From the IMG/VR virus record IMGVR_UViG_3300018080_000197, positions 1 through 59,821 of that record: a DNA stretch of 59,821 nt. One strand, given 5' to 3'. A program made the position numbers and the translations under genes. Below are positions 1 through 59,821 of this stretch, piece by piece (position 1 is the stretch's first letter; every line of letters starts with the position of its first letter). The notes under the pieces are model-generated. The model saw only the letters and a program-made list of their open reading frames with translations. It did not search any database and was not told where the DNA came from. This stretch comes from a virus.

Positions 1-110
1 AGACGGCCAAGACGGCCAAGACGGCCAAGACGGCCAAGACGGCCAAGACGGCCAAGACGGCCAAGACGGCCAAGACGGCCAAGACGGCCAAGACGGCCAA
101 GACGGCCAAG
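1..110 (+). repeat. 9-bp tandem repeat encoding Lys-Thr-Ala, at least 12 copies
   Basis: A perfect array of the unit aagacggcc runs from the first base to 110. It is in frame with the histone-like gene, so each unit adds Lys-Thr-Ala. The same array at the other end of the window (59668-59712) has only five units before the identical downstream sequence. Because the window starts inside the array, the true count here may exceed twelve. Confidence 0.95.
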
Positions 111-650
111 ACCTCTTCCCCCAGCAAGCCGAAGGGGAAGCCGAAGGCCAAGACTTCCAGTGCCACGGCTGGAGACAGAGGGTGTGCGGCATTCATCCGG
201 CAGTGTTACACGGAAGGGGGATACAACACTCCCACGGATGAAATCCGCCAGAAGTGTGTCGAGAAGTTCCCCAACCATCGGGCTCCCCTGAACCCGTTCT
301 ACATACCCAAGATCAGGAGAGAAATGGTGGCCGCAGGGAAGCTGACCAAACCGGCTTCTACCTCCAAGCCTGAGACCACCAAACCGCGCAAGACACGTGG
401 AGGGGGTGAGTCCGCCACCACGAAGACCGGCGGTGTCCAGCGGAAGGCCGGGCGGACAGCTAAGGCGAAAACCCGGGCCAAATCCGTGCGGGCGCCGTCC
501 ACGGACAAGACTGGTGCAACCGTCAAGTCCAGGTCTTCAAAGGACAAGGGTGCGGCCAAGGCCAAGGCCGCGTCCAAGGCCGTGTCACCGCGGAAGCCGA
601 AGGCCGGACGGTCTTCCACCAAGAAGGCCGCGTCCAAGGCGTCTTCCTGA
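1..650 (+). CDS. Histone H1-like Lys/Ala-rich protein, 3' part (gene continues from 59497)
   Basis: This is the C-terminal part of a very basic protein whose start lies at 59497-59821; the gene is interrupted only because the window is cut there. It opens with at least twelve Thr-Ala-Lys units (3-110). A short ordered-looking domain follows (about 165-350, with AAFIRQCY, DEIRQKCV and FYIPKIRREM), then a long Lys/Ala/Ser/Arg tail ending at the tga at 648-650. Lys-Ala-rich repeats are known in bacterial histone H1-like and AlgP/HrdA-type proteins that bind DNA without strong sequence specificity. I infer a nucleoid or virion DNA-condensing role. The small domain is not one I can name. Joined through 111/59716 the protein would be about 252 residues with five KTA units, and longer with the copy number at this end. 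Confidence 0.8.
   Translation, partial: TAKTAKTAKTAKTAKTAKTAKTAKTAKTAKTAKTAKTSSPSKPKGKPKAKTSSATAGDRGCAAFIRQCYTEGGYNTPTDEIRQKCVEKFPNHRAPLNPFYIPKIRREMVAAGKLTKPASTSKPETTKPRKTRGGGESATTKTGGVQRKAGRTAKAKTRAKSVRAPSTDKTGATVKSRSSKDKGAAKAKAASKAVSPRKPKAGRSSTKKAASKASS
111..216. repeat. Terminal overlap, left copy (matches 59716-59821)
   Basis: These 106 bases recur as the last 106 bases of the window with one difference: t at 156 versus g at 59761, changing Ser to Ala. This is the signature of a circular or circularly permuted molecule assembled with overlapping ends. It does not show where packaged DNA ends lie. Confidence 0.9.
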
Positions 651-715
651 CGACGGGAAAGGGGAGGCGGGACCGTTCCAGGTTCCGTCTCCCCTACGCA
701 TCACCGGAGGGGTGT

Positions 716-2113
716 ATGCCGCACCGTTTGTCAAAACGCAAGCTGTATCCACACCAACAGGACATGTTGTCCTATTGCAGGCGTGAGGAACACCCGGCCC
801 TATTTGTGGAAATGCGTTTGGGGAAGTGTGTGGTAGCCATTCGTCGTTGTCAGACATACACGCCGCGTAATCCAGGTCTAGGTCTAAGAGTATTGATAGT
901 TGCCCCGTTCTCTGCGCTGGACGGCTGGGAGAGGGAATTGCGTCTGGAAGGGGAGAAAGGCGTGGTGTATCTGACAGGGGAGAAAGGCGCGCGCTTCAAA
1001 GCCTTATGGGGTGCATCCTGGACGGCCGGGAACCAATGGTGTCTATTCAACAAAGAGGGGCACCTTAGCCTCCCGGAGGTCATGGACGTTTGGTGGGATG
1101 CTGTGATCCTGGACGAAAGCCATTTTATAAAGAATCCACAAGCCCAAGTAACCGAATTCTTTCTGAACCGCTTCGGGGACGTCCCGCATAGGTGGTTGTT
1201 GACCGGGACGCCCAACCCACAGGGAGACTTGGACCTGTGGACCCAACTAGCCTTCCTGGACGGCAAGGCGTTCGGACATGCCAGCTATTGGGATTTTCGC
1301 GCGTCCAGGTTCTCATGTCCTGTTTGGAGCCATGACTGGAAACCCAATGTGGGGACTCGAACCCTAGTCAAGCGGACACTGGCGGAACGTGCCTTCGTCT
1401 TGAAAAAGGCGGATGTAGGGCTAGAGATTCCCACAGTGTATGAACGGCGCTTGCTGGAACTGCCTGGAGAGGTTCAGGACGCTTACAGAACGGCAGAGGA
1501 AGAGTTCCTGCTGGAGTGGAAGGGGAAAGAGGTCAAGGACACCAAACACGCCGTAGTCCGCCTTCAATGGCTACGACAGTTGTGCTCCGGATACCTGGAC
1601 GGGGAGTTTATCTGGCGCGGGAAATACACTGAGCTGGTGACTCTGCTTCAGGGAGAATTAGCCCATGAACCCGTAGTGGTGTGGTTCAACTACAACAACC
1701 AACTCCGGCAGGCGGCGCAAATGCTGGAGGTCCACGGCATGGACCCGGCCATAGTCTACGGGGATATAAACAAAGCGTCGCGCCGGGAAGAGTTCTCCAG
1801 GTTCCGGGAGGGGAAGACCCGTATCCTGCTGGCACAGCAAGCCGTTGCTCAAACAGGTCTTGACCTTTCAATAGCTGATACCTGTATCTACTTCAACCCA
1901 CCGCTGGGGACTCTGGCGCGTAGTCAGACAGAGGCGCGGATAGAACGTCTGGGGAAACGCGGTCCCCTGCTGGTTGTGGACCTCTGTGTCAAGGACTCTG
2001 TGGATACGGATATCCTGGACGCGCTACAGGACAAGACCGAGGATCAAACCCGGATGTTGCGGAGGGTCCTGACCCTCATTAGGAGACGAAACAGAAATGT
2101 CACACATAGTTGA
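716..2113 (+). CDS. SNF2/DEAD-like superfamily 2 helicase
   Basis: A 465-residue two-domain SF2 helicase of the SNF2 type common in phage replication modules. The N-terminal half has a Q-like region (YPHQQDMLSY), motif I as RLGKC, a VLIVAPFSALDGWERE motif Ia region, DESH as motif II and LTGTPNPQ as motif III. The C-terminal half has LLAQQAVAQTGLDL and the ARIERLGKRG region typical of motifs V and VI. The Walker A threonine is replaced by Cys (GKC rather than GKT). The ATG at 716 follows ggagggg at 706-712. The stop overlaps the next gene by 17 bases, suggesting translational coupling. Likely role: ATP-driven remodelling of forks or recombination intermediates. Confidence 0.88.
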   Translation: MPHRLSKRKLYPHQQDMLSYCRREEHPALFVEMRLGKCVVAIRRCQTYTPRNPGLGLRVLIVAPFSALDGWERELRLEGEKGVVYLTGEKGARFKALWGASWTAGNQWCLFNKEGHLSLPEVMDVWWDAVILDESHFIKNPQAQVTEFFLNRFGDVPHRWLLTGTPNPQGDLDLWTQLAFLDGKAFGHASYWDFRASRFSCPVWSHDWKPNVGTRTLVKRTLAERAFVLKKADVGLEIPTVYERRLLELPGEVQDAYRTAEEEFLLEWKGKEVKDTKHAVVRLQWLRQLCSGYLDGEFIWRGKYTELVTLLQGELAHEPVVVWFNYNNQLRQAAQMLEVHGMDPAIVYGDINKASRREEFSRFREGKTRILLAQQAVAQTGLDLSIADTCIYFNPPLGTLARSQTEARIERLGKRGPLLVVDLCVKDSVDTDILDALQDKTEDQTRMLRRVLTLIRRRNRNVTHS

Positions 2114-2645
2114 TTTGTTAGAGTTAGATCAACATCCCGTAAATGCTGGGTTGTTGACTGTAGACCCCGGATTGGGAGGAACGGGACTGGCCTTCTGGAA
2201 GGACTTCACCGTTTGGGAATCAGAGGGAGTGCGTCCCCCGGATAGTGTCCATTCCCTGCGCACGGGGAGGCAGGATTCCCATTGGTGGGATAGGTGCATC
2301 AGACTGTCCAAATCGTTCGAGCTGATTATGAGGCGCTACCGTTGGCCGGGACTGGTAGTGGTTGAAGGGCAAGAACTCTGGTCTTCCAGCGGAACCAGTC
2401 AAGCGTCCGTGGGGAAGGGAGATATGTTCAAGACGGCTTATCTGGTGGGTATGATAGGCCACACAGTGCATGGTGGACGTTGCATTTGCAGGCTGGTTCC
2501 TCCCTCACAGTGGAAGGGCCAGCTTTCCAAACAAGCGGTGGTCAAGCGGATCAAACGGAGACTCCCTGACGTGGAGGACGCCTGTCTGGCGGATCACGTC
2601 TCGGACGCCGTTGGTCTAGGTCTTTTTCTCATGGGAGGACTCTGA
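2097..2645 (+). CDS. RuvC-like Holliday junction resolvase / RNase H-fold nuclease
   Basis: 182 residues with an RNase H-fold layout: TVDPGLGGTG near residue 23 (first acidic residue on beta 1), VVVEGQ in the middle (second acidic residue) and DHVSDAVGLG near the C terminus (final acidic pair). This is the pattern of phage RuvC-like resolvases. It begins inside the helicase gene (ATG at 2097). The setting among recombination genes supports resolution of branched DNA before packaging. The exact substrate is inferred. Confidence 0.75.
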   Translation: MSHIVDLLELDQHPVNAGLLTVDPGLGGTGLAFWKDFTVWESEGVRPPDSVHSLRTGRQDSHWWDRCIRLSKSFELIMRRYRWPGLVVVEGQELWSSSGTSQASVGKGDMFKTAYLVGMIGHTVHGGRCICRLVPPSQWKGQLSKQAVVKRIKRRLPDVEDACLADHVSDAVGLGLFLMGGL

Positions 2646-2648
2646 GCA

Positions 2649-2888
2649 ATGTCAGACAAGAAGTCCAACACAAACGGACAAGCTGTAGCTGTGACTTGCA
2701 GACCGGACAGGCTGATATCCTTTCTGGAATGCGTCTCTGAGGTGGTGGAGAAGATACGGGAGGTAGGGACGTCCGAGAGTGTAGTCCTTTACGTTAGGCC
2801 GGGAGATACCAAGCGTCCGTTGTCTGTGGTTGTAAGAGGCAATGTAGACCTCATTGACGACACGGCTTCAGCGGAGGTGTGCTCGTGA
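2649..2888 (+). CDS. Hypothetical protein, 79 aa
   Basis: A small protein with no family I recognise. It is predicted to alternate strands and helices, with a hydrophobic centre around ISFLECVSEVVEKI. It follows the RuvC-like gene by three bases and overlaps the glycosylase start through GTGA at 2885-2888, so it is probably translated as part of the same operon. Confidence 0.65.
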   Translation: MSDKKSNTNGQAVAVTCRPDRLISFLECVSEVVEKIREVGTSESVVLYVRPGDTKRPLSVVVRGNVDLIDDTASAEVCS

Positions 2889-3469
2889 GTCTGGAGAATT
2901 GGTATCGCTGCACGGCGTGTCCCCTGTCCCGCTTCCGGAGGCGTGTGGTTCTGGGGAAGGGGACTATACCTGCGCAGATACTAATTGTGGGGGAAGCGCC
3001 GGGGAAGTCCGAGGACCTCCGCGGTGAACCGTTTGTTGGTCCGGCGGGAAGGATACTCCACAGCGCCATAGAGGATGCTACGGAACTAAGTGAACACACG
3101 TTGACCCCTACCATCTACATCACCAACACAGTGGCGTGTAGGCCAACGGATACTCCCAGAGGACCCAATAGGGAACCCACCAAGAAAGAGATTCTGACGT
3201 GTATGCCCCGGTTCCAAGCTACTGTGCGGATGGTAGCTCCACAGGAAGTGATTCTGCTGGGCAAGGTGGCAGAGGTGGCATACAAACGGCTGTATCCGGA
3301 TGCCGTGTGCCTCCGACACCCGGCATACATCTTGCGGAAGGGAGGAACGGAATCCACGGAATACAGAGGACTGGTAAGGGGCCTGGTGGACGTTTTCAAC
3401 AAGATTCCCGTGGAGCACCACAGCCACGGACGCACTATTCACAGGCGGAGGAAGAATGAGCAATCGTAG
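2885..3469 (+). CDS. Family 4-type uracil-DNA glycosylase
   Basis: Removes uracil from DNA in family 4 enzymes, which carry an iron-sulfur cluster. The sequence shows CTACPL (Cys 9 and 12 with this start), VGEAPGKSEDLRGEPFVGPAG as the uracil-binding motif A, a further Cys in NTVACRPT, and HPAYIL as the HPA-type motif B. I chose the GTG at 2885 because gcggagg at 2871-2877 is well spaced to it but too close to the in-frame GTG at 2879. The C-terminal tail is Arg/Lys rich. In this phage it could protect against deamination or process replication intermediates. Confidence 0.85.
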   Translation: MSLENWYRCTACPLSRFRRRVVLGKGTIPAQILIVGEAPGKSEDLRGEPFVGPAGRILHSAIEDATELSEHTLTPTIYITNTVACRPTDTPRGPNREPTKKEILTCMPRFQATVRMVAPQEVILLGKVAEVAYKRLYPDAVCLRHPAYILRKGGTESTEYRGLVRGLVDVFNKIPVEHHSHGRTIHRRRKNEQS

Positions 3470-4445
3470 GATTTCAAAGTTTCGCAAGTGGTCCACAGGA
3501 TACCGTCTGGAGGATGGTGTTACGCAGTCCATGTTGTCCGCCTTTCTGGCCTGCCGGAGGCGGATGCTATATGAACTGGCGGGTTGGGAGTCCGTGAAGC
3601 AGAAATCCAGCCTGCGGCTAGGGTCTATGGCTCATGATGTTCTTCACCAGTATCATCTTGGGATCATAGGTGGGAAGGTGCGTCAACCCCAGCAGGCCGA
3701 CCGGATCATCCGGGGGACTGTGGACAAATGCCTGCGGAAGAACCTGAAGGAATCCAGCGCCGTCAACCCGGCGGAGGAAATGGAACTGGAAGCCGTCAAG
3801 GCGCGCGCCGTCCTGGAAGAATACGTCAGGTGGTGGACGGGAGACCTGGAGAGAGACTGGGAGGAAGTAGAAGCCACGTTCGACGTGCAGTTTCACGGCT
3901 TCCGTCTCAGGGGACGTATGGACGGACTCTATCGTAGGTCCAAGCGGCGGTTCGTTCTATACGAGACCAAGACCTTCTCCAGGATGAATGAGGACGAACT
4001 AACGGACAAGCTGTCATTCGACTTCCAGTGTCTGTTCTACTTGACCGCATTGCTCCATCGCGCAGACGGAATGGTCTCCCATGCCAGAGAAGCCCAGGAT
4101 GTGCTTTACAACATGATCCGGGTCCCCCAGCTAGTCCAGGGAGACAAAGAAACCTCCGGACAGTTTGTGGGGAGAATACGCGAGGACGTGCGGACACGTC
4201 CGGAACACTACTTCAAGCGCTTCGATTTGAACTTTCCCCCAGAGATACGGGAAGAGTTCGAGGATGAATTGCTTCTGAAGCTGCGAGAGTTTGAAACTTG
4301 GCTGGGAGGACACCTAGCCACTTACAAAACGGAAGGGTCCTGCTTCACACGGTGGTCCTGTCCGTTCGTTCATGCGTGCGCCTCCGGGAGACTTCGGCCG
4401 CACTACGCCCAGACGCGCATTCTGTTCAGAGAACTTCTGGATTAG
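3456..4445 (+). CDS. Cas4/RecB-like PD-(D/E)XK nuclease with likely Fe-S cluster
   Basis: A 329-residue nuclease of the PD-(D/E)XK superfamily. The catalytic core is RMDGLY (Asp156) and ETK (Glu170, Lys172), followed by a Gln/Tyr motif (DFQCLFYLTAL). One early Cys (FLACRRRM) and three late Cys (CFTRWSCPFVHAC) match the four-Cys arrangement that holds a 4Fe-4S cluster in Cas4 and AddB proteins. The N terminus carries RRISKFR, a variant of the ITK peptide found in other proteins here. It overlaps the glycosylase by 14 bases and precedes the Sak4-like gene, consistent with 5' end resection in recombination. Confidence 0.88.
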   Translation: MSNRRISKFRKWSTGYRLEDGVTQSMLSAFLACRRRMLYELAGWESVKQKSSLRLGSMAHDVLHQYHLGIIGGKVRQPQQADRIIRGTVDKCLRKNLKESSAVNPAEEMELEAVKARAVLEEYVRWWTGDLERDWEEVEATFDVQFHGFRLRGRMDGLYRRSKRRFVLYETKTFSRMNEDELTDKLSFDFQCLFYLTALLHRADGMVSHAREAQDVLYNMIRVPQLVQGDKETSGQFVGRIREDVRTRPEHYFKRFDLNFPPEIREEFEDELLLKLREFETWLGGHLATYKTEGSCFTRWSCPFVHACASGRLRPHYAQTRILFRELLD

Positions 4446-4456
4446 GAGCACCAGTT

Positions 4457-5440
4457 ATGGCCCTAAAGCACAAACGAGTATCCCTTGTGCGCAAGGGAAG
4501 TGGAAAGACCGTATCCGAGCAAGCCTTGGATATGTCCAAGTTCCCCGGACTGCCTACAGAGAAGAAAGGTCCTATCACGGAATTCCTTCTCTACACCACG
4601 CTACTGTATGGGAGAGAGGGTGTGGGGAAGACCAAGACATTCTCCACGTTCCCCAACGCCTTGTTCCTCTCCACGGAGCCGGGGACAAAGGGGCTGAAGG
4701 TGTTCGAGTATAACGCCGCTGGCGGAGGTTGTAAGTCGTGGGAATACATTCTGGCGGCGTGTGAGTTGTTGGAGAAGACAGAGGAATTCGACTACGTAGT
4801 CATGGATACCGTAGACAGGGCGTATGACATGGCTATGGACTACGTATGTGCCAAACTGGGGATAGACTACCCCGGACGCACTGTGGACGACCAAGAGGAC
4901 TTCGGCAAGAGCTGGAAGAAAATCCGTCAGGAGTTCCTACGGGCAATCAACCGGATAGTCCAGACCGGCAGAGGCGTAGGCTTCACCTCCCATGCGATAG
5001 AGGAAGACGTGAAACGTCCGGACGGGTCCAGCTACCACCAAATCCGGCCTACCATGTCCAAGCAGGCGCGGAAGGTGGTGGAACCTCTGGTGGACTTCGC
5101 CTTCTACTGCGATTATGTTCGTGGGGCGGACAACAAGGTCCACCGCGTCATGTTCACCAAGGCCACGGAAATGGTGTTCGCCAAGGAACGCGAACTTCCC
5201 GGACAGGCCGTTTCTCTCCCAGCAGTGCTCCCGGTCACGCCGGACGGCGGATACGAAATCCTGGAGGCGGCGTTCTCCGGGAAAAACGTGGGATTGGACC
5301 CTCGGACGCTAATGCCCCCCAGAAACGCCAGTCCGATAGTCCAGAAGTTCATGGCCCAACAACACAAACTTGCGCACAAGTCACCCTCTGCGGTCAAAAC
5401 GGGACACCGCGGTGTGACACTCACACGGAAGGGAGGATAG
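4457..5440 (+). CDS. Sak4-like RecA-fold ATPase (single-strand annealing/recombination)
   Basis: 328 residues with a Walker A GREGVGKT (52-59) and a Walker B-like strand FDYVVMDTVD. This is the short RecA-core arrangement of phage nucleotide-binding proteins of the Sak4 type. The ATG at 4457 follows aggagc; longer in-frame starts run into the nuclease gene and lack a ribosome site. Sak4 proteins work with a phage ssDNA-binding protein, and the next gene fits that partner. The tail ends in a basic GVTLTRKGG. Confidence 0.83.
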   Translation: MALKHKRVSLVRKGSGKTVSEQALDMSKFPGLPTEKKGPITEFLLYTTLLYGREGVGKTKTFSTFPNALFLSTEPGTKGLKVFEYNAAGGGCKSWEYILAACELLEKTEEFDYVVMDTVDRAYDMAMDYVCAKLGIDYPGRTVDDQEDFGKSWKKIRQEFLRAINRIVQTGRGVGFTSHAIEEDVKRPDGSSYHQIRPTMSKQARKVVEPLVDFAFYCDYVRGADNKVHRVMFTKATEMVFAKERELPGQAVSLPAVLPVTPDGGYEILEAAFSGKNVGLDPRTLMPPRNASPIVQKFMAQQHKLAHKSPSAVKTGHRGVTLTRKGG

Positions 5441-5507
5441 CCAACTCACCAGTTCGCTAGGTTGACGTTAGTTCACTTTGTTCAAACAGGAGAAAGGAAT
5501 TCAAGCA

Positions 5508-6710
5508 ATGGCAAAGACGCAAGGCAAGTCCAGGACCTCTGTGTTCCAGCAGAGAATGGGCAAAATGCAGGCCAACTATGAAGCCTCCAAGGAAAACAGG
5601 TTCGGAGGCAAGTTCCCGGACGGAACGTTCCGGTTCCAGCTTCAGGAACTCGAGGGACGGGAGTCCAGGTCCTCTAAGGGGGACGATGGTCTTCCGAGAC
5701 TGTTCGTCTACGGCGAACTCTACTGCATGGAAGGCGAGAACGTAGGCAAAATCTTCCGGCAGAACTTCATGGTGGATACGGACGGCGGACTGTCCATGCT
5801 GTGCCAGTTCCTGGAGGACCTCGGCGGAGAACTCCCCGAGGAAGCCAAGGACCTGGAAGAGGCTATAGCCGAGGTCGCCGATCGTGCGCCCATCATTCAG
5901 GGAACTGTTTCCACGTCGGACCGTGGTTTCCAGAATCTGCGGGTAGACCGTCTGCTCCAGGAGAGCGCGGAGAAGGCGGAGGGGGAGTCCGGCGGAGACG
6001 ACGACGGTGACAGCGCCACAGAGGGACAGGGAGAGGAATCCGACGCGGAGGAAGCGATTACCCGCGAATGGGTAGCCGACGCCACCAGAGACCAGTTGGC
6101 GGAAGTCATTGACGCCTACGGTCTGAGCGTCGAAGTCCCCCAGCGTGTGACCACCAAGAAACGCGAGGAAGTCCTTGCGGCGCTGGTGGAGGAAGGCGTC
6201 ATAGAGGAAGAGGAAGAGGAAGAACCTGCCGATGGTGGTTCGGACGGTGACGCCTCCCAGAACGACGCCCCTCCCGCCCTGTCGGCGGACGACTGCCTGA
6301 AGATGGAACCGGAGGCGCTGGCCGAAGCGGTCAAGGACTTCGGTCTGGACGTCAAGGTCCCCAAGAAACTCACCAAGAAGCGCAGGGACCAAATCATCAT
6401 AGCCTTGGACGAAGCTGGCGCTTTCGACGCGCCTGCGGAGAAGGCTCCCGTCCAGGCCAAATCCGGGAAGGCGGCGGCGGGAAAACCGGCCGCACCGGCC
6501 AAACGGACTCTGACTCGCAAGAAGAAAGAGTCCGAGGGTCCGTCTGTGGACGAGCTGCGGGAACTGGCGGCGACTCTGGGAGTCACCGTGGAGGACGACG
6601 CGGACAGGGACGCCGTGGTTACGGCTATCAACCTGTATGAGTATCAGCGTTCCGAACTCACGGATGACGAAGTCGCCATGCTGGAATCCATTGGCGCGGA
6701 CCTCAAATGA
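5508..6710 (+). CDS. Probable phage ssDNA-binding protein with repeated SAP/LEM-like modules
   Basis: 400 residues. The first 160 or so look like the beta-rich DUF669-type domain that often follows Sak4 in phages. After an acidic linker come three related helix-turn-helix-like segments: DQLAEVIDAYGLSVEVP, EALAEAVKDFGLDVKVP and DELRELAATLGVTVED. Each of the first two is followed by a KKRxx helix, resembling SAP/LEM/HeH DNA-binding modules. The ATG at 5508 follows ggagaaagga; the ORF can be extended upstream but without a site. I infer ssDNA binding plus added duplex or protein contacts. The family call rests mostly on context. Confidence 0.6.
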   Translation: MAKTQGKSRTSVFQQRMGKMQANYEASKENRFGGKFPDGTFRFQLQELEGRESRSSKGDDGLPRLFVYGELYCMEGENVGKIFRQNFMVDTDGGLSMLCQFLEDLGGELPEEAKDLEEAIAEVADRAPIIQGTVSTSDRGFQNLRVDRLLQESAEKAEGESGGDDDGDSATEGQGEESDAEEAITREWVADATRDQLAEVIDAYGLSVEVPQRVTTKKREEVLAALVEEGVIEEEEEEEPADGGSDGDASQNDAPPALSADDCLKMEPEALAEAVKDFGLDVKVPKKLTKKRRDQIIIALDEAGAFDAPAEKAPVQAKSGKAAAGKPAAPAKRTLTRKKKESEGPSVDELRELAATLGVTVEDDADRDAVVTAINLYEYQRSELTDDEVAMLESIGADLK

Positions 6711-6725
6711 CGGCCTGAGCGTCAC

Positions 6726-6757
6726 GGGGACCGGGGGTTTCTTCGCCTCCGGTCCCC
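6726..6757 (+). promoter_or_regulatory. 12-bp hairpin just upstream of the DNA polymerase start
   Basis: Arms 6726-6737 and 6746-6757 pair over 12 positions with one G-U, around an 8-base loop. No U-run follows, so it is unlikely to be an intrinsic terminator. It sits 12 bases before the polymerase ATG, which has no clear ribosome site, so it may tune translation or mRNA processing. Confidence 0.5.
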
Positions 6758-6768
6758 ACTCTCCCACC

Positions 6769-8562
6769 ATGCGGAATGACCTGCCTACAGTAGCGTATGA
6801 CGTTGAAACGACCGGACTCCACATACACAGTGGAGCACGGATGTTCGCCTATGTGGTTACAGACGAAACGGGTAGTTCAGAGGTGAAGCGGTTGGACGGT
6901 TCCCCGGTCAGACGCCTGACCTCCAGGAAACACCTGGACAGCGTGTGGGATGACTCCCAAAAGGGGAGGCAGGCCAAGACTATGCACAACGCCAAGTTCG
7001 ACCTTCAGGCCACGGAAGTATATCTTGGAAAGCGTCTGGAAGGGCACGATATACACTGCACACATAAGATGGCCCATATCCTACAAAACCATCACCATGA
7101 CCTGAGTCTGGATAATCTGGCGTGGGAACTGGCGGAGTATCCCAGACAGGACGCGGCCATGAAGCGGTTGGCCAAAGTCTACGGCGGAGGGAAGTTGCGC
7201 TATGACAAGGTTCCGGAACGAGACATGACCCAGTATCAGATAGCGGACGGGGAACGCGGGATGCTGCTGTTTTTGTTCTTCTGGCCCAAGATACTAGCCA
7301 ACCCCAAGTGGTTGGAGTGTTACAACGTAGAACGAGAACTGATATGGACAACCATGCGGATGGAAGAACGTGGTCTTATGATCCGCCCTAAAGAGACTGG
7401 GAAACTAGTTGTGGAACTGGAGGACAAGGTAGATGCTTTGCAGGAGAGATTGTTTGACATGGTGGGTTGGCGTTTCAACCCCCTGAGTGACGACCAGTTG
7501 CGTAGGGTCCTCTTCAAGAAGCTGCGGCTTCCCGTGGGGAAGATGACCAAGAAGTCCAATAAGCCCTCTACGGACAAGAACGTATTACATGACCTGAAGG
7601 AAACCACCAACCATCCCGTGATAGACTTGATCCTCCAGATACGCGCATACACCAGAGGGGCGGGGACAGTGGGAAAGTATCTGGATTTGGCGGATGACGG
7701 CTGGATCATTCATCCCACTATCAATACCTGTAGGGCAATCACTGGACGGGAATCTTCGGAACACCCCAACCTCCAGAACGTGGAGAAGGAAGGCGTTCTC
7801 CTGAATCCCTACCCTGTAGCGGCTAGACGCTGCTTCCGCCCCAGAGTGGGATATGTGAACATACACGTGGACTACTCCGGGATAGAAATGCGTCTGTTGA
7901 TCTTCTATTCCAGGGACAAGAAAATGATAGCTTGTCTGAACACGGGGGACGGCGACGTTCACGCCTTGGCCGCTGCTGTGTTCTTCCAGGGTAGATTCAC
8001 AGAGGCGGAGAAGGACGCACGGAAGGTCTTACGCGGCGCTACCAAGAATGCCAACTTTGCCATTCCGTATGGAGCACAACCGGCCAAGGTAGCCGCAACG
8101 CTGGGGATGACTCTCCGGGAGGGAACCGCCGCATTCAGGCGCTACGGCAGAGAGTTCCCGGACATAGTGGCTTTGAACCGCCGCATTTCCCAGCAAGTGG
8201 AGGCGGAAGGCTTTGTGACCACCATCTTTGGGAGAAGGCTTCACGTTCCCCGTAACAAAGCCTATATGGGCACCAATTACCTCATTCAAGGCACAGGAGC
8301 ACAGATTCTCAAACGGGCACAAAACCGCGTCCACCGTTACAACGAGGAATACACGGGAGGGGAAGTGCGGTTGTTGCTGCCCATACATGATGAAATAGTC
8401 ATAGAGTATCCACGGAGCAGGTTGAAGGACCTTCCTGGGTATCTCAAAGACATACGGGACCTGATGGTGGACTTCCCCGAATTCGATATCCCGCTTGACG
8501 TGGAGGCTGGTATGTCCACGTTATGTTGGGCAGAGAAACGGGAGTTGACCATTCCAGACTGA
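6769..8562 (+). CDS. Family A DNA polymerase (PolA type) with 3'-5' exonuclease domain
   Basis: 597 residues from ATG 6769. The N-terminal DEDD exonuclease motif is YDVETTG (Asp11, Glu13). The polymerase domain has motif A as DYSGIEMR (Asp368), the O-helix motif B as KNANFAIPYG with Phe at the dNTP-selecting position, and motif C as IHDEIV (Asp541). There is no 5' nuclease domain, as in other phage enzymes. It is the likely replicative polymerase. The start is weakly supported because the only upstream feature is a hairpin; upstream in-frame starts overlap the previous gene. If the genome carries 7-deazaguanine, this enzyme must at least read it as template, since DpdA acts after synthesis. 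Confidence 0.95.
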   Translation: MRNDLPTVAYDVETTGLHIHSGARMFAYVVTDETGSSEVKRLDGSPVRRLTSRKHLDSVWDDSQKGRQAKTMHNAKFDLQATEVYLGKRLEGHDIHCTHKMAHILQNHHHDLSLDNLAWELAEYPRQDAAMKRLAKVYGGGKLRYDKVPERDMTQYQIADGERGMLLFLFFWPKILANPKWLECYNVERELIWTTMRMEERGLMIRPKETGKLVVELEDKVDALQERLFDMVGWRFNPLSDDQLRRVLFKKLRLPVGKMTKKSNKPSTDKNVLHDLKETTNHPVIDLILQIRAYTRGAGTVGKYLDLADDGWIIHPTINTCRAITGRESSEHPNLQNVEKEGVLLNPYPVAARRCFRPRVGYVNIHVDYSGIEMRLLIFYSRDKKMIACLNTGDGDVHALAAAVFFQGRFTEAEKDARKVLRGATKNANFAIPYGAQPAKVAATLGMTLREGTAAFRRYGREFPDIVALNRRISQQVEAEGFVTTIFGRRLHVPRNKAYMGTNYLIQGTGAQILKRAQNRVHRYNEEYTGGEVRLLLPIHDEIVIEYPRSRLKDLPGYLKDIRDLMVDFPEFDIPLDVEAGMSTLCWAEKRELTIPD

Positions 8563-8574
8563 CGGGAGGATTCA

Positions 8575-8796
8575 ATGTCCGAAACACTGTCGCGCCGTCG
8601 TATAGCGAGGGGACGCGCACGGACCCGCGTGGACATAATCAACAGCTTGTGTAGAAAGGTAGGTGTTTGCCGCAGAGACTCGTCGAGCCAGTATCTGACC
8701 AAGACCGAGTGGCTGAAGCTGTCAGAGGCATTCGACGCCGGACAGCAGGCTTTGGAGAGGGAACAGGAACAACAGCAGGACAACGCCAGCAGCTAG
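8575..8796 (+). CDS. Hypothetical basic protein, 73 aa
   Basis: Not recognised. The first third is very Arg rich (RRRIARGRARTR) and the end is a Gln/Glu-rich helix. It follows gggagga at 8563-8569 and lies between the polymerase and the primase-helicase, so a replication accessory role is possible but unproven. Confidence 0.6.
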   Translation: MSETLSRRRIARGRARTRVDIINSLCRKVGVCRRDSSSQYLTKTEWLKLSEAFDAGQQALEREQEQQQDNASS

Positions 8797-8814
8797 AGAG
8801 GTCCAGGAACTCCA

Positions 8815-10887
8815 ATGGCAAAAGCTAGGACCAGCACGCCACTAGACGGTTTTGCGGATCACTTCATAGGACTGGTTCCATCCTCCAGCGGACAGGCTGT
8901 AGGAGACTGTCCCTTCTGTGGGAAGGAAGACAGATTCTATGTCAACATGGAAACCGGAGCATGGGATTGCAAGGTCTGTTCCCGGTCCGGGAGTTTCTTG
9001 ACTTTCTTGGAGGAAATGGGCAAACTCAATTCAGAAAGATTCCGTGGTTCTCCGGCCTTGCGTCTGGCCAAAGACAGGGGGTTGAAGGTAGCCACCTTCC
9101 GCGCATGGCGTGTGGGTTGGGATGGGCGTCAGTTTACGGTTCCAGTGGATATCTGCGGCAAGACGTATGACCTCAGACGTTTTAGATTGGGAGGGAAGAC
9201 GCGAGCAACCACGCGGGGACGGGTGTCCTTGGCCGGGATCATGGACCCGGACTCGGATACAGTCTGGTTGTTGGAGGGGGAATGGGATGGTATGGCGCTG
9301 TGGGAATCCCTGGAGCGCTCCGGCGCGTCCGGGTCCGTTGCGGCCGTTTGCGGAGGCGGCGCTTTCCCCCAGCATGGTCTATCCCTCTTCGAGGGAAAGA
9401 ATGTCATTGTGGCATTTGACAATGATTCGGCAGGACAAAAGGGCGCACAGCGTGTCTATAGGATGTTGCATGGTCTGGCCAAGTCCCTCGCATTCGTCCA
9501 TTGGACAGAAGACACCCCGGACAAGTTCGACGTGCGAGACCTCTACTTGCGCAGCGGCGCGGACACTCCGGCTATTCTCCGGGGTCTGTTGAAGGATTCG
9601 CCTCCAGGGCTCCCGGCGGGTTCCACTGAAACGGCGGAGGAACTGACAGGTCCAGGTCTTGATTCGGAGGAAGTCACGGCTAGATTCCGCAAGTGGTTGT
9701 ATCTACCCAATACCGAAGCGTTGACCGTGATGTTCGGCGTTTTGTTGGCCAACCGCTTGCCGGGTGATCCCGTGTGGCTGTATATGGTAGCTCCATCCGG
9801 GGGTTCCAAGTCGGAACTTCTTATGACCTTGCAGGATGCCCCCTTAGTCTGGTTTCTATCCAAGCTGTCCCCCAAGGCGTTGATTTCCGGGATGGTCAAC
9901 AGTGGACAGCCGGACCCGTCATTGCTCCCACGCCTGGACGGAAAGGTCTTGGTAATCAAGGACTTCACGGTCATCCTCAAAATGCGGGATCAAGACAAGG
10001 ACGAAATCTACGGGACACTCAGAGACGCATATGATGGTAGGGTAGACCAAGGCTGGGGAACGGGCGTCTTCCGGACGTATCAGGCCACCTTCGGCGTTCT
10101 CTCCGGCGTGACCAAAGAGATAGAGAAGGAAAGGGCAGGTAGCACTTTGGGGGAACGCTTCCTGAAATATTACCTGCCTATGGACGGATTGGGGAACCTG
10201 CGTAGTCACACGTCGCTTGTGCGGAAAGCGTTGGACAACATAGCCGAAGAACCTGAAATGCGTCTGGAGCTTCGCCAGACGGCGCGGGAGGTCCTGAACC
10301 GCCCCGTGGACGTATCAAACCCCCCGACTATCCCGGAGGCTATCAAGGACAAGCTGGTCATGCTTGCCCAGTGGATAGCAGCTTTGCGAGGAGTCGTCGT
10401 GCGTGAGAGGTTCACACGTGACGTGGAGTATTCCCCTACCCCAGAAGTGGGGACACGTGTGGCCAAGCAGTTGGCCAAGCTGGGAATGGGGATAGCCTTG
10501 TTCAGGCGCGTGGAAGAGTTGGACGAATCCATTTATCAGGTAGTGGTCAAGGTCGCGCGGGACACTGTTCCGGACCGTGTGGAGTGTATAGTCCGTCACC
10601 TCTACATGCGCACCAAGACCGAGTGGGTAACGGCCGGGGACCTCTCCAAGTGGTCCAAGTTCCCTGACGGAACCGTGCGGCGCGTCCTGGAGGACCTGGA
10701 GCTTCTGAACATAGTAGTGGCGTCCAAGACCTCCAGATTCGGGGGAGGGAAGTCCTACAGACTCAGTAGGACCATGTTGCGGCTTATGCGTCCTCTGGAC
10801 CTATACCAGCGCGAGGAAAGCTTCCTGAAGACGCGGCGCAACATCACCAAGCGGCCTAAAACCGGAGGACGGCATAGTGTGTCCTGA
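8815..10887 (+). CDS. DNA primase-helicase (zinc-binding, Toprim, ATPase)
   Basis: 690 residues. An N-terminal zinc ribbon has Cys32, Cys35, Cys52 and Cys55 (CPFC, CKVC). A Toprim domain follows, with LEGEWDG around Glu154 and FDNDSAG at 201-207, as in DnaG-type primases. A P-loop ATPase domain has APSGGSKSE with Lys332, and the last part looks like a winged helix. The C terminus carries RRNITKRPK (ITK at 677-679), one of the recurring ITK peptides. It would lay primers and perhaps unwind the fork. The ATPase section is divergent from DnaB, so the helicase role is inferred. Confidence 0.87.
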   Translation: MAKARTSTPLDGFADHFIGLVPSSSGQAVGDCPFCGKEDRFYVNMETGAWDCKVCSRSGSFLTFLEEMGKLNSERFRGSPALRLAKDRGLKVATFRAWRVGWDGRQFTVPVDICGKTYDLRRFRLGGKTRATTRGRVSLAGIMDPDSDTVWLLEGEWDGMALWESLERSGASGSVAAVCGGGAFPQHGLSLFEGKNVIVAFDNDSAGQKGAQRVYRMLHGLAKSLAFVHWTEDTPDKFDVRDLYLRSGADTPAILRGLLKDSPPGLPAGSTETAEELTGPGLDSEEVTARFRKWLYLPNTEALTVMFGVLLANRLPGDPVWLYMVAPSGGSKSELLMTLQDAPLVWFLSKLSPKALISGMVNSGQPDPSLLPRLDGKVLVIKDFTVILKMRDQDKDEIYGTLRDAYDGRVDQGWGTGVFRTYQATFGVLSGVTKEIEKERAGSTLGERFLKYYLPMDGLGNLRSHTSLVRKALDNIAEEPEMRLELRQTAREVLNRPVDVSNPPTIPEAIKDKLVMLAQWIAALRGVVVRERFTRDVEYSPTPEVGTRVAKQLAKLGMGIALFRRVEELDESIYQVVVKVARDTVPDRVECIVRHLYMRTKTEWVTAGDLSKWSKFPDGTVRRVLEDLELLNIVVASKTSRFGGGKSYRLSRTMLRLMRPLDLYQREESFLKTRRNITKRPKTGGRHSVS

Positions 10888-11809
10888 ACGGAAGATCACC
10901 AAGCGGTTGAAGGCGTTGAAAGGTCCGGTCAAACGGGGCGTGGGAACGGCTGTCTTCTGGTATGGCGGGAAGGGAATCCTGTGTAGGCGCTTGCGTCCGT
11001 TGTTCCCTCCCCACAAACGCTATGTGGAACCATTCGGAGGTGGTGCGTCCGTCCTGTTGAGCAAGGAACCCGTGGAGGTGGAAGTCTACAATGACTTGGA
11101 CTCCGGTCTGGCCGACTTCTTCAGGGTCATGGCGGACCCGGAGGTCTTCCAACGGTTCTATCGTCACATAGAAGCACTTCCTTCCTCACGACAAATCTAC
11201 CTGGAATACGTGGATACGTGGAAGCGCGAGAGGGACCCGGCCGTTCGTGTGGCCAAGTGGTTCGTGGTTGCCCGGCAATCCTTCAACGGCAGATTCGGGA
11301 AAGGTTGGCGGTTCGATAGCCAACGAACCATCATGGGGTGTGGTCAGGCCGTGCGCGCGTGGCTTCAGGCCGTGGAGAAGCTTCCGGAGATTCATTTCCG
11401 ATTGCTTCACGTCCAAGTGGAGAACGACGACTTCAGGGAGATTCTGCCCCGCTATGACACGCCAGATACCCTCTTCTATTGTGATCCTCCCTACGTTCAT
11501 GCCACGCGCGGCGAAGTCAGGTATGACTTGGACATGCCGGACGATGACCATAGGGAACTGGTTGACATGCTATTGAAGTTGAAGGGAATGGTTGCCCTGT
11601 CCGGGTATGCCAATACCTTGTATACCGTTCTGGAAGACAACGGCTGGAACCGTAGGGATTTGGTGGTGACGTGTCCCTCCGCCAGCAGAGACTACGGGAC
11701 AGGCAACATCCCCAGAGGGGAGAGAACGGAATCCCTGTGGAGGAATCCGCAGGCAATGAAGGCGTGGAAGCTGGCCAAGGCCAGAAAACCACTTGTCATA
11801 GGGAGATAG
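10877..11809 (+). CDS. dam: Dam-type (D12 class) N6-adenine DNA methyltransferase
   Basis: 310 residues. The SAM site FGGGAS follows WYGGKG, the usual D12-class N-terminal motif, and the catalytic DPPY lies at residues 203-206. A GTG start at 10877 follows ggagga at 10864-10869, and the gene overlaps the primase end. The N terminus is MCPERKITKR, another ITK peptide, absent from ordinary Dam enzymes. It should methylate adenine in phage DNA, acting alongside the guanine modification genes downstream. The target site cannot be read from the sequence. Confidence 0.9.
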   Translation: MCPERKITKRLKALKGPVKRGVGTAVFWYGGKGILCRRLRPLFPPHKRYVEPFGGGASVLLSKEPVEVEVYNDLDSGLADFFRVMADPEVFQRFYRHIEALPSSRQIYLEYVDTWKRERDPAVRVAKWFVVARQSFNGRFGKGWRFDSQRTIMGCGQAVRAWLQAVEKLPEIHFRLLHVQVENDDFREILPRYDTPDTLFYCDPPYVHATRGEVRYDLDMPDDDHRELVDMLLKLKGMVALSGYANTLYTVLEDNGWNRRDLVVTCPSASRDYGTGNIPRGERTESLWRNPQAMKAWKLAKARKPLVIGR

Positions 11810-11811
11810 GA

Positions 11812-12522
11812 ATGGCTCGACGACGAATCACCAAGAAGCCGCGACCGGAAGCCGTTGTGGGGCGCGCGGTCACGTCCCCGGAACATGACTTCAGCGGGAA
11901 GGGAGGTCATTGGGGACGCAATGCCGCAGAACTGAAACGGTTGGTTGCGGAATACGAGAAGGTCCCTCTGGACAGTCTCCGGCCGTGGAAGGACAACCCC
12001 CGGATCAACACAGAGGCTATCCCCGTGGTGGCCGAGCTAATCAAGCAGCACGGCTTCGCCGGGGTAGTAGTAGCTACGCCGGACGGCGTGATACGCGCGG
12101 GACACACACGCTATGCCGCTCTGGTTTCCCTCCAGCAGGACCCGGACTTTGCTGGGGAGAAAGGGACGGTCTGGGTTCACTGGAAGAACTTCCCCACAGA
12201 GACGGCGGCGGAAGCTTATGCCCTTGCAGACAACAAGTCCGCAGAACGCGCCGACTGGGATCATGCCAAGCTGGCCAGATTGTTCAAGCAACGGAACACG
12301 GCGGACCTGGAGACCTTGCGCCAGTTCTCCGGGTTCAAGCAGCGGGAGATAGACTGGCACAGCGGACCCAGAATAGACCCGGAGAAGCTTCCTGACTTTG
12401 AAGTTCCAGCCAAGAGCTACACGGTCCGGATAGACAACGTTGACCCGGACGATTGGGAGACTGTTCTGGAACTGGTCAACAAGGCGTTGGAGGACACGGG
12501 ATATGCTGCCCAAGTTTACTAG
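11812..12522 (+). CDS. ParB/Srx-fold nuclease-like protein
   Basis: 236 residues. The ParB N-terminal domain is clear: VPLDSLRPWKDNPR, then a GHTRYAAL box, the GHxR motif conserved in ParB and related CTPase/nuclease-fold proteins, then ALADNKSAERADWD. The N terminus is MARRRITKKPR, an ITK peptide. Phages often place ParB-like proteins beside DNA methylases. Here it lies between the Dam-type gene and DpdA and overlaps DpdA by 20 bases. It could target or regulate modification; that is inference. Confidence 0.82.
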   Translation: MARRRITKKPRPEAVVGRAVTSPEHDFSGKGGHWGRNAAELKRLVAEYEKVPLDSLRPWKDNPRINTEAIPVVAELIKQHGFAGVVVATPDGVIRAGHTRYAALVSLQQDPDFAGEKGTVWVHWKNFPTETAAEAYALADNKSAERADWDHAKLARLFKQRNTADLETLRQFSGFKQREIDWHSGPRIDPEKLPDFEVPAKSYTVRIDNVDPDDWETVLELVNKALEDTGYAAQVY

Positions 12523-13549
12523 GCACGGTCACTCCGATTACGTCCACGTTTTGGTTGCCTACAACTACCTCCGGGGGAAGGACGGCATAGACCAGATACG
12601 CAGACTGACTAACAACCCCAACCTGTGCGTGTTGCTGGACAGCGGCGCTTTCATTGCCCACAGAACCCAAAAGGACATTGACCTCCAGGAGTATATGGAT
12701 TTCGTCCGGGAGGTGGGTCCGGAACTGTTCGGCTACTTTGCGCTGGACGTGATAGGCGACGTTGACGCCACGCTGCGTAACCTGGAGACCATGCGGGAGG
12801 CAGGGTTGACGCCGTGGCCTGTCTTCCAAATCAGCACAGACCGTGCGGATTTCAGGACCACAACGGAGGGCGCCTCCGTAGTGGGTATAGGTGGACTGAA
12901 TGAGCGGGTGTGGCCTTGGACCAGAAGCGCCAGATTGTCATACCTGAAGATGATGCGGGAATGGTCCCTGGACGCCGGAGTAGGTCTGCACTTGCTAGGA
13001 TATGCGGACCCGCCGGTTCTGGAGGCGTTCCAGCCGTTTTCGGCGGACTCCAGCACTTGGTTCAACGGACAGAGGTATGGGAGGGTGTTCCTCTACGCCG
13101 GACGTGGGAAATGGTTGCGGCTCTATAGGGACAATTGGCGCAAGAAGATGACTCCTGAAGCGGAATTGGAAATCACGCGGGCAGGCTACAGCGTGGCGGA
13201 CCTGGAGAATCCGGAACTGTGGACCAACACCCGCGAGAACTCGGAATCCGGAACCAACTTCTTGGCCAATCTCATGGCGCGTTCATGGGTCAAATTCTCA
13301 CTGGAGTTCTTTGCCCAGTTCACGATACGGGTGTTTCTGGTGGCGGATTCGGGAATACGTCACGGGAATCAATACCCCTTGATCCGGGAGGCTGGGAGGA
13401 TTCTTGGACGTTCTTCCCCAGCGACGGGGGAGACCTCACCGCGGCGGATAACCAAGACCCGGAAAGCCACAGACCGGGGAGTTCACGTCAAGAAGGGAAC
13501 GCCTGTGGAGTTCCCTGTAGTCAGACCACAACGGAGGTTTGGAGAATGA
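12503..13549 (+). CDS. dpdA: DpdA-like DNA guanine transglycosylase (7-deazaguanine insertion)
   Basis: 348 residues from ATG 12503, with ggagg about ten bases upstream. DpdA is a TGT-fold enzyme that exchanges guanine in DNA for a 7-deazaguanine base such as preQ0. The sequence has LLDSGAF (Asp46, the likely general base), FALDVIGD, VGIGGL, HLLGYADP and ADSSTWFNG (Asp182, the likely nucleophile position). This is the DpdA set and lacks the tRNA-TGT zinc cluster. The following genes make its substrate. The C-terminal tail contains RRITKTRK (ITK at 316-318), outside the TGT core. It overlaps queC by ATGA. Confidence 0.88.
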   Translation: MLPKFTRHGHSDYVHVLVAYNYLRGKDGIDQIRRLTNNPNLCVLLDSGAFIAHRTQKDIDLQEYMDFVREVGPELFGYFALDVIGDVDATLRNLETMREAGLTPWPVFQISTDRADFRTTTEGASVVGIGGLNERVWPWTRSARLSYLKMMREWSLDAGVGLHLLGYADPPVLEAFQPFSADSSTWFNGQRYGRVFLYAGRGKWLRLYRDNWRKKMTPEAELEITRAGYSVADLENPELWTNTRENSESGTNFLANLMARSWVKFSLEFFAQFTIRVFLVADSGIRHGNQYPLIREAGRILGRSSPATGETSPRRITKTRKATDRGVHVKKGTPVEFPVVRPQRRFGE

Positions 13550-14262
13550 GCGAGAAACGTTGCGTGTTGGCCCTTAGCGGAGGAATGGATTCCTCCACGC
13601 TGTTGTATCACTTGCTGGAAAGGGACTGGGAAGTCTCCTGTCTGGCATTCGACTACGGACAGCGCCACAAGAAGGAACTGGAGTGCGCACGCCAGATAGG
13701 GAGGTGTGCAGGAGTCCAGGTCTCCACTGTGAATCTGGGAGACATGGCGCGTGTCATCTTCCCCACGGAATGTCTCACAGGGGGTCCAGAGGAAGTCCCG
13801 GACGGTCCGTTCACGGGCGCTTCCATGCGGGTGACTGCTGTTCCCAATCTGGCCATGATCCTGATTTCAATCTGCGCGGGACACGCCATTTCCATCGGAG
13901 CAAAAGCTCCAAGTGGCTACCACGTGGAAGCCTACATGGTAGCATTCGGTTGCCACAAGCGTGAGACGTGGACCTACCCTGATAACAGGGTAGCATTCAC
14001 ATACCCTATGATAGAAGTGCTTTCCAAGTGCTACTATGAACCTGTGGAACTCCTGACGCCGTTTGTGGGTATGTCCAAACAGGCCGTGTTACGGAAGGGA
14101 CTGGACCTACATGTTCCGTTTCACAGGACGTGGACGTGCTACAACGGGATAGGTCTTCCCTGCGGCAAATGTGGCGCGTGCATGGAGCGTCTGGAAGCCT
14201 TTCGTCTGAATGGACGGCCGGACCCGTTGAAATACAGGGACGAATCCGGCTGTTGTGGTTAG
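13546..14262 (+). CDS. queC: QueC, 7-cyano-7-deazaguanine (preQ0) synthase
   Basis: 238 residues. It converts 7-carboxy-7-deazaguanine to preQ0 using ATP and ammonia. SGGMDSS at 11-17 is the PP-loop. The zinc site is Cys198, Cys206, Cys209 and Cys212 (the GLPCGKCGAC region). The length is that of stand-alone QueC, with no added glutamine amidotransferase domain such as the Gat-QueC of phages that make archaeosine-like bases. It starts at ATGA overlapping the dpdA stop. Confidence 0.95.
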   Translation: MSEKRCVLALSGGMDSSTLLYHLLERDWEVSCLAFDYGQRHKKELECARQIGRCAGVQVSTVNLGDMARVIFPTECLTGGPEEVPDGPFTGASMRVTAVPNLAMILISICAGHAISIGAKAPSGYHVEAYMVAFGCHKRETWTYPDNRVAFTYPMIEVLSKCYYEPVELLTPFVGMSKQAVLRKGLDLHVPFHRTWTCYNGIGLPCGKCGACMERLEAFRLNGRPDPLKYRDESGCCG

Positions 14263-14298
14263 GAGACGCTCCAGGACGGCAATTTCAGGAGATAACTG

Positions 14299-14364
14299 GT
14301 GTCTCAGGACCTTTTTAGGGTTACGCGCGGCCTGAGTGACAGGCGCGCGGCTTGCTGGAGGTGA
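14299..14364 (+). CDS. Possible 21-aa leader peptide between queC and queD
   Basis: A GTG at 14299 preceded by caggaga encodes a 21-residue peptide that ends within the queD ribosome site, 5 bases before its ATG. The 106-base gap is otherwise empty, and the region can fold around gcgcgcggc repeats. It may couple or tune queD translation. The evidence is only the ribosome site and position. Confidence 0.25.
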   Translation: MSQDLFRVTRGLSDRRAACWR

Positions 14365-14368
14365 AAGA

Positions 14369-14845
14369 ATGGTTACGGTCACTGTGGTTTTGAGGTGGGA
14401 AGCTGCACACAGACTCCAGAAGGTGGACAGCAAGTGCAATTCCCTGCATGGACACTCCTACAGGGCAGACATTACCGTAGGGTGTCACTGTCTGAGCGAA
14501 GCCGGGATGGTCATGGACTTCGGGGAGTTGAAGGAACTGCTATGGGCACACGTTGTCAAACCGTGGGATCACGCTATCCTTTTGTGGGAGGAAGACGTTG
14601 AACTGCACAGCATGGCTATCCATATGGGAAACAAGTTGGCTATCTTCCCCGACGACGTCACAGCGGAGTGTCTGGCGGAGACCTTGCTGTCCAAGTGTAA
14701 GGGCAGACTATTGGCATACATGGACAAGACAGCCACGGGAGGCAGTGGGTTGTTCGTGTCCCGAGTCAAAGTCTTCGAGACGGACTCCTGTTGGGCGGAA
14801 GCGGTCAACGACGGGATTTCGCAAGGAAGGCCGGTGACACCATGA
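14369..14845 (+). CDS. queD: QueD, 6-carboxy-5,6,7,8-tetrahydropterin synthase
   Basis: 158 residues. It turns 7,8-dihydroneopterin triphosphate, the FolE product, into 6-carboxytetrahydropterin. Zinc ligands are His14, His27 and His29, with the catalytic Cys23 in CNSLHGHSY. The DFGELKELL and WDHAILL motifs are also present. The ATG at 14369 follows ctggagg. It overlaps queE by ATGA. Confidence 0.95.
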   Translation: MVTVTVVLRWEAAHRLQKVDSKCNSLHGHSYRADITVGCHCLSEAGMVMDFGELKELLWAHVVKPWDHAILLWEEDVELHSMAIHMGNKLAIFPDDVTAECLAETLLSKCKGRLLAYMDKTATGGSGLFVSRVKVFETDSCWAEAVNDGISQGRPVTP

Positions 14846-15615
14846 TAGTCCAGAACATCTTTGTCAGTGTGGAGGGCGAAACTACTCTGGGAGGTCCTTT
14901 GCAGTGGACTACGTTCGTGCGCTTCAAAGGGTGTAATCTCCGCTGCTGGAAGGATTCCGGCGGGTGTGATGCTCCGGAGGCATTGGACGGCCGTGTAGAG
15001 TATGCTTGTGAGGAACAAACTCCAGAGAAATTCGCCAGTCACATTGTCTGGGGAATGAAGATAGGACACTATCCCAAACGCCTGACCCTTACAGGGGGAG
15101 AACCCCTTCTCCAGGAAGAGGACCTGTTGGAGTTTGTCCATTTGGTCCGCGAAGACGTGCTGGGTCCCGTGGAAGTGTGTCTGGAAACCAATGGGTCCGT
15201 GCCTCTTTCCGAGGTGGTTTGCAAGGTTATGGATTGCATCATCATGGACTTGAAACCGCCTTCCAGCGGAGAATCTGAACACGTCTGCTGGGAGAATCTT
15301 CAACGGCTGGAACCCGAAGATTTCGTCAAGGTAGTGGTCTCCACTGTAGAGGACCTGGAATGGGCGGCCAAAGCATGGTGGGTCAATGCTCCACTGTGGA
15401 ATGACCGGAATGTTCAAGCGCCGGGATGGTCCATAGGCGCTAAGATGGAATCAAGTATTATGTCGTCGAAGGATCAACCGTTATGGGCTACAGCATATAC
15501 AGGACTCACTCCCCAGCAGATAGCAGACTGGATACGCCAGCATGGTATGTGGAAATGGCGTCTGAACCTCCAGTGTCACCGCTGGTTGTGGCCGTGGGAA
15601 ACGGAGGGAGTCTAA
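14842..15615 (+). CDS. queE: QueE, 7-carboxy-7-deazaguanine synthase (radical SAM), unusual cluster motif
   Basis: 257 residues. QueE rearranges 6-carboxytetrahydropterin to 7-carboxy-7-deazaguanine using a 4Fe-4S cluster and SAM. The N terminus IFVSVEGE and the TLTGGEPLLQ SAM-binding segment are diagnostic. The cluster ligands are Cys31, Cys35 and Cys42, giving CX3CX6C instead of the usual radical-SAM CX3CX2C: four extra residues (KDSG) lie between the second and third Cys. All other core motifs look intact, so I expect an active enzyme. Confidence 0.92.
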   Translation: MIVQNIFVSVEGETTLGGPLQWTTFVRFKGCNLRCWKDSGGCDAPEALDGRVEYACEEQTPEKFASHIVWGMKIGHYPKRLTLTGGEPLLQEEDLLEFVHLVREDVLGPVEVCLETNGSVPLSEVVCKVMDCIIMDLKPPSSGESEHVCWENLQRLEPEDFVKVVVSTVEDLEWAAKAWWVNAPLWNDRNVQAPGWSIGAKMESSIMSSKDQPLWATAYTGLTPQQIADWIRQHGMWKWRLNLQCHRWLWPWETEGV

Positions 15616-16091
15616 TGGGCGTCTTCGGCGGCGCGCAAGGTCTGGCGGATTTCATACAGAACCTGGACGGTCTGTTCGGATTCATCCGGACGGTCAAGGC
15701 ACACCCGGAGTTCCACTTCCTCACGAATGATACGACCGGCCTGTGTGAGGGACGCTATGAACTCTGGATAAGCGTGGAGTGGGAAGAGAAGATGTTGCTC
15801 CTATTGAAGCCGTCCACACGGGAGGGACTGACCGGCAAAGTCCACCTAGCCACTGCTCAGAATAGCGCCAGTTCGCGAATAGAGGTCAAGTTCCAGAAGT
15901 GGTTCCAGAACTGTGGACGTATTTGCACCCTGGAAACGTTGACCATTCTGGGGCAGGCCATTGCAGACGCTACGGACGGGATAGTAGCGCTGGACAAACG
16001 GAAACAGGAGATAGTGTGCAACAGACCCACGGCTGAACTCCTAAAGTCGGCCGACGAGGTGGAGAATGGGAAAGATACTGACAAAAGATGA
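15615..16091 (+). CDS. Hypothetical protein, 158 aa, in the queE operon
   Basis: Not recognised. ATG 15615 overlaps the queE stop as taatg and follows ggagggag. The protein appears alpha/beta with a helical N terminus (LADFIQNLDGLFGFI) and no clear catalytic motif. Tight coupling to queE makes it a candidate for a modification accessory role, but nothing in the sequence proves it. Confidence 0.7.
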   Translation: MGVFGGAQGLADFIQNLDGLFGFIRTVKAHPEFHFLTNDTTGLCEGRYELWISVEWEEKMLLLLKPSTREGLTGKVHLATAQNSASSRIEVKFQKWFQNCGRICTLETLTILGQAIADATDGIVALDKRKQEIVCNRPTAELLKSADEVENGKDTDKR

Positions 16092-16626
16092 ATCCTTCCG
16101 GTTGTATCAATTGGGCGCATTCGGGAACCGCGTCAAACAGTGGGATAGCCTTCCGGCTGTGTGGAGGGATGATACCTACCACGGGAAGATAGTCATACGG
16201 TCCAGGAAAGGGGGAGGCGGACCCTGCCGATATGACATTGATCCCACGTGGAACGCTGTCAATGACGAACTCCAGAAACCCAAATGGGCAGGACACCACA
16301 GATACGTGTTCTTCAATCAGGCTATCCCCGTTGACCGGATAGTCCTGAACGCCGAAGTAGCGGACCTTCCCCAGCCTCCGGGACTGGTCATGGCGTATTC
16401 CACTCTAGCTACCCATATGCGCACGGCGTTGAAACAAGCGTGCAGGGTAGCGCAGGGTTGGGAGGTCATACGGATCATACGTAGCGTGTGTGATCCCGTA
16501 GCGGCGGATTGTCTGGAGGCGCTGTTAGCGGAGTATCCATCCCACGCCGTGGAGTTCACGGTTTTGGACAGGTCCATAGGGGACCTGGGCTGGAATACCA
16601 TAGTGTGGGAGGTCAGGGCATACTAG
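16066..16626 (+). CDS. Hypothetical protein, 186 aa
   Basis: Not recognised. It has an alpha/beta pattern, with a His-rich centre (WAGHHRYVFFN) and a long helix (HMRTALKQACRVAQGW). It overlaps the preceding gene by 26 bases, and gaggtgg precedes ATG 16066. It sits in the modification gene block and could act there. Confidence 0.7.
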   Translation: MGKILTKDESFRLYQLGAFGNRVKQWDSLPAVWRDDTYHGKIVIRSRKGGGGPCRYDIDPTWNAVNDELQKPKWAGHHRYVFFNQAIPVDRIVLNAEVADLPQPPGLVMAYSTLATHMRTALKQACRVAQGWEVIRIIRSVCDPVAADCLEALLAEYPSHAVEFTVLDRSIGDLGWNTIVWEVRAY

Positions 16627-16639
16627 CGGAGGAATCACA

Positions 16640-16933
16640 ATGGAACCGCATATAGTGGCCGAAATTCACAATGCAAGACTGGTCTGTTTTGACAAGACGT
16701 GGGGACAGAATCCCCCGCAAACGGAACAGATAACCATTCTGGAAATCAAGCAACAGGACGCTATGGGGGAAACCGCATGGCGTGAAGTCCTGCGCTTGGT
16801 AGATGGAAGAGTAGGCAAATCGGGTAGTTCCCCAAGCGTCAATACACTAAAATGGGCTGTGGACCTGTTGGTTCAATTGGTGGCTTCTGCACACTACGTA
16901 AAGGAAGAGGGAACGGATGTTGATACTGATTGA
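16640..16933 (+). CDS. Hypothetical protein, 97 aa
   Basis: A small acidic protein with a good ribosome site (ggagga, 16628-16633). No motif is recognised. It overlaps the HAD phosphatase start by 17 bases. Confidence 0.65.
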   Translation: MEPHIVAEIHNARLVCFDKTWGQNPPQTEQITILEIKQQDAMGETAWREVLRLVDGRVGKSGSSPSVNTLKWAVDLLVQLVASAHYVKEEGTDVDTD

Positions 16934-17531
16934 CTGTGACGGCGTGGTAGTGGACCTGTTCTCGGCCTACTGTGACCACGTGTGTGTAGGCGGGATGCAC
17001 GAGAAGGTCCTACAGGCTATGTCCTATGGTCCCTCTGACAAAACGTGGGTCAAGGCTGTAGTCACAGCGGACAACAGACGCTTGGAGGACGTGCAGCGAA
17101 CTACGGATATCCTGTTCAACACGGTTCCCCCGGAGTGGTGGTCCTCTCTCCCAGCATACCCATACGCACGGGAGGTGGTGGAACTGTGCAAGCACTACGG
17201 GTCCGTCTGTTTTGTGACGCTGCCCTGGAAACCGTCAGACGCGGGAGGGAAGCTGGCGTGGCTGGAGAGGGAGTTCCCGGAGGTCCCGCGCGCCATTATC
17301 AGCAACCGGGAGGTTCTGGCGGCGCAAGGCGTGGTTCTGGTGGACGACAATCCGGACAACACCAAATTGTTCCGGAGAAGCGGCGGGTTCGCAGCAACCT
17401 TCCTCCAGCAGTGGACCCGGACGGCAGACAATGACGTGCAGGGTCCTTTGACGGCAGACCACAGGCTAAATGACCTGCGGGAGAAGCTGGACGCTATCTC
17501 GCGCCTGACCCGCAGACGGAAAGGAAGATGA
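16917..17531 (+). CDS. HAD-superfamily phosphatase, 5'(3')-deoxyribonucleotidase-like
   Basis: 204 residues. The first HAD motif is DCDGVVVD, with the nucleophile and acid Asp pair four to six residues after the start region. A later segment has FVTLPWKPSD and the terminal motif VLVDDNPDN. This resembles the short NT5C-type nucleotidases of phages. It could adjust nucleotide pools or remove phosphates from pathway intermediates. The C-terminal tail is basic (RLTRRRKGR). Confidence 0.78.
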   Translation: MLILIDCDGVVVDLFSAYCDHVCVGGMHEKVLQAMSYGPSDKTWVKAVVTADNRRLEDVQRTTDILFNTVPPEWWSSLPAYPYAREVVELCKHYGSVCFVTLPWKPSDAGGKLAWLEREFPEVPRAIISNREVLAAQGVVLVDDNPDNTKLFRRSGGFAATFLQQWTRTADNDVQGPLTADHRLNDLREKLDAISRLTRRRKGR

Positions 17532-17532
17532 C

Positions 17533-17907
17533 ATGGGAATGGTGATAACCGAACTGGGAAACGCCGAGGATTGGCGGTTCGTTCGGGCGGAAAAGACAGC
17601 AGAAGACGGCAACGTGGAGTTCCGCTGGGTCGCCAGCAAGCGGCGCGTGTTCAATGAGGAGTCCCCGGACGGGACTTGGTGGCAAACGGACGTGATTCTC
17701 CGCGTGGAGAATGACGACGTCGCCGCCTACGGCGTCAGGATAGAGAAGGGGGATTCCGTTGGAGAGAAAGGACGGCCGGACCCCTTCCCCACGTGGGTAG
17801 TGATGATGTTGGCCGGGTTCAAGACCACTTTTCTGGAGCAGGGTCAAGGGCAGGCGCAGTCTCCCATAGTGGGGATTGACGGGAAACCCGTGGCCGGAGT
17901 GAACTAA
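17533..17907 (+). CDS. Hypothetical protein, 124 aa
   Basis: A beta-rich small protein with several Trp residues, no recognised family. It starts one base after the HAD gene and overlaps the next gene as taatg. Confidence 0.65.
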   Translation: MGMVITELGNAEDWRFVRAEKTAEDGNVEFRWVASKRRVFNEESPDGTWWQTDVILRVENDDVAAYGVRIEKGDSVGEKGRPDPFPTWVVMMLAGFKTTFLEQGQGQAQSPIVGIDGKPVAGVN

Positions 17908-18203
17908 TGGCTAAGGGCAAGTCTACTCCCAGAGGGAAGCTTCAGTGGAGATTCGGACGCCTTCAGAAGCAATTCGAGAAGGCCAAAAAGCTGAACCCGG
18001 ATGACCCGGAGGATTGTGTCATGCCTCTGGGTTCTCACGCGGGGAAGACTCTGGGAGAGATTGCGGATGATGACGAAGGATTACTGTATCTGGACTACAT
18101 AGTAGGGCAGTGGGATGAAAGTCCGCTGGTCCAGAAGGTTTGCAGGGTTCTGGAGACGCCGGAAAGACAGGAACGTCTCCGCAGATTGTTGGAGGACGGA
18201 TGA
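17907..18203 (+). CDS. DUF3820-like small protein, 98 aa
   Basis: The centre VMPLGSHAGKTLGEIADDD...LYLDYIVGQW matches the pattern of the DUF3820 family (small proteins with a G-x-x-x-G-K-x-L core followed by a YL-W helix), often found near nucleases and in phages. Function is unknown. It overlaps the MazG-like gene as ATGA. Confidence 0.55.
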   Translation: MAKGKSTPRGKLQWRFGRLQKQFEKAKKLNPDDPEDCVMPLGSHAGKTLGEIADDDEGLLYLDYIVGQWDESPLVQKVCRVLETPERQERLRRLLEDG

Positions 18204-18586
18204 TTCCGTCTGGAAAGGCTACAGAAATGGATAGAGGACCATTGAAGTGTCCGTTGACCGTCAATGCCATAATGGTGGAGGCGGATGCCCACGCGCACGA
18301 AGCGGGGTTCAGGGATTCCACGCATACGGCCACATTCGGAGAACACATAGCCTTGTGTCACTCCGAATTGTCGGAGGCGCTGGAGGCATTCCGCAAGGAT
18401 GGTATGGTCTCCATGCGCTTCACGGACAGCGGCAAGCCGGAGGGAGTAGGGGAGGAACTGGCCGACGTGATTATCCGCGTCTGTGACATGGCCATGTTGT
18501 TCAATATCCCCCTGGAGGATTGCATCCGTCACAAGATGCTATACAACCGCACGCGCCCCAAGCATCACGGCGGGAAGTCCATTTGA
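18200..18586 (+). CDS. MazG-like nucleotide pyrophosphohydrolase
   Basis: 128 residues from ATG 18200, preceded by ggagga. It has the all-alpha NTP pyrophosphatase metal motifs: CHSELSEALEAFR (paired Glu) and GVGEELADVIIRVCDMA (E-E-x-x-D). Such enzymes hydrolyse dNTPs or NTPs. In phages MazG may alter nucleotide or alarmone pools. Here it lies just before the FolE fusion, which consumes GTP. An alternative start at 18228 is possible. Confidence 0.8.
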   Translation: MIPSGKATEMDRGPLKCPLTVNAIMVEADAHAHEAGFRDSTHTATFGEHIALCHSELSEALEAFRKDGMVSMRFTDSGKPEGVGEELADVIIRVCDMAMLFNIPLEDCIRHKMLYNRTRPKHHGGKSI

Positions 18587-18622
18587 CCCACACGGGTGAT
18601 TCCGTCTGGAGGGAGAACAAAC

Positions 18623-19648
18623 ATGCCGGAAACCACTAACGCACCAGTAGTTCCCAGACAACACGTAATGACGTGGCAAGAAGCATTGGCCCGATTGAAG
18701 GTCCTGGACGTGGACAAGCTGGGTCACAGAGTCTACGGAGTCCCGCGCGGGGGAATGTGTCTGGCCACGTTGCTGGCTCACGCCACTACCACGCACGTTC
18801 CCAGCCAAGCGGATATCATCCTGGACGATATCATTGACTCCGGACAGACACAGCGCAACTACAGGAACAAGTATCCGCAGGCGCGGTTCGTCGCCATTGT
18901 GGACAAGACCACGGACGGCTACACGTCCAAACACGTCACCCTGCCGGAACTGTGGCGCGCCGCCGCTGCTGGGGGTGAGAGCATCCCCGAGGACCCGCAC
19001 ACGTTTCCGGTGGACAAAGACATGGGCTGGATTACGTTCCCGTGGGAGATAGACGGGAAGGGCGATCCAGAGACGGCGGAAGGGCGGATAGCTGCGCAGG
19101 ATTCCGTGATACGCCTTCTCCAGTTCATGGGGGAGAATCCTCTGAGACAGGGACTGAAGGACACGCCGGACCGCGTGTTACGGATGTATCAGGAGTTGAC
19201 CAGTGGCTACGGAGAGAACCCCACAGCCCATTTGAAGGCGGCGTTTGACTCCGAATGTGATGAAATGGTAGTTGTCCGGGGAATCCGTTTCACGTCCCTG
19301 TGTGAACACCATCTTCTCCCCTTCACGGGGGACGTGGCTATCGGCTACCTCCCAGCCAACGGCCGTGTGGTCGGCCTGTCCAAGCTGGTCCGCGTGGTAG
19401 ACACACTGGCCAAGCGGCTCCAGATTCAGGAGCGGTTGACGGGGGAGATAGCGCAGACCATCATGGGGTTGGCCGGGGGATTGCACCCGTTGGGAGTGGG
19501 AGTGGTGGTCCAGGCGCGGCATTCGTGTATGGGTTGCCGCGGTGTCAAACGTCCGGAATCAGAGGCTGTTACCTCCGCTATGCTGGGGGTTTTCCGCGAA
19601 AAGCCGGAGGTCCGGTCTGAATTCCTGTCTTTGGTGAGGGACAAGTAG
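18623..19648 (+). CDS. folE: Phosphoribosyltransferase-GTP cyclohydrolase I fusion
   Basis: 341 residues with two domains. The N-terminal part (to about 150) is a type I phosphoribosyltransferase: VYGVPRGG, then the PRPP loop IILDDIIDSG at 65-74, then DKDMGWITFPWE at its end. The rest is GTP cyclohydrolase I: NPLRQGLKDTPDRVLRMY, the zinc and catalytic CEHHLLPF (Cys227, His230) and RHSCMGCRG (Cys302). FolE makes 7,8-dihydroneopterin triphosphate from GTP, the first step towards preQ0. The PRTase half could salvage a purine base to a nucleotide and so feed GTP supply; this is inference. Both halves keep their key residues. ATG 18623 follows ggaggga. Confidence 0.92.
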   Translation: MPETTNAPVVPRQHVMTWQEALARLKVLDVDKLGHRVYGVPRGGMCLATLLAHATTTHVPSQADIILDDIIDSGQTQRNYRNKYPQARFVAIVDKTTDGYTSKHVTLPELWRAAAAGGESIPEDPHTFPVDKDMGWITFPWEIDGKGDPETAEGRIAAQDSVIRLLQFMGENPLRQGLKDTPDRVLRMYQELTSGYGENPTAHLKAAFDSECDEMVVVRGIRFTSLCEHHLLPFTGDVAIGYLPANGRVVGLSKLVRVVDTLAKRLQIQERLTGEIAQTIMGLAGGLHPLGVGVVVQARHSCMGCRGVKRPESEAVTSAMLGVFREKPEVRSEFLSLVRDK

Positions 19649-19804
19649 CGCAAACAGGACGGATTACTGTGGAGAAATTCCAACAATCCCTAGATACTTA
19701 TAGACCTGTATTGTTCTGTTTAGTAGTTGTAAAGTTGTCAACAAGACGATACAGTATTGTAGAGGTCTAGGGATTGTTGGAAGAATCCCAGTGGAGGGAG
19801 AATA
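19649..19804. promoter_or_regulatory. AT-rich control region A with 17-bp inverted repeat and possible promoter
   Basis: Perfect 17-base inverted arms lie at 19678-19694 and 19766-19782, each carrying the aatccctaga core. Between them is an unusually AT-rich segment with gtattgttctgttta at about 19708-19722. A plausible sigma70-type promoter is TTGTAA at 19727-19732 and TACAGT at 19750-19755 with a 17-base spacer. The same elements recur at 59084-59183. An operator, a promoter for the genes from 19805, or a replication origin would all fit. Confidence 0.6.
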
Positions 19805-20479
19805 GTGTCAGTCAAGAGGTTGAAACGGAAACGGTGTCCACTCTGTGGGCAGGAATGGGGGATTAGCGCATGGACCCCCAATCCGCATTTGGCGGACGGG
19901 CTGTGGCATTGGTGTAACGCCTGTCTGTTCACATACAAGACGGCCATGCGGGAGAGCAAGGACTCCCTGGAGCGCGCCAAGCTCCGGAGGCAATACAGGA
20001 ACGCCTATCACAGGGCCTACAACAAGGCAGTGGCCGGGAGGGAGAGAAACATCCGGAAGGCCGTCAGAGGGCGGCGCATGGGAAGAAAGGTTCTCCAGGC
20101 AGTCTTGTCCAAGAAACTGACCGTGGAGGTTCTGCGGCGGGAATCCGTGTATGCGGAGTTCATGCGGCTTCTCCCCCAATTGCGGAAGACCCCCACGTGG
20201 ACCCTCTTCGAGGACCAGATTCTGGCCCGTTATGAGAAGGAAGCGGAGGACATGTTGGAACCCAGTCCTACCGAGAAGGTCAGGGTCTATAGGTTCTTGC
20301 CGGAGGAAGTCTACCCGGAGTTGGCATTGGCTACGTTCAATTGCTCCGTGGCCGTGGGGAACAGAATAGCGTCACAGCCCACAAGACCAGCCACGTGGGA
20401 GGATGATGCTAAAGAGTCTCTGGTCAGGCTGTCACAAGCCATAGCGGAGGTGGGATACTATGTCATACCAGAAGCTTAG
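19805..20479 (+). CDS. Hypothetical zinc-ribbon protein, 224 aa
   Basis: GTG 19805 follows ggagggag at 19793-19800. The N terminus has CPLC and CNAC pairs, a likely zinc site like that of HNH-adjacent or recombination-endonuclease proteins, followed by a long Arg/Lys-rich helix. No HNH catalytic motif is visible. It is the first gene after control region A, which suggests a role early in its transcript. It may bind DNA. Confidence 0.7.
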   Translation: MSVKRLKRKRCPLCGQEWGISAWTPNPHLADGLWHWCNACLFTYKTAMRESKDSLERAKLRRQYRNAYHRAYNKAVAGRERNIRKAVRGRRMGRKVLQAVLSKKLTVEVLRRESVYAEFMRLLPQLRKTPTWTLFEDQILARYEKEAEDMLEPSPTEKVRVYRFLPEEVYPELALATFNCSVAVGNRIASQPTRPATWEDDAKESLVRLSQAIAEVGYYVIPEA

Positions 20480-20825
20480 GAAGTTCCGGGTAATGGCCGG
20501 GTTCAACGTGGAGGACGGGATAGTAGGAATCATGTATTCCGGGGACACGTTGGTGGTGGATAGGGCCAGCGGACTGGACCGCGTGGTCAGGGGCTCCGTG
20601 GAGGTAGGCGGACCCGTGAGGTTCCTGGAATTCGGGAAGCGCGTGGCACGCGCATTCATGGAAGACCCGGAGAAGGATATCCGGACGGCCAAGGTCTACG
20701 CCGGGAAGTTCCGGTTGGCCGTGGGAGACGTGACGCTGGACAAGTGGTGTTCAGGTCTCCAGGAACTGTTCAAGGACGGTGTGCAGTTCCACCGCGTAAC
20801 CAAAATGAACCGTCTAATGTGCTAG
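20460..20825 (+). CDS. Hypothetical protein, 121 aa
   Basis: A beta-rich N terminus (VEDGIVGIMYSGDTLVV) with a helical end. No family is recognised. It overlaps the previous gene by 20 bases, with cggaggtgg upstream. Confidence 0.65.
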   Translation: MSYQKLRKFRVMAGFNVEDGIVGIMYSGDTLVVDRASGLDRVVRGSVEVGGPVRFLEFGKRVARAFMEDPEKDIRTAKVYAGKFRLAVGDVTLDKWCSGLQELFKDGVQFHRVTKMNRLMC

Positions 20826-20852
20826 CGGCCGAACTGAACGGAGGTCAACGGA

Positions 20853-21569
20853 ATGAAGTTCTCACGAGCCAATCTTCAGGTAGTGAGAGTGGTTACACGG
20901 AATAAGGCGGACACGGTTCTCCGGCAGGTCCGGATAGACGCGGACGGGACAACCGTTGCTTCTGACGGAAACGCGGTCATGGCCGTGGAACCCGTGAGCG
21001 AGGACACCATCCGTGAGGAATCCGCCCTTCCGGCCTTCGCGTCTGAAACGGACGTTCCGGAGGACGGGGTAGGACTGGTCCCGGAAGTGGTCACGGAAGC
21101 CATACGGAATCTCCCCAAGGGGAACCTGGCCTTGGAACTGGGGTTCGTGGTCCTGACGGACTGTTCGGAGAAGGAGCAGCAGGTAGCTTTGACTACCACG
21201 GACCTGAAGATGAATAAGACCGTGGAAGGCTACATGGCGCGCAAGCGCTTCCCGGAGTGGCGAAGCATCCTGAAGCGGATCAAGCGCCGTTCCACACGCA
21301 AGGTCTGCCTCCACAGGAAGTCGTTGATTCGGTTGTTGAATGCTGTTGACGCGGCTTGCCCGGCCGGGGAGCCATTGGTCTTCCTGGAGTTCTCGGACAC
21401 GCCGGAGACGGACGGCATTCTTCTACGCGCCGTGGCCGTGGAGACGGGGCAGAGAGTCATAGGCTATCTTATGCCTATGGATACGGGAGAGGACTGGTTG
21501 AAGCTGTCCCCGTGGGAGCAGTCCGTGTTTGCCCGCGCTATCAAGCGGTTGAAGGGAGGAAGGGTATGA
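20853..21569 (+). CDS. Putative DNA sliding-clamp-like protein (beta-clamp fold)
   Basis: 238 residues. The start (FSRANLQVVRVV) and the VRIDADGTTVASDGNAVMAVEPV strand pair resemble the N-terminal domain of DnaN-type clamps, where a similar 'ATDGHRLA' loop occurs. A second domain begins near KVCLHRKSLIRLLNAV. The length would fit a two-domain clamp. The resemblance is by pattern only. A clamp would raise polymerase processivity. A 20-base leader including the ATG is identical to that of the gene at 56802. Confidence 0.45.
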   Translation: MKFSRANLQVVRVVTRNKADTVLRQVRIDADGTTVASDGNAVMAVEPVSEDTIREESALPAFASETDVPEDGVGLVPEVVTEAIRNLPKGNLALELGFVVLTDCSEKEQQVALTTTDLKMNKTVEGYMARKRFPEWRSILKRIKRRSTRKVCLHRKSLIRLLNAVDAACPAGEPLVFLEFSDTPETDGILLRAVAVETGQRVIGYLMPMDTGEDWLKLSPWEQSVFARAIKRLKGGRV

Positions 21570-21799
21570 AGTTCCCTTTGGAAGATGTTGGACGTGTGTG
21601 TCCTGTATGCGGACACTTCATGGGCAGCCTGCGGGTGACTGTCTGGCGAGGGAAGTCCATGCGTCTGGACAGTTACAGAATCTGTCTCTGCTGTGGGAGG
21701 GGCAGTTTCCAGAAGTGCTACGGGTGTGATAGGTCTACCCGTGGACGGATCAACTACAGGGGACGGGTTCTCCCCTGTTGCCCGGACTGTTTGTTCTGA
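21566..21799 (+). CDS. Multi-zinc-ribbon small protein, 77 aa
   Basis: Contains four Cys pairs (CPVC, CLCC, CYGC, CCPDC), enough for two zinc sites, with basic residues between. It starts by ATGA overlap with the previous gene, preceded by gggagga. Likely a small DNA, RNA or protein-binding adaptor; no family is assigned. Confidence 0.7.
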   Translation: MKFPLEDVGRVCPVCGHFMGSLRVTVWRGKSMRLDSYRICLCCGRGSFQKCYGCDRSTRGRINYRGRVLPCCPDCLF

Positions 21800-21829
21800 C
21801 CAAGAGGTTGAAGACTGGAGGTCCGAGGA

Positions 21830-22015
21830 ATGCCATTGTGGTGGAGACGCTTGAAGGTGCGGATACGGCTGTGGTTCCTCCGGAGGAAGTTGCGGAGGTG
21901 TCAACGTGCATTCAACAAGTGGGCGGAGGCGCTGTCTGAGACCACACGCGCGGTCAAGTCCCTGCTGGACTACAGGGATGACCTGCGCGACGAGGGTTAC
22001 AGGGATGACGGATAG
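21830..22015 (+). CDS. Hypothetical basic protein, 61 aa
   Basis: A highly basic, Trp-containing amphipathic N terminus (WWRRLKVRIRLWFLRRKLRR) followed by a helical acidic end. It could associate with membranes or nucleic acids. The ribosome site ggaggtccgagg precedes ATG 21830. It overlaps the next gene by 11 bases. Confidence 0.55.
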   Translation: MPLWWRRLKVRIRLWFLRRKLRRCQRAFNKWAEALSETTRAVKSLLDYRDDLRDEGYRDDG

Positions 22016-22400
22016 GCGGAGAATCACCAAGCGCAGAAAGGCGGAGTCCGAGGACTTGTCCGGTCCCGTCCCTGCGGCCAATAGGGACGCTGGCGCTGGT
22101 GGTGCGCGTGGGTATGACGTGCCATTGGTTCGCCCGGGTTGGACGGATTTTGGAGACCTGTTCAATGAGGACCCGGACCGTGCTATCAAGTGTCAGGGGA
22201 AACCCCATGACCTGGGCGTGCGCGTGTTTACGGGAAGGCGTGCCCCTTACAAGGGGATAGACCTGTGCTTCTACTATCATGGTCCCCTGGACGAAGCCAT
22301 ACGGTGGCTGGCGGAGAACAGGACGGCGTTCCAACGAGTGGGGAAGCGGTTAGAAGAGCTTGAATGTCAGGCGAAGAGACAGAAGGGAGGTCCACCATGA
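22005..22400 (+). CDS. Hypothetical protein with N-terminal ITK peptide, 131 aa
   Basis: Begins MTDRRRITKRRK, the ITK peptide shared with the Dam-type, ParB-like and other proteins. The rest is alpha/beta with a DLFNEDPDRAIKC segment and no recognised fold. Start ATG 22005 lies inside the preceding gene. Confidence 0.65.
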   Translation: MTDRRRITKRRKAESEDLSGPVPAANRDAGAGGARGYDVPLVRPGWTDFGDLFNEDPDRAIKCQGKPHDLGVRVFTGRRAPYKGIDLCFYYHGPLDEAIRWLAENRTAFQRVGKRLEELECQAKRQKGGPP

Positions 22401-22633
22401 GTGGAGGTTCAGCTTGTCAATGCACAGAAAGGCAAAAGCCCGTAGGAGAGAGGCAGTGGGTAGTCCGAAGATTGCGTTGTCACTACTCCGCGTTTGCGGG
22501 GTATAGATGCACGTGGTCCGAGTTCTCCGCCGTGCAGTGTCTGGCTTGCGGACGGCTGTGGAGAACCAAGGCCGCTTATGTGGATTTCCTGACGCACCAA
22601 CCGTGGCTTGAAGAGGTAGCGCAGGACTCATAG
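22397..22633 (+). CDS. Hypothetical Cys-rich protein, 78 aa
   Basis: ATG 22397 overlaps the previous stop as ATGA and follows gggagg. The protein has CQC, two separated Cys and CLACGRLW, likely a zinc-binding fold. Function unknown. Confidence 0.6.
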   Translation: MSGGSACQCTERQKPVGERQWVVRRLRCHYSAFAGYRCTWSEFSAVQCLACGRLWRTKAAYVDFLTHQPWLEEVAQDS

Positions 22634-22655
22634 GGGGTCTTGTCCGGGAGACAAC

Positions 22656-22907
22656 ATGTCTGCTGCGGCTAGGGGAGAACAAGGGAGGCGACCCCGTCAC
22701 CTCCAAAAGCTAGACAAGGACAGTGGTGTTCTCGCTCCACCATGTCCGGACGGTAATGGTCGAAACGAGTTCCGGCTCTTCAGGACATTCCGGCCGGAAC
22801 ACGGTTGCCTCCGGGGAACCGTCAATCGTCCTCCCTCTCCCCAGCTTTCCATAAGGATTGGCGCGCGTGTGAAAGCGGAACGGGGCGGTCCCGTTCCGTG
22901 CAGATAG
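22656..22907 (+). CDS. Doubtful small ORF, 83 aa
   Basis: An open frame from ATG 22656 after cgggaga fills an otherwise empty 298-base gap. It is Arg/Pro rich and has no recognisable features. It ends inside the 3' arm side of a hairpin at 22876-22898. It may be chance coding in a non-coding stretch. Confidence 0.3.
   Translation: MSAAARGEQGRRPRHLQKLDKDSGVLAPPCPDGNGRNEFRLFRTFRPEHGCLRGTVNRPPSPQLSIRIGARVKAERGGPVPCR
22876..22898 (+). other. 9-bp hairpin upstream of 22932
   Basis: Perfect arms 22876-22884 and 22890-22898 around a 5-base loop. No U-run follows, so it is not a classical terminator. It lies 34 bases before the ATG at 22932 and could be a processing or regulatory structure. Confidence 0.4.
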
Positions 22908-22931
22908 ATAGTCATTTGGTTGGAGACTGAC

Positions 22932-23225
22932 ATGTCAGAGACACCCGTAGAAGGGAGCAGCGAAGTGACGTCGTATGCGATCAAGGGAACCTTTGGTCGC
23001 GGGAAGTCTGAGTTGGGGCAAGAAGTTCTGGAGACGTTGGCCGGAACCTTGCAGGCGGAATCCCCCGTGGCGGCGCTGCAAAGCGTGGTCAAGGACATCG
23101 GAGGGGAGAACAACTACAGGAACGTGGGCGTGTTCTGGATGCGCGGCGACCTGTATGTCTTCTCGGCCGTGGCCGTGGAGTGCGAACCCCAGTTGGTGGG
23201 GATAGCCACAATTCAGGAAGTGTGA
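22932..23225 (+). CDS. Hypothetical protein, 97 aa
   Basis: Start ATG 22932 is chosen because ggag at 22922-22925 is correctly spaced; the in-frame TTG at 22920 is not. An alpha/beta small protein with no family. It is the last gene before a strong terminator. Confidence 0.65.
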   Translation: MSETPVEGSSEVTSYAIKGTFGRGKSELGQEVLETLAGTLQAESPVAALQSVVKDIGGENNYRNVGVFWMRGDLYVFSAVAVECEPQLVGIATIQEV

Positions 23226-23240
23226 CCGGGAGAGACGGAA

Positions 23241-23282
23241 CGGGGAGGGTAGGTCTCACGGACCTGCCTTCCCCGCTGTTTT
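23241..23282 (+). terminator. Rho-independent terminator
   Basis: A 16-bp stem (23241-23256 with 23260-23275, including three G-U pairs) around a 3-base loop, followed by ctgtttt. It ends the transcript that contains the gene at 22932. Confidence 0.85.
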
Positions 23283-23323
23283 GGGGAGTGGCAAAAATTT
23301 CTCTGGAAAAATTGAAAAAGTGG

Positions 23324-23352
23324 TTGACAAGGGGCAGATAAGGGGCTATATT
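23324..23352 (+). promoter_or_regulatory. Strong sigma70-type promoter
   Basis: TTGACA at 23324-23329, a 17-base spacer and TATATT at 23347-23352, in AT-rich surroundings directly after a terminator. Transcription should start near 23359 and serve the small-gene operon to 27027. This is one of the best promoter matches in the window and implies use of host RNA polymerase. Confidence 0.85.
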
Positions 23353-23401
23353 CTATAACATGGTAAGGGACATTCAGACAACCCAAACGGAGACCAAAGG
23401 A

Positions 23402-23635
23402 ATGGCATTCAAGGCATACATCCGGTTTGAAGAGAATGGGGAAGACAGGCTGTTGCGGGTCTTCCCCCGGTCCAAGAAGGTCCACACGTTCAGGACACAA
23501 GACGCCGCACAGAAGGCGCTTGAACGGAAGACTAGCGACTGGAAGCGTCCTATCAAGTGTGGCCACGTGGTTCCGGCCGGGTTCGGCGCTGTTCACACGT
23601 GGGATTGGTCTCGGGTTTTCAATGTTGCTCTTTAG
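23402..23635 (+). CDS. Hypothetical protein, 77 aa (first gene of accessory operon)
   Basis: The frame is open from ATG 23360, but that codon coincides with the predicted transcription start. ATG 23402 after aaagga is therefore preferred. It has a short beta-rich start (FKAYIRFEENGEDRLLRVF) and a basic middle. Unknown function. Confidence 0.65.
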   Translation: MAFKAYIRFEENGEDRLLRVFPRSKKVHTFRTQDAAQKALERKTSDWKRPIKCGHVVPAGFGAVHTWDWSRVFNVAL

Positions 23636-23660
23636 GAGTGTAACTGTGGAGGTCCAGGGG

Positions 23661-23918
23661 ATGCACAAGAAGCGGGACGGATACGGAGTGACGGGATACT
23701 GTGGTGGGATCACAGCCACAGTGGCCGTCTTCGGGGTTAGGGGAGACGCGGACAGGCTCAGACGTGTTCTGCGCAGTCCCCGCGGTGTGGCCGGGACATG
23801 GAACGGTCCTGTGCGCATGGCTACTCTGGCGCGTGCTATCCCGTTCTGCAAGGGATGGTCCGTGGCGCGGATAGTCAAGGCGTGGGATGACCACAAGCTT
23901 CCGACGTGGAGGGGATAG
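23661..23918 (+). CDS. Hypothetical protein, 85 aa
   Basis: ATG 23661 after ggagg. It is Gly/Arg/Val rich, with YCGGITATVAVFGV suggesting beta strands. No family is recognised. Confidence 0.6.
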   Translation: MHKKRDGYGVTGYCGGITATVAVFGVRGDADRLRRVLRSPRGVAGTWNGPVRMATLARAIPFCKGWSVARIVKAWDDHKLPTWRG

Positions 23919-23919
23919 G

Positions 23920-24252
23920 ATGGAGCCCGTAGCTAAAATCAGAACGTGGAAGGATTTGGTAGTGGCGTCTGGCGGGAAGATACTCGGGACGCATGAAGCC
24001 ATGAGCCGCTCCCATTACACGGAAGTGGAAGCCTCAGACGGCTTTAGTTTTACGGTCAGGGATTCCAGCCACGGAAACTGGCGAACGAATGCTACCAGAC
24101 GGGAGACCACGGTCAATATTCGCACAGGGAAATGGGCGTTGCGGCAAATAGCTATCAATCTGGGTTACAACGCGAAGCAGCTCAAAGGATTGAACCTGGA
24201 TACCATTCGTGACATGACGCTTCTGGCGTCCAAGGAAAGAGCTAGTGTCTGA
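23920..24252 (+). CDS. Hypothetical protein, 110 aa
   Basis: ATG 23920 follows gaggggata. It has a beta-rich middle and a C-terminal helical pair (LRQIAINLGYNAKQLKGL). It overlaps the next gene by 8 bases. Not recognised. Confidence 0.6.
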   Translation: MEPVAKIRTWKDLVVASGGKILGTHEAMSRSHYTEVEASDGFSFTVRDSSHGNWRTNATRRETTVNIRTGKWALRQIAINLGYNAKQLKGLNLDTIRDMTLLASKERASV

Positions 24253-24487
24253 TTACCTGAACCAGTATCTGGAGGTTCCGCGCGGGACGGTTCTTCGGGA
24301 GACCCGGAGAGCCGTCCTGATCCAGTGGGAACAGAGTGTGACTGGTTCCAAGAAAACGGCTGTCTGGGTCCCCCGTTCCGTCCTCCGGGAGGTGCGGAAG
24401 GGACCCTTTCCTCCCCAGCGGTTCCTACCCCGCTGGTTTCTACGCAAACGTGGTCTAGGCTGGTTGGTAGGCCAGTCTGAGATTTGA
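24245..24487 (+). CDS. Hypothetical basic protein, 80 aa
   Basis: GTG start at 24245. A short beta-strand region (TVLRETRRAVLIQWEQ) resembles small SH3-like phage proteins, then a basic Pro/Arg end. Function unknown. Confidence 0.55.
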   Translation: MSDYLNQYLEVPRGTVLRETRRAVLIQWEQSVTGSKKTAVWVPRSVLREVRKGPFPPQRFLPRWFLRKRGLGWLVGQSEI

Positions 24488-24502
24488 TTGGAGGTCCAGG
24501 GA

Positions 24503-24739
24503 ATGATTCTGGTCAAGACACAGGAAGACGCCAAGAGGCTGGAGCAGCTTGTGATACAAGCCGAACTGCTGTTGAAAGGGGCACTGGGAAGGATGACCGT
24601 AGCGGCTGTGGGGAAGGAAGACCTGACGGAATTCCGGCGGGAATGCCGGATAGCCGCTGAAGTCCACGGCGGACTCTGCACGTTGATCCAGGAAGCGGAG
24701 ACAGTGGAGCAAGCACTGTGCGAACCCAAGCAGAGCTAG
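24503..24739 (+). CDS. Hypothetical helical protein, 78 aa
   Basis: ATG 24503 after ggaggtcc. Almost entirely predicted helix with heptad-like spacing (DAKRLEQLVIQAELLLKGAL), perhaps a coiled-coil dimer. Overlaps the next gene. Confidence 0.6.
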   Translation: MILVKTQEDAKRLEQLVIQAELLLKGALGRMTVAAVGKEDLTEFRRECRIAAEVHGGLCTLIQEAETVEQALCEPKQS

Positions 24740-24990
24740 AAGCGGCATACGAGGTCAGGAACGGCGTCATAGTCACGCCGTGTGCCTACAAAGGGGAACC
24801 GCTGTGGGTCCCCTTCTACTGGGAAGCGGCTATGGAAGGCATGGCCGACGAGGTCCGTGGGGATACATTCATTTTCCACGTGTGTGAAGGGGACCGTTGG
24901 GTCTGGCGAGAACTCCGGGAAAGCACACAGAGACTTCTCCTGAGCCAGAGCGGCGACCACATACACGGCGAGGAAGAAAGGGAGACATAA
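24718..24990 (+). CDS. Hypothetical acidic protein, 90 aa
   Basis: GTG start at 24718 inside the previous gene. Trp-containing and acidic, ending in a Glu-rich tail. It overlaps the next start as taatg. No family. Confidence 0.55.
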   Translation: MRTQAELEAAYEVRNGVIVTPCAYKGEPLWVPFYWEAAMEGMADEVRGDTFIFHVCEGDRWVWRELRESTQRLLLSQSGDHIHGEEERET

Positions 24991-25460
24991 TGAGCAAGCG
25001 ACAGGAAAAGCCGAAGCGACAGACGCAACATGGATTGGCCGCTGTGAACTGGGAGAGGCGGGGCGACCTCTTCGAAGCGGCCGGGAACCGGATGGAAGTC
25101 TATGTGGCGCGGTTGAAGACGCTGGACGGCAGGCCGGCGGGAGTGGTCACGTTGGGGACCATGAAGCCTCCGGAGATACCCGGCATACTGGGGGAGCCGC
25201 TGGGGTTCCGAAACTGGACGCTGGGTCTGTGGGGGAATCCCGGAGAGGACGGACAGCGGGAACTCTACTTCCATATGGGGATCACAGGGGAGGGAAAGGA
25301 CCCGGCGGCGGATGCACAGCGCAACGCCGGACTGGTGGTCATGGGAATAGCGGGTTGGATTGAAGAGGTCTTCAACCAGCCGGTCAAGAAGGGTCTGGAC
25401 GTGTTCATGGCGCAATCGGACGGGGCGTTGAACGGGGAGGACCACAATGGGAAGGCGTGA
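24990..25460 (+). CDS. Hypothetical protein, 156 aa
   Basis: ATG 24990 after gggaga. Beta-rich centre (MEVYVARLKTLDG, WTLGLWGNPGEDG, ELYFHMGITG) and a basic N terminus. Not recognised; it shows loose similarity in strand pattern to the WRW-type proteins downstream. Confidence 0.6.
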   Translation: MSKRQEKPKRQTQHGLAAVNWERRGDLFEAAGNRMEVYVARLKTLDGRPAGVVTLGTMKPPEIPGILGEPLGFRNWTLGLWGNPGEDGQRELYFHMGITGEGKDPAADAQRNAGLVVMGIAGWIEEVFNQPVKKGLDVFMAQSDGALNGEDHNGKA

Positions 25461-25767
25461 AGGTCTGGTTCCGTTCGGGACCGAAAGCGTGTTCTACTCC
25501 CCGTGGGAACACAACGGGTGTCTGCGTTTGATAGGTGGTCCTCTGGCGGAGGATCACGGCGGCGGGGAGGTAGTGACCATCCCGGACGTGAAGGTGGTTT
25601 CCGTGCCTCTGGCGTTGATCCTGTGGAAGGACAGGGGGATTGAAGCCGGGGTGTCTCACGTCTACCTCTTGGAGGACCTGCAAATGCGTCCTCTGGTCCT
25701 GACCTACAGGTGGTGGGGGCCGGAGAAGGAATGGTGGAGGAAGAAATGTCCCCTGCAATCAGACTAG
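25447..25767 (+). CDS. Hypothetical protein, 106 aa
   Basis: ATG 25447 follows ggggagga. It has beta-strand segments and a Trp-rich end (YRWWGPEKEWWRKK). It overlaps the genes on both sides, so it is translated in a tight run. Function unknown. Confidence 0.6.
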   Translation: MGRREGLVPFGTESVFYSPWEHNGCLRLIGGPLAEDHGGGEVVTIPDVKVVSVPLALILWKDRGIEAGVSHVYLLEDLQMRPLVLTYRWWGPEKEWWRKKCPLQSD

Positions 25768-26078
25768 GCCAATGGACGGAATCTGCAATCAGTGTCTGGA
25801 CCAAGCAGCTACGTTCCCCGGTCCAGGTAGACGGGAAGGTGGTTGGGGAGGTGGCGCTGTGGAGGTGGCGGGAGGAAGCCTTCAGAACGGATGTTGTGCG
25901 CCGGTCTCAGGACTGGTGGTTCGTCCAGTTCCTGCGGCTGGGAGAGACGTTCTGTTCGGACGTGGCCGTCAATCTGGACGTCCCTGGAGCTTGTTGTGTT
26001 GGAACGGCCCAGGCGGCGGTTCTCCCGTGGCTGAAAACCTTGTTGGCGACAGAAGGGAAGGTGAACAGTGGCGTTTGA
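25746..26078 (+). CDS. Single-copy WRW-module protein, 110 aa
   Basis: ATG 25746 after ggagga. The core DGKVVGEVALWRW followed by WWFVQFLRLGETF and a C-terminal AAVLPWLKT helix matches one unit of the three-unit protein encoded next. Function unknown; the shared pattern suggests gene duplication. Confidence 0.65.
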   Translation: MSPAIRLGQWTESAISVWTKQLRSPVQVDGKVVGEVALWRWREEAFRTDVVRRSQDWWFVQFLRLGETFCSDVAVNLDVPGACCVGTAQAAVLPWLKTLLATEGKVNSGV

Positions 26079-27027
26079 CATAGGCAGGTGGTTTCCCACT
26101 CAGGAGCAATTCACGGACTCATGGCAAGTCAACTTCGGCTTGGACGGGAAGTGCATAGGACACCTCCGGGTGTGGCGGTGGAACAGCGCCGGGAGACAGC
26201 GCACAGGATGCAAGGAAGTTGTGTGGCACGTCCAGGTCATCCCACCGGGAGGGTTCTACACGGCGTGTGAATCGCACGTCTTGAAAGCTTCTGCCCTTGG
26301 GGATGGTGTGGAGGGAGCGGGGGAGGCACAGCGTGAGGCGCTGGAGTGGTTCGGCAGACACTCTATGAAGCGGATACGGGATATGATGGTTCGAGACGTG
26401 GAAGTGGTGGACTGGAAGCTGGCGGATTCCGTGGACGACTCCGGAGTGTTCGAGACATGGAAGGCGCGGGTCCTGCTGGACCACAAACTGTTGGGAGAAC
26501 TCCAGGTCTGGAGGTGGGGTCTGTCCGGGAAGGTCCGGCCGGACAGCCTGAAGGCTCCGTTCTGGCGGACACAGTTCATTCCGTATGGGGCGGTCTTCAG
26601 CCCGGAAGGCAGTTTCGCTCTGCAAGTGGCGGAGGTTCTTCCCCCGGAAGCGGCCATTCAAGGGGCGCTGGACTGGTTGGAGGCGGATAAGGGTTGGCGG
26701 TGCGGCAGGGGGTCGGGATTAGCGTGTTACTCGGTAGGTCCGCGGTGGGATGACACGCACGTGGAGTTCCCGTTGACCAGACCCAAGGACCGGGTAGTCC
26801 GTCACGGCGTGGAACTCCTGCGGAACGACGCGCACTACGGAAACGTTTACGTCTGGCGCTTCGGTCCCGAGAACCGGGAGGATGACTCCTGGAGGTGGTG
26901 CGTGGAATGGGAAGGCCGGAGAGCGTCCGGAAACTGCGGATGCACGGACCCGGAAGAGGCGCTTTTGTTCGCCGTGAAGCTGGCGGAAGAGAACGTGGAG
27001 TGGCTGAACAGGACGCCCGGACTCTGA
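26068..27027 (+). CDS. Triple WRW-module protein, 319 aa
   Basis: GTG 26068. It contains three related units of about 105 residues, with cores CIGHLRVWRWNSAG, LLGELQVWRWGLSG and HYGNVYVWRFGPEN. Each is followed by a Trp-containing strand and an Ala/Glu-rich helix (AQREALEWF, AAIQGALDWLE, EALLFAVKLAEE). The neighbour at 25746 is a one-unit version. Not a family I can name. It is the last gene before a strong terminator. Confidence 0.7.
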   Translation: MAFDIGRWFPTQEQFTDSWQVNFGLDGKCIGHLRVWRWNSAGRQRTGCKEVVWHVQVIPPGGFYTACESHVLKASALGDGVEGAGEAQREALEWFGRHSMKRIRDMMVRDVEVVDWKLADSVDDSGVFETWKARVLLDHKLLGELQVWRWGLSGKVRPDSLKAPFWRTQFIPYGAVFSPEGSFALQVAEVLPPEAAIQGALDWLEADKGWRCGRGSGLACYSVGPRWDDTHVEFPLTRPKDRVVRHGVELLRNDAHYGNVYVWRFGPENREDDSWRWCVEWEGRRASGNCGCTDPEEALLFAVKLAEENVEWLNRTPGL

Positions 27028-27062
27028 CGGCGTGTAGGAACGAAGTTCACAGAAGACGGTCA

Positions 27063-27098
27063 GGGGACTGGAGTTGGGAGGACTCCGGTCCCCTTTTT
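27063..27098 (+). terminator. Rho-independent terminator
   Basis: A 12-bp stem (27063-27074 with 27082-27093, one U-G pair), a 7-base loop and TTTTT at 27094-27098. It ends the accessory operon and separates it from the packaging genes. Confidence 0.93.
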
Positions 27099-27328
27099 CA
27101 TGGGGTTGCTATGGGGTTCTTCAGATATTGTAAAGGTAGGTCCGGAAGGTTGGAAGGGGTCAGACGGTCATAGAGGGTATGTTATGGTGGGTTTTGAGGG
27201 TGTGGGGAGGGGGTGAAAGACACGACCTCTCCTGTCTGCTTTTCCCCTTGACCGGGGGAGATTCGCCTACCAAGATTGAATATGCGGAAGGGACGTGACA
27301 ACATAGCAACCGGAAACCAACCAACAGC
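27099..27328. other. Non-coding region before terminase with G-quadruplex motif
   Basis: No convincing gene. A G-rich run at 27189-27213 has four G-tracts of 3, 3, 4 and 5 separated by loops of 6, 3 and 1 base, which fits the standard G-quadruplex rule. TTGACC at about 27249 could be a -35 box but I see no good -10 partner. A packaging (pac) site or late promoter is plausible here next to the terminase genes; neither is shown. Confidence 0.5.
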
Positions 27329-28306
27329 ATGGCCAAGAAGTCTACAAACAAGGGAGACAACCCAAAGAAAAGAATCCCGGACGGCGGGGACGGGGGAAAG
27401 AGTGAACGTGTTATTACCAAGACGCGGATACGGCCCAATCCGGAGACACAGGAGAGACGGCGGAGAGAGGGAAAGCCTCCCCTTCCCAAGCAGGTCATGC
27501 GCAACCTGTCCTTCTGGGAGAAGGGACATTCAGGGAACCCGTCAGGCAGGCGTAAAGGCTACAAACCATTAGCGCCTATGCTGCGCAAGTTATTGAACAA
27601 AGTAGACAAGAAGACCGGCAAGAGTCTAGGGCAGGAGATAGTGGAGAAGTGCGCGGAGCGCGCGGCGTTCGGGGATGACAAGTTCGCTCGGCTGGTCTTC
27701 GACAGGGTAGACGGGAAAGCGCCGGACGCCACGGCTCAGAGGCTGTTTGAGGAAGCCTATGAAAGCTTCCTGGACGACTTCCTGGAGGCTGTCAAAGGGA
27801 CGGTCAAATCCCCTGCGGACCGCGCGCGTATTCTGGAGAGGCTGGGTCTGGAGGTCCCCGAGGTTCCTTCCCCAGCATCCCCGGAAGGGGAAAGGCAGGA
27901 GCCGGATGACGTGGAGACGGACCCGGAGAAGACCCGGCAGGATGCTATCCGGTTCTACACGTCTATCCGTGACAATCCCACTGAAGCGGCGGCGTTGCGG
28001 CTAAAGGCGCAAGAGAGATTGGACGTATTGTTGGGGCACCTCCCCGACCTGGAAACGGATGATCCGGAGGAACTGGGGAATTACCTAGTGCGGTTCGTCA
28101 AGCAGGCTCAGACGTTGGGAGGCGCACCGGCTTCCCCGGAAGGGGAGGGAGAAGTTGCGAGGGAGTCAGGCAGGCGGACGGGGACCGGGACTGACGGGAA
28201 CACCTCTCCACATACTAGCTCTAAAACTGGAGGGAACACGAGAGGTCCGGTCAAGTCCCGGTCTACCACTTCTGTGGCCAAAGGCAAGCGGGGGAAACGC
28301 GCATGA
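27329..28306 (+). CDS. terS: Terminase small subunit (DUF5681-like)
   Basis: 325 residues. The segment WEKGHSGNPSGRRKGYKPL is the N-terminal signature of DUF5681 proteins, which occur next to large terminases. The position directly before TerL (ATGA overlap) supports the call. The N terminus is basic with RVITKTR (ITK at 29-31). The C-terminal third is low-complexity, Gly/Thr/Ser rich. There is no clear ribosome site before ATG 27329. It should recognise phage DNA for packaging. Confidence 0.75.
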   Translation: MAKKSTNKGDNPKKRIPDGGDGGKSERVITKTRIRPNPETQERRRREGKPPLPKQVMRNLSFWEKGHSGNPSGRRKGYKPLAPMLRKLLNKVDKKTGKSLGQEIVEKCAERAAFGDDKFARLVFDRVDGKAPDATAQRLFEEAYESFLDDFLEAVKGTVKSPADRARILERLGLEVPEVPSPASPEGERQEPDDVETDPEKTRQDAIRFYTSIRDNPTEAAALRLKAQERLDVLLGHLPDLETDDPEELGNYLVRFVKQAQTLGGAPASPEGEGEVARESGRRTGTGTDGNTSPHTSSKTGGNTRGPVKSRSTTSVAKGKRGKRA

Positions 28307-29718
28307 CCACCAGCGTGGCCACGCCCCAGCAGCAGCAGCGGAGGTCCAGAAGGGGCCGGAGACAGGCGAGGGAATCCCTTTACGTCCTGACGGATAGATG
28401 GTCTCCCCTGCGCTACCACGCTGAACAGGCACGGTTGTGGAACTCCAGGGCGCGGTTCCGTGTGGTCCACGCGGGGAGACGGTCAGGCAAGACCGAACTG
28501 GCCAAACGGTATCTGGTCAAGTGTGCGCTGGCGTGTGAGAGACCGCATGGCTGGTTCGTCTATGCTGCCCCCACGTTTGCGCAGGCCAAGCAAATCTACT
28601 GGCATGACGCCAAGGCGCTGGTTCCGCGTCGTCTCATGGCCGGGAAGCCTAACGAGTCAGAGTTGACTATCCGACTGCGGAACGGCGCGGATATCACGGT
28701 TCTGGGTCTTGACCGACCGGAGAGGTTGGAGGGAAGAGACCTGGACGGGATAGACATTGACGAATATGGCAACATGAAGAAAAGCGTCTGGCATGAGCAC
28801 GTTCGTCCCGCGTTGTCCACTCCAGGCCGTCCGGGATGGGCATGGTTGTTCGGAGTTCCGGAGGGACGCAACCACTACTATGACTTGGCCGAATATGCCA
28901 AGGGACCGGACCCGGAGTGGGATTGCTTCTGGTGGCATTCAGCGGACATTCTGGACGCCAAGGAAATGGAAGCAGTCAGGCGGGAAATGGACGAGCGAAC
29001 TCTGAGGCAGGAATACGGGGGAGAGTTCGTGGACTTTGCGGGAAGGGCTTATTACCCCTTCACACGAGAACTCCACGCTACCGAGAACCTGTCCGGCTAC
29101 TATGATCCGCGTGACGACTTGATACTTTGTTTTGACTTCAACGTGTCTCCAGGCGTGGCCGCTGTGTGTCAGGAGAGATTCTACACGGGAGACAACCCGG
29201 ACGTGGAGAAGTCCAAACCAATCACGATGGTCATAGGCGAGGTCTGGATAGAGAGAGGGTCCAACACGCCTATGGTCTGCCGGAGACTGGTGGAGGACTG
29301 GAAGGAACACAAGGGACGTGTTCTGTGCTACGGAGACGCCACGGGAGGGGCAAAAGGAACGGCCAAGGTGCAAGGGTCCGACATAGACTTGATACCAGCG
29401 GAACTCCGGCCGCACTTCCAGCCGGGTCCGGTCTACATGCGGTTCCCAAAGGCCAACCCTGCCGTGCGGTCCAGAATCAACGCTGTCAACACCCGTCTCC
29501 TGACTGCGGACGGGAAGGTCAAACTGCTCGTGGACCCGGCCAAAGCGCCGCACGTGGTCAAGGACCTGGAGGGGGTCACGGTCAAGGAAGGTTCCGCCGG
29601 AGAACTGGACAAGGATGGTTCGTTGGAACTCACACACATTTCTGATGGACTAGGTTACTACTTGGCTAAGGACTTCCCGGTCCGGACTCCGGGAGTGGTT
29701 CAAGTGACCAGCCTGTAG
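28303..29718 (+). CDS. terL: Terminase large subunit (packaging ATPase/nuclease)
   Basis: 471 residues. Walker A is HAGRRSGKTE (Lys63), Walker B ends at DIDEYG (Asp153, Glu154), and the RNase H-like nuclease begins with CFDFNVSPG (Asp278), with later acidic residues at YGDATGG and near the C terminus. This is the complete motor plus headful-type nuclease. The N-terminal 25 residues are Gln/Arg rich. It starts within the terS stop. Confidence 0.95.
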   Translation: MTTSVATPQQQQRRSRRGRRQARESLYVLTDRWSPLRYHAEQARLWNSRARFRVVHAGRRSGKTELAKRYLVKCALACERPHGWFVYAAPTFAQAKQIYWHDAKALVPRRLMAGKPNESELTIRLRNGADITVLGLDRPERLEGRDLDGIDIDEYGNMKKSVWHEHVRPALSTPGRPGWAWLFGVPEGRNHYYDLAEYAKGPDPEWDCFWWHSADILDAKEMEAVRREMDERTLRQEYGGEFVDFAGRAYYPFTRELHATENLSGYYDPRDDLILCFDFNVSPGVAAVCQERFYTGDNPDVEKSKPITMVIGEVWIERGSNTPMVCRRLVEDWKEHKGRVLCYGDATGGAKGTAKVQGSDIDLIPAELRPHFQPGPVYMRFPKANPAVRSRINAVNTRLLTADGKVKLLVDPAKAPHVVKDLEGVTVKEGSAGELDKDGSLELTHISDGLGYYLAKDFPVRTPGVVQVTSL

Positions 29719-29728
29719 GAGCAGAGAC

Positions 29729-30067
29729 ATGCCGATAGAAGACTGGGTTTGTTGTGTGGTTACGCTGAAGAGCGGAGTATCACACACCATATACCTGGAC
29801 AGGGACTTGGCCTGTGGAGTCTGCAAGGTGGTGGAAAAGGCCGTGGCTTCCCCTGACACGGACAGGCAAATCCTGCTCATCGGGAGGATCAAAAACCCGG
29901 CCGGGAACGGGTTGGTCCTGGAGAGGACCTTGGTGGTGGCGACGGACCGGATAGCGTCCGTGGAATTCACGGACGCGCCCCAGTTCGTCTACCCGGTTAC
30001 GATTACTCCGCAAGTGGAGGATGACAATGGCAACGAAGACGGCGCACAAGGGAACCCCCAAACGTGA
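29729..30067 (+). CDS. Hypothetical protein, 112 aa
   Basis: ATG 29729 after gtaggag. Beta-rich with a Cys-containing middle and an acidic end. Its position between TerL and membrane proteins gives no clear role. Confidence 0.65.
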   Translation: MPIEDWVCCVVTLKSGVSHTIYLDRDLACGVCKVVEKAVASPDTDRQILLIGRIKNPAGNGLVLERTLVVATDRIASVEFTDAPQFVYPVTITPQVEDDNGNEDGAQGNPQT

Positions 30068-30155
30068 CGGGTCCGGACGCGGCATGAGAACAAACCGTGG
30101 ACGCGGAGGGTGCTCAACCACGCAACGGACGGGGAAAGGGAGGACAAGACAATGA
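30027..30155 (+). CDS. Small Gly/Arg-rich protein with KRDGSG...GRGGC motif, 42 aa
   Basis: ATG 30027 sits 8 bases after gtggagg and overlaps the ends of the genes on both sides in other frames. The peptide contains KRDGSGRG and GRGGC, a pattern resembling the short DUF5320-type Gly-rich proteins found in phages and prokaryotes. Function unknown. Confidence 0.5.
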   Translation: MATKTAHKGTPKRDGSGRGMRTNRGRGGCSTTQRTGKGRTRQ

Positions 30156-30493
30156 GGATGAAAGGGTCATGGAAGACCACGGCGGCGGGAATCTTCGCCA
30201 TTCTGGGAGGACTGGGAACCATTCTCCACGGGGTCCTGACAGAGGAACCCACACAGTGGGAGGTTGCTCTTACGTCCATAGCCTCCGGGATAGGTCTCCT
30301 GTGTGCAAGAGACAACAACAGGAGTTCGGAGGACGTGGGGGTGCAGCGCCGTGGCAACGGACCTCCCCCGCCCCAGCACGCTAATTGCAGGTGCGTTCCC
30401 CCTGTAGATGACAGGACAGAGGCGTTGTGTGGAATTGGGGACACGGATGACGTGGACACACCAGACGCTGATTCTCTAAACCGGGGAGTCTGA
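30152..30493 (+). CDS. Small membrane protein, possible holin
   Basis: 113 residues from ATG 30152 after gggagga. There are two hydrophobic segments (AAGIFAILGGLGTILHGVL and VALTSIASGIGLLCA) followed by ARDNNRSSEDVG, a C-terminal motif common in small phage membrane proteins annotated near lysis genes. The hairpin ggagtc/gactcc at 30484-30500 spans its stop codon. A lysis role is inferred from topology. Confidence 0.55.
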   Translation: MRMKGSWKTTAAGIFAILGGLGTILHGVLTEEPTQWEVALTSIASGIGLLCARDNNRSSEDVGVQRRGNGPPPPQHANCRCVPPVDDRTEALCGIGDTDDVDTPDADSLNRGV

Positions 30494-30523
30494 GACTCCC
30501 GCACTTCTGAAAGGAGCAATGAC

Positions 30524-30928
30524 GTGAGACACATTGGACTATCGTGCATGGTGGTTCTGCTGCTGATTTGCACAGCAGGCGTTGACGTGGGAGACACCGC
30601 GGACCCTGACGTTCAGACCCTCCAGGTCCTGGACAATGCGGCCGTGATCCTCCCGGAGGTGGCCAGCCTGGAGAAGGTTGACTTCCGCGTGGAGAGGACG
30701 TGCAGGGACGCTATGTGGTTGCCTACGCCGCATAGTGCCCTATGTTCTCTCAGTTGTGCGGGTTGTGCGGACCCTCCCTCTATTACGTCACTCCGGGAGA
30801 GTCTGGACATAGCCCATTTGATCCGACGACACAGATACTATGAATCCGCAAACCATTCTCTGAGCAGACGCCGGGACGGCCTTGTCCTGCGAATGAACTG
30901 GAGGTCCGCAGTCCTCCGGACGTGCTAG
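30524..30928 (+). CDS. Exported Cys-rich protein, 134 aa
   Basis: GTG 30524 after aaggag. An N-terminal signal-like segment (LSCMVVLLLICTAG) is followed by a Cys-rich region (ALCSLSCAGCADPP) and a basic end. It may be secreted or anchored. It belongs to the membrane-protein cluster and could help lysis, but no enzyme motif is seen. Confidence 0.55.
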   Translation: MRHIGLSCMVVLLLICTAGVDVGDTADPDVQTLQVLDNAAVILPEVASLEKVDFRVERTCRDAMWLPTPHSALCSLSCAGCADPPSITSLRESLDIAHLIRRHRYYESANHSLSRRRDGLVLRMNWRSAVLRTC

Positions 30929-31006
30929 CTACGGCGGGTGAAACCCGCCTCCACACCCTTGGCAATGTGGGCATGGGGTGCGATTGTGCAGACCGGAGGA
31001 ACGGAC

Positions 31007-31180
31007 ATGATTTCAGACGCGCTACACGGGTTGGGAAAGGCTGTGGGAGAGGTTCTGAAGGTGGCGTTGCCGTGGTTGCGGAAAGAGACCACCAAACAGA
31101 AGTCGGTCAAGGCCGTGGGAGACAATAAGGACCTGCGGCGGGACATTGACAGGACCATCCGGGAGGAGCTGGAAAGGTGA
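31007..31180 (+). CDS. Hypothetical small basic protein, 57 aa
   Basis: ATG 31007 after ggagga at 30995-31000; longer starts at 30938 lack a site. An amphipathic N-terminal helix (ALHGLGKAVGEVLKVALPWL) precedes a charged end. It may associate with membranes. It overlaps the next gene by ATG-like coupling. Confidence 0.55.
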   Translation: MISDALHGLGKAVGEVLKVALPWLRKETTKQKSVKAVGDNKDLRRDIDRTIREELER

Positions 31181-31728
31181 TACAGCCGGGAGACAAGCTA
31201 CAGGTGAGAATAGATGGAACAAGCCACGTCATGGACGCGGACACCTTCACGGTCACGGCCGTCAAATCCTCTTCCCCCAGCAGACCGCAGGCGGCGCATA
31301 GGGCACTTTACGCGGTCCCGCGTCCAAAGGTTCCGGGGAACCGTCACAATGCGCGTGTGGAGGCGTTGCGGCAGTCCAGAGAGGCACAGAGGCGGAAGGG
31401 CCACCAGCGGAGACGAAGGCAGAGGTCATCCGCCACAAGACGGAACCTGCTCACTCTGCTGGCAACCGTAGCACTCATGGTGGTAACTGCCGGTTGTGCG
31501 CTCTTCCGTCCGCCTCCCATAGTCAGACACCCCCAGACGCCGGTCCTGATTACGGAAGTCTCCGGGTCCAAGATCAAGGTGGCCGTGTATGACCGGGAGA
31601 ACAACAGCATGATAGACGCCGGTTGGACCGAGATTTCCGGATACGCGGGTTGGACGCTGGCGCCCTACGATTGGGAAGATTACCTGGAGAGGAACGCGGA
31701 CTATGCCGACACAGAAACCGGAAGATAG
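31177..31728 (+). CDS. Membrane-anchored protein with internal lipobox, spanin-like candidate
   Basis: 183 residues from GTG 31177. The first 85 or so residues are highly basic. They are followed by LLTLLATVALMVVTAGC, a hydrophobic segment ending in a lipobox-like TAGC, then a Pro-rich stretch (LFRPPPIV) and a soluble domain. The arrangement would suit a lipoprotein whose true start is internal, or a one-TM protein. Pro-rich outer-membrane lipoproteins are typical of o-spanins, so a lysis role in a Gram-negative host is possible. Confidence 0.5.
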   Translation: MIQPGDKLQVRIDGTSHVMDADTFTVTAVKSSSPSRPQAAHRALYAVPRPKVPGNRHNARVEALRQSREAQRRKGHQRRRRQRSSATRRNLLTLLATVALMVVTAGCALFRPPPIVRHPQTPVLITEVSGSKIKVAVYDRENNSMIDAGWTEISGYAGWTLAPYDWEDYLERNADYADTETGR

Positions 31729-32122
31729 CGCTATCTTCAAGCTGGGAGAACTGACTGCGCAGGTCAAAACTCTGACCACCAGCGTGGGCAATATGGAAAC
31801 CAAGCTGGAAGGAACCGTCACCCGTATCTTTACCAAGCTGGATGCACAAGACGCGGGTTTGAGGGAACTGGTATCAGCAGAGGTAGGCAAGGTCTCCACG
31901 CACCCCACACCCTGTCAGGAACTGCGAGACCTCCAGGGAGTAGTTCAAGCAGGCCAGACGGAAATACGGTCCGTTTGGAACACGATAGCCACAGTTGGTC
32001 CTACAGTGGGAACCATCCTGGCCCTTCTCATATCCGCAATGGCTATGTGGGGCGCCTGGAAAGCCGAAGCAAGAGGACAAGCCAATGCCGAGCCCAGACA
32101 CAGCGTCGTTGAACAAAGATAA
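31703..32122 (+). CDS. Coiled-coil protein with C-terminal TM segment, 139 aa
   Basis: A long helical region with heptads (KLGELTAQVKTLTTSVGNMETKL) followed by one TM segment (VGPTVGTILALLISAMAMW). This resembles XhlA-type or holin-associated proteins. It overlaps the neighbours on both sides. Its place just before the portal gene suggests a late-operon lysis or membrane function. Confidence 0.6.
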   Translation: MPTQKPEDSAIFKLGELTAQVKTLTTSVGNMETKLEGTVTRIFTKLDAQDAGLRELVSAEVGKVSTHPTPCQELRDLQGVVQAGQTEIRSVWNTIATVGPTVGTILALLISAMAMWGAWKAEARGQANAEPRHSVVEQR

Positions 32123-33611
32123 CGTCTCCACCACGTCCGTGGCCTATGATGCAATGGCCGTCAAGTGGCCGCTGCTGCACGACCTCTTGGGCGGGACGCT
32201 GGCCATGCAGGCCGCAGGGGAAAAATGGCTTCCCAAGGAGCCCAAAGAGGAAGACCACGCCTATCAACTCCGCCTGGAGAGGTCACAACTATACAACGGC
32301 TACGGGGACACTATCAAACGTCTGACGAGCCGTCCGTTCTCCAAACCAGTCACCACCAGCGTGGAACTTCCCGAGAGGCTGGAACTCCTGCTGGCCAACG
32401 CGGACAACGCCGGAGGCGATATTACCCAGTTCGCGCGGGAGGTCTTCAGGACTATGGCTATCTACGGGATGGCCCACATTCTGGTGGACTCTCCCCCGGA
32501 CCCGGTTGCAGGAACCAAGACTCTGGCGGATGAAAAGGCCGCAGGGACACACCCTTACTTCGTGTTGATTCAACCGCCCCAATTGTTGGGATACAAGACG
32601 CGCGTGGGGTCTGACGGTCTCCCGGAACTCTCCCAAATCCGAATCTATGAACGGGTGATAGAGGATGACGGGGACTACGCCAGCAAAGAGATTGAGCAAA
32701 TCCGTGTCTACAACGCGGACGGGACATGGGAGATACACAGGAAGCGCACAGAGGAAGACAAGTCTATCCGGTGGGTCCTTCACGAGGACGGGGAGCACTC
32801 GTATCCTGGAATACCTCTTGTGACCGTCTATGCGGACAAGATAGGCTACATGCAGGCCAACCCTCCCCTGGAGGACTTGGCGTGGGTCAACCTGGAACAT
32901 TGGCAATCCCGCAGTGACCAAAAGAACATCCTGCGTATAGCCCGTGTCGGAATCCTGTTCGCCTCCGGATTCCTCACGGAAGAGATAGAAGCCGGGATCA
33001 CAGTAGGTCCCTCCCGTATGGTGGCTTCTACCAATCCGGACGCCAAGCTGCAATACGTAGAACACACAGGCAAGGCCATAGAGTCCGGAGAGACGGATAT
33101 AGCCCACTTGGAGGAACGCATGGAAGTGCTTGGCCAACAGCCTTTCCTCCAGCGTTCCGGGGCACAGACGGCCACAGGGAAGGCCATAGATGAAAGTCGG
33201 ACGCAATCCGATATCCAGGCGTGGATTCAATCCCTGGAGAACGGTTTGTGGTATGCCTTCCATCGCGCCGCCGTATGGCTGGGGGAGAAAATCCCGAAAG
33301 GGTTCTCGGTCAACGTGTTCTCTGACTTCTCTATCTCGTGGGGACGAACGGAGGACGTGAAGGCCCTTCAGGCCATGCGAGACAAGAGACAGATTACACA
33401 GCAGACGTTCTTGACCGAGGTCAAGCGGCGCGGTCTGCTGGGGGATTCCGTGGACGTGGAGAGGGAGGTAGCCTATACACAGGCTGAAACGTCAGGTCCG
33501 TCAATGGACCTGGAGGGATACATCCCGCCGGATGACGAACAGGAGACGGACGGCGAAGAGGAACCTGTAGACGCCAGTCCCCTGGACGCAACAGAACAAA
33601 CGGAGGAATAG
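32085..33611 (+). CDS. Portal protein (DUF4055-like)
   Basis: 508 residues from ATG 32085. The sequence matches the DUF4055 portal pattern: a helical N terminus with RSQLYNGYGDTIKRL, the FREVF/MAIYGMAHILVD stretch, IPLVTVYADKIGY, and the long crown-side helix near LENGLWYAFHRAAVW. The C-terminal 40 residues are very acidic. It forms the dodecameric ring at the capsid vertex through which TerL pumps DNA. Confidence 0.88.
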   Translation: MPSPDTASLNKDNVSTTSVAYDAMAVKWPLLHDLLGGTLAMQAAGEKWLPKEPKEEDHAYQLRLERSQLYNGYGDTIKRLTSRPFSKPVTTSVELPERLELLLANADNAGGDITQFAREVFRTMAIYGMAHILVDSPPDPVAGTKTLADEKAAGTHPYFVLIQPPQLLGYKTRVGSDGLPELSQIRIYERVIEDDGDYASKEIEQIRVYNADGTWEIHRKRTEEDKSIRWVLHEDGEHSYPGIPLVTVYADKIGYMQANPPLEDLAWVNLEHWQSRSDQKNILRIARVGILFASGFLTEEIEAGITVGPSRMVASTNPDAKLQYVEHTGKAIESGETDIAHLEERMEVLGQQPFLQRSGAQTATGKAIDESRTQSDIQAWIQSLENGLWYAFHRAAVWLGEKIPKGFSVNVFSDFSISWGRTEDVKALQAMRDKRQITQQTFLTEVKRRGLLGDSVDVEREVAYTQAETSGPSMDLEGYIPPDDEQETDGEEEPVDASPLDATEQTEE

Positions 33612-33612
33612 C

Positions 33613-33924
33613 ATGTCCAACAAAGCATCCGCTGAAGAGAAACGCTGGAAGGCGGAGAATGACGCACACACGCTGGCGGAAGCGGAGACTATGAAGGCCG
33701 ACAAGTCGCGCCTCTCCGCTGCACGCAAAGTGGCCGAGACACAAGCCACTGAAATGCGCGACAGGGCCAACGCCATGTCCCGCATAGCCGGAAAGGGTCC
33801 TTCCCCCAGCAACGGAAAGGGAGAAGGCGGAACCAAGTCCAGGTCCGGCGGGTCCTCTTCCAGCAGAGGTCCGGCCAAGGCGGCTCACGTCCCGGACATG
33901 TCCAAGAGGTTCTACAATGGATAA
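33613..33924 (+). CDS. Hypothetical helical protein, 103 aa
   Basis: ATG 33613 after cggagga. The first half is Ala/Glu/Lys helix and the second is Ser/Gly low complexity. It could be an assembly factor between portal and MuF genes. Unrecognised. Confidence 0.6.
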   Translation: MSNKASAEEKRWKAENDAHTLAEAETMKADKSRLSAARKVAETQATEMRDRANAMSRIAGKGPSPSNGKGEGGTKSRSGGSSSSRGPAKAAHVPDMSKRFYNG

Positions 33925-34411
33925 GTCCAAAGTCCGTGAGATAGTCCAGGAGACAGCGCCTTGGCTGATATGGGCGTTGCAATTGCAGGACTGGAACATT
34001 CAGATAGCGTATGAGACGCTGGCCAGTGAGAACACAGCTACAGGGTTCCACGCGGACGCCAAGATAGACAAAGTGACTGGTTCCCAACGCGCGCTAATCA
34101 CTCTGGATCATGACGCGCTTCACACCAGACAGCAGGTCCTAGGCGCTTTGGGGCATGAACTTCTGCATATCTTCCACCAAGGGTTCGACCTCTACGGAAA
34201 CGCCGTAGACGCTGTAGCGCCGGACACCGCGGCTGTGATCCTGGAGAGGGTCTTCTATGACGCCAGAGAAGCTATGGTGCGTCGCGTGGAGAGAATGCTG
34301 TCCGGGGGTCTGTGTCTGGATTGGGAGGCTGTCATAGCGCAGGCCAAGGAACGCGCGGCCGGTTTTGTCCCCAAAGGCGAGGTGACTGAAGTTGGCGAAG
34401 AGGATAACTAG
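33917..34411 (+). CDS. HExxH zinc metallopeptidase-like protein
   Basis: 164 residues with LGHELLHIFHQGFD, a gluzincin-type HExxH motif (HELLH) followed by further His/Asp residues. No signal peptide. Found between portal and head-morphogenesis genes, where phages sometimes encode a putative metalloprotease. It could process a virion protein; substrate unknown. Confidence 0.68.
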   Translation: MDKSKVREIVQETAPWLIWALQLQDWNIQIAYETLASENTATGFHADAKIDKVTGSQRALITLDHDALHTRQQVLGALGHELLHIFHQGFDLYGNAVDAVAPDTAAVILERVFYDAREAMVRRVERMLSGGLCLDWEAVIAQAKERAAGFVPKGEVTEVGEEDN

Positions 34412-35537
34412 GGAGCAGGTCAAGCGGCTGGTCAGACCTGTCAACCAAAAGCTGGTGGACAAGGCTATCCTCCACGCCCACTTTATCAACCGCTACTCCA
34501 ACACAGAAACCAACAAGATATTGGTTTTCTTGAATAGGGAAGTATTCCCTGATTTGGTCTATCAGATACAACGACGTTTGGCTGTTATGAAGAAGAGGGG
34601 GTTTGACAAAGGACCGTGGACCACGGAACACCTCCGGGAATTGCTGGCCACTTCCGATGCTATCTTCCGGGAGGGATTGGGGGAGGCGGGAGCATCCCTC
34701 CGGCAGGACCTGAAGGCATGGTCCGTCTCGGAGGCTGAACATGAACGCGCCGTCTTGGCGGCGGAGACCAGTCCGTGGAACATAGAGTTCTCCACTCCCA
34801 ACGTCCAGACGTTGCATTCCATAGTCACTTCTGAACCGTTCCAGGGTAAGGTTCTGAACAAGTGGTGGTCCGGCGTGGAGGCGTCTGCCAAGGACGGTAT
34901 CCGCAGGCAGGTAACACAGGGAATAGCCGAGGGCCAGACCATCCCGCAGATAGTCCGGCGTCTGGTGGGAACCCAAGCTGCGGCGTTTGGAGACGGGGAG
35001 TTGGGGAAGATACGCCGGAACGCTGAAGCCGTAGCACGGACGGCTATCAACCATGTCTCCACTCAGGCGCGGGAGTCCATCTATGAAGCCAACTCTGACG
35101 TGATAGCAGGGGTTCAGTATGTGGCCACCTTGGACGCCAGAACCACGGAAATCTGTATGTCCCTGGACGGCAGGGTCTTCGGCATACGGGAGGGTCCAAG
35201 ACCTCCAATGCACTTCAATTGCAGGTCCACTACAGTTCCTGCCCTGAAGTCATGGAAACAGCTTGGGATAAACCTGCGAGAAGCGCCGTTGGGAACACGC
35301 GCCACGCTGGACGGACAGGTCTCTGAGAGAGTGACATACAGTCAGTGGCTCAAGTCGCAACCGCAAGCTGTCCAGGTAGCCGCACTGGGAAAGGCCAAGG
35401 CCGAACTGTTCAGCAAGGGGATGCCCATAGATAAGTTCGTCAACGACAAGGGCCAAACTGTTCCTGTGAAGGTCCTGGAGAAAATGAGAATACCTTCGTC
35501 TGTGAAGTCCATACGGACTGGCGGGAGGTCCAGGTGA
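34392..35537 (+). CDS. MuF/SPP1 gp7-like head morphogenesis protein
   Basis: 381 residues from a TTG start at 34392. The C-terminal MuF domain is visible: VATLDARTTEICMSLDGRVF and PPMHFNCRST, the conserved Cys/His core of phage minor head proteins. The N terminus (AKRITREQ) is a variant of the ITK peptide. MuF proteins enter the capsid with the portal and may act on DNA during ejection. Confidence 0.87.
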   Translation: MAKRITREQVKRLVRPVNQKLVDKAILHAHFINRYSNTETNKILVFLNREVFPDLVYQIQRRLAVMKKRGFDKGPWTTEHLRELLATSDAIFREGLGEAGASLRQDLKAWSVSEAEHERAVLAAETSPWNIEFSTPNVQTLHSIVTSEPFQGKVLNKWWSGVEASAKDGIRRQVTQGIAEGQTIPQIVRRLVGTQAAAFGDGELGKIRRNAEAVARTAINHVSTQARESIYEANSDVIAGVQYVATLDARTTEICMSLDGRVFGIREGPRPPMHFNCRSTTVPALKSWKQLGINLREAPLGTRATLDGQVSERVTYSQWLKSQPQAVQVAALGKAKAELFSKGMPIDKFVNDKGQTVPVKVLEKMRIPSSVKSIRTGGRSR

Positions 35538-35671
35538 GCACATACGCCACTCCCAGCCACAGCAAACCGGATACCTACTGCTTTGGCTGTGACGGAAAAA
35601 TTGAATTTCCGTCACTACTTAGAGGAATCCGTTTTGGCGTCAAAGCACAGAGAGAGATAGAATGCAGGTAA
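35534..35671 (+). CDS. Small CxxC protein, 45 aa
   Basis: GTG 35534 overlaps the MuF stop as GTGA and follows gggaggtcc. It contains TYCFGCDGKIEF, a possible half zinc site. It also covers a 9-bp hairpin (35590-35598 with 35606-35614). Too short to assign. Confidence 0.45.
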   Translation: MSTYATPSHSKPDTYCFGCDGKIEFPSLLRGIRFGVKAQREIECR

Positions 35672-35695
35672 CACGGGTAGTGCATGGAAGTGATT

Positions 35696-35756
35696 GGACG
35701 GGAAGTCCAAGGGTTGTCGGCCGACCCTTTTCGGCCGGAGGACGGGAAGTCCAAGG
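35696..35756. repeat. 17-bp direct repeat pair flanking a ggccga hairpin
   Basis: An identical 17-base sequence lies at 35696-35712 and 35740-35756; each copy contains a short ggac/gtcc dyad. Between them is a palindromic stretch around ggccgacccttttcggcc. It is the only non-coding gap of size in the head genes, directly upstream of the scaffold-like gene. It may be a binding site or an attenuator for capsid gene expression. Confidence 0.6.
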
Positions 35757-35772
35757 ATAGGGAGGACGTAAG

Positions 35773-36657
35773 ATGGCCCTTGACGCAATAAGGGATTCGC
35801 TGGAGGGACTGCCGGAAGACGTGGCGCGTGAATACGTGGAAATCACGCTGGGAGAAGGAAGCAACGCCAGAAAGCTGTTCAAGCTGGACGTAACGCCGCA
35901 GGAAGGCTTTGAACTGGACAACGTGTCCGGCCTGCGGTCTGCACTGGGAAAGGAGCGTGACGGGAGACGAACTGCGGAAGACAAGCTGAAGCCTTACGAT
36001 GGACTTGACGTGGAGAAGGCCCGACAGGCCATGCAGAAGATGGACGACATGGCCAATTGGAATCCAGACAAAGAGGTCGCGGAACGGATTCAGGCCAGAG
36101 AGCGCCAGCTTGTCCAGAAGCATACGGAGAAGGTGGACGAATTGACCGGCGAAATCAAGTCGCGCGACACACAGATTTCCAAGCTGGTCCTGGAGTCACA
36201 GGCCCAAGCGGCCATTGACAAGTATCAGGGTTCCTCTCTGTTGCTGCTTCCGCACGTCCTCCGCCAGACCAAGCTTCGCCGCTTGGACAACGGGGACTTC
36301 GTGGCGGAGGTGGTGGATTCTGACGGGATTCCCCGGATAGGGGACTCCACGGGAGGAGCCATGACCATAGACCAACTCGTCGCCGAAATGCGCAGCAAGC
36401 AGGAATACTCCGGGGCATTTCGTGGAAGCGGAGCACGTGGAAGCGGAGCAGGCGGGACGCCGCCCGCAAACGGAGGCGGGACACCTCCCAACCCCAGAAG
36501 GGGAGTCAAGACAATCCACGTGACGGATACGGATGCTATCAACCGCAACCTGGACAAGATAGCCACTGGGGAAATCACTGTGGTTGGAGGCAAGGGCGGC
36601 GGAGTCACGCGGGACGACGTGACAAGGTCGGAACCCGGACAGGTGCAAGCAGAGTAG
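35773..36657 (+). CDS. Capsid scaffold-like protein
   Basis: 294 residues, highly charged and helical in the centre (KHTEKVDELTGEIKSRDTQISKL), with a Gly/Pro-rich linker and a short C-terminal domain. Its place directly before the major capsid gene fits a scaffold. There is no protease motif. Start ATG 35773 follows gggagga. Confidence 0.75.
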   Translation: MALDAIRDSLEGLPEDVAREYVEITLGEGSNARKLFKLDVTPQEGFELDNVSGLRSALGKERDGRRTAEDKLKPYDGLDVEKARQAMQKMDDMANWNPDKEVAERIQARERQLVQKHTEKVDELTGEIKSRDTQISKLVLESQAQAAIDKYQGSSLLLLPHVLRQTKLRRLDNGDFVAEVVDSDGIPRIGDSTGGAMTIDQLVAEMRSKQEYSGAFRGSGARGSGAGGTPPANGGGTPPNPRRGVKTIHVTDTDAINRNLDKIATGEITVVGGKGGGVTRDDVTRSEPGQVQAE

Positions 36658-36760
36658 ACGTGGCGTTGTAAATCCGTGGGATACGGTCGCGTCTGGGATG
36701 GGCGCGCAAAAGGGTGTTCTGGTTCACTCGGTCAGGTAGCCATTCAGAAAGGATAGAAAC

Positions 36761-37993
36761 ATGGCAAACGACCTTTCAGCAATCATGCACAAGATTCTTG
36801 CCAAGGGCGTTGTGACCCTGCGCGAGCAGTGCATGATGATTCGGCTTGTCAACACTGACTACGAAGCCGAAGCCAAGGAAAAAGGCGACAGGATTGACAT
36901 CCCGGTTCCCGTCGCTGTAGGAACTCGTGACGTGACCCCCGGAGTCACGGCCCCCACGCCGGTTGACACCACTCCCACCAAGGTCCAGGTGGTTCTTGAC
37001 CAGTGGAAACAGACCGATCCGTTCCACCTCACGGACAAGGACCTCGTGGAGATTGACCGGAACGAACACTTCATGCCCGGTCAAATGGGAGAGGCTATCA
37101 AGTCTCTGGCCAATCTGGTCAACCAGTATCTCCACTCCCTCTATGTCAACGACAGTCAGGGAGTCTACGGGTTCCACGGGACCCCCGGAACCACGCCGTT
37201 CAACGCCACTGACGGAACGTCATCCGCCACAGGCGTCCGGAAGGTTCTCCACCGCCAACTCTGTCCGCGTTCCGGACGACGTGCGGTTCTGGACTTCGAC
37301 GCTGGCGCGAACGCGCTGGACCTCGAAGCCTTCAGGTCCGCCGAGAAGGTCATGTCCAAGGACGTGGTGATAGAGGGTGAAATCGGCCGGAAATACGGCA
37401 TTGACTGGTTCGAGGATGACCACGTCTCCACACACACAGCAGGGACCATCGCAGACGCTTCCGCCGGGAGAACGTGCGCAGTCAACAACGCGAGCGGATA
37501 CGCGGCCGGGATTGACACGATCAACGTCAACAACGGTGCGGAAGCTTCCGTGACCGGGACAATCGTCCGCGGTGACATAATCTCGTTCGCCAGTCACGAC
37601 CAGACCTATTGCGTCGTGTCCAACACGGGGAGCGCACAGTTCAACGATACGACCAAGGAATACACGTTCGCAACGAATGCTATCGCTGGTCTGAAGTTCT
37701 ACCCCGCGCTCACCACGGCCGTGGCGGACAACGACGTCATCACGGTCAAGGCCACTCACGTGGTCAACCTTGCCTTCCACAGGGACGCCTTCGCCTTCGG
37801 TTCGCGTCCGCTGCTGGGGGCAACGTCCGAGTTCCAGCTCGGTTCGCTCATGGTCGCCGCGCAGGACCCGTTGACGGGTCTGGCCCTCCGCTTGGAGGTC
37901 AAGCGCCAACACAAACAGGTCAGTTGGGAATTCGACGTTCTCTACGGCGGGTTGCTGGTTCGCCCCCAGCTTTGCGCCCGTCTGGGAGGCTAG
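36761..37993 (+). CDS. Major capsid protein (P22 coat-like)
   Basis: 410 residues. The N-terminal arm with RLVNTDYEAEAKEKGDRIDIPVP, the FHLTDKDLVEID strand and VNLAFHRDAFAF near the C terminus follow the P22-type HK97-fold coat proteins. A Cys/Asn-rich insertion in the middle (VNNASGYAAGIDTINVNNGAE) probably forms the insertion domain. It builds the icosahedral shell. ATG 36761 follows aaagga. Confidence 0.88.
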   Translation: MANDLSAIMHKILAKGVVTLREQCMMIRLVNTDYEAEAKEKGDRIDIPVPVAVGTRDVTPGVTAPTPVDTTPTKVQVVLDQWKQTDPFHLTDKDLVEIDRNEHFMPGQMGEAIKSLANLVNQYLHSLYVNDSQGVYGFHGTPGTTPFNATDGTSSATGVRKVLHRQLCPRSGRRAVLDFDAGANALDLEAFRSAEKVMSKDVVIEGEIGRKYGIDWFEDDHVSTHTAGTIADASAGRTCAVNNASGYAAGIDTINVNNGAEASVTGTIVRGDIISFASHDQTYCVVSNTGSAQFNDTTKEYTFATNAIAGLKFYPALTTAVADNDVITVKATHVVNLAFHRDAFAFGSRPLLGATSEFQLGSLMVAAQDPLTGLALRLEVKRQHKQVSWEFDVLYGGLLVRPQLCARLGG

Positions 37994-38084
37994 TCGCGTT
38001 TCCATTGACGTAAAGGTCGCCGGGAACCTCCAATCCCGGAGGGAAGGGTAGGTGGGAGACGTGCAAGACACAGGGAGGAACAGA

Positions 38085-38474
38085 ATGGGAAAGGTCATCA
38101 TCTTTGAGACCGTAGAGATAGTGGGTCCGGGAGGAAGGTCCCGCGTGAGAAAGGACCAAGTGGCGTCTTATCTCCGCCGGGATGGTTTCAGGCTGGCCCC
38201 TGCGGATGACCCCACGCCGGAAGCTCAGGCGAACCCCGAACCGGAGGCGGAGGAAATCCTTTCTCCCCAGCAACCGGAAGCGGTTGAAGCGGATGACGGC
38301 GCGGACGAAGAACCCGACGTTGTTGACAGCGCCGAAGAGGAAGAGGAAGAGGAAGAGGAACCGGAAGACGGTTTCGACGACATGTCCTACCGAGACCTCC
38401 AGGCGCTGTGTGTGGAGAGAGATATCCCGGCCACAGGGACGCGCGCACAGCTTCTGGAGCGTCTGAGGTCCTGA
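38085..38474 (+). CDS. Acidic protein with C-terminal SAP/HeH-like motif, 129 aa
   Basis: ATG 38085 after gggagga. The middle is almost entirely Asp/Glu. The end, MSYRDLQALCVERDIPATGTRAQLLERLRS, has the SAP/HeH helix-extension-helix pattern seen in phage head-tail region proteins. It may bind DNA or neighbouring head proteins. The acidic linker recalls that in the gene at 5508. Confidence 0.7.
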   Translation: MGKVIIFETVEIVGPGGRSRVRKDQVASYLRRDGFRLAPADDPTPEAQANPEPEAEEILSPQQPEAVEADDGADEEPDVVDSAEEEEEEEEEPEDGFDDMSYRDLQALCVERDIPATGTRAQLLERLRS

Positions 38475-38554
38475 GACACCTTCCAGGCTCCATAATGGCC
38501 GTCCTCGGCCTGTAGCGGAGCCGAATCCGGGTAATTTAGCCGGGGAGACTTGCA

Positions 38555-39091
38555 ATGTCCCTGATAGTGGAAGACGGAACCGGCCGTTCAGACGCTGAAA
38601 GCTATATCTCAGTGGCCGACGCCGATACTTACCACACCAAGTTCACGGCTTCGGCCGCTTGGGCAGGTGCGGGAACTGCGGATAAGGAAACAGCACTGAG
38701 ACAGGCTACCCAGTATCTGGACGACGAGTATCGCGGACGTTGGAAGGGATACCCGGTTGACGACGAGCAGGCGCTGGCGTGGCCGCGTCTGGACGTGGAA
38801 GACGAAAACGGATACGTGGTTGATTCCGACGCCGTCCCGGAGCAAGTGCAAAGAGCAGCCGCAGAAATGGCTTTGCGCGCCCTGTCATCCGGACCTAATC
38901 TCCTGCCGGACATAGTGGAACGCGGAACCGTGAAGAGCATCCGCAAGAAACTAGGTCCGATGGAAAAAGAGGTGGAGTATGTGGGAGGTGGAACCATAGC
39001 GGTTTCCGGACAGACCAATACCCACTTCCAGAAGGTCTACAGGATGCTGATTGGGCTGATTCGGGTTGGTGGCCGTGTGGAGAGGGGATAG
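38555..39091 (+). CDS. Head-tail connector, DnaT-like domain
   Basis: 178 residues. The opening SLIVEDGTGRSDAESYISVADADTYH and ATQYLDDEYRGRWKG are the hallmark of the DnaT-like head-tail adaptor family in siphophages. It attaches below the portal. Confidence 0.85.
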   Translation: MSLIVEDGTGRSDAESYISVADADTYHTKFTASAAWAGAGTADKETALRQATQYLDDEYRGRWKGYPVDDEQALAWPRLDVEDENGYVVDSDAVPEQVQRAAAEMALRALSSGPNLLPDIVERGTVKSIRKKLGPMEKEVEYVGGGTIAVSGQTNTHFQKVYRMLIGLIRVGGRVERG

Positions 39092-39094
39092 GCC

Positions 39095-39466
39095 GTGACG
39101 GACTTCGACGTTGACATGCTGGAGGTAGCTGCCCAGCTACTGGCGGAATTCGGCAAGACCGTTACGGCCTACGTTCCTGCTGTTGGGCGGACGTATGATC
39201 CGGCCACGGGAACCACTTCAGGCGGAGAGGATTCGTTCAGTGTCCTCATGTCTCCACCTGTCCCCGAACGTGTGAGGGAACGGCAGGGAGACGTGGTTGT
39301 AGCCCGAGAGGTCACAGCGGCATACATAGCCGCAGAGGACCTCCAGTTCACCCCCACAGTGGGAATGCGTGTAGTCTTCAACGGGGAATCGCATAGGGCA
39401 GTAGAAGTCTCTCCCTTGCATTCCGGGGACCAGATAGCCGCATACCATCTGACTCTGGAGTCCTGA
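39095..39466 (+). CDS. Head-tail joining protein, 123 aa
   Basis: GTG 39095. Beta-rich with ITYDPATGTTS-type hairpins, FTPTVGMRVVFNGESHRAVEVSPLHSGDQIAAYHLTLE at the end being typical of stopper/adaptor proteins. The call relies on gene order between the DnaT-like connector and the gp10-like protein. Confidence 0.7.
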   Translation: MTDFDVDMLEVAAQLLAEFGKTVTAYVPAVGRTYDPATGTTSGGEDSFSVLMSPPVPERVRERQGDVVVAREVTAAYIAAEDLQFTPTVGMRVVFNGESHRAVEVSPLHSGDQIAAYHLTLES

Positions 39467-39468
39467 AC

Positions 39469-39939
39469 GTGGGAGTCCTCAAATCAGACCTGGACAAATT
39501 CGTCCTGGAGTTGAACGCCTTCACGGATAAGGTCCTCCCGGAGAATCTGGTCCTCTTCCACAAGAAACTCTCACTCCAGGTTCTTCGCGGAGTGGTCATG
39601 CGAACTCCCGTGGATACGGGACGCGCTAGGGGCAATTGGCAACTAGGCGTAGAAACGGTTCCCACGGGAGAAGTGACAGACTTCGAGAAGCCACAGGCCA
39701 CAAGCGGTGAGGCTGGAAAGAAGAAACGTAGACCTCAGTTCAATGCAGTAGGAAAGGCTACCTTTGAACGGGGACTGGCCAACCTTGCTGCCCTGAAACC
39801 ATTTTCCGTAGTGTTCATAACCAACAATGTTCCCTACATAGAACCACTGGAAAACGGCCACTCCAAACAGGCCCCTAATGGGATGGTCAAGGTAACGTTG
39901 GAACAGGTCAGAACGCAGTTCGCAACGGAGGTAGGCTAA
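39469..39939 (+). CDS. HK97 gp10-like neck/tail protein
   Basis: 156 residues from GTG 39469. RTPVDTGRARGNW and the VPYIEPLENGHSKQAPNGMV segment are diagnostic of the HK97 gp10 family that completes the neck and tail. It overlaps the next gene as taatg. Confidence 0.85.
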   Translation: MGVLKSDLDKFVLELNAFTDKVLPENLVLFHKKLSLQVLRGVVMRTPVDTGRARGNWQLGVETVPTGEVTDFEKPQATSGEAGKKKRRPQFNAVGKATFERGLANLAALKPFSVVFITNNVPYIEPLENGHSKQAPNGMVKVTLEQVRTQFATEVG

Positions 39940-40127
39940 TGCCAGTATTCGTGAAGAAACGCTCCGGGAAGAAACCATACGTAGTGGTGGACCCGGCAGG
40001 GAAGGTCTACGGGAGACACAGAACCAGACCAACGGCCAACAGGCAGGTATCCGCTATCAACCTGTCCATGCTGCGCAAGGCAGGGAGAAAAGGACTTCCC
40101 GCCGCTCCCAAACGGAAACGGAAGTAG
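39939..40127 (+). CDS. Small basic protein, 62 aa
   Basis: Basic throughout and ending in KRKRK. It lies between the gp10-like and tail-terminator genes. No family recognised; possibly a minor virion protein. Confidence 0.6.
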   Translation: MPVFVKKRSGKKPYVVVDPAGKVYGRHRTRPTANRQVSAINLSMLRKAGRKGLPAAPKRKRK

Positions 40128-40130
40128 GGC

Positions 40131-40559
40131 ATGTCTCTCAAACACCTCACCCTCCACAACACTATCAGAGGATACTTTGACGGGACGGTCATCCCTCTGA
40201 TTTCAGGCGGACTCCCAACGCAATACGACAACGACGACACATTCGCCAAGCCGGAGAATGCACGCTGGTGTCGTTTCACCATACTTCCGGGAGAGTCCTT
40301 CCAGGTCACGGTTGGGAAGAACCAACGGTATAGGACACCCGGCGTGGCGTCTGCACAGGTTTTCACCCCAGCAGGGGCCGGGGACGCGGAAGCGCTGGGA
40401 GTAGCCGACACCATAAAGGACGCATTCCGTTCCCTCCGGCTGGGGAGTGGGATTCGCTTCAGGACGCCTTCTGTAGTTCCGGTTGGTCGCGTCGGGGATG
40501 AATGGCAAGTCAATGTGGACATGCCGTTCCAAGCCGACTCGCTTGACGACGCCCCATAA
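40131..40559 (+). CDS. Tail terminator-like protein (DUF4128-like)
   Basis: 142 residues, with ARWCRFTILPGESFQVTVG and the gene position directly before the tail tube protein. This is the profile of the DUF4128 tail terminator family, which caps the tail tube. Confidence 0.78.
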   Translation: MSLKHLTLHNTIRGYFDGTVIPLISGGLPTQYDNDDTFAKPENARWCRFTILPGESFQVTVGKNQRYRTPGVASAQVFTPAGAGDAEALGVADTIKDAFRSLRLGSGIRFRTPSVVPVGRVGDEWQVNVDMPFQADSLDDAP

Positions 40560-40574
40560 CGAAAGGACTAGCAA

Positions 40575-42008
40575 ATGTCTGACAGGGCAATTCTTCGGTT
40601 TGTGGAAGAGAACCAGTATGGCGTCACGCCGTCTGGTCAGATTTCCGCCGTCGCGACCACGAGCGTTGTTGCGGCGGACAACAGCTACAATGACAGTTCG
40701 GAAGACCTGTCGGTCTTCTCTCCCGGGCAACGGATTTACGTGTCCGGATTCGCCAATTCCGCCAACAACGGATACAAGACTGTCGTGTCGGCCACGGCCA
40801 ACAAACTGATAGTCAAGGAAAGTCTCGCCGACGAGTCCGCCGGAGTGACGGTCTCCCTGGAAGCCGCCATGGTGGGAATCCGTCATACGGGGGAATCACT
40901 TGGGCAAGACACGGACACACAGACCTCCAACGAGGTCCGTTGCGACAGGCAACCGGCCACCATCGTCCGGACCGCAATCTCCGCCGGTGGAGACGTGAAC
41001 TACGAACTGTCGTATGACACGTTCAACGAGTGGCTGGCGGCGGCGTTCATGGCGGCGGACTGGTCGGATAAGGTCCAGCTTCAGAATCTCGCAGACGTGA
41101 CCGTGGTGGACATAGGTGGAGGCGTCTTGGTGTTCCAGTCCGCCACAGACGGCGCGTTTTCCACGCTGAATGCTTACCAGTGGATAGAGGTGCGCGGCTT
41201 CGCCACGGCTGGGAACAACGGCTACTTCAAGATAGCCGCTATCAGCAGTCAGACTCCCGGCAGTCTGGACGACAACAGGATATCCGTGCTAAACGCCGGA
41301 ACGCTGGTGGCGGAAGGAACTCCCCCCGCAGACGTGGATATCACAATGGGGAGCCAGGTTGTAAACGGAGTCACCAAGCGTTCCTTCACCCTGGAACGTT
41401 ACTACTGTGACTTGGTTGCCCCGGCCAAACCCTACGCCAGAATGCCGGGAATGATGGTTGACACCCTGAACCTGGACGTGACGGCGGACGCCGTTGTTAC
41501 GGGAAGCTTCGGCTTCACAGGGAAGCAATCACAGTCTCAGGCGGACTCCGCCGGATATCACACAGAGGACCCGCCGGACAATGAGGTAGTAGCCTCCACG
41601 TCCGACGTGGAAGCCATTCTGGAGAACAACGAGGTCACAGAGGTCACTTCCTTCACGCTGGCGCTGGCCAACAATCTGCGGAACAAACCCGCTGTGGGCT
41701 CCCTCGGTCCGGTCGGCAAGGGGGTAGGACAGGTCAACCCCACGGGAACCGTCCAACTCTACTATGAAGACGAAGCTGTCATGGACAAGTATCTGGACTT
41801 CGAGTGGTCCGCCTTGTCCACAGTTGTGGAGGACGAAGACGGAAACGTCTACATCATTGACCTGCCCAGGGTCAAATACACCAATGGACGCCGTGTTGGC
41901 GGAGGAATCAACACGGACATAATCGCCGACATGACGTGGGAAGCCGCACGTCACCTCACAGAAGACGTGACCATTCGGCTGGTCAAGTTCGCTGCGGCGG
42001 ACACGTGA
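40575..42008 (+). CDS. Major tail tube protein with inserted repeat modules
   Basis: 477 residues, long for a tube protein. The core (YELSYDTFNEWLAAAF, TKRSFTLERYY, VTGSFGFTGK) is that of the phage tail tube family. Two copies of a GQRIYVSGFA...NNGYK / YQWIEVRGFA...NNGYF module of about 50 residues are inserted, probably as domains on the tube surface. A third copy lies in the fibre gene at 52267. Confidence 0.87.
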   Translation: MSDRAILRFVEENQYGVTPSGQISAVATTSVVAADNSYNDSSEDLSVFSPGQRIYVSGFANSANNGYKTVVSATANKLIVKESLADESAGVTVSLEAAMVGIRHTGESLGQDTDTQTSNEVRCDRQPATIVRTAISAGGDVNYELSYDTFNEWLAAAFMAADWSDKVQLQNLADVTVVDIGGGVLVFQSATDGAFSTLNAYQWIEVRGFATAGNNGYFKIAAISSQTPGSLDDNRISVLNAGTLVAEGTPPADVDITMGSQVVNGVTKRSFTLERYYCDLVAPAKPYARMPGMMVDTLNLDVTADAVVTGSFGFTGKQSQSQADSAGYHTEDPPDNEVVASTSDVEAILENNEVTEVTSFTLALANNLRNKPAVGSLGPVGKGVGQVNPTGTVQLYYEDEAVMDKYLDFEWSALSTVVEDEDGNVYIIDLPRVKYTNGRRVGGGINTDIIADMTWEAARHLTEDVTIRLVKFAAADT

Positions 42009-42069
42009 TCCGTTACGGGATGCCCTCCCGTAGCGTGACGGGAACTAGGGCACAATAGGGAGGAACCCG

Positions 42070-42492
42070 ATGGCTGGGTTCAAGCTGGATTCGCTCAAGG
42101 TGGACGACACCCTGCAAACGGAGGGTGTCTGGACGGAACTGTTTCCCGGGCTACAGGTGCGGATTGCGCGGCTTGGGAATCCCAAGTGTGAAAAGCTTCT
42201 CCAGAAGCTGCGCAAGCCGCACCTCCGGACTCTGCGGAAGGGACAAATCTCGGAGGAACTGGCCGACAGTCTGCTGAAGCAGGCTATGGCCAAGACCGTT
42301 CTTCTGGACTGGAAGGGGTTGGTAGTGACCGGGGAGAACGGGGAAGACGTGAGTATCCCCTACTCCCCAGAGCAGGCGCTCAAGTTCTTCCAGGACAAAT
42401 CCATCCCCGACTTCTTCGACGCCGTTTTGGAGTTCTCCCGCAACGCACAGAACTTCCACGAGGACGACAAAGAGGAAACGGAGGGAAACTGA
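42070..42492 (+). CDS. Tail assembly chaperone (short, G-like product)
   Basis: 140 residues. It lies between the tail tube and tape measure genes, the standard place for lambda G-like chaperones that guide tape measure assembly. Just before its stop is the slippery heptamer G GGA AAC at 42483-42489, which moves some ribosomes into the -1 frame to make the longer product described separately. Confidence 0.82.
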   Translation: MAGFKLDSLKVDDTLQTEGVWTELFPGLQVRIARLGNPKCEKLLQKLRKPHLRTLRKGQISEELADSLLKQAMAKTVLLDWKGLVVTGENGEDVSIPYSPEQALKFFQDKSIPDFFDAVLEFSRNAQNFHEDDKEETEGN

Positions 42493-42977
42493 GTGCGGTT
42501 CTACGCTGGCAATTGGAATGGGCGCCCTTTATCAAACTCCTGGAACGCCGGAGAGCTAAAGGGCGTCCAACCCCAGCGTTGGACAATGAACCCGCGTTGT
42601 TTGTTGACCTCATTCCGGCGTGGGAGGCGTTCCTTGACCTTCACCGGAGCCGGCAGATTCTCTTCGACGTGTGTCCGTTCGCTGTGTCCGACGTGGAGGC
42701 GTGGCTTAGACTCCACGGATACTCAGGAGAACTTGCCGTGGACCTATACGACCAGATTTCGTGTCTGGATTCGGTATGGGTTGAATGGGCCAGGAAGAAA
42801 TCGGACGATGAACGGAAGGAACTCCAGGACCGTTTAGGGAAGGGGAGACACCGTGGCCGACCTCCCAGTAAGAATAGACGCAAGACAGGCGCGCGTAGGC
42901 GCGTCTCAGTTCGTGGACGCCGTTCACAAAATGCGGGCAGGAGCGGCGCAGGCCACCAGAGACACCAACGAGCTTGA
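42070..42977 (+). CDS. Tail assembly chaperone -1 frameshift product (GT-like)
   Basis: Slippage by -1 on G GGA AAC (42483-42489) leads straight into an open frame, reading Leu-Ser-Ala-Val-Leu-Arg-Trp after the site and ending at 42977. The added part includes PFIKLLERRRAKG, a Pro/Phe-rich middle and DDERKELQDRLGKG. No ATG with a ribosome site opens that frame by itself (only a TTG at 42513), so it is best explained as a fused protein. It overlaps the tape measure start by 125 bases; the last part may be cut short in practice. Confidence 0.78.
42483..42489 (+). promoter_or_regulatory. Programmed -1 frameshift site (G GGA AAC)
   Basis: A perfect X XXY YYZ heptamer in the zero frame, ending immediately before the UGA at 42490-42492. 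The stop adjacent to the A/P sites should raise frameshifting. I did not find an obvious strong stem-loop within the next 20 bases by eye. Confidence 0.82.
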
Positions 42978-45900
42978 CAAGGCTACCAACAAGTTCGGGA
43001 ATACGGCCAAGACGGTCACACGGATAGTTGGAGGTCTGTTCGCCACCGTAGGAACAACTATAGCCTTTCGTCAAGCAGTTGGGATCATAGCGGACTTCGA
43101 GTTCGTCATGTCTCAGGTCAAAGGCGTCTCTGGCGCGACGGCCGAGGAGTTCGGCAGACTGGAAGATTCCGCGCGGGAACTGGGAGCAACTACTGAGTTC
43201 TCCGCCACACAGGCAGGGGATGCCCTGTTGTCCCTGTCCCGCGCGGGATTTGAAGCCAACGAGTCAATAGCCTCTCTGGAACCAACGTTGAATCTGGCGA
43301 CAGCAGCGGCTATAGGACTGGGGGATTCAGCGGCTATAGTTGCTGGTTCCCTTCGCCAATTCCAACTCCCAGCCACGGAAGCGGAACGGGTAACGGACAC
43401 CTTCCTGAATACGGCTAACAGTGCAGCTACCAATGTGACGGAACTCTCCGAAGCCATGAAGCTGGCGGGACCCGTAGCTGCCCAACTAGGCCGGTCCATA
43501 GAGGAAACGTCCGCTACAGTAGGAGTTCTCGGGGACTTTATGATTCAAGGTTCAATGGCCGGGACCAACCTGCGGGGAATCCTAGCCGCTATTTTGGACC
43601 CGACCGAGAAGGCTATGTATGCCCTTCGTGAAATGGGGATAGCGCTGGAAGACATTGATCCAGCCACCAAGTCACTCTCGGAAATCTTCAAGGTCTTCCG
43701 TGACCGTGGACTGGACGCTGGGAAAGCCGTGGAGATATTCGGCAGACGCAACGTTGCGGCGGCGCTGGCGTTGGCGTCTGCGGCGGACCGTGTAGAAGCA
43801 TTGACCAAGGCCAACGAAGCGGCCGCAGGGGAAGCCAAGCGCATGGCGGAAATCATGCGCAATACCTTGCGTGGCTCTATCAACAATCTCAAATCCGCCG
43901 TGGAGGAACTGTTTCTCAAAACCGGAGACGCCGGACTCTCAGGCGCGTTGCGGCGCGTGGTGGACGTGGCTACGGAGACTATCCGGATGATGGTTGGACT
44001 AAAGGTGGAGGTGGACGAAAACACGCGCGCCGCTGAAGTCCTGCTCAGAGTCCTGCAAGGCGTAGCTGTGGCTCTAGCGGCCATAGTGGCTATCAAGGCT
44101 GTGGTTTTCCTGAAGACTGTCACGCTGGGGTTCTACAGCGCCGGATTGGCCATAGCAACGGCTACGGCGTCCCTGCTGGGATACAACGTGGCCATGTCGG
44201 CCGCTACTGCCCAGACCGTGGCGCTGGTGGCTATCATAAGCAAGGCCATAGCCGTGGTGACGGTCTTCCTGTCTCTCTTCTCTGTTTCTGCTTATGTCTC
44301 CAGCAACAGCCAAGCCGTTCAGGTCTTTATGAGTGAAGTAATACTAGGCTTCCGGCAAACCGTGGAGACAATCAGTCTCTTGGCCAAGTCGGCCGTAGAA
44401 TCAGTCACGTGGTTGATTGACAAGCTGTCTCAGGGGATGGTCCTCTTTGGCGCGGACTTCATAGCTGCGCTACAGAAGATCACTACGGTTGGAGGACCGC
44501 TTCTGTCCCGGTTAGGGGTAGACGTGCAGGGGTTGAACCGTGAGTTCCAGGAGACCATTGACACTCTCCGCACACAAGCCGGGGAATTGGGAGGTGCGGA
44601 CCTATCCAGTCGTCTGAACCCGTTGATAGACGAATCCATAGCCCATGTCCAGGAAGCCGTAGAATTGCACAAGAGCGCCGTGGAGCAAATCAAGCGCGAC
44701 TTGGCCGATGGTCCTGACCCCACGAATTGGAGTGACTTCTTTGATTGGGTAGGGGACAAACTGGACGGATACAAGCAGAAGCTGAAGGACTCGCTTGGAT
44801 TGGACTTCGGCATGGGGGATTTCAACATCCCCGACAAGATCAAGATAGACCTCCCCGATGTGGACCCCACGATGTTGGAGGCTATCAACAAGGCTGTGGA
44901 GGGACTATCCCAACCCACGGACCAACGAGAGGGAATCAACTTCCTGACCGAGAGAATAGGTCTGGTGGAGCAAGAGAATCAGCTTGTGGGGAAGTCTGCG
45001 GAATTGCGCAAGGTGGAGCAAGAAGTCCTCCAGGCGTCCATACAGGCGGATAAGGAAATGTTGAAGGGGAAAGACGCTCTTCTCCAGCGCCTCAGAGAGG
45101 CATTGACGGTCCAGGTCCAGACCAACGCCGTAGAGGACGTGAGAGAGCGCGTGCGCCAGCTAGAGCAGGAAGCAGACCTGATAGGAAAGACAGCGGGAGG
45201 GAAAGAGCAGGAAAATGAACTCTTGAAGGCCAGAAACGCATTGCAGGCCGTGGGTCTGGACCAAGACCATGAAGCCTATGTCCAATTGGAGGCTATAGTA
45301 GCTCTTCTCCAGAAAAAGAAGGTGGAGGAAGCGTTCGACAAGGTGATAGAAGGTCTCCAGAAGGAGCGAGAGGCTATAGGACAAACCAACGCCGAACGCA
45401 GGTTCACCACAGCGTTGGAACAGGCCAGAACCGTAGTGCAGGAAAAAGGGTTGGACCTTTCCTCCCAGCAAGAGGCGTCCGTCCGCCGAGAGATACAGGC
45501 TATCAACGATAAGAACGCCGCTTTGAAATTCAACGAGATTCTCCGGGATATGGAAGAGCAAAACAGGTTGCTGTTGCTGGGGAATGCGGAGAGGGAGCGT
45601 GAACTCATTCTTGCACGCGCGCGCAAGGCCGTGGAGGAAGAGGGAGGGAGGTTCACGGCGTGGCATACGGACCAGATAGAACAGCAGGTCCAACAGACCG
45701 AAGAACTCCGCAAGATACAGGCCATGTCCGACCTCCGCCGGGAATTTGCCTTGGAACGCGAAATGATCCTTATGTCCGACGAAGAAAGGGAACGTGCTAT
45801 CCGCCTGGAGGGGATCAAGCAGGACATGCGCTCTCAGGGAATAGAACTGACCCAACAGGACATAGCTCTGATAGACGAGCAAATACGCCAGACTCAGAAG

Positions 45901-46503
45901 CTGGAAGAACGAATGGCTATCTTCAGAGACATAGCGCGTGAAGCCGGTCAAGAGATAGCTGAACAGTTTGAGCTAATGACGTGGGAAGCCAAGTCGTTCA
46001 AGGACGCCCTCCGCGATGTGACCAAAGAGATATCACGGATGGTCTTCAAGCAAATGGTGACACAGCAGCTAGCCAACCTGATTACTGGAGGACTCCAGGC
46101 CGGGTTTGCCGCTGGAGTGGGCGCCAGCAGTGGTGGGGGAGGCGGAAGCACTTCCGCTGTCACCGCGGGTCTTCGCGGCGGTGGCAATCTGGGTCCCCAG
46201 CAGTATGGCGGTGTGTTCATGCGTCCTACGGACTTCCAGACTTCCGGGGGAGAGACCGGAATCTTCGGGGAATCCGGACCGGAGGCGGTTATGCCTCTTG
46301 GAAGGGATTCCAAAGGACGGTTGGGAGTCATGGCCAATGGAGAGGCAGGCGGTTCCCGCCTCACTCAGAATGTCACCATGCACGTCCACACGCCGGATGC
46401 TGATTCGTTCCGGAGGTCACAGACACAGATATCCGCCGACCTGCACAGGGTAGGCCGGTCCTTCGTAGAACAGGAGAGGAACCGTGGGCTTTCACGAGGT
46501 TAG
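42853..46503 (+). CDS. Tape measure protein
   Basis: 1216 residues from GTG 42853. The N terminus has the TP901-type tape measure domain (FEFVMSQVKGVSGAT, LEDSARELGATTEFSA, GTNLRGILAAILDP). Two or three hydrophobic segments in 44040-44320 (AVALAAIVAIKAVVF, AIAVVTVFLSLFSV) may cross the host membrane. A very long coiled coil follows to about 45950. The C terminus is Gly-rich with the GESGPEAVMPLGRDSKG motif. It sets tail length. Confidence 0.93.
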   Translation: MADLPVRIDARQARVGASQFVDAVHKMRAGAAQATRDTNELDKATNKFGNTAKTVTRIVGGLFATVGTTIAFRQAVGIIADFEFVMSQVKGVSGATAEEFGRLEDSARELGATTEFSATQAGDALLSLSRAGFEANESIASLEPTLNLATAAAIGLGDSAAIVAGSLRQFQLPATEAERVTDTFLNTANSAATNVTELSEAMKLAGPVAAQLGRSIEETSATVGVLGDFMIQGSMAGTNLRGILAAILDPTEKAMYALREMGIALEDIDPATKSLSEIFKVFRDRGLDAGKAVEIFGRRNVAAALALASAADRVEALTKANEAAAGEAKRMAEIMRNTLRGSINNLKSAVEELFLKTGDAGLSGALRRVVDVATETIRMMVGLKVEVDENTRAAEVLLRVLQGVAVALAAIVAIKAVVFLKTVTLGFYSAGLAIATATASLLGYNVAMSAATAQTVALVAIISKAIAVVTVFLSLFSVSAYVSSNSQAVQVFMSEVILGFRQTVETISLLAKSAVESVTWLIDKLSQGMVLFGADFIAALQKITTVGGPLLSRLGVDVQGLNREFQETIDTLRTQAGELGGADLSSRLNPLIDESIAHVQEAVELHKSAVEQIKRDLADGPDPTNWSDFFDWVGDKLDGYKQKLKDSLGLDFGMGDFNIPDKIKIDLPDVDPTMLEAINKAVEGLSQPTDQREGINFLTERIGLVEQENQLVGKSAELRKVEQEVLQASIQADKEMLKGKDALLQRLREALTVQVQTNAVEDVRERVRQLEQEADLIGKTAGGKEQENELLKARNALQAVGLDQDHEAYVQLEAIVALLQKKKVEEAFDKVIEGLQKEREAIGQTNAERRFTTALEQARTVVQEKGLDLSSQQEASVRREIQAINDKNAALKFNEILRDMEEQNRLLLLGNAERERELILARARKAVEEEGGRFTAWHTDQIEQQVQQTEELRKIQAMSDLRREFALEREMILMSDEERERAIRLEGIKQDMRSQGIELTQQDIALIDEQIRQTQKLEERMAIFRDIAREAGQEIAEQFELMTWEAKSFKDALRDVTKEISRMVFKQMVTQQLANLITGGLQAGFAAGVGASSGGGGGSTSAVTAGLRGGGNLGPQQYGGVFMRPTDFQTSGGETGIFGESGPEAVMPLGRDSKGRLGVMANGEAGGSRLTQNVTMHVHTPDADSFRRSQTQISADLHRVGRSFVEQERNRGLSRG

Positions 46504-47455
46504 GTTCTCAGACGCTATCAGCTACGGGACTTCCGGAGGTCCGGGTTTCAGCACGTCTATCATCGTAACGGACTCCGGCGCGGAAGAGCGCATCCCGCAT
46601 TGGGAGTCTGCCCGTAGACGCTATGACGTGAAGTGGGCTATAAAGTCCAGGGACGAACTGCGGGAAGTAGCGGAGTTCTACATCCGCAGATTGGGTCCGG
46701 CCTACGGGTTCCGTTACAAGGACTGGTTGGACTATGCCTCTACGGCGGAGGGAAGGGTTTCTGACGACGAGGGGATAGCCGTCACGGCCTTTGACCAGCT
46801 TCTACGCACAGGGGACGGCAGTCTGACACAGTTCCAGCTAGTCAAACGCTACCAAGACCTGTTGGTGGACCGTGTGCGCACCATAACCAAACCAGTCCAG
46901 GGAACCGTCCGCGTGGGAATAGATGGTGTGGAGCAGACCTCCGGATGGTCCGTCAACACCACCACAGGGATAATCACGTTCACAACCGCACCCGGCGGGA
47001 ATCTGGACGTGACGGCTGGGTATGAATTCGACGTCCCGGTCAGATTCGGGAAGGAAGTGGACCTGTCTTTGGGAATGTCACACGAAGCGTTTGACATAGG
47101 ACAGATACCCAACATCCCCTTGGTGGAAATCCGCGACGAGGTAGCGCAGTCCGAGGAATTCTTCTTCGGCGGCGCGGCCTACATAACCCTGTCCGCCGAC
47201 AGAACCATTTCCCTGAATGACGGGAGAGTCCTGCACGTCACACCCTCCGCCAACGGATACGCATTGCTTCTCCCCAGCAACCCCACTTCCCTTCCGGGAG
47301 GGGGACCCTACTGGTATATCCACAACGCCAGTGATTCCTACACGTTTGAAATCCGGGATCACGAGGACACCCTGATTTCCTTGGTGGGGTTGGGGAAGAC
47401 CGTGGAGATAGTGCTTGCCCGTTACACCACTTTGTTCAAATGGTTGGCCATATGA
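46484..47455 (+). CDS. DUF2460 distal tail protein (GTA gp12-like)
   Basis: 323 residues from GTG 46484. FHEVRFSDAISYGTSGGPGFST and RRYDVKWAIKSRDELREVAEFYIRRLG...GFRYKDWLDY are the DUF2460 signature of the distal tail hub in gene transfer agents and related siphophages. The C-terminal third is an added beta domain ending ARYTTLFKWLAI. It precedes a lectin-like gene that interrupts the usual GTA order. Confidence 0.85.
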   Translation: MGFHEVRFSDAISYGTSGGPGFSTSIIVTDSGAEERIPHWESARRRYDVKWAIKSRDELREVAEFYIRRLGPAYGFRYKDWLDYASTAEGRVSDDEGIAVTAFDQLLRTGDGSLTQFQLVKRYQDLLVDRVRTITKPVQGTVRVGIDGVEQTSGWSVNTTTGIITFTTAPGGNLDVTAGYEFDVPVRFGKEVDLSLGMSHEAFDIGQIPNIPLVEIRDEVAQSEEFFFGGAAYITLSADRTISLNDGRVLHVTPSANGYALLLPSNPTSLPGGGPYWYIHNASDSYTFEIRDHEDTLISLVGLGKTVEIVLARYTTLFKWLAI

Positions 47456-48588
47456 TTACCCTGGAGAAACATCTAGGCGGTTCGTTCTGGAACCCTATAG
47501 GGACCAACCACAAGCTGGGTTCCCAGTCACCGCGGGTGCAATATGTGTCCGTGGCCAACCCCGGTTCCAAGATATGGCTTCCTCCCGCCACCTACATGCG
47601 TCCAGGCGGACCCAGATTCATCATCGCCAACAACCCCAGCAGCACATATCCGTTAGAGTTGGTCAACAGAACCGGAGTCACAGAGATAGCAGAGGTTCCC
47701 CCGGAATACTCGGTCACGTCCAGTCTGGTTGATCCTTCAATTCTGGACGGGTCCACTCCTGTAGGGTTATGGACACACAGACTCCGCAAGCTTGGTGGAG
47801 CAGGCTGGGGTGATCCGGACCTTGACGAACACGACGACTTCTTGTTGGCCGCGTGGCAATTCAACCAGAGTGGAAGCATGGGAGACGATACTGCTCCAGC
47901 CAACAATGATTTGTCCCTAGTGGTATCCCCCACGTCCATTACAGGAAGATATGGGGCAGGAACCAACTTGTCCGGAGGCTACTTCACACGAGACGGGAAC
48001 TTGAGCACACCCGTGGAGGTTCACCACTGGACATGGTCGCTCTGGTTCAGGTATGACACCTCACCCGCCAGCCACGGCGACAGATACTATCTGGTCTACT
48101 GGATAGGCAATCCCGCTCCAGGAACCGGGAGTGACTTCACCATCTATCTGGCCAATCACTACAGCTACATTTGGTTGGTGGCGGACTCGGCTACTATAGG
48201 ACCGGCGCTGGGGTTCAGCTTCAACGTGCATTCTCTCAATTTATTCGATGGGCAGTGGCACAACCTTATCTTCAAACACAAAATGGAATACAACTTGTTA
48301 GGAATCCCAACTTCGGCAGAGCAATGGCTCTATCTGGACGGGAACTTGTTGGGAAACACCAGTGGACTTGGCCATGATACAGAAATGTGGGAAGCGGGAG
48401 TCAACCGGGACGAAGACCTGATACTGGGAAGAAAGTATGACGGAACATCCGCGTGGCCTGGAGACATGGACGAATTCTACTTCTGGGCAGGGGCCAAGAA
48501 CGATGATGACGCGGGAGAGGCTTTGTTGTCGGATGACGCCGTAGCTGCCCTGTGGAACTCTGGAGCAGGAACCTTTTACGTGGGATGA
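47452..48588 (+). CDS. LamG/concanavalin-like tail protein
   Basis: 378 residues with ATG 47452 (ATGA overlap); ATG 47440 is an alternative. The second half has a jelly-roll lectin pattern: FLLAAWQFNQSGSMGDD, TWSLWFRYD, DGQWHNLIFKHK, WLYLDGNLLG, and GDMDEFYFWAGA. This resembles the lectin gene at 53827. It likely binds a host surface sugar. Confidence 0.78.
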   Translation: MITLEKHLGGSFWNPIGTNHKLGSQSPRVQYVSVANPGSKIWLPPATYMRPGGPRFIIANNPSSTYPLELVNRTGVTEIAEVPPEYSVTSSLVDPSILDGSTPVGLWTHRLRKLGGAGWGDPDLDEHDDFLLAAWQFNQSGSMGDDTAPANNDLSLVVSPTSITGRYGAGTNLSGGYFTRDGNLSTPVEVHHWTWSLWFRYDTSPASHGDRYYLVYWIGNPAPGTGSDFTIYLANHYSYIWLVADSATIGPALGFSFNVHSLNLFDGQWHNLIFKHKMEYNLLGIPTSAEQWLYLDGNLLGNTSGLGHDTEMWEAGVNRDEDLILGRKYDGTSAWPGDMDEFYFWAGAKNDDDAGEALLSDDAVAALWNSGAGTFYVG

Positions 48589-48591
48589 TCT

Positions 48592-49482
48592 ATGCCTTAC
48601 GCATTGGATAACTGGATAGCCTGGCTCACGGGAGAAAGGGTTCACCGTTGGTGCAATCTGTGGCGGATCACCAGACAGGATGCTGTGACGTTTCGTTTCA
48701 CAGACCATGACCGGCCCGTCATCTTCCCAGAGAACGGAACGGACCAGACGTATACCCCGTCCGGCGGCGTGAACGCCACGGCTTATCAGAAGACTTCCAG
48801 CCTTCGTCCGGACAACCTGGAGATAGTAGGTATCATAAATGATGCTACCATTACAGCTTCGGACCTTCGCACGGGAAAGTTCCGGGAGGCGGAGATTGAC
48901 CACTATCTGGTGGACTGGCGCTATCCGTGGGCTGGAGCAATCCAACACAACCGCTATTGGATAGTCGAAGTGACCTACAACGGAGAGGAATGGCAAGCCA
49001 AGATAGAGGGGATAGGGCGCTGGTTGAACCAGAACGTTGGAGAGGTCTACGGGAGAACGTGCAGACACACGCTTGGAGACACTGCCTGCGGAATCAACCT
49101 AGCCTCATGGACTGACACTGGGGAAGTGGGCGCGGTCTCCAACCGGAGGATTTTCACCATAGTGAATGTGGACCCCGGAGACCAAGCGGCCGGACGCACA
49201 GCGGGATACTTCCAGTATGGTCTTCTCACCTTCACCTCCGGCAACAATTCCGGACTGGCCTTCGAAGTCAAGGCGCATGTAGACCTAACCGGAACCAAAT
49301 ACATAGAGTTTTACGTGTTTGCCCCATACACTATCCAGGCTGGAGACCGCTTCACGGTCTACGCCGGATGCAACAAGATATGGGGCACGTGCAAAAACCA
49401 GTTCTTCAATCAGGTGAACTTCGGAGGATTCCCCTTCATTCCCGGCAATGACGCCATGCTACAGACCCCACTTTCCAAATGA
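48592..49482 (+). CDS. DUF2163 tail hub protein (GTA gp13-like)
   Basis: 296 residues. DNWIAWLTGERVHRWCNLWRITRQD, FTDHDRPV, then CRHTLGDTACGINL and CNKIWGTCKNQF with four Cys that in the GTA homologue hold an iron-sulfur cluster. It forms the tail hub with the DUF2460 protein. Confidence 0.88.
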   Translation: MPYALDNWIAWLTGERVHRWCNLWRITRQDAVTFRFTDHDRPVIFPENGTDQTYTPSGGVNATAYQKTSSLRPDNLEIVGIINDATITASDLRTGKFREAEIDHYLVDWRYPWAGAIQHNRYWIVEVTYNGEEWQAKIEGIGRWLNQNVGEVYGRTCRHTLGDTACGINLASWTDTGEVGAVSNRRIFTIVNVDPGDQAAGRTAGYFQYGLLTFTSGNNSGLAFEVKAHVDLTGTKYIEFYVFAPYTIQAGDRFTVYAGCNKIWGTCKNQFFNQVNFGGFPFIPGNDAMLQTPLSK

Positions 49483-49913
49483 GCACAGCAAGAGACATAG
49501 TGAGACTGGCGCGCGGATATCTGGGAACTCCGTTCCATCACCAAGGAAGGATTCCCATTTCCGGTTTGGACTGTGTGGGGTTGGTGGTTCGTGTGGCGTC
49601 CGATATGGGAATCCCCGTGCAGGATGACACCAAGTATCCGCGTGTGGCGCGGGACAACCGGATGCTGGAGGTGATGCTACATAACGGCCTGACGCCCATC
49701 CCCGCCTTCCTCCAGCAACCGGGAGACGTGTTGGTCTTCTGGTTCAACAGCGCCAAGCGTTGGCCACAACACGCGGCCTTCAGGACTGACTATGGGATGC
49801 TGCATACCTACACTACTGTGGGTAGAGTGGTAGAACATGGGTATACTCCCCCGTGGCAAAAGCGCCTGTTGGCCGTCCTGAGATTCCCGGAGGTTGAACC
49901 GTGGCAACAGTAG
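49479..49913 (+). CDS. NlpC/P60 tail peptidoglycan hydrolase (GTA gp14-like)
   Basis: 144 residues. GLDCVGLVVRVA holds the catalytic Cys, and PQHAAF the His of the NlpC/P60 triad, with GDVLVFWF between. It cleaves peptide cross-links during DNA entry. It overlaps the hub gene by ATGA. This is the only recognised cell-wall enzyme in the window. Confidence 0.9.
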   Translation: MSTARDIVRLARGYLGTPFHHQGRIPISGLDCVGLVVRVASDMGIPVQDDTKYPRVARDNRMLEVMLHNGLTPIPAFLQQPGDVLVFWFNSAKRWPQHAAFRTDYGMLHTYTTVGRVVEHGYTPPWQKRLLAVLRFPEVEPWQQ

Positions 49914-52267
49914 TTCTAGGCGTGGCTGGAAGCGTAGCGCTAGGTCCCGTGGGAGGGATACTGGGAGCCACGGTTGGGAGTTACATTGACAACGCTTTCC
50001 TGTTCCCTCTGATTTTCCCGGAGGACGAGCCCGAACCTATGTATGGTTCACGAGTGGGCTCCCTGCAAGTCCAGACGGCTTCGGAGGGAACAGGCGTCAA
50101 GTATTGTCTGGGTCCGGGAATCAGAATCTCCGGGACCGTCATATGGGTTTCCACGTTGATAGAGGTGGCCAACGAGACTCCGGGGGAGAGTGTGGGTAAG
50201 GGAGGTGGAGGAACCACCAGTCCGTCTACAGTCAACTATTATTATTACGTGGACGTGGCCGTTGCTATCTGCGAGGGAGAGATAGAGGACATAGACAAAG
50301 TATGGGCAGACGGGGTATTGATCTACGACAGCGGGGAGGACCCCCGCTACTCCAGCCGTGTGGCGGATGAAATCCGCTTCTACCCTGGAAGCATGACACA
50401 GGACCCGGACGATATCATAGAGGCTTACGAGGGGGCAAGTGAGGTTCCGGCGTTCAGGGGGACAGCCTACATGCTGTTCCACAGGCTGTATCTCGGAGAC
50501 TTTGGGAACCGAATTCCCCAATTCTCGTTCCAGGTCAAGGCCGAATCCTCCAAGACCGTGCAATCCGCCCTAGTGGATATTCTGACGCGCGCGGGTCTGG
50601 ACGCTACGGATTATGACGTGACCGCAGTCACTGGCAACCTGGACGGTTACGCCGTTCCCGGTCCCCAGAAGACCTCACAGGTTCTTAGCCCACTAATGAC
50701 CGCGTTCGATTTGGTGGCCAGACAATCCAATGGTGTTCTGGTGATAGAACCGCGTGAGACCTCTGAAGTCACGGTCCTGGACCCGGATAGTCTGGCGGCG
50801 CACGAGGAAGACAGTGATCCGGCGCGTCCTGCTGAAATCAGCGAGGTCTTCGGGGGAGACCTTCCCCGTGAAGTGAACCTTCAATACATAGACAAGGACG
50901 CCGACTACCAACAGGGGAGCCAGCGAGAACGTAGAATCCAGACCCCTGCGGATACCGTGGTGAACCTGAACTTGGCCGTGGCTATGAACGGCGCTACGGC
51001 GCGTGAGATAGCGTCCAGGGAGCTTTGGCAACCGTGGGTCCAACGGCAGGTCATAAAGCTCCAGCTTCCTCCCAGCAGCGTCACAGTAGAGGCTAACGAC
51101 ATTCTGGAAGTCACCATGTTCGACGACACTACCTTCGGGATTTTCGTCAAACGTGTGGACGTGGGGATCAACAGCCTTTTGGTAGTGGAGGGAGTGGTAG
51201 AGGCTACTGGAGGACAAGGCTACTCCGGGATAGCGGATGCTCCGGACCTTCCAGCCAATGCGCTTTATGTCCCCCCGGATATCAGTTTCTACCTTTGTGA
51301 CATTCCGCCCATCATCCCCACGGATATTGTGGCTGGCAATGGTTCGGCATACCTCTACATAGCCCAATGCACCACCAACCCGGACCTGGAGTATGCTGGC
51401 GCATTCTATTATGAGTCCTTCACGTCCGGGGAACTGGAGTATCAAAACGGATATGCCCCTATAGAAACCGTCATGGGAACTGCGGATACTGTGTTGGCTT
51501 CTGGTCCGGAGGGATACTGGGATAGAGAAAACACTGTGGACGTGGTGTTGACCAACGGAACGCTGGCCAACGCGGACGAAGACGATATCTACAGAGGCGG
51601 TTACATGGCCCTTCTTGGCGATGAAATCATAGCCTTCGAGAATGCTGCTCCAACAGGGTCCCCGCGCACATACAGACTAGGCAAGTTGTTGCGTGGACTC
51701 CGTGGAACAGAATGGGCTATCAATAGTCACTCTATGGGGGAACGGTTTGTTCTGTTGACAAACATGTCCGGCGCGCTTTCCGTTGGAGTCAACAGGGGAT
51801 TCCTTCACCTTCATATCTGGTATGGCGTGTCCAGCTACTGGAAGTGCATTTCCCCCGGAGGGGACGCCACAACGGCCGCAGAAACCCAATTGGACTTCCA
51901 GGCCAACGGAGTCAAACCCTTCTCCCCAGTCCATATAACCGGAAGCAGAAACACAGCCAATGACCTGACCATTTCCTGGATACGCCGGACCAGAATGCCC
52001 GTAAAGCTCTTCAGTTCTCCAGGGATAATCCCGCTTCTGGAGAGCGAGGAATCCTACGTAGTGGAGATACTGGCCAACCCCGGAGACGCCACACCGCTTC
52101 GGACGATTGTGGTTGACTCCGCCACGTCCGTGGTGTATCCCGCTACTGGGGATGGTTCGCAGACTGAAGACGGCTTGACCCCCGGAGACCTTGTGAACGT
52201 CAGGATAGCGCAAGTCTCCACGTCCGGCGGACCAACCAGAGGATTCGCCAGAGAGGGAACCATCTAA
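49901..52267 (+). CDS. Tail tip / receptor-binding hub protein (GTA gp15-like)
   Basis: 788 residues from GTG 49901. The N terminus (VALGPVGGILGATVGSYIDNAFLFP) and the YYYYVDVAVAICEGEIEDIDKVWADG...YPGSMTQDPDDIIEAYEG segment are those of the large tail tip protein of gene transfer agents and related phages. The C terminus has fibronectin-like strands. Overlaps the next gene. Confidence 0.87.
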   Translation: MATVVLGVAGSVALGPVGGILGATVGSYIDNAFLFPLIFPEDEPEPMYGSRVGSLQVQTASEGTGVKYCLGPGIRISGTVIWVSTLIEVANETPGESVGKGGGGTTSPSTVNYYYYVDVAVAICEGEIEDIDKVWADGVLIYDSGEDPRYSSRVADEIRFYPGSMTQDPDDIIEAYEGASEVPAFRGTAYMLFHRLYLGDFGNRIPQFSFQVKAESSKTVQSALVDILTRAGLDATDYDVTAVTGNLDGYAVPGPQKTSQVLSPLMTAFDLVARQSNGVLVIEPRETSEVTVLDPDSLAAHEEDSDPARPAEISEVFGGDLPREVNLQYIDKDADYQQGSQRERRIQTPADTVVNLNLAVAMNGATAREIASRELWQPWVQRQVIKLQLPPSSVTVEANDILEVTMFDDTTFGIFVKRVDVGINSLLVVEGVVEATGGQGYSGIADAPDLPANALYVPPDISFYLCDIPPIIPTDIVAGNGSAYLYIAQCTTNPDLEYAGAFYYESFTSGELEYQNGYAPIETVMGTADTVLASGPEGYWDRENTVDVVLTNGTLANADEDDIYRGGYMALLGDEIIAFENAAPTGSPRTYRLGKLLRGLRGTEWAINSHSMGERFVLLTNMSGALSVGVNRGFLHLHIWYGVSSYWKCISPGGDATTAAETQLDFQANGVKPFSPVHITGSRNTANDLTISWIRRTRMPVKLFSSPGIIPLLESEESYVVEILANPGDATPLRTIVVDSATSVVYPATGDGSQTEDGLTPGDLVNVRIAQVSTSGGPTRGFAREGTI

Positions 52268-53559
52268 TGAGCAATACTCCAAAAACCAACCTCCCGCGTC
52301 TGGCCACAGGACAGGCCAACGCGGAGGTGATCCACAATGAAGCCTTGAACAGGTTGGACACCTTTACCCAGCTTTCGGTCAAGGACCGCGATCTGTCCAC
52401 ACCTCCCGGAAGTCCTGCCGAAGGTGACACGTATCTGGTCGCCACCAGTCCTACAGGAGACTGGACCGGCCACGCCGGTGATGTGGCTATGTATTACAGC
52501 GGTTGGTTGTTCGCCACTCCCCGCGAAGGCTGGGTAGCATGGGTTGACGACGAGGACGTGTTGATCTACTTCAGCGGGTCCGCATGGTTCACCCTTCCAG
52601 CTTCCCCTACGGGAGGAACCTATGTCACTACGTTGGTCAACAGGTATATCTCCCCCACAGGGTCTGACGTAACCGGGGACGGGTCAAGCGGGAACCCGTG
52701 GCAAACGCTGGAACATGCCCTATCTGAAACATCGTCATATTGGATCACTGATACGGGAACTCTCCGAATCAACGTGGCCGCAGGAGCTTACTCGTATACG
52801 GCCATGACACAAGTCACAGCCTTGGCCAGCACACACGGAAATGGAAAGATAGAAATACTTGGTGATACACAGAATCCGGAGAACCACAGATTCACTGCTC
52901 TGGTCAACAGCGACGAACTTACAATCTCGGATTTCGCCGTGACCGGCGGATCAACCGTGATTACCTTCTCCGGATCACCGGACCTATCTACTGTCATAGA
53001 CGGAACCAGCATCATCTTCATACAGGGATACACCACGGACCCGGACAACAATGGGTTCTTCACGGTAACTGCCCACAATGACACGGCCAAAACGGTTACG
53101 ATTACCACTCCCTCCGGCGCTTCGGATTCTACTGAGACCGCATACGCCGGGATCACGAAGAACGTGGACGCGCTTGTGGAGGTGTTCAGTCCACACAGGG
53201 AGTATCTGGAGTTCAGGGGAGTGACCTTTGAGGGTGCGCAGGCGGATGATGAAACTGGAGGCGGAATCCGTTGCAAGGCGTCTACTCTGTGCATGGACAG
53301 TTGCTTGGTGCGCTACAACATCCGCGGTGTGGCTGTCCTCTGTCAAGGCATAGTGCGCGTCATTGACAGCGATGTGGAAAACAACAAGATAGGACTTTAT
53401 GCTTACGCATTGGGTCTTCTGGAGGCGTCGGATTCCGGAAATGCTGGAACCAATTACGACTACGGCGCTGTGGCCGACGCCAACGGCGTGGCTAACAGGG
53501 GCGCCATAACGGGTGATACCCCTGGACTCGAAACCAACGGAGGCATTGTGTTGCCATGA
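52267..53559 (+). CDS. DUF2793 tail fibre with beta-helix domain
   Basis: 430 residues. The N terminus (TNLPRLATGQANAEVIHNEALNRLD, then GWVAWVDDED...YFSGSAWFTL) is the DUF2793 tail fibre domain. Then YISPTGSDVTGDGSSGNPWQTLEHAL starts a parallel beta-helix of the polysaccharide-lyase type. It also contains one copy of the NNG module (SIIFIQGYTTDPDNNGFFTV). Start ATG 52267. Confidence 0.83.
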   Translation: MSNTPKTNLPRLATGQANAEVIHNEALNRLDTFTQLSVKDRDLSTPPGSPAEGDTYLVATSPTGDWTGHAGDVAMYYSGWLFATPREGWVAWVDDEDVLIYFSGSAWFTLPASPTGGTYVTTLVNRYISPTGSDVTGDGSSGNPWQTLEHALSETSSYWITDTGTLRINVAAGAYSYTAMTQVTALASTHGNGKIEILGDTQNPENHRFTALVNSDELTISDFAVTGGSTVITFSGSPDLSTVIDGTSIIFIQGYTTDPDNNGFFTVTAHNDTAKTVTITTPSGASDSTETAYAGITKNVDALVEVFSPHREYLEFRGVTFEGAQADDETGGGIRCKASTLCMDSCLVRYNIRGVAVLCQGIVRVIDSDVENNKIGLYAYALGLLEASDSGNAGTNYDYGAVADANGVANRGAITGDTPGLETNGGIVLP

Positions 53560-53813
53560 GCGAAGCATTGCTGGTCAACGGAAAACTACGGGCTGTTTCT
53601 ACAGGTTTTGCCGTATGTCCCTGCGGGACCCGCGTCACGGCCGACGAGGGATTCAGAGTCACGGGTTTGGTGGAGGGACAATTCTCTGTGGAGACGGCTT
53701 CCCTCATTCCCAACCCCGGCGTTCTTCTAGCTGCCCCAAGTGAATTCTACTTCGACAGCGGAGACAGCCAAGTCAAGCGCTATGACGGGGAGTCCTACAC
53801 GCCTTACCCCTAG
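53556..53813 (+). CDS. Small tail-associated protein, 85 aa
   Basis: Starts by ATGA overlap with the fibre gene. It has beta-rich sequence, a CPCG motif and a KRYDGESYTPYP end. Possibly a fibre accessory or chaperone. No family recognised. Confidence 0.6.
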   Translation: MSEALLVNGKLRAVSTGFAVCPCGTRVTADEGFRVTGLVEGQFSVETASLIPNPGVLLAAPSEFYFDSGDSQVKRYDGESYTPYP

Positions 53814-53826
53814 CAGGGAGGAAGTC

Positions 53827-54885
53827 ATGTCCAAATTCGTTCCCAGAAACGTCATCCCTCTTCCCAGCGGCGCGTATGTCCGTGGGGCAGACGCCACCAC
53901 GGGAAGGTTGATTCGCACCACGTCCGGGAATGAAATCACGGACCTCCGGTTGGTGTTGGATAGGGCGCCATGCCGTTACAAAACCGGGGACGCATTGGCT
54001 ATCAATGACTGGTTGACGCCGGAGGACCCCGGTCTGTTCGATAGCTGGTTGCTCAAACAATGGGATTCCCAACTCCGTTGTGTCTGGAGACTGGACGAGA
54101 CCGGGACCCCCACAGAAATGGCGGACGCCACTGGGGGAGGTTCCTCCCTGGAAGTGGTCAACGGCGGGTCCATGACGTTTGGCAACGCGGGTATCCACGG
54201 CAACGCTGTAAACACCAACGCCGCTGGATACTTCAAGATAAGGGCAGACGCTATCAATGGTATGCTTCAGGCTCCCCCGGACAATGACCCTGACAAGGGG
54301 ATAGGGGAATTCACCATCAGCCTTTGGATACGACGGGCCACAATTCCAGCGTATAACACTGAATACACCCTCTTCCACATAGACGACTCCGCTAGGGACA
54401 TTCGTGGGTATTACTATTGTAATGCCACTCCGGGAGCGTCTTATCTGCGGATGGTAGCTGGCCTAGGCTACACCTTCTACTATGTAGAACCATCCGTTCT
54501 GTTCGACGGGAACTGGCACAACGTGGTCTTCTCTCGTGAGTTCACCTACCCGGCTACCCCCACGGCAGACCCTGACAAGGGGATAGGCAGAGTTTTCCTG
54601 GACGGGGTGATGGGCGTAGCGGATGACTATTTCATTTATGAACACGCTTGTTTCCGAACACAAGCGGACCTGACCCGTTACCTCTACATAGGGGCAGATT
54701 CGCTAGGAGCAACTCTGTGGGATGGTGAACTAGACGAAGTGACGTTCTGGTTCTCACAGGGAGAGAGAACACAAGCCACACAGGTGGACGCCTCCCTATC
54801 CTACAGGGGCACAGTCTCACTCTACAACCCTCCGGTCCCCACGTTTCCATTCACTAACGGAACCGGGAGGTTCTACAACCCCTAG
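53827..54885 (+). CDS. LamG/concanavalin-like tail protein, 352 aa
   Basis: ATG 53827 after gggagga. The C-terminal part has the LamG pattern (FTISLWIRRA, DGNWHNVVFSRE, VFLDGVMG, LYIGADSLGA, GELDEVTFWF). The N-terminal adaptor is unlike that of the 47452 gene. Probably a second sugar-binding virion protein. Confidence 0.77.
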   Translation: MSKFVPRNVIPLPSGAYVRGADATTGRLIRTTSGNEITDLRLVLDRAPCRYKTGDALAINDWLTPEDPGLFDSWLLKQWDSQLRCVWRLDETGTPTEMADATGGGSSLEVVNGGSMTFGNAGIHGNAVNTNAAGYFKIRADAINGMLQAPPDNDPDKGIGEFTISLWIRRATIPAYNTEYTLFHIDDSARDIRGYYYCNATPGASYLRMVAGLGYTFYYVEPSVLFDGNWHNVVFSREFTYPATPTADPDKGIGRVFLDGVMGVADDYFIYEHACFRTQADLTRYLYIGADSLGATLWDGELDEVTFWFSQGERTQATQVDASLSYRGTVSLYNPPVPTFPFTNGTGRFYNP

Positions 54886-54893
54886 GAGATTCC

Positions 54894-56384
54894 ATGCGCA
54901 AGGGTTTGATCCAACTACAGGATGGTTCCTTCACCAACGTGGAGGAACTGGCCGCTATTCAATCTCCAGCGGCCGACGACAAACCGGACCGGCTACGGAT
55001 ACGGCCGGTTGGACTGCCGGGAAGTTTTGAACTCTCCGGCGCGGACAAGACCACAATTGAGGATTGGATTTCTACCATGAATCCCACAGATTTCGTTGAA
55101 CTCCAGGACGGAACCCGGTTGAATCTGGGTAGGGCCGCCGCCATTCGCCCCATTTCAATGGCCACAGGATATGAGGAAATCACGGTCAGGATGCTGGGGG
55201 AAGCTGGCGCATTGACCTACAGCGGCGCGGACGCTGTGACCATCTATGATTGGTTGTCCGCAGGACAGGTCCTCTTCACCAACACAGTGGTTGTGGCCAA
55301 GTCCAACAATGCCTACACCACCATTCAAAGCGCGATTGATTCTATAGCGGACGCCGCCGCAGACAACCGCTACACGGTTCTGGTCATGCCTGGAGTCTAC
55401 GAAGAAACGGTCACGGGGAAAGACTATGTGGACGTGATCGGAGTCACAGTGGAGGGACAGGGCGTAGTCCTGACCAATGAAGTGGGTCCGCTCTATGCTT
55501 TCCCCAGCAGTGGAGGCAGTCTCAAAGATATCTATCTCCAGCTTCTCCCGGTCAGTGACACTGTGACTTATTGGGCCGTGGAGGCTTCAGGTGGAGACGT
55601 GACTATCAAGGACTGCCGGTTCTTGGTGGCTTCCGCTGTAGACGGTTGCGTAGCCGGACTGGTCAAGGCCACCAGTTGTTCCTACTTCCGTATGGAGCAC
55701 TGCTGGGGTGAATACACCATGACGGGGAACGGCGCGCCGGGAGAGATACACATAGCCGTCAATCTGGTCAGTCAGACATATGCCCGTCTGGAGAACAACC
55801 GTGTGGACATGCGTGTGTCCGACCAAGCGGACAGCATCATAGGAATCTGGGATTCGGCCACCTACAACACGGAACTGTTCCGGAACACCTTCGCCATTCT
55901 CCCGGACCACACCAGCTTCAACGGGAACTGTGTCTGTTACTACTATGACGGCGAAGCCGGGGACAGCATAGCGTCCGTTTGGAACGCATGGTCAATCACG
56001 GCCGGACAGGCCGGAGAGGCAGGAACGTATCACTGTTTCTATATCAACCAGCAAGCTACCCTTCTGTCCGTCCAGGACACTTACCAGATAGCGCTAGGCG
56101 GGTCCGGAACGCCCTACTGGGTCTTTCTGAACAACGCTTCCGCTTCCGCCAGTATCATTCTGGTCTCGGCCATAGGGTCCGGGACCTACGGCGGGACGGG
56201 GACATACTTCTACTCCACCTCCAGCCCAGCCGGTGACTTTCTGGCCAACGGCGTCCATTCCATAGGTGCGTTCAAGACGGGTCCCGTTGCCAGTCCGTCC
56301 AGTGGTTGGACCGGAACGGTGACGTTCGCCAGCGACACGGACATAACCGTGGTCAACGGAATCATCACGGCCAAGAACCCATAG
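54894..56384 (+). CDS. Tail spike with duplicated N-terminal motif and beta-helix
   Basis: 496 residues. The first 125 contain two copies of a unit: LQDGSFTNVEELAAIQS...ELSGADKTTIEDWIS and LQDGTRLNLGRAAAIRP...TYSGADAVTIYDWLS. Then NAYTTIQSAIDSIADAA opens a right-handed beta-helix of the pectin-lyase type, continuing through GGDVTIKDCRFLVAS. A Gly/Ser-rich end follows. Likely a receptor-binding or depolymerising spike. Confidence 0.82.
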   Translation: MRKGLIQLQDGSFTNVEELAAIQSPAADDKPDRLRIRPVGLPGSFELSGADKTTIEDWISTMNPTDFVELQDGTRLNLGRAAAIRPISMATGYEEITVRMLGEAGALTYSGADAVTIYDWLSAGQVLFTNTVVVAKSNNAYTTIQSAIDSIADAAADNRYTVLVMPGVYEETVTGKDYVDVIGVTVEGQGVVLTNEVGPLYAFPSSGGSLKDIYLQLLPVSDTVTYWAVEASGGDVTIKDCRFLVASAVDGCVAGLVKATSCSYFRMEHCWGEYTMTGNGAPGEIHIAVNLVSQTYARLENNRVDMRVSDQADSIIGIWDSATYNTELFRNTFAILPDHTSFNGNCVCYYYDGEAGDSIASVWNAWSITAGQAGEAGTYHCFYINQQATLLSVQDTYQIALGGSGTPYWVFLNNASASASIILVSAIGSGTYGGTGTYFYSTSSPAGDFLANGVHSIGAFKTGPVASPSSGWTGTVTFASDTDITVVNGIITAKNP

Positions 56385-56419
56385 TGTGAGCGAACCGGCG
56401 GAATGTCGGTCCTCCCTAC

Positions 56420-56453
56420 AACAGCCGGGTTGGCTCAGGTTGACCCGGCTGTT
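56420..56453 (+). terminator. Strong hairpin terminator after tail genes
   Basis: An 11-bp perfect stem (56420-56430 with 56443-56453) around a 12-base loop, followed by cctct. The U-run is weak, but position at the end of the structural genes supports termination. Confidence 0.72.
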
Positions 56454-56801
56454 CCTCTACCTGGACTCCACGCTACACAGAGTCTCGGGACTCCCGGAAT
56501 ACCCGCAGGGACCGCTAAGGCGCTCACGCGGCGTCTCCTGAGCCGTGATTAGCTATTTGGAGAGGGGTTCCTGTGCGTCCAGGGGAGTCCCCGGACGGAC
56601 CTACTCGAAACTCGGTCTAGACCGATTCCGCATGTCTTTTTCTTTGAAAAGTAGCATGTTACAAGTCAAAGTCTTCCAACAGACTGTGACAATTCCACTG
56701 GAATTCGCTAAAAATCCTCTTGACTTCCACTATAGTATAGGTAGACTCTCAGTATGGGAATTGCCCATTTACCATGTTCTTGTTCAACGGAGGTCAACGG
56801 A
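56454..56801. promoter_or_regulatory. Non-coding region with palindrome and promoter before 56802
   Basis: No convincing gene in about 350 bases. There is a stem at 56576-56596, a perfect 12-base palindrome at 56613-56624 and a likely promoter (TTGACT at 56720-56725, TAGACT at 56742-56747, 16-base spacer) in AT-rich DNA. The 20 bases at 56786-56805, including the start codon, equal those before the clamp-like gene at 20853. An early or middle promoter for the genes to 59074 is likely. Confidence 0.55.
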
Positions 56802-56951
56802 ATGAGACGCGGAAACCAATTGGAGGTCCTGGAAGTAATTCGGACGCGCGACGGTCATTGGATTTGCCCTATCTGTGGTGAACCGTACGACCACTATGGG
56901 CTGGCCCGGGAATGTCTGGAAGAGTGTAGGGGAGCCCACAGCCATGTCTAG
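56802..56951 (+). CDS. Small zinc-finger-like protein, 49 aa
   Basis: ATG 56802 after acggagg. HWICPICGEPYDHYGLARECLEECRGAHSH has CxxC with later Cys/His, a likely single zinc finger. It is the first gene of its transcript and could be an early regulator or host-interaction protein. Confidence 0.65.
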   Translation: MRRGNQLEVLEVIRTRDGHWICPICGEPYDHYGLARECLEECRGAHSHV

Positions 56952-57180
56952 GCGATGCCGATACACGTTTCGCAGCACAGACGGCCGCACATTCAAGGTA
57001 GTGATTACCCCTGTGAGCTACAAGGGCAATCCATCTGGATTCAGGTTCACGCTAGCGGGAAGGACGTTTTTCCGCCTCAGACTGACAGCGGAGGAAGTGT
57101 TGTCCGACGCCAAAAACGTCTTGAACAAAATGTTGTTGCCAGAAGGGGCAGAAGTGATTGTGGAGGACACCAATGGCTAG
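56944..57180 (+). CDS. Hypothetical basic protein, 78 aa
   Basis: ATG 56944 overlaps the previous gene. A small beta-rich, Arg/Lys-rich protein with a helical end (LTAEEVLSDAKNVLNKM). Not recognised. Confidence 0.6.
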   Translation: MSRRCRYTFRSTDGRTFKVVITPVSYKGNPSGFRFTLAGRTFFRLRLTAEEVLSDAKNVLNKMLLPEGAEVIVEDTNG

Positions 57181-57622
57181 CCATGAATACGATGTGCGCA
57201 GGCTGGCAGGGACCAAGACACCTATCTGGGCACTGTCCAAGCTGAAGCAGAAACCCTTCCCGCACTGGCTCACCATGCGGTTCTTCAAGGAAGATGAACG
57301 CGGAGCTAATGAGTGTCTGTTCCGGCTATGCAGGCGCACAGTGGGATTGGCTACCATCCGTGCCACGTGCAAGGTCTACGGCGCTACGTTGGACGAATCC
57401 TGCCTGGACTCCCAGTTGAAGGTAGACCTGCCTCCAGGAAGTGTCTGGAATATCAACGGGCTCCACACGCGGACCCGACCATTCGCCAGACCCGGCAGGC
57501 GACAACTTGACATAAGGGACCTGCTGGAGGACATGGAACACGGCGTCTCTTCCTGCCCCAATCCGGACTGCGCTGTCTGTAACACTGTGGAGGAACCCAC
57601 TTGCCAGAAGAACGACAGATAA
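57173..57622 (+). CDS. Hypothetical Cys-rich protein, 149 aa
   Basis: ATG 57173 overlaps the previous stop. The C terminus has CPNPDCAVC and further Cys, a likely zinc site; the centre has several single Cys. No family recognised. Overlaps the ITK-repeat gene. Confidence 0.6.
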   Translation: MASHEYDVRRLAGTKTPIWALSKLKQKPFPHWLTMRFFKEDERGANECLFRLCRRTVGLATIRATCKVYGATLDESCLDSQLKVDLPPGSVWNINGLHTRTRPFARPGRRQLDIRDLLEDMEHGVSSCPNPDCAVCNTVEEPTCQKNDR

Positions 57623-57924
57623 CCAAGACCCCCAGACGGGCCATAACCAAAACCCGCAGACGGGATGCTGGGAGTGAACGCAGGATAACCAAGACCCCCA
57701 GACGGATGATAACCAAGACGGCGCGCCTCTCCCTCCCCGACACCTTCAGGGTCCGGAACATGGGGAGAGGTTTGCAAAGACCATTCGCCCTCCAGCAATG
57801 CGTCAACAGGCCGTTCCCCGTCTGGGTCTGCAAGGCGTTTTTCGAGACAGAGGCTATGGCCGTGCGCGCATACCCCCTGTCAGGGGACTTCACCCTGGAG
57901 CTGGAAGCGGAGGACATACAATGA
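57601..57924 (+). CDS. ITK-repeat protein, 107 aa
   Basis: TTG 57601 with ggagga upstream at about 57589. The N-terminal 42 residues hold four ITK peptides (ITK at 7-9, 15-17, 29-31 and 37-39), each in an Arg/Lys/Pro setting. The remainder is a small folded-looking domain with WVCKAFFETEAMAVRA. The same peptide occurs once in many DNA-handling proteins here. Function unknown; ATGA overlap with the next gene. Confidence 0.68.
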   Translation: MPEERQITKTPRRAITKTRRRDAGSERRITKTPRRMITKTARLSLPDTFRVRNMGRGLQRPFALQQCVNRPFPVWVCKAFFETEAMAVRAYPLSGDFTLELEAEDIQ

Positions 57925-58799
57925 AGCATTGCTACGAAACGGTCAGATTCAACCACAAAAGCTGGCCTGTGGTGGAGAAGGTAATAGAGATAGTGGCGGA
58001 ATACAGGGGGCAGGGATACTCCCTTACGCTCCGCCAACTCTACTATCAGTTCGTGGCCAGAGGCCACATAGCCAACACCATGAGGGACTACAAAAGGCTG
58101 GGAGGTCTGGTGAGCAAGGCGCGCCGCGGTGGCTACCTGGACTGGGAGGCTATAGAGGACCGCACGCGGAATCTCCAGGGAAACTCCCACTGGGGGAGTC
58201 CGGGAGAGATAGTGCAGGCGTGCGTCAGGTCCTACGCCGTGGACAAGTGGGAGGACCAGCCACACAGAGTGGAGGTCTGGGTAGAGAAGGAAGCCTTGGT
58301 GGGAGTGGTGGCCAGAGTGGCCGGGGAACTGGACGTGGACTACTTCGCGTGCAGAGGCTATGTCTCTGACTCTGAAATGGAAGCTGCTGCACGACGTCAC
58401 ATAGCCTACGAACGCTGCGGGCAGTCCGTCACGGTTCTGCACTTGGGAGACCATGACCCCAGCGGGATTGACATGTCCAGGGATATCCAGGAACGGTTGG
58501 ACCTCTACCTGGCCCACACTAACGTGTTACGGATAGCTCTGAACATGGATCAAGTGGAGGAATACACGCCTCCGCCCAACCCGGCCAAACTGACGGACAC
58601 GCGCTGTCAAGACTACATGGCACGCTTCGGGGATGAATCATGGGAACTGGACGCTCTGGAACCCGCCGTCCTCTCCCAGCTAATCAAGGATCACGTAACG
58701 TCTCTACGGGACGACGTGCTATATGAAGCTGCCCTAGTAAGGCAGGAAAGCGGTCGTGACAAGCTCAGGGACGTGGCGGAGACCATTGACGACGAGTAG
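57921..58799 (+). CDS. Topoisomerase VI-A/Toprim-like protein
   Basis: 292 residues. The first part has LTLRQLYYQFVARG and KRLGGLVSKARRGGYLDW, a winged-helix region like that of topoisomerase VI subunit A / Spo11 relatives. The Toprim part has VWVEKEALVGV (Glu) and LHLGDHDPSGIDMSRDI (DHD). No subunit B gene is present. Phages carry such proteins with unknown function; DNA cleavage or recombination is possible. Confidence 0.72.
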   Translation: MKHCYETVRFNHKSWPVVEKVIEIVAEYRGQGYSLTLRQLYYQFVARGHIANTMRDYKRLGGLVSKARRGGYLDWEAIEDRTRNLQGNSHWGSPGEIVQACVRSYAVDKWEDQPHRVEVWVEKEALVGVVARVAGELDVDYFACRGYVSDSEMEAAARRHIAYERCGQSVTVLHLGDHDPSGIDMSRDIQERLDLYLAHTNVLRIALNMDQVEEYTPPPNPAKLTDTRCQDYMARFGDESWELDALEPAVLSQLIKDHVTSLRDDVLYEAALVRQESGRDKLRDVAETIDDE

Positions 58800-58849
58800 G
58801 ATTTCCGTCCTCCCACAACGCACACACACACAGGCAGAAAGGACATGTC

Positions 58850-59074
58850 ATGCAGAACGTAACCGTAGAGGTGGACGGGGACACCCTGATTCTGAGGGTG
58901 AACCTGTCCAAGTCCTACGGGATGACTGAATCCCGGAAGTCCAAGGGAATAGCCACCAGCAACGGTCCTGTTTCCCTGAGACACTACGGACTCCACGACG
59001 TGGTCATGGGGTTGAACGTCTGGCGCAAGATACGTCCAGTCAAACCCCGAGGAACGCGGAAGCCGGAGGCGTAG
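58850..59074 (+). CDS. Small beta-rich protein, 74 aa
   Basis: ATG 58850; a short cac-repeat (cacacacacacac, around 58820) lies upstream with ggaca nearby. The sequence VEVDGDTLILRVNLSKSYG and a basic tail suggest a small DNA- or protein-binding domain. Unknown. Confidence 0.6.
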   Translation: MQNVTVEVDGDTLILRVNLSKSYGMTESRKSKGIATSNGPVSLRHYGLHDVVMGLNVWRKIRPVKPRGTRKPEA

Positions 59075-59079
59075 GGAAA

Positions 59080-59448
59080 ATGCGACGAATCCCTAGTCAT
59101 CACACAACCAGAACTGTTCTGTTACATACACGTATAACAGGTAAACAGAACAATACGGTTACACAAGTGAATAGGGATTCGTCTAATTTCTCCATAAGAA
59201 CTCCGTTCCTCTTCAGGAAACAAGGGCAGTCCGGCCTAGAACCGGCCGAATCTGTGCTTTTGAAAATCTTCTTGTCACAACTACAGACCCGCCAAGAACT
59301 TGGGGGAATCAGGCCGGGATTAGCTGAAAATCTCTTGACAGGACGGTCACACGGGGGTATCTTCAAGGCCGTGTTAGACCACAACTACAGACATGCACTT
59401 GGCCGGGACTGGTTGTATCGCCCACTGGGCCTAGCCCCCGTGGTCTAA
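59080..59448 (+). CDS. Possible small DNA-binding regulator overlapping control region B
   Basis: The frame is open from ATG 59080 (122 residues), but the first 30 residues are coded by the palindromes of control region B. A GTG at 59167 giving 94 residues may be the true start, although neither has a good ribosome site. The C-terminal 65 residues (SVLLKIFLSQLQTRQELGG...GRSHGGIFKAVLDHNYRHAL) look like a compact helical, HTH-like domain. It could bind the operator-like sites just upstream; this is inference. Confidence 0.42.
   Translation: MRRIPSHHTTRTVLLHTRITGKQNNTVTQVNRDSSNFSIRTPFLFRKQGQSGLEPAESVLLKIFLSQLQTRQELGGIRPGLAENLLTGRSHGGIFKAVLDHNYRHALGRDWLYRPLGLAPVV
59084..59183. promoter_or_regulatory. 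Control region B: nested inverted repeats
   Basis: Outer arms 59084-59095 and 59172-59183 are perfect over 12 bases with the aatccctа-type core; inner arms tgttctgtt(t)ac lie around 59115-59124 and 59141-59153, with atacacgtat at the centre. The inner element is the reverse complement of the gtattgttctgttta motif in control region A at 19708-19722. It is likely an operator pair or part of an origin. Confidence 0.58.
59335..59363 (+). promoter_or_regulatory. Sigma70-type promoter for the histone-like gene
   Basis: TTGACA at 59335-59340, a 17-base spacer and TATCTT at 59358-59363. Transcription would start about 125 bases before ATG 59497. Confidence 0.72.
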
Positions 59449-59449
59449 C
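59372..59449 (+). other. 10-bp inverted repeat in the leader of the histone-like gene
   Basis: gttagaccac near 59372-59381 pairs with gtggtctaac near 59440-59449, enclosing about 58 bases that can form further short stems. It is not a convincing tRNA. It lies downstream of the 59335 promoter and so would be transcribed as a structured leader, though it also falls in the doubtful reading frame ending at 59448. Confidence 0.4.
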
Positions 59450-59496
59450 CGGGTGATACAGCCGTCCCGGTCTTCTCTTCAGGGAGGACGGACAGA

Positions 59497-59821
59497 ATGA
59501 CAGAGGACGCCAAACAGACGGCGACCACAGCGCCTCAGACGGAACCCTCCCCCAGCAACGGGGGACGGACAGTGACCCTGACCCCCAAAGCGCCGGAGAC
59601 GGGGGAACAGCAGGGGACGACGGTGAAGACGGGAAAATCCGCACCCGTCAAGAAGGCCAAGAAGGCCAAGACGGCCAAGACGGCCAAGACGGCCAAGACG
59701 GCCAAGACGGCCAAGACCTCTTCCCCCAGCAAGCCGAAGGGGAAGCCGAAGGCCAAGACTGCCAGTGCCACGGCTGGAGACAGAGGGTGTGCGGCATTCA
59801 TCCGGCAGTGTTACACGGAAG
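59497..59821 (+). CDS. Histone H1-like Lys/Ala-rich protein, 5' part (continues at 1-650)
   Basis: ATG 59497 follows agggagga at 59481-59488. An acidic/Thr-rich lead of about 50 residues passes into KKA and then KTA repeats (from 59650), followed by SSPSKPKGKPKAK and the start of the conserved small domain. The frame runs off the window and joins the frame ending at 650. It is the last gene before the circular junction. Confidence 0.83.
   Translation, partial: MTEDAKQTATTAPQTEPSPSNGGRTVTLTPKAPETGEQQGTTVKTGKSAPVKKAKKAKTAKTAKTAKTAKTAKTSSPSKPKGKPKAKTASATAGDRGCAAFIRQCYTE
59668..59712 (+). repeat. 9-bp tandem repeat, five Lys-Thr-Ala units
   Basis: Five aagacggcc units, preceded by two KKA variant units and followed by the same unique sequence as after position 110. 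The other end of the window shows at least twelve units. Confidence 0.93.
59716..59821. repeat. Terminal overlap, right copy (matches 111-216)
   Basis: Identical to 111-216 except g at 59761 versus t at 156. Marks the circular junction of the assembly. Confidence 0.9.

Follow-up and report, generated by a model that had tools for sequence, protein, structure and literature searches.

Gene content and layout of the locus

The window analysed here, the complete 59,821-base virus record of an uncultured tailed phage known from sequence, carries genes of the 7-deazaguanine pathway together with a gene for a DpdA-type transglycosylase. The genes of this cassette and its surroundings are as follows.

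10877 to 11809, plus strand: D12-class N6-adenine DNA methyltransferase, just 5' of the cassette (Pfam PF02086, 4.5e-17; PHROG 56, 1.1e-53)
11671 to 12522, plus strand: ParB-like protein (PHROG 620, 2.2e-22; Finch annotation; blastp)
12503 to 13549, plus strand: dpdA, DNA-guanine transglycosylase-like, 348 aa (PHROG 887, 4.4e-23; alignment of 45 DpdAs; profile match to PDB 7ui4; tree)
13546 to 14262, plus strand: queC (Pfam QueC, 2.4e-44; comparison with other QueCs)
14369 to 14845, plus strand: queD, 6-carboxytetrahydropterin synthase family (Pfam PTPS, 1.8e-26; PHROG 2389, 4.8e-29; alignment)
14842 to 15615, plus strand: queE, radical-SAM 7-carboxy-7-deazaguanine synthase family (NCBIfam TIGR03963, 2.3e-33; PHROG 2076, 2.2e-30; motif survey)
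15615 to 16091, plus strand: gene of no known family, directly 3' of queE (no match in Pfam, PHROG or NCBIfam)
16066 to 16626, plus strand: gene of no known family (Pfam, PHROG and NCBIfam searched; a 31% relative in contig L178)
16917 to 17531, plus strand: NT5C-like 5'(3')-deoxyribonucleotidase (Pfam PF06941, 8.5e-6)
18140 to 18586, plus strand: MazG-like pyrophosphatase (PHROG 3301, 4.8e-28)
18623 to 19090, plus strand: Gpt (xanthine-guanine) phosphoribosyltransferase-like domain, N-terminal half of the FolE fusion (profile search, hhalign)
19091 to 19648, plus strand: GTP cyclohydrolase I (FolE) domain, C-terminal half of the fusion (Pfam, 1.1e-65; invariant columns; AlphaFold2 model)

Family matches for all five functions uphold the reading of an earlier note, made from the sequence alone, that FolE, QueD, QueE and QueC are encoded alongside a DpdA-type protein. 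The partial overlaps that it described are also present, with dpdA and queC, and likewise queD and queE, sharing an ATGA in which the start codon lies in the stop. The ParB-like gene overlaps the start of dpdA; its ORF is listed from a GTG at 11671, and the conserved part starts near residue 94. A ParB-like gene also adjoins dpdA in Rhodococcus phage Finch and, by blastp, lies near dpdA in three further loci (L094, L110 and L140). Seven ORFs separate queE from folE, which thus stands outside the tight cluster. The relative of the second family-less gene comes from a contig fragment in which DpdA, FolE and QueC were not found. At the DNA level, the cassette matched none of the phage records searched, and Rfam families, the preQ1 riboswitch among them, were not detected in the window. 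Gene content, an order as in a tested phage, and the catalytic residues of DpdA, QueD and FolE agree with the predicted pathway, which starts at GTP and ends in a 7-deazaguanine that DpdA inserts, and that the locus is a phage-borne 7-deazaguanine DNA-modification cassette of an already known kind is well supported.

DpdA, QueD and QueE

DpdA matches PHROG 887 (4.4e-23) and PHROG 7068 (1.1e-13), queuine tRNA-ribosyltransferase, and the only significant PDB match of its profile is 7ui4, "DNA-guanine transglycosylase" (6.5e-5). It keeps D46, D82, H163 and D182 and has all the residues that do not vary among 45 phage DpdAs. Position 109, which is His in most DpdAs, is Gln here and Thr in the protein's own clade, as judged by alignment and tree; we rejected this change as a sign of decay because nine clade-mates also lack the His. 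Foldseek searches with a DpdA model gave weak TIM-barrel matches and nothing more informative. A single-protein DpdA scan of viral contigs recovered no relatives; a 43-row alignment was too diverse as a query, and a narrower alignment worked.

In QueD, the alignment shows CxxxHGH, WDH and the C-terminal Glu all present. The cluster motif of QueE is CX3CX6C (CNLRCWKDSGGC), which is neither the canonical CX3CX2C nor the known variant CX14CX2C. Here too, decay was considered and rejected, since enlarged loops occur in several phage QueE lineages (CX3CX8C, X13 and X18 in our motif survey). A single-protein QueE scan of viral contigs found no relatives.

A Gpt-like domain fused to FolE

The product of the folE gene (18623 to 19648) is a two-domain protein with a phosphoribosyltransferase at its N-terminus, a feature that the earlier note had missed. 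The Gpt-like domain carries the motifs GVPRGG ... IILDDIIDSGQT ... DK ... WITFPWE. A profile of 41 such domains matches PDB 5xtk/6kp5 and 1a98 (7e-12 to 1.4e-11), and hhalign aligns the domain with E. coli Gpt (98.4%, E 6.7e-15). Across the 41 domains, the PRPP loop DDxxDSGxT, the Lys and the W-x-x-x-P-W purine site are invariant or nearly so, the purine-site W..PW and Lys positions being invariant. In the FolE domain, the expected Zn ligands Cys227, His230 and Cys302 (residue 1 being the ATG at 18623) are present and invariant, and an AlphaFold2 model, built from an alignment of the window and viral-contig rows only, superimposes on GTP cyclohydrolase I structures with a TM(target) of about 0.9.

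The fusion keeps constant company with dpdA: of 83 viral loci, 79 have dpdA close by, as do all 48 of those with 5.5 kb on both sides (unfused FolE: 11 of 16). These loci were collected through their similarity to four seed fusions and are thus not an unbiased sample. When loci are anchored on DpdA, the fusion is found in 41 of the 76 that bear FolE, and about half of DpdA cassettes are without the domain. Stand-alone copies of the domain occur between queC and dpdA (L060) and between queD and queE (L266 and L267), and a ParB-fused copy lies 3' of dpdA in L064. The domain is absent from the 80 best cellular FolE loci, a ranking that favours plain FolE. In the open literature searched, we found no description of a phosphoribosyltransferase-FolE fusion.

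The Gpt-like domain is best read as salvaging, in the form of GMP, the guanine that DpdA would free. More broadly, a purine phosphoribosyltransferase, in most cases fused to FolE and in others alone or joined to a ParB-like domain, could be a dedicated but optional part of DpdA cassettes that salvages the removed guanine, drives the exchange and refeeds GTP, a proposal that we make tentatively and to which we give slightly less than an even chance. While 7-deazaguanine systems of phages are already known, the widespread occurrence of a Gpt-like domain on FolE near dpdA goes beyond them and suggests how these phages handle the guanine that base exchange releases.

An altered QueC and the predicted base

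QueC retains the SGGMDS (ATP) motif, YGQRHKKE, the Tyr of YPDx and the Zn cysteines, the Zn motif being C(x)7CxxCxxC, one residue shorter than the C(x)8CxxCxxC of canonical QueC; it also has a 10-aa insert. Where VPxRN is expected, the protein has VPNLA, with Leu-Ala for the near-universal Arg-Asn, and YPDC has become YPDN. Measured against the canonical QueCs (cluster 1 of PMC13329287), it possesses SGGxDS and the Zn cysteines but lacks VPxRN and YPDC. Set beside 128 other QueCs, further relatives and the E. coli enzyme, its active site departs from all the others examined, so that it tests which residues QueC really needs. In E. coli QueC, replacing the Arg of VPxRN by Ala (R99A) leaves the enzyme dead, with no queuosine made (PMC13329287). 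Because this Arg and the Cys of YPDC are lost, formation of preQ0 by the QueC of the window is doubtful. The earlier statement that all key residues are intact must be withdrawn in view of VPNLA and YPDN in QueC, CX3CX6C in QueE and Gln109 in DpdA. Contig L174 closely matches the window (99.995% over 21 kb). It lacks a FolE match and, to judge from its position, seems to begin past the cassette, and so provides no confirmation of the QueC change.

HMM searches of the whole 59,821-base record for QueF (PF14489) and GATase_7 (PF13537) gave no match while the controls matched, in agreement with the earlier note, which had seen no QueF-like reductase or amidotransferase-fused QueC. No candidate tailoring enzyme was found, and blastp of the gene directly 3' of queE against the other fetched que loci gave no relatives. 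The predicted dPreQ0 is still the most likely inserted base, with dADG, dCDG or preQ0 completed by the host being possible; the prediction is weaker than first stated, because it passes through a QueC without the Arg that is essential in E. coli.

Proposed mechanism and alternative explanations

Taken as a whole, our explanation, a 7-deazaguanine cassette with a proposed Gpt-like recycling of guanine, appears probable. FolE, QueD and QueE would convert GTP to 7-carboxy-7-deazaguanine (CDG), and this QueC, or that of the host, would convert CDG to preQ0. DpdA would then take chosen guanines out of the phage DNA and put in a 7-deazaguanine base, most likely preQ0. By analogy with other phages, DNA modified in this manner may be hidden from some host restriction enzymes, although, as the data for phage 9g show with EcoRI, not every enzyme has to be stopped by dPreQ0 (PMC6884629). 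The Gpt-like domain would combine the guanine released by DpdA with PRPP to give GMP, which could return to GTP for FolE, and removal of guanine would pull the reversible DpdA exchange forward.

The altered QueC invites two other accounts. The cassette could be active with a base other than dPreQ0, if QueC goes no further than the amide (ADG) or is inactive and DpdA inserts ADG or CDG. The Arg of VPxRN is kept in 128 of 129 aligned QueCs, the window's being the sole exception, and the region of YPDC differs too, in the Cys and the Gly-Asp; a DpdA clade without the usual His109 could go with another base, and dADG is found in Campylobacter phages and, to some extent, in MED16 (PMC8306585). However, SGGxDS, YxQxHxxE, the Tyr of YPDx and the Zn site are all intact, and the nine clade-mates without His109 have QueCs with a normal VPxRN, so the loss of His and the change in QueC are not linked across the clade. 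We judge this account unlikely, though worth keeping in view. Alternatively, the phage QueC may be dead or weak and the host QueC may finish preQ0, in which case the base would still be dPreQ0. Loss of the essential Arg fits such a division of labor, as do the pathway phages that lack queC, such as Bipper (PMC6884629), and the queuosine pathway encoded by most hosts of such phages; but the phage queC ORF is intact and its Zn site and other motifs are kept, which argues for continued use, and we hold host completion to be rather improbable.

Doubts of another kind concern the substrates. The phosphoribosyltransferase domain might use CDG or preQ0 in place of guanine and yield a modified nucleotide, as does TubE, which is CDG-specific and clustered with GTP cyclohydrolase I and the 7-deazaguanine pathway (PMC6112128). 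Against this, xanthine-guanine phosphoribosyltransferase is the nearest match of the domain, which accompanies DpdA, a user of free bases; the chance that it acts on a 7-deazaguanine appears low to us, with guanine the favored substrate. Far less probable still is that the genes only raise queuosine in host tRNA or folate and leave the DNA unmodified. FolE also serves folate synthesis, and preQ0 genes occur in some phages that have no dpdA (PMC6884629), but here dpdA overlaps both queC and the ParB-like gene, and the best profile match of its product is a DNA-guanine transglycosylase, whereas E. coli tRNA TGT aligns over only ~20 columns around DSG. DpdA has no Pfam match, the TGT family included, and its sequence has no Cys-rich Zn motif; the marks by which a tRNA-guanine transglycosylase would be recognized, a clear TGT match and a Zn site, appear to be missing.

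Comparison with known systems

The closest studied parallel is Rosebushvirus (Rosebush and Kheth, phages of Mycobacterium; PMC6884629), which has the same five functions and shares the dpdA-queC-queD-queE order; in Rosebush DNA, about 28% of G is dPreQ0 (PMC6884629). What defines the Rosebush-type group (the second group of Hutinet 2019) is that it has no amidotransferase (Gat, ArcS or QueF-L), and the gene content of the window, searched for QueF and GATase_7, fits it. Unlike the window, the Rosebush type has a FolE directly after queE and without the phosphoribosyltransferase domain, and a QueC that keeps VPNRN and YPDC; its DpdA is ~25% identical to that of the window. In Rhodococcus phage Finch (L008), the ParB-like-dpdA-queC-queD-queE order is identical to that of the window, but FolE is unfused and adjacent and QueC has VPNRN. 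We know of no measurement of the base in Finch. Seuratvirus CAjan and Nonagvirus 9g likewise combine DpdA with FolE, QueD, QueE and QueC, and anti-restriction has been shown there; however, their type has another gene order, YhhQ or Gat-QueC, and an unfused FolE (relatives GottfriedDienst and JenK1).

The phosphoribosyltransferase-FolE architecture itself recurs, at 41-46% identity in alignments, in Sphingomonas phage MMDA13, Vibrio phage VpKK5, Pseudomonas phage Baskent_P4_1 and others. These fusions each lie beside a dpdA and are annotated merely as GTP cyclohydrolase, and the word "phosphoribosyl" is absent from the MMDA13 paper. With E. coli Gpt, the phage domain has the PRPP loop, Lys and W-x-x-x-P-W in common, but it is mostly shorter and is fused to FolE. 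TubE, which belongs to tubercidin biosynthesis, is likewise a phosphoribosyltransferase working with the 7-deazaguanine pathway, but it differs in being CDG-specific, in standing alone and in leading to an antibiotic nucleoside. In L176, an 81.5-kb sibling of the window by its replication module, DpdA, FolE and QueC were not found; 3' of its ParB-like gene, an ORF with C5-cytosine methyltransferase motifs takes the place of the cassette.

Gene layout of the cassette

The virus record of 59,821 bases encodes terminase, portal, head morphogenesis, scaffold, major head, tape measure and tail genes of a tailed phage, together with DNA polymerase, primase, helicase and exonuclease. From position 10,877, a D12-class adenine methyltransferase gene is followed by a ParB-like gene, dpdA, queC, queD, queE, seven ORFs that separate queE from folE, and folE itself:

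10877-11809 (+), D12-class adenine-N6 DNA methyltransferase, directly upstream of the cassette
12503-13549, dpdA
13546-14262, queC
14369-14845, queD
14842-15615, queE
18623-19648, folE (alternative GTG start possible at 18596)

Family matches of the cassette genes are strong, far above chance level. The start of dpdA lies inside the ParB-like gene, and ATGA overlaps join dpdA to queC and queD to queE, bearing out the tight, partly overlapping linkage described in the earlier note. Profile searches of the 59,821-base record for QueF and GATase_7 domains detected neither, with the same searches positive in control genomes. The cassette represents a variant of an already known type of phage 7-deazaguanine modification system. 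The order dpdA-queC-queD-queE is shared with Rosebushvirus Kheth and, including the ParB-like gene, with Rhodococcus phage Finch, and dPreQ0 has been measured in Rosebush DNA at about 28% of G (PMC6884629). Given the adjacent D12-class methyltransferase, the phage may bear two kinds of DNA modification.

Conservation of key residues

The window DpdA retains D46, S47, D82, H163 and D182, all invariant among the 45 DpdAs aligned. The family profile matches a DNA-guanine transglycosylase (PDB 7ui4, 6.5e-5), and its alignment with E. coli tRNA TGT is limited to the surroundings of DSG. Position 109 is Gln in the window protein and His in 41 of the 45; since nine other clade members have Thr there, we reject decay and regard the change as a clade feature.

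QueD and FolE have the expected catalytic and metal residues. The cluster motif of the window QueE is C-x3-C-x6-C, where most surveyed phage QueEs have C-x3-C-x2-C and some C-x14-C-x2-C, the variant from which NCBIfam TIGR04508 takes its name. Because other phage QueEs have a second loop of 8, 13 or 18 residues, the window motif falls inside a natural series of loop sizes. The enlarged loop between cysteines 2 and 3 (CX3CX8C, CX3CX13C, CX3CX18C) occurs in viral loci L054, L055, L095, L096, L104, L113, L125, L164 and L168.

The true outlier is QueC. The Arg of VPxRN is present in 128 and the Asn in 127 of 129 non-redundant aligned QueCs, and RN is also kept in additional relatives covering the motif; the window protein has Leu and Ala. 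It also has YPDN for YPDC, an altered GD ahead of this motif and a 10-residue insert. The altered codons are unambiguous in the single contig covering the site (gtt ccc aat ctg gcc). The Leu aligns with R99 of E. coli QueC (the Arg of VPGRN), and R99A is inactive in E. coli (PMC13329287). The earlier observation of the pathway was largely right; its claim that all key residues are intact does not hold, and its prediction of dPreQ0 deserves less confidence than it was given.

A Gpt-like phosphoribosyltransferase domain on FolE

The FolE protein begins with about 150 residues that do not belong to FolE. Built from 41 of these N-terminal domains, a profile hits xanthine and xanthine-guanine phosphoribosyltransferases (7e-12), and hhalign gives 98.4% against E. 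coli Gpt. The domain's invariant positions lie in four elements: the P-x-GG loop, the PRPP loop, a Lys and W-x-x-x-P-W. Gpt uses these elements to bind PRPP and the 6-oxopurine.

Viral contigs often carry this fusion. Among fused loci, collected by similarity to four seeds and so not an unbiased sample, dpdA is present in 79 of 83, and in 48/48 of those flanked on each side by 5.5 kb or more, compared with 11/16 unfused FolE loci; the four fused loci without dpdA are short or have a contig end near folE. The fusion is optional, as 41 of the 76 FolE-bearing loci in a DpdA-anchored set have it. Stand-alone domains occur within other cassettes, between queC and dpdA (L060) or between queD and queE (L266, L267), and at L064:8891-9748 a stretch judged ParB-like from its sequence is fused to the same domain directly 3' of dpdA.

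We found no description of the domain in the literature on these genes, although most subscription journals lay outside our coverage and an earlier mention is possible. A 2023 NAR paper reportedly deals with further phage 7-deazaguanines. The word "phosphoribosyl" is absent from the Vid5 and MMDA13 papers.

The most likely route is that FolE, QueD and QueE would convert GTP to 7-carboxy-7-deazaguanine (CDG), QueC or a host QueC would convert CDG to preQ0, DpdA would put preQ0 into DNA, and the fused domain would remake GMP from the guanine set free. Context and homology suggest this last step; every exchange releases a guanine and could in principle run backwards, so guanine removal would help. 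The main alternative has the domain using CDG or preQ0 as its base; TubE, the phosphoribosyltransferase of tubercidin biosynthesis, provides a precedent with CDG (PMC6112128).

Distribution among related phages

A tree of 100 phage DpdAs places the window protein, at the end of a long branch, within a supported set of ten (100/84), the other nine all coming from viral contigs. All nine loci carry the same five genes, eight in the order dpdA-queC-queD-queE-folE. In loci with relatives of this phage's replication genes, the cassette is optional. DpdA, FolE and QueC were not found in the sibling contig L176, where the ParB-like gene is followed, in place of dpdA-queCDE, by an ORF whose translation has C5-cytosine methyltransferase motifs, whereas L177/L094 has ParB-dpdA-queC-queD-queE-folE ahead of the helicase. 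From this difference we infer a swappable modification slot.

The same region of L176 (12082-15994) includes an upstream methyltransferase-like ORF (12082-14337), seemingly interrupted by an intein-like stretch. The window's replication module contains a uracil-DNA glycosylase superfamily protein (2879-3469, +; Pfam UDG, 6.7e-25). An unannotated protein (20853-21569, +) is kept in replication-module relatives (L176, 52%; L177, 34%), and its N-terminus may bear some resemblance to a sliding clamp.

Follow-up and report, generated by a model that had tools for sequence, protein, structure and literature searches.

We found that the gene for GTP cyclohydrolase I (FolE) in a viral preQ0 cluster encodes a two-domain protein, in which a compact domain resembling xanthine-guanine phosphoribosyltransferase (XGPRT) precedes the FolE domain in a single reading frame. 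The fusion is real, conserved, functionally linked and assembled from known parts. We propose, at a probability of about 0.5, that the protein is a two-domain pathway enzyme whose N-terminal half (N half) recycles the guanine released by DpdA to GMP in a 7-deazaguanine DNA-modification system. The order of the two domains is present in public records, yet it is apparently undescribed in the literature searched.

Results

The fusion gene lies in a predicted preQ0/DpdA cluster

The window, by which we mean the whole stretch of 59,821 nucleotides that was analysed, carries dpdA, queC, queD and queE together with the gene for the phosphoribosyltransferase (PRTase)-FolE fusion (Table 1). DpdA, QueC, QueD, QueE and FolE form the minimal set that has been tied to dPreQ0 in DNA (PMC6884629), and the window is predicted from its genes to encode a 7-deazaguanine DNA-modification system of the preQ0/DpdA type. 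Between queE and the fusion gene lie a 5'-nucleotidase-like (NT5C) gene (16917-17531) and a gene for a MazG-like pyrophosphatase (18200-18586), for which a nucleotide-handling role in the preQ0 pathway is possible. Directly 5' of dpdA, genes for a D12-class N6-adenine DNA methyltransferase and a ParB-like protein were found (10877-11809 and 11737-12522), which points to a possible second DNA modification in the phage. No DNA-level relatives of positions 15000-24500 of the window were found among phages.

Table 1. Positions in the window of the preQ0-cluster genes and of the domains and motifs of the fusion protein
Feature	Position	Strand	Basis
DpdA-like DNA guanine transglycosylase	12503..13549	+	phrog_887, E 4e-23
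QueC	13547..14262	+	PF06508, E 2.4e-46
QueD (6-carboxytetrahydropterin synthase)	14370..14845	+	PF01242, E 5.8e-28
QueE	14843..15615	+	phrog_2076, E 1e-29
PRTase-like domain fused to GTP cyclohydrolase I	18623..19648	+	341 aa, ATG 18623 to stop 19648
Compact XGPRT-like domain, residues 1-142	18623..19048	+	profile against PDB XGPRT, and model
PPi loop GVPRGG, residues 39-44	18737..18754	+	motif in aligned rows
PRPP loop DDIIDSGQT, residues 68-76	18824..18850	+	motif in aligned rows
Lys95	18905..18907	+	HMMER alignment to Lys115 of E. coli XGPRT
Base-pocket motif WITFPWE, residues 136-142	19028..19048	+	aligned to WIEQPWD 134-140 of XGPRT
GTP cyclohydrolase I domain with CEHH and C302 zinc-site motifs	19100..19636	+	PF01227, E 1.1e-65

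The open reading frame (18596/18623 to 19648, plus strand) has zero internal stops, and inspection of the sequence places a ribosome-binding site, GGAGGGAG, just 5' of the ATG at 18623. The original prediction of one intact frame holding both a PRPP loop and a FolE domain was borne out, as DDIIDSG (residues 68-74), CEHH (residues 227-230) and RHSCMGC are all present. A frameshift or stop between the halves, which it had named as the counter-evidence to look for, was not found: the frame is open, and the PRTase-FolE order recurs widely in independent contigs and sequenced isolates, which rules out a frameshift or an assembly join. The N half is under purifying selection, with dN/dS of about 0.03-0.30 in close pairs and a weaker constraint than that on the FolE half; these values and the invariant motifs rule out that it is a degenerate passenger.

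An inverted repeat with 43-nt arms, 74% complementary and separated by a 19-nt gap, was found just 3' of the fusion gene (19678-19782) and precedes the next gene, at 19805. The strand around it folds far better than its shuffles (-55.6 kcal/mol, z -5.8). The repeat matched no Rfam family, and the exact 15-mer of its arms does not occur again within the window.

The fusion recurs in many phages and is annotated only as GTP cyclohydrolase

The window is not alone in carrying the fusion. A search for the same domain order elsewhere recovered it from over 100 viral contigs, with IMG/VR giving more than 100 distinct fused loci, and from 31 annotated phages. The latter were identified by tblastn with the N half alone and are phages of Pseudomonas, Vibrio, Stenotrophomonas, Variovorax and Xanthomonas; by tblastn, the fusion was present at more than 80% coverage in 33 phage records. 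The fused proteins in the annotated rows are named only 'GTP cyclohydrolase', and a large group of proteins with this plain label therefore carries an overlooked half. The paper on Sphingomonas phage MMDA13 names FolE and gives no second domain (PMC7472734), and phosphoribosyltransferases go unmentioned in the 2019 survey of 7-deazaguanine genes in phages (PMC6884629). No description of the PRTase-FolE order was found in the literature searched, a 2023 follow-up (doi 10.1093/nar/gkad657) lying outside that search. Mapped onto a tree of 166 FolE domains, PRTase presence switches about 25 times in total, and at least 8 of these changes are forced by well-supported branches, a pattern to be expected of an accessory module that can be reused.

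The C-terminal half is, by its sequence, a normal zinc GTP cyclohydrolase I, predicted to carry out the first step of preQ0 synthesis from GTP. It matched the Pfam GTP_cyclohydroI model (PF01227) at 220.8 bits against a cut-off of 27, and the NCBIfam folE model TIGR00063 at 203.6 against 181.6, which is above the curated threshold. The zinc-site residues C227, H229, H230, H300 and C302 are invariant in 46 relatives.

The N half resembles a compact XGPRT with its flexible loop deleted

As a single sequence, the N half had no Pfam match and matched weakly to PHROG 8995 'phosphoribosyl transferase' (2e-7) and to the NCBIfam xanthine PRTase model (1.5e-7). Among its 46 relatives, however, 35 matched PF00156 (Pribosyltran) and 41 the xanthine PRTase model. 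When a profile of the 46 N-half domains was compared to solved structures, the best matches were the XGPRTs 5xtk, 6kp5 and 1a95 (E 2e-12 to 4e-11). AlphaFold2 models of the whole protein (pLDDT 86.4) and of the N domain alone (pLDDT 84.5) were confident except at roughly residues 99-130. The N-domain model aligned to E. coli XGPRT (4jls_I) over 104 residues at 2.9 A with Z 11.1 and 27% identity; the top ten rows of the structural comparison were all XGPRT (Z 11.1 to 9.9), followed by other Gpt-like 6-oxopurine PRTases and then by HGPRT and PyrR (Z of 8 or less). Profile and modelled structure thus support a grouping with the xanthine-guanine PRTases and not with PyrR, HPRT or other PRTases, and the N half is predicted to be a guanine/xanthine PRTase, a shortened and compact relative of E. 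coli Gpt.

The ligand-site motifs are well kept across 59 aligned rows. In the PPi loop, G44 is present in 59/59 rows and P41 in 58/59, with R42 in 48/59 (replaced in 11); in the PRPP loop (pattern DDxxDSGxT), D68, D69, G74 and T76 are present in all 59 rows and D72 in 57. Position 95 is Lys in 49/59 rows and Arg in 6/59, and in the base pocket W136 is found in 58/59 rows and E142 in 55/59, with Asp in one more. In the alignment to XGPRT, D68 and D69 pair with the PRPP-loop acids, K95 with Lys115, and W136...E142 with Trp134...Asp140, the counterparts of which we take to hold PRPP/Mg and the 2-amino-6-oxopurine base; D72 pairs with the residue that presumably faces the purine N7. The Gpt-type base pocket supports a predicted base specificity narrowed to guanine or xanthine.

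In contrast to these motifs, the stretch of the flexible catalytic loop is about 24 residues shorter than in XGPRT. The spacing from the PPi loop to the PRPP loop is 29 residues in the window protein, with a family median of 33, versus roughly 50 in XGPRT; longer loops are retained in the stand-alone phage relatives of phiST (55) and StAshley (61). Since the N half lacks a feature that helps to define the enzyme family, XGPRT-like is its proper name, and its catalysis as a PRTase is not assured. The salvage of a purine base foreseen in the original prediction is supported in the narrower form of guanine or xanthine, while the missing loop, which that prediction had not noticed, leaves the activity uncertain.

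The PRTase domain co-occurs with preQ0 genes and dpdA

A PRTase-motif scan that was not seeded on FolE yielded, from its best 80 matches, 41 distinct loci with 3 kb flanks. Among these best matches, folE and at least two of queC, queD and queE were found in 41/41 loci and recognisable dpdA in 40/41, and the PRTase domain was not found outside preQ0 clusters. The proposed link to DNA modification was thus upheld by the close association of the domain with dpdA and the preQ0 genes. The predicted co-occurrence with dpdA was also present in the FolE-centred searches with 4 kb flanks (63 of 64 fused loci and 9 of 10 stand-alone PRTase loci), and PRTase-free FolE loci from the same searches were similar (50/52). 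No difference in dpdA content was seen between PRTase-bearing and PRTase-free phages because both samples were drawn from preQ0 phages. It follows that the PRTase is an optional module of dpdA systems, and that dpdA does not imply the PRTase. Roughly half of the phages that carry both preQ0 genes and dpdA do without the domain, which is therefore not essential; no copy was found in 23 genomes of phages chosen as PRTase-free. Two families of dpdA occur together with the domain: that of the window, and that shared by Flavobacterium phage immuto and Campylobacter phage CP220.

The PRTase domain is also found as a separate gene within preQ0 clusters, between queC and queD (locus L140), between queD and queE (L101, L108 and L118) or beside folE in other loci, including those of immuto and Brevundimonas phage StAshley; in some phages, the PRTase gene lies beside ribonucleotide reductase and a dNMP kinase. 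CP220 has a stand-alone XGPRT-like domain (CPT_0182, locus L358 2370-2783) located near a radical SAM gene and a divergent dpdA, whereas folE lies about 54 kb away. The 2019 survey placed Campylobacter phages among those lacking DpdA (PMC6884629); we found a dpdA homologue in CP220 (record position 54681-55439) that is 44% identical to the annotated DpdA of immuto. The view that no DpdA occurs beside stand-alone PRTases is mostly wrong, as the immuto protein used as query identified divergent dpdA in 7 of 15 records. With this query, dpdA was not found in L100, L137, L145, L108, L164, phiST, StAshley or a Sinorhizobium plasmid; several of these records are only short contigs. The TGT Pfam model detected none of the phage transglycosylases, so its silence means little.

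The fusion also occurs in a plasmid of Sinorhizobium chiapasense (locus L090 11411-14881) and in S. psoraleae (locus L278 7940-10891), in both cases in the order queD, PRTase-FolE fusion, queE, queC. No dpdA was found near either cluster. In the S. psoraleae fusion, the base-pocket Trp is lost and the Lys is changed, and its N domain looks as if it were decaying.

Discussion

DpdA most likely acts by base exchange (PMC6884629), and free guanine is therefore an expected by-product, proportional to modification. We infer that the N half is catalytic, that guanine is its substrate and that its role is recycling. DpdA would swap guanine in phage DNA for preQ0, with one free guanine released per modified base, and the PRTase half would turn the freed guanine and PRPP into GMP. 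Removal of the leaving guanine would pull the reversible DpdA exchange forward, and two kinase steps would convert GMP to GTP, refilling the pool for FolE. No kinases for these steps were seen in the window cluster, and they are presumably those of the host. The original prediction that the N half passes its product to FolE is chemically loose, since a PRTase would make GMP, whereas FolE uses GTP, two kinase steps away; the fusion itself therefore does not channel.

PRTase folds also serve as sensors in regulators of the PurR and PyrR type, and GFRP adjusts animal GTP cyclohydrolase. The N half could likewise be a catalytically dead ligand sensor whose binding of PRPP, GMP or a related nucleotide tunes FolE activity, a reading that we consider somewhat unlikely but the most serious of the alternatives. 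The lost flexible loop is the strongest ground for doubting catalysis, since a domain without it may bind PRPP and guanine nucleotides yet turn over poorly. Retention of the PRPP and base sites despite this deletion would suit a sensor, as would the direct joining of the N half to the first pathway enzyme in most members. However, the domain is also a separate gene, sometimes in the queC/queD or queD/queE gap rather than beside folE, and the CP220 copy is far from folE. Moreover, a sensor would not need the N7-facing acidic residue that is kept in nearly all rows.

The preQ0 face used in Watson-Crick pairing equals that of guanine, so the pocket of the N half could accept preQ0. Coupling of PRPP to preQ0 or CDG would then give a nucleotide, either for a DpdA-independent modified-dGTP route or for control of the free base. 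Such a route has been proposed for Campylobacter phages (PMC6884629), of which CP220 has a stand-alone copy, and the PRTase genes beside ribonucleotide reductase and a dNMP kinase are also consistent with it. We nevertheless regard this coupling as improbable: CP220 has a DpdA homologue, and the near-constant presence of dpdA in fused and stand-alone loci alike argues that the free base, not the nucleotide, is wanted. The N7-facing aspartate is likewise conserved though deazapurines have no N7. Taken together, the transglycosylase gene and this acidic residue weaken the original suggestion that a deazapurine base is turned into a nucleotide, and a loop-less PRTase acting on a 7-deazaguanine base in a nucleotide route (such as modified dGTP) beside DpdA transglycosylation seems more doubtful still. 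Least probable of all is a general scavenging of guanine or xanthine that is unrelated to DpdA and enlarges the GTP pool for replication and FolE, as Gpt-like enzymes do in bacteria, since such a salvage gene would be expected also in phages without DNA modification and the domain was confined to preQ0 clusters among the best 80 matches of the PRTase-seeded scan, even though the fusion persists in the Sinorhizobium clusters, near which no dpdA was found.

One guanine is discarded per modified base in phages that substitute 7-deazaguanines for guanine, and in the literature searched, no dedicated guanine recycling or pulling step is part of the 7-deazaguanine pathway. If guanine recycling by the PRTase half does occur, it would explain how some phages keep heavy modification without draining GTP. 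If active, the N half would also be a test of the flexible-loop requirement in PRTase catalysis; if inactive, it would be a new kind of FolE control.

Several known systems share parts of this arrangement. Enterobacteria phage 9g has, like the window, a GTP cyclohydrolase I domain beside queC, queD, queE and dpdA, but its FolE, which is functional (PMC6884629), has 204 aa without the PRTase half, and no PRTase domain is found elsewhere in 9g. The PHROG 8995-like proteins of Cellulophaga phage phiST, immuto and CP220 contain a homologous domain, but as a separate gene, which in immuto adjoins folE with dpdA near. The FolE proteins of Pseudomonas phage NP1, Vibrio phage VpKK5 and MMDA13 share the two-domain order within a que/dpdA cluster; they are about 37-40% identical overall to the window protein and are labelled GTP cyclohydrolase only. 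With E. coli Gpt/XGPRT (1a95, 4jls), the N half has in common the fold, the PRPP loop, the PPi loop, the Lys and the W-x-x-x-P-W-D/E base pocket, whereas it has about 24 fewer residues between the two loops and is fused to FolE. If active, it would be, to our knowledge, the smallest Gpt-type enzyme.
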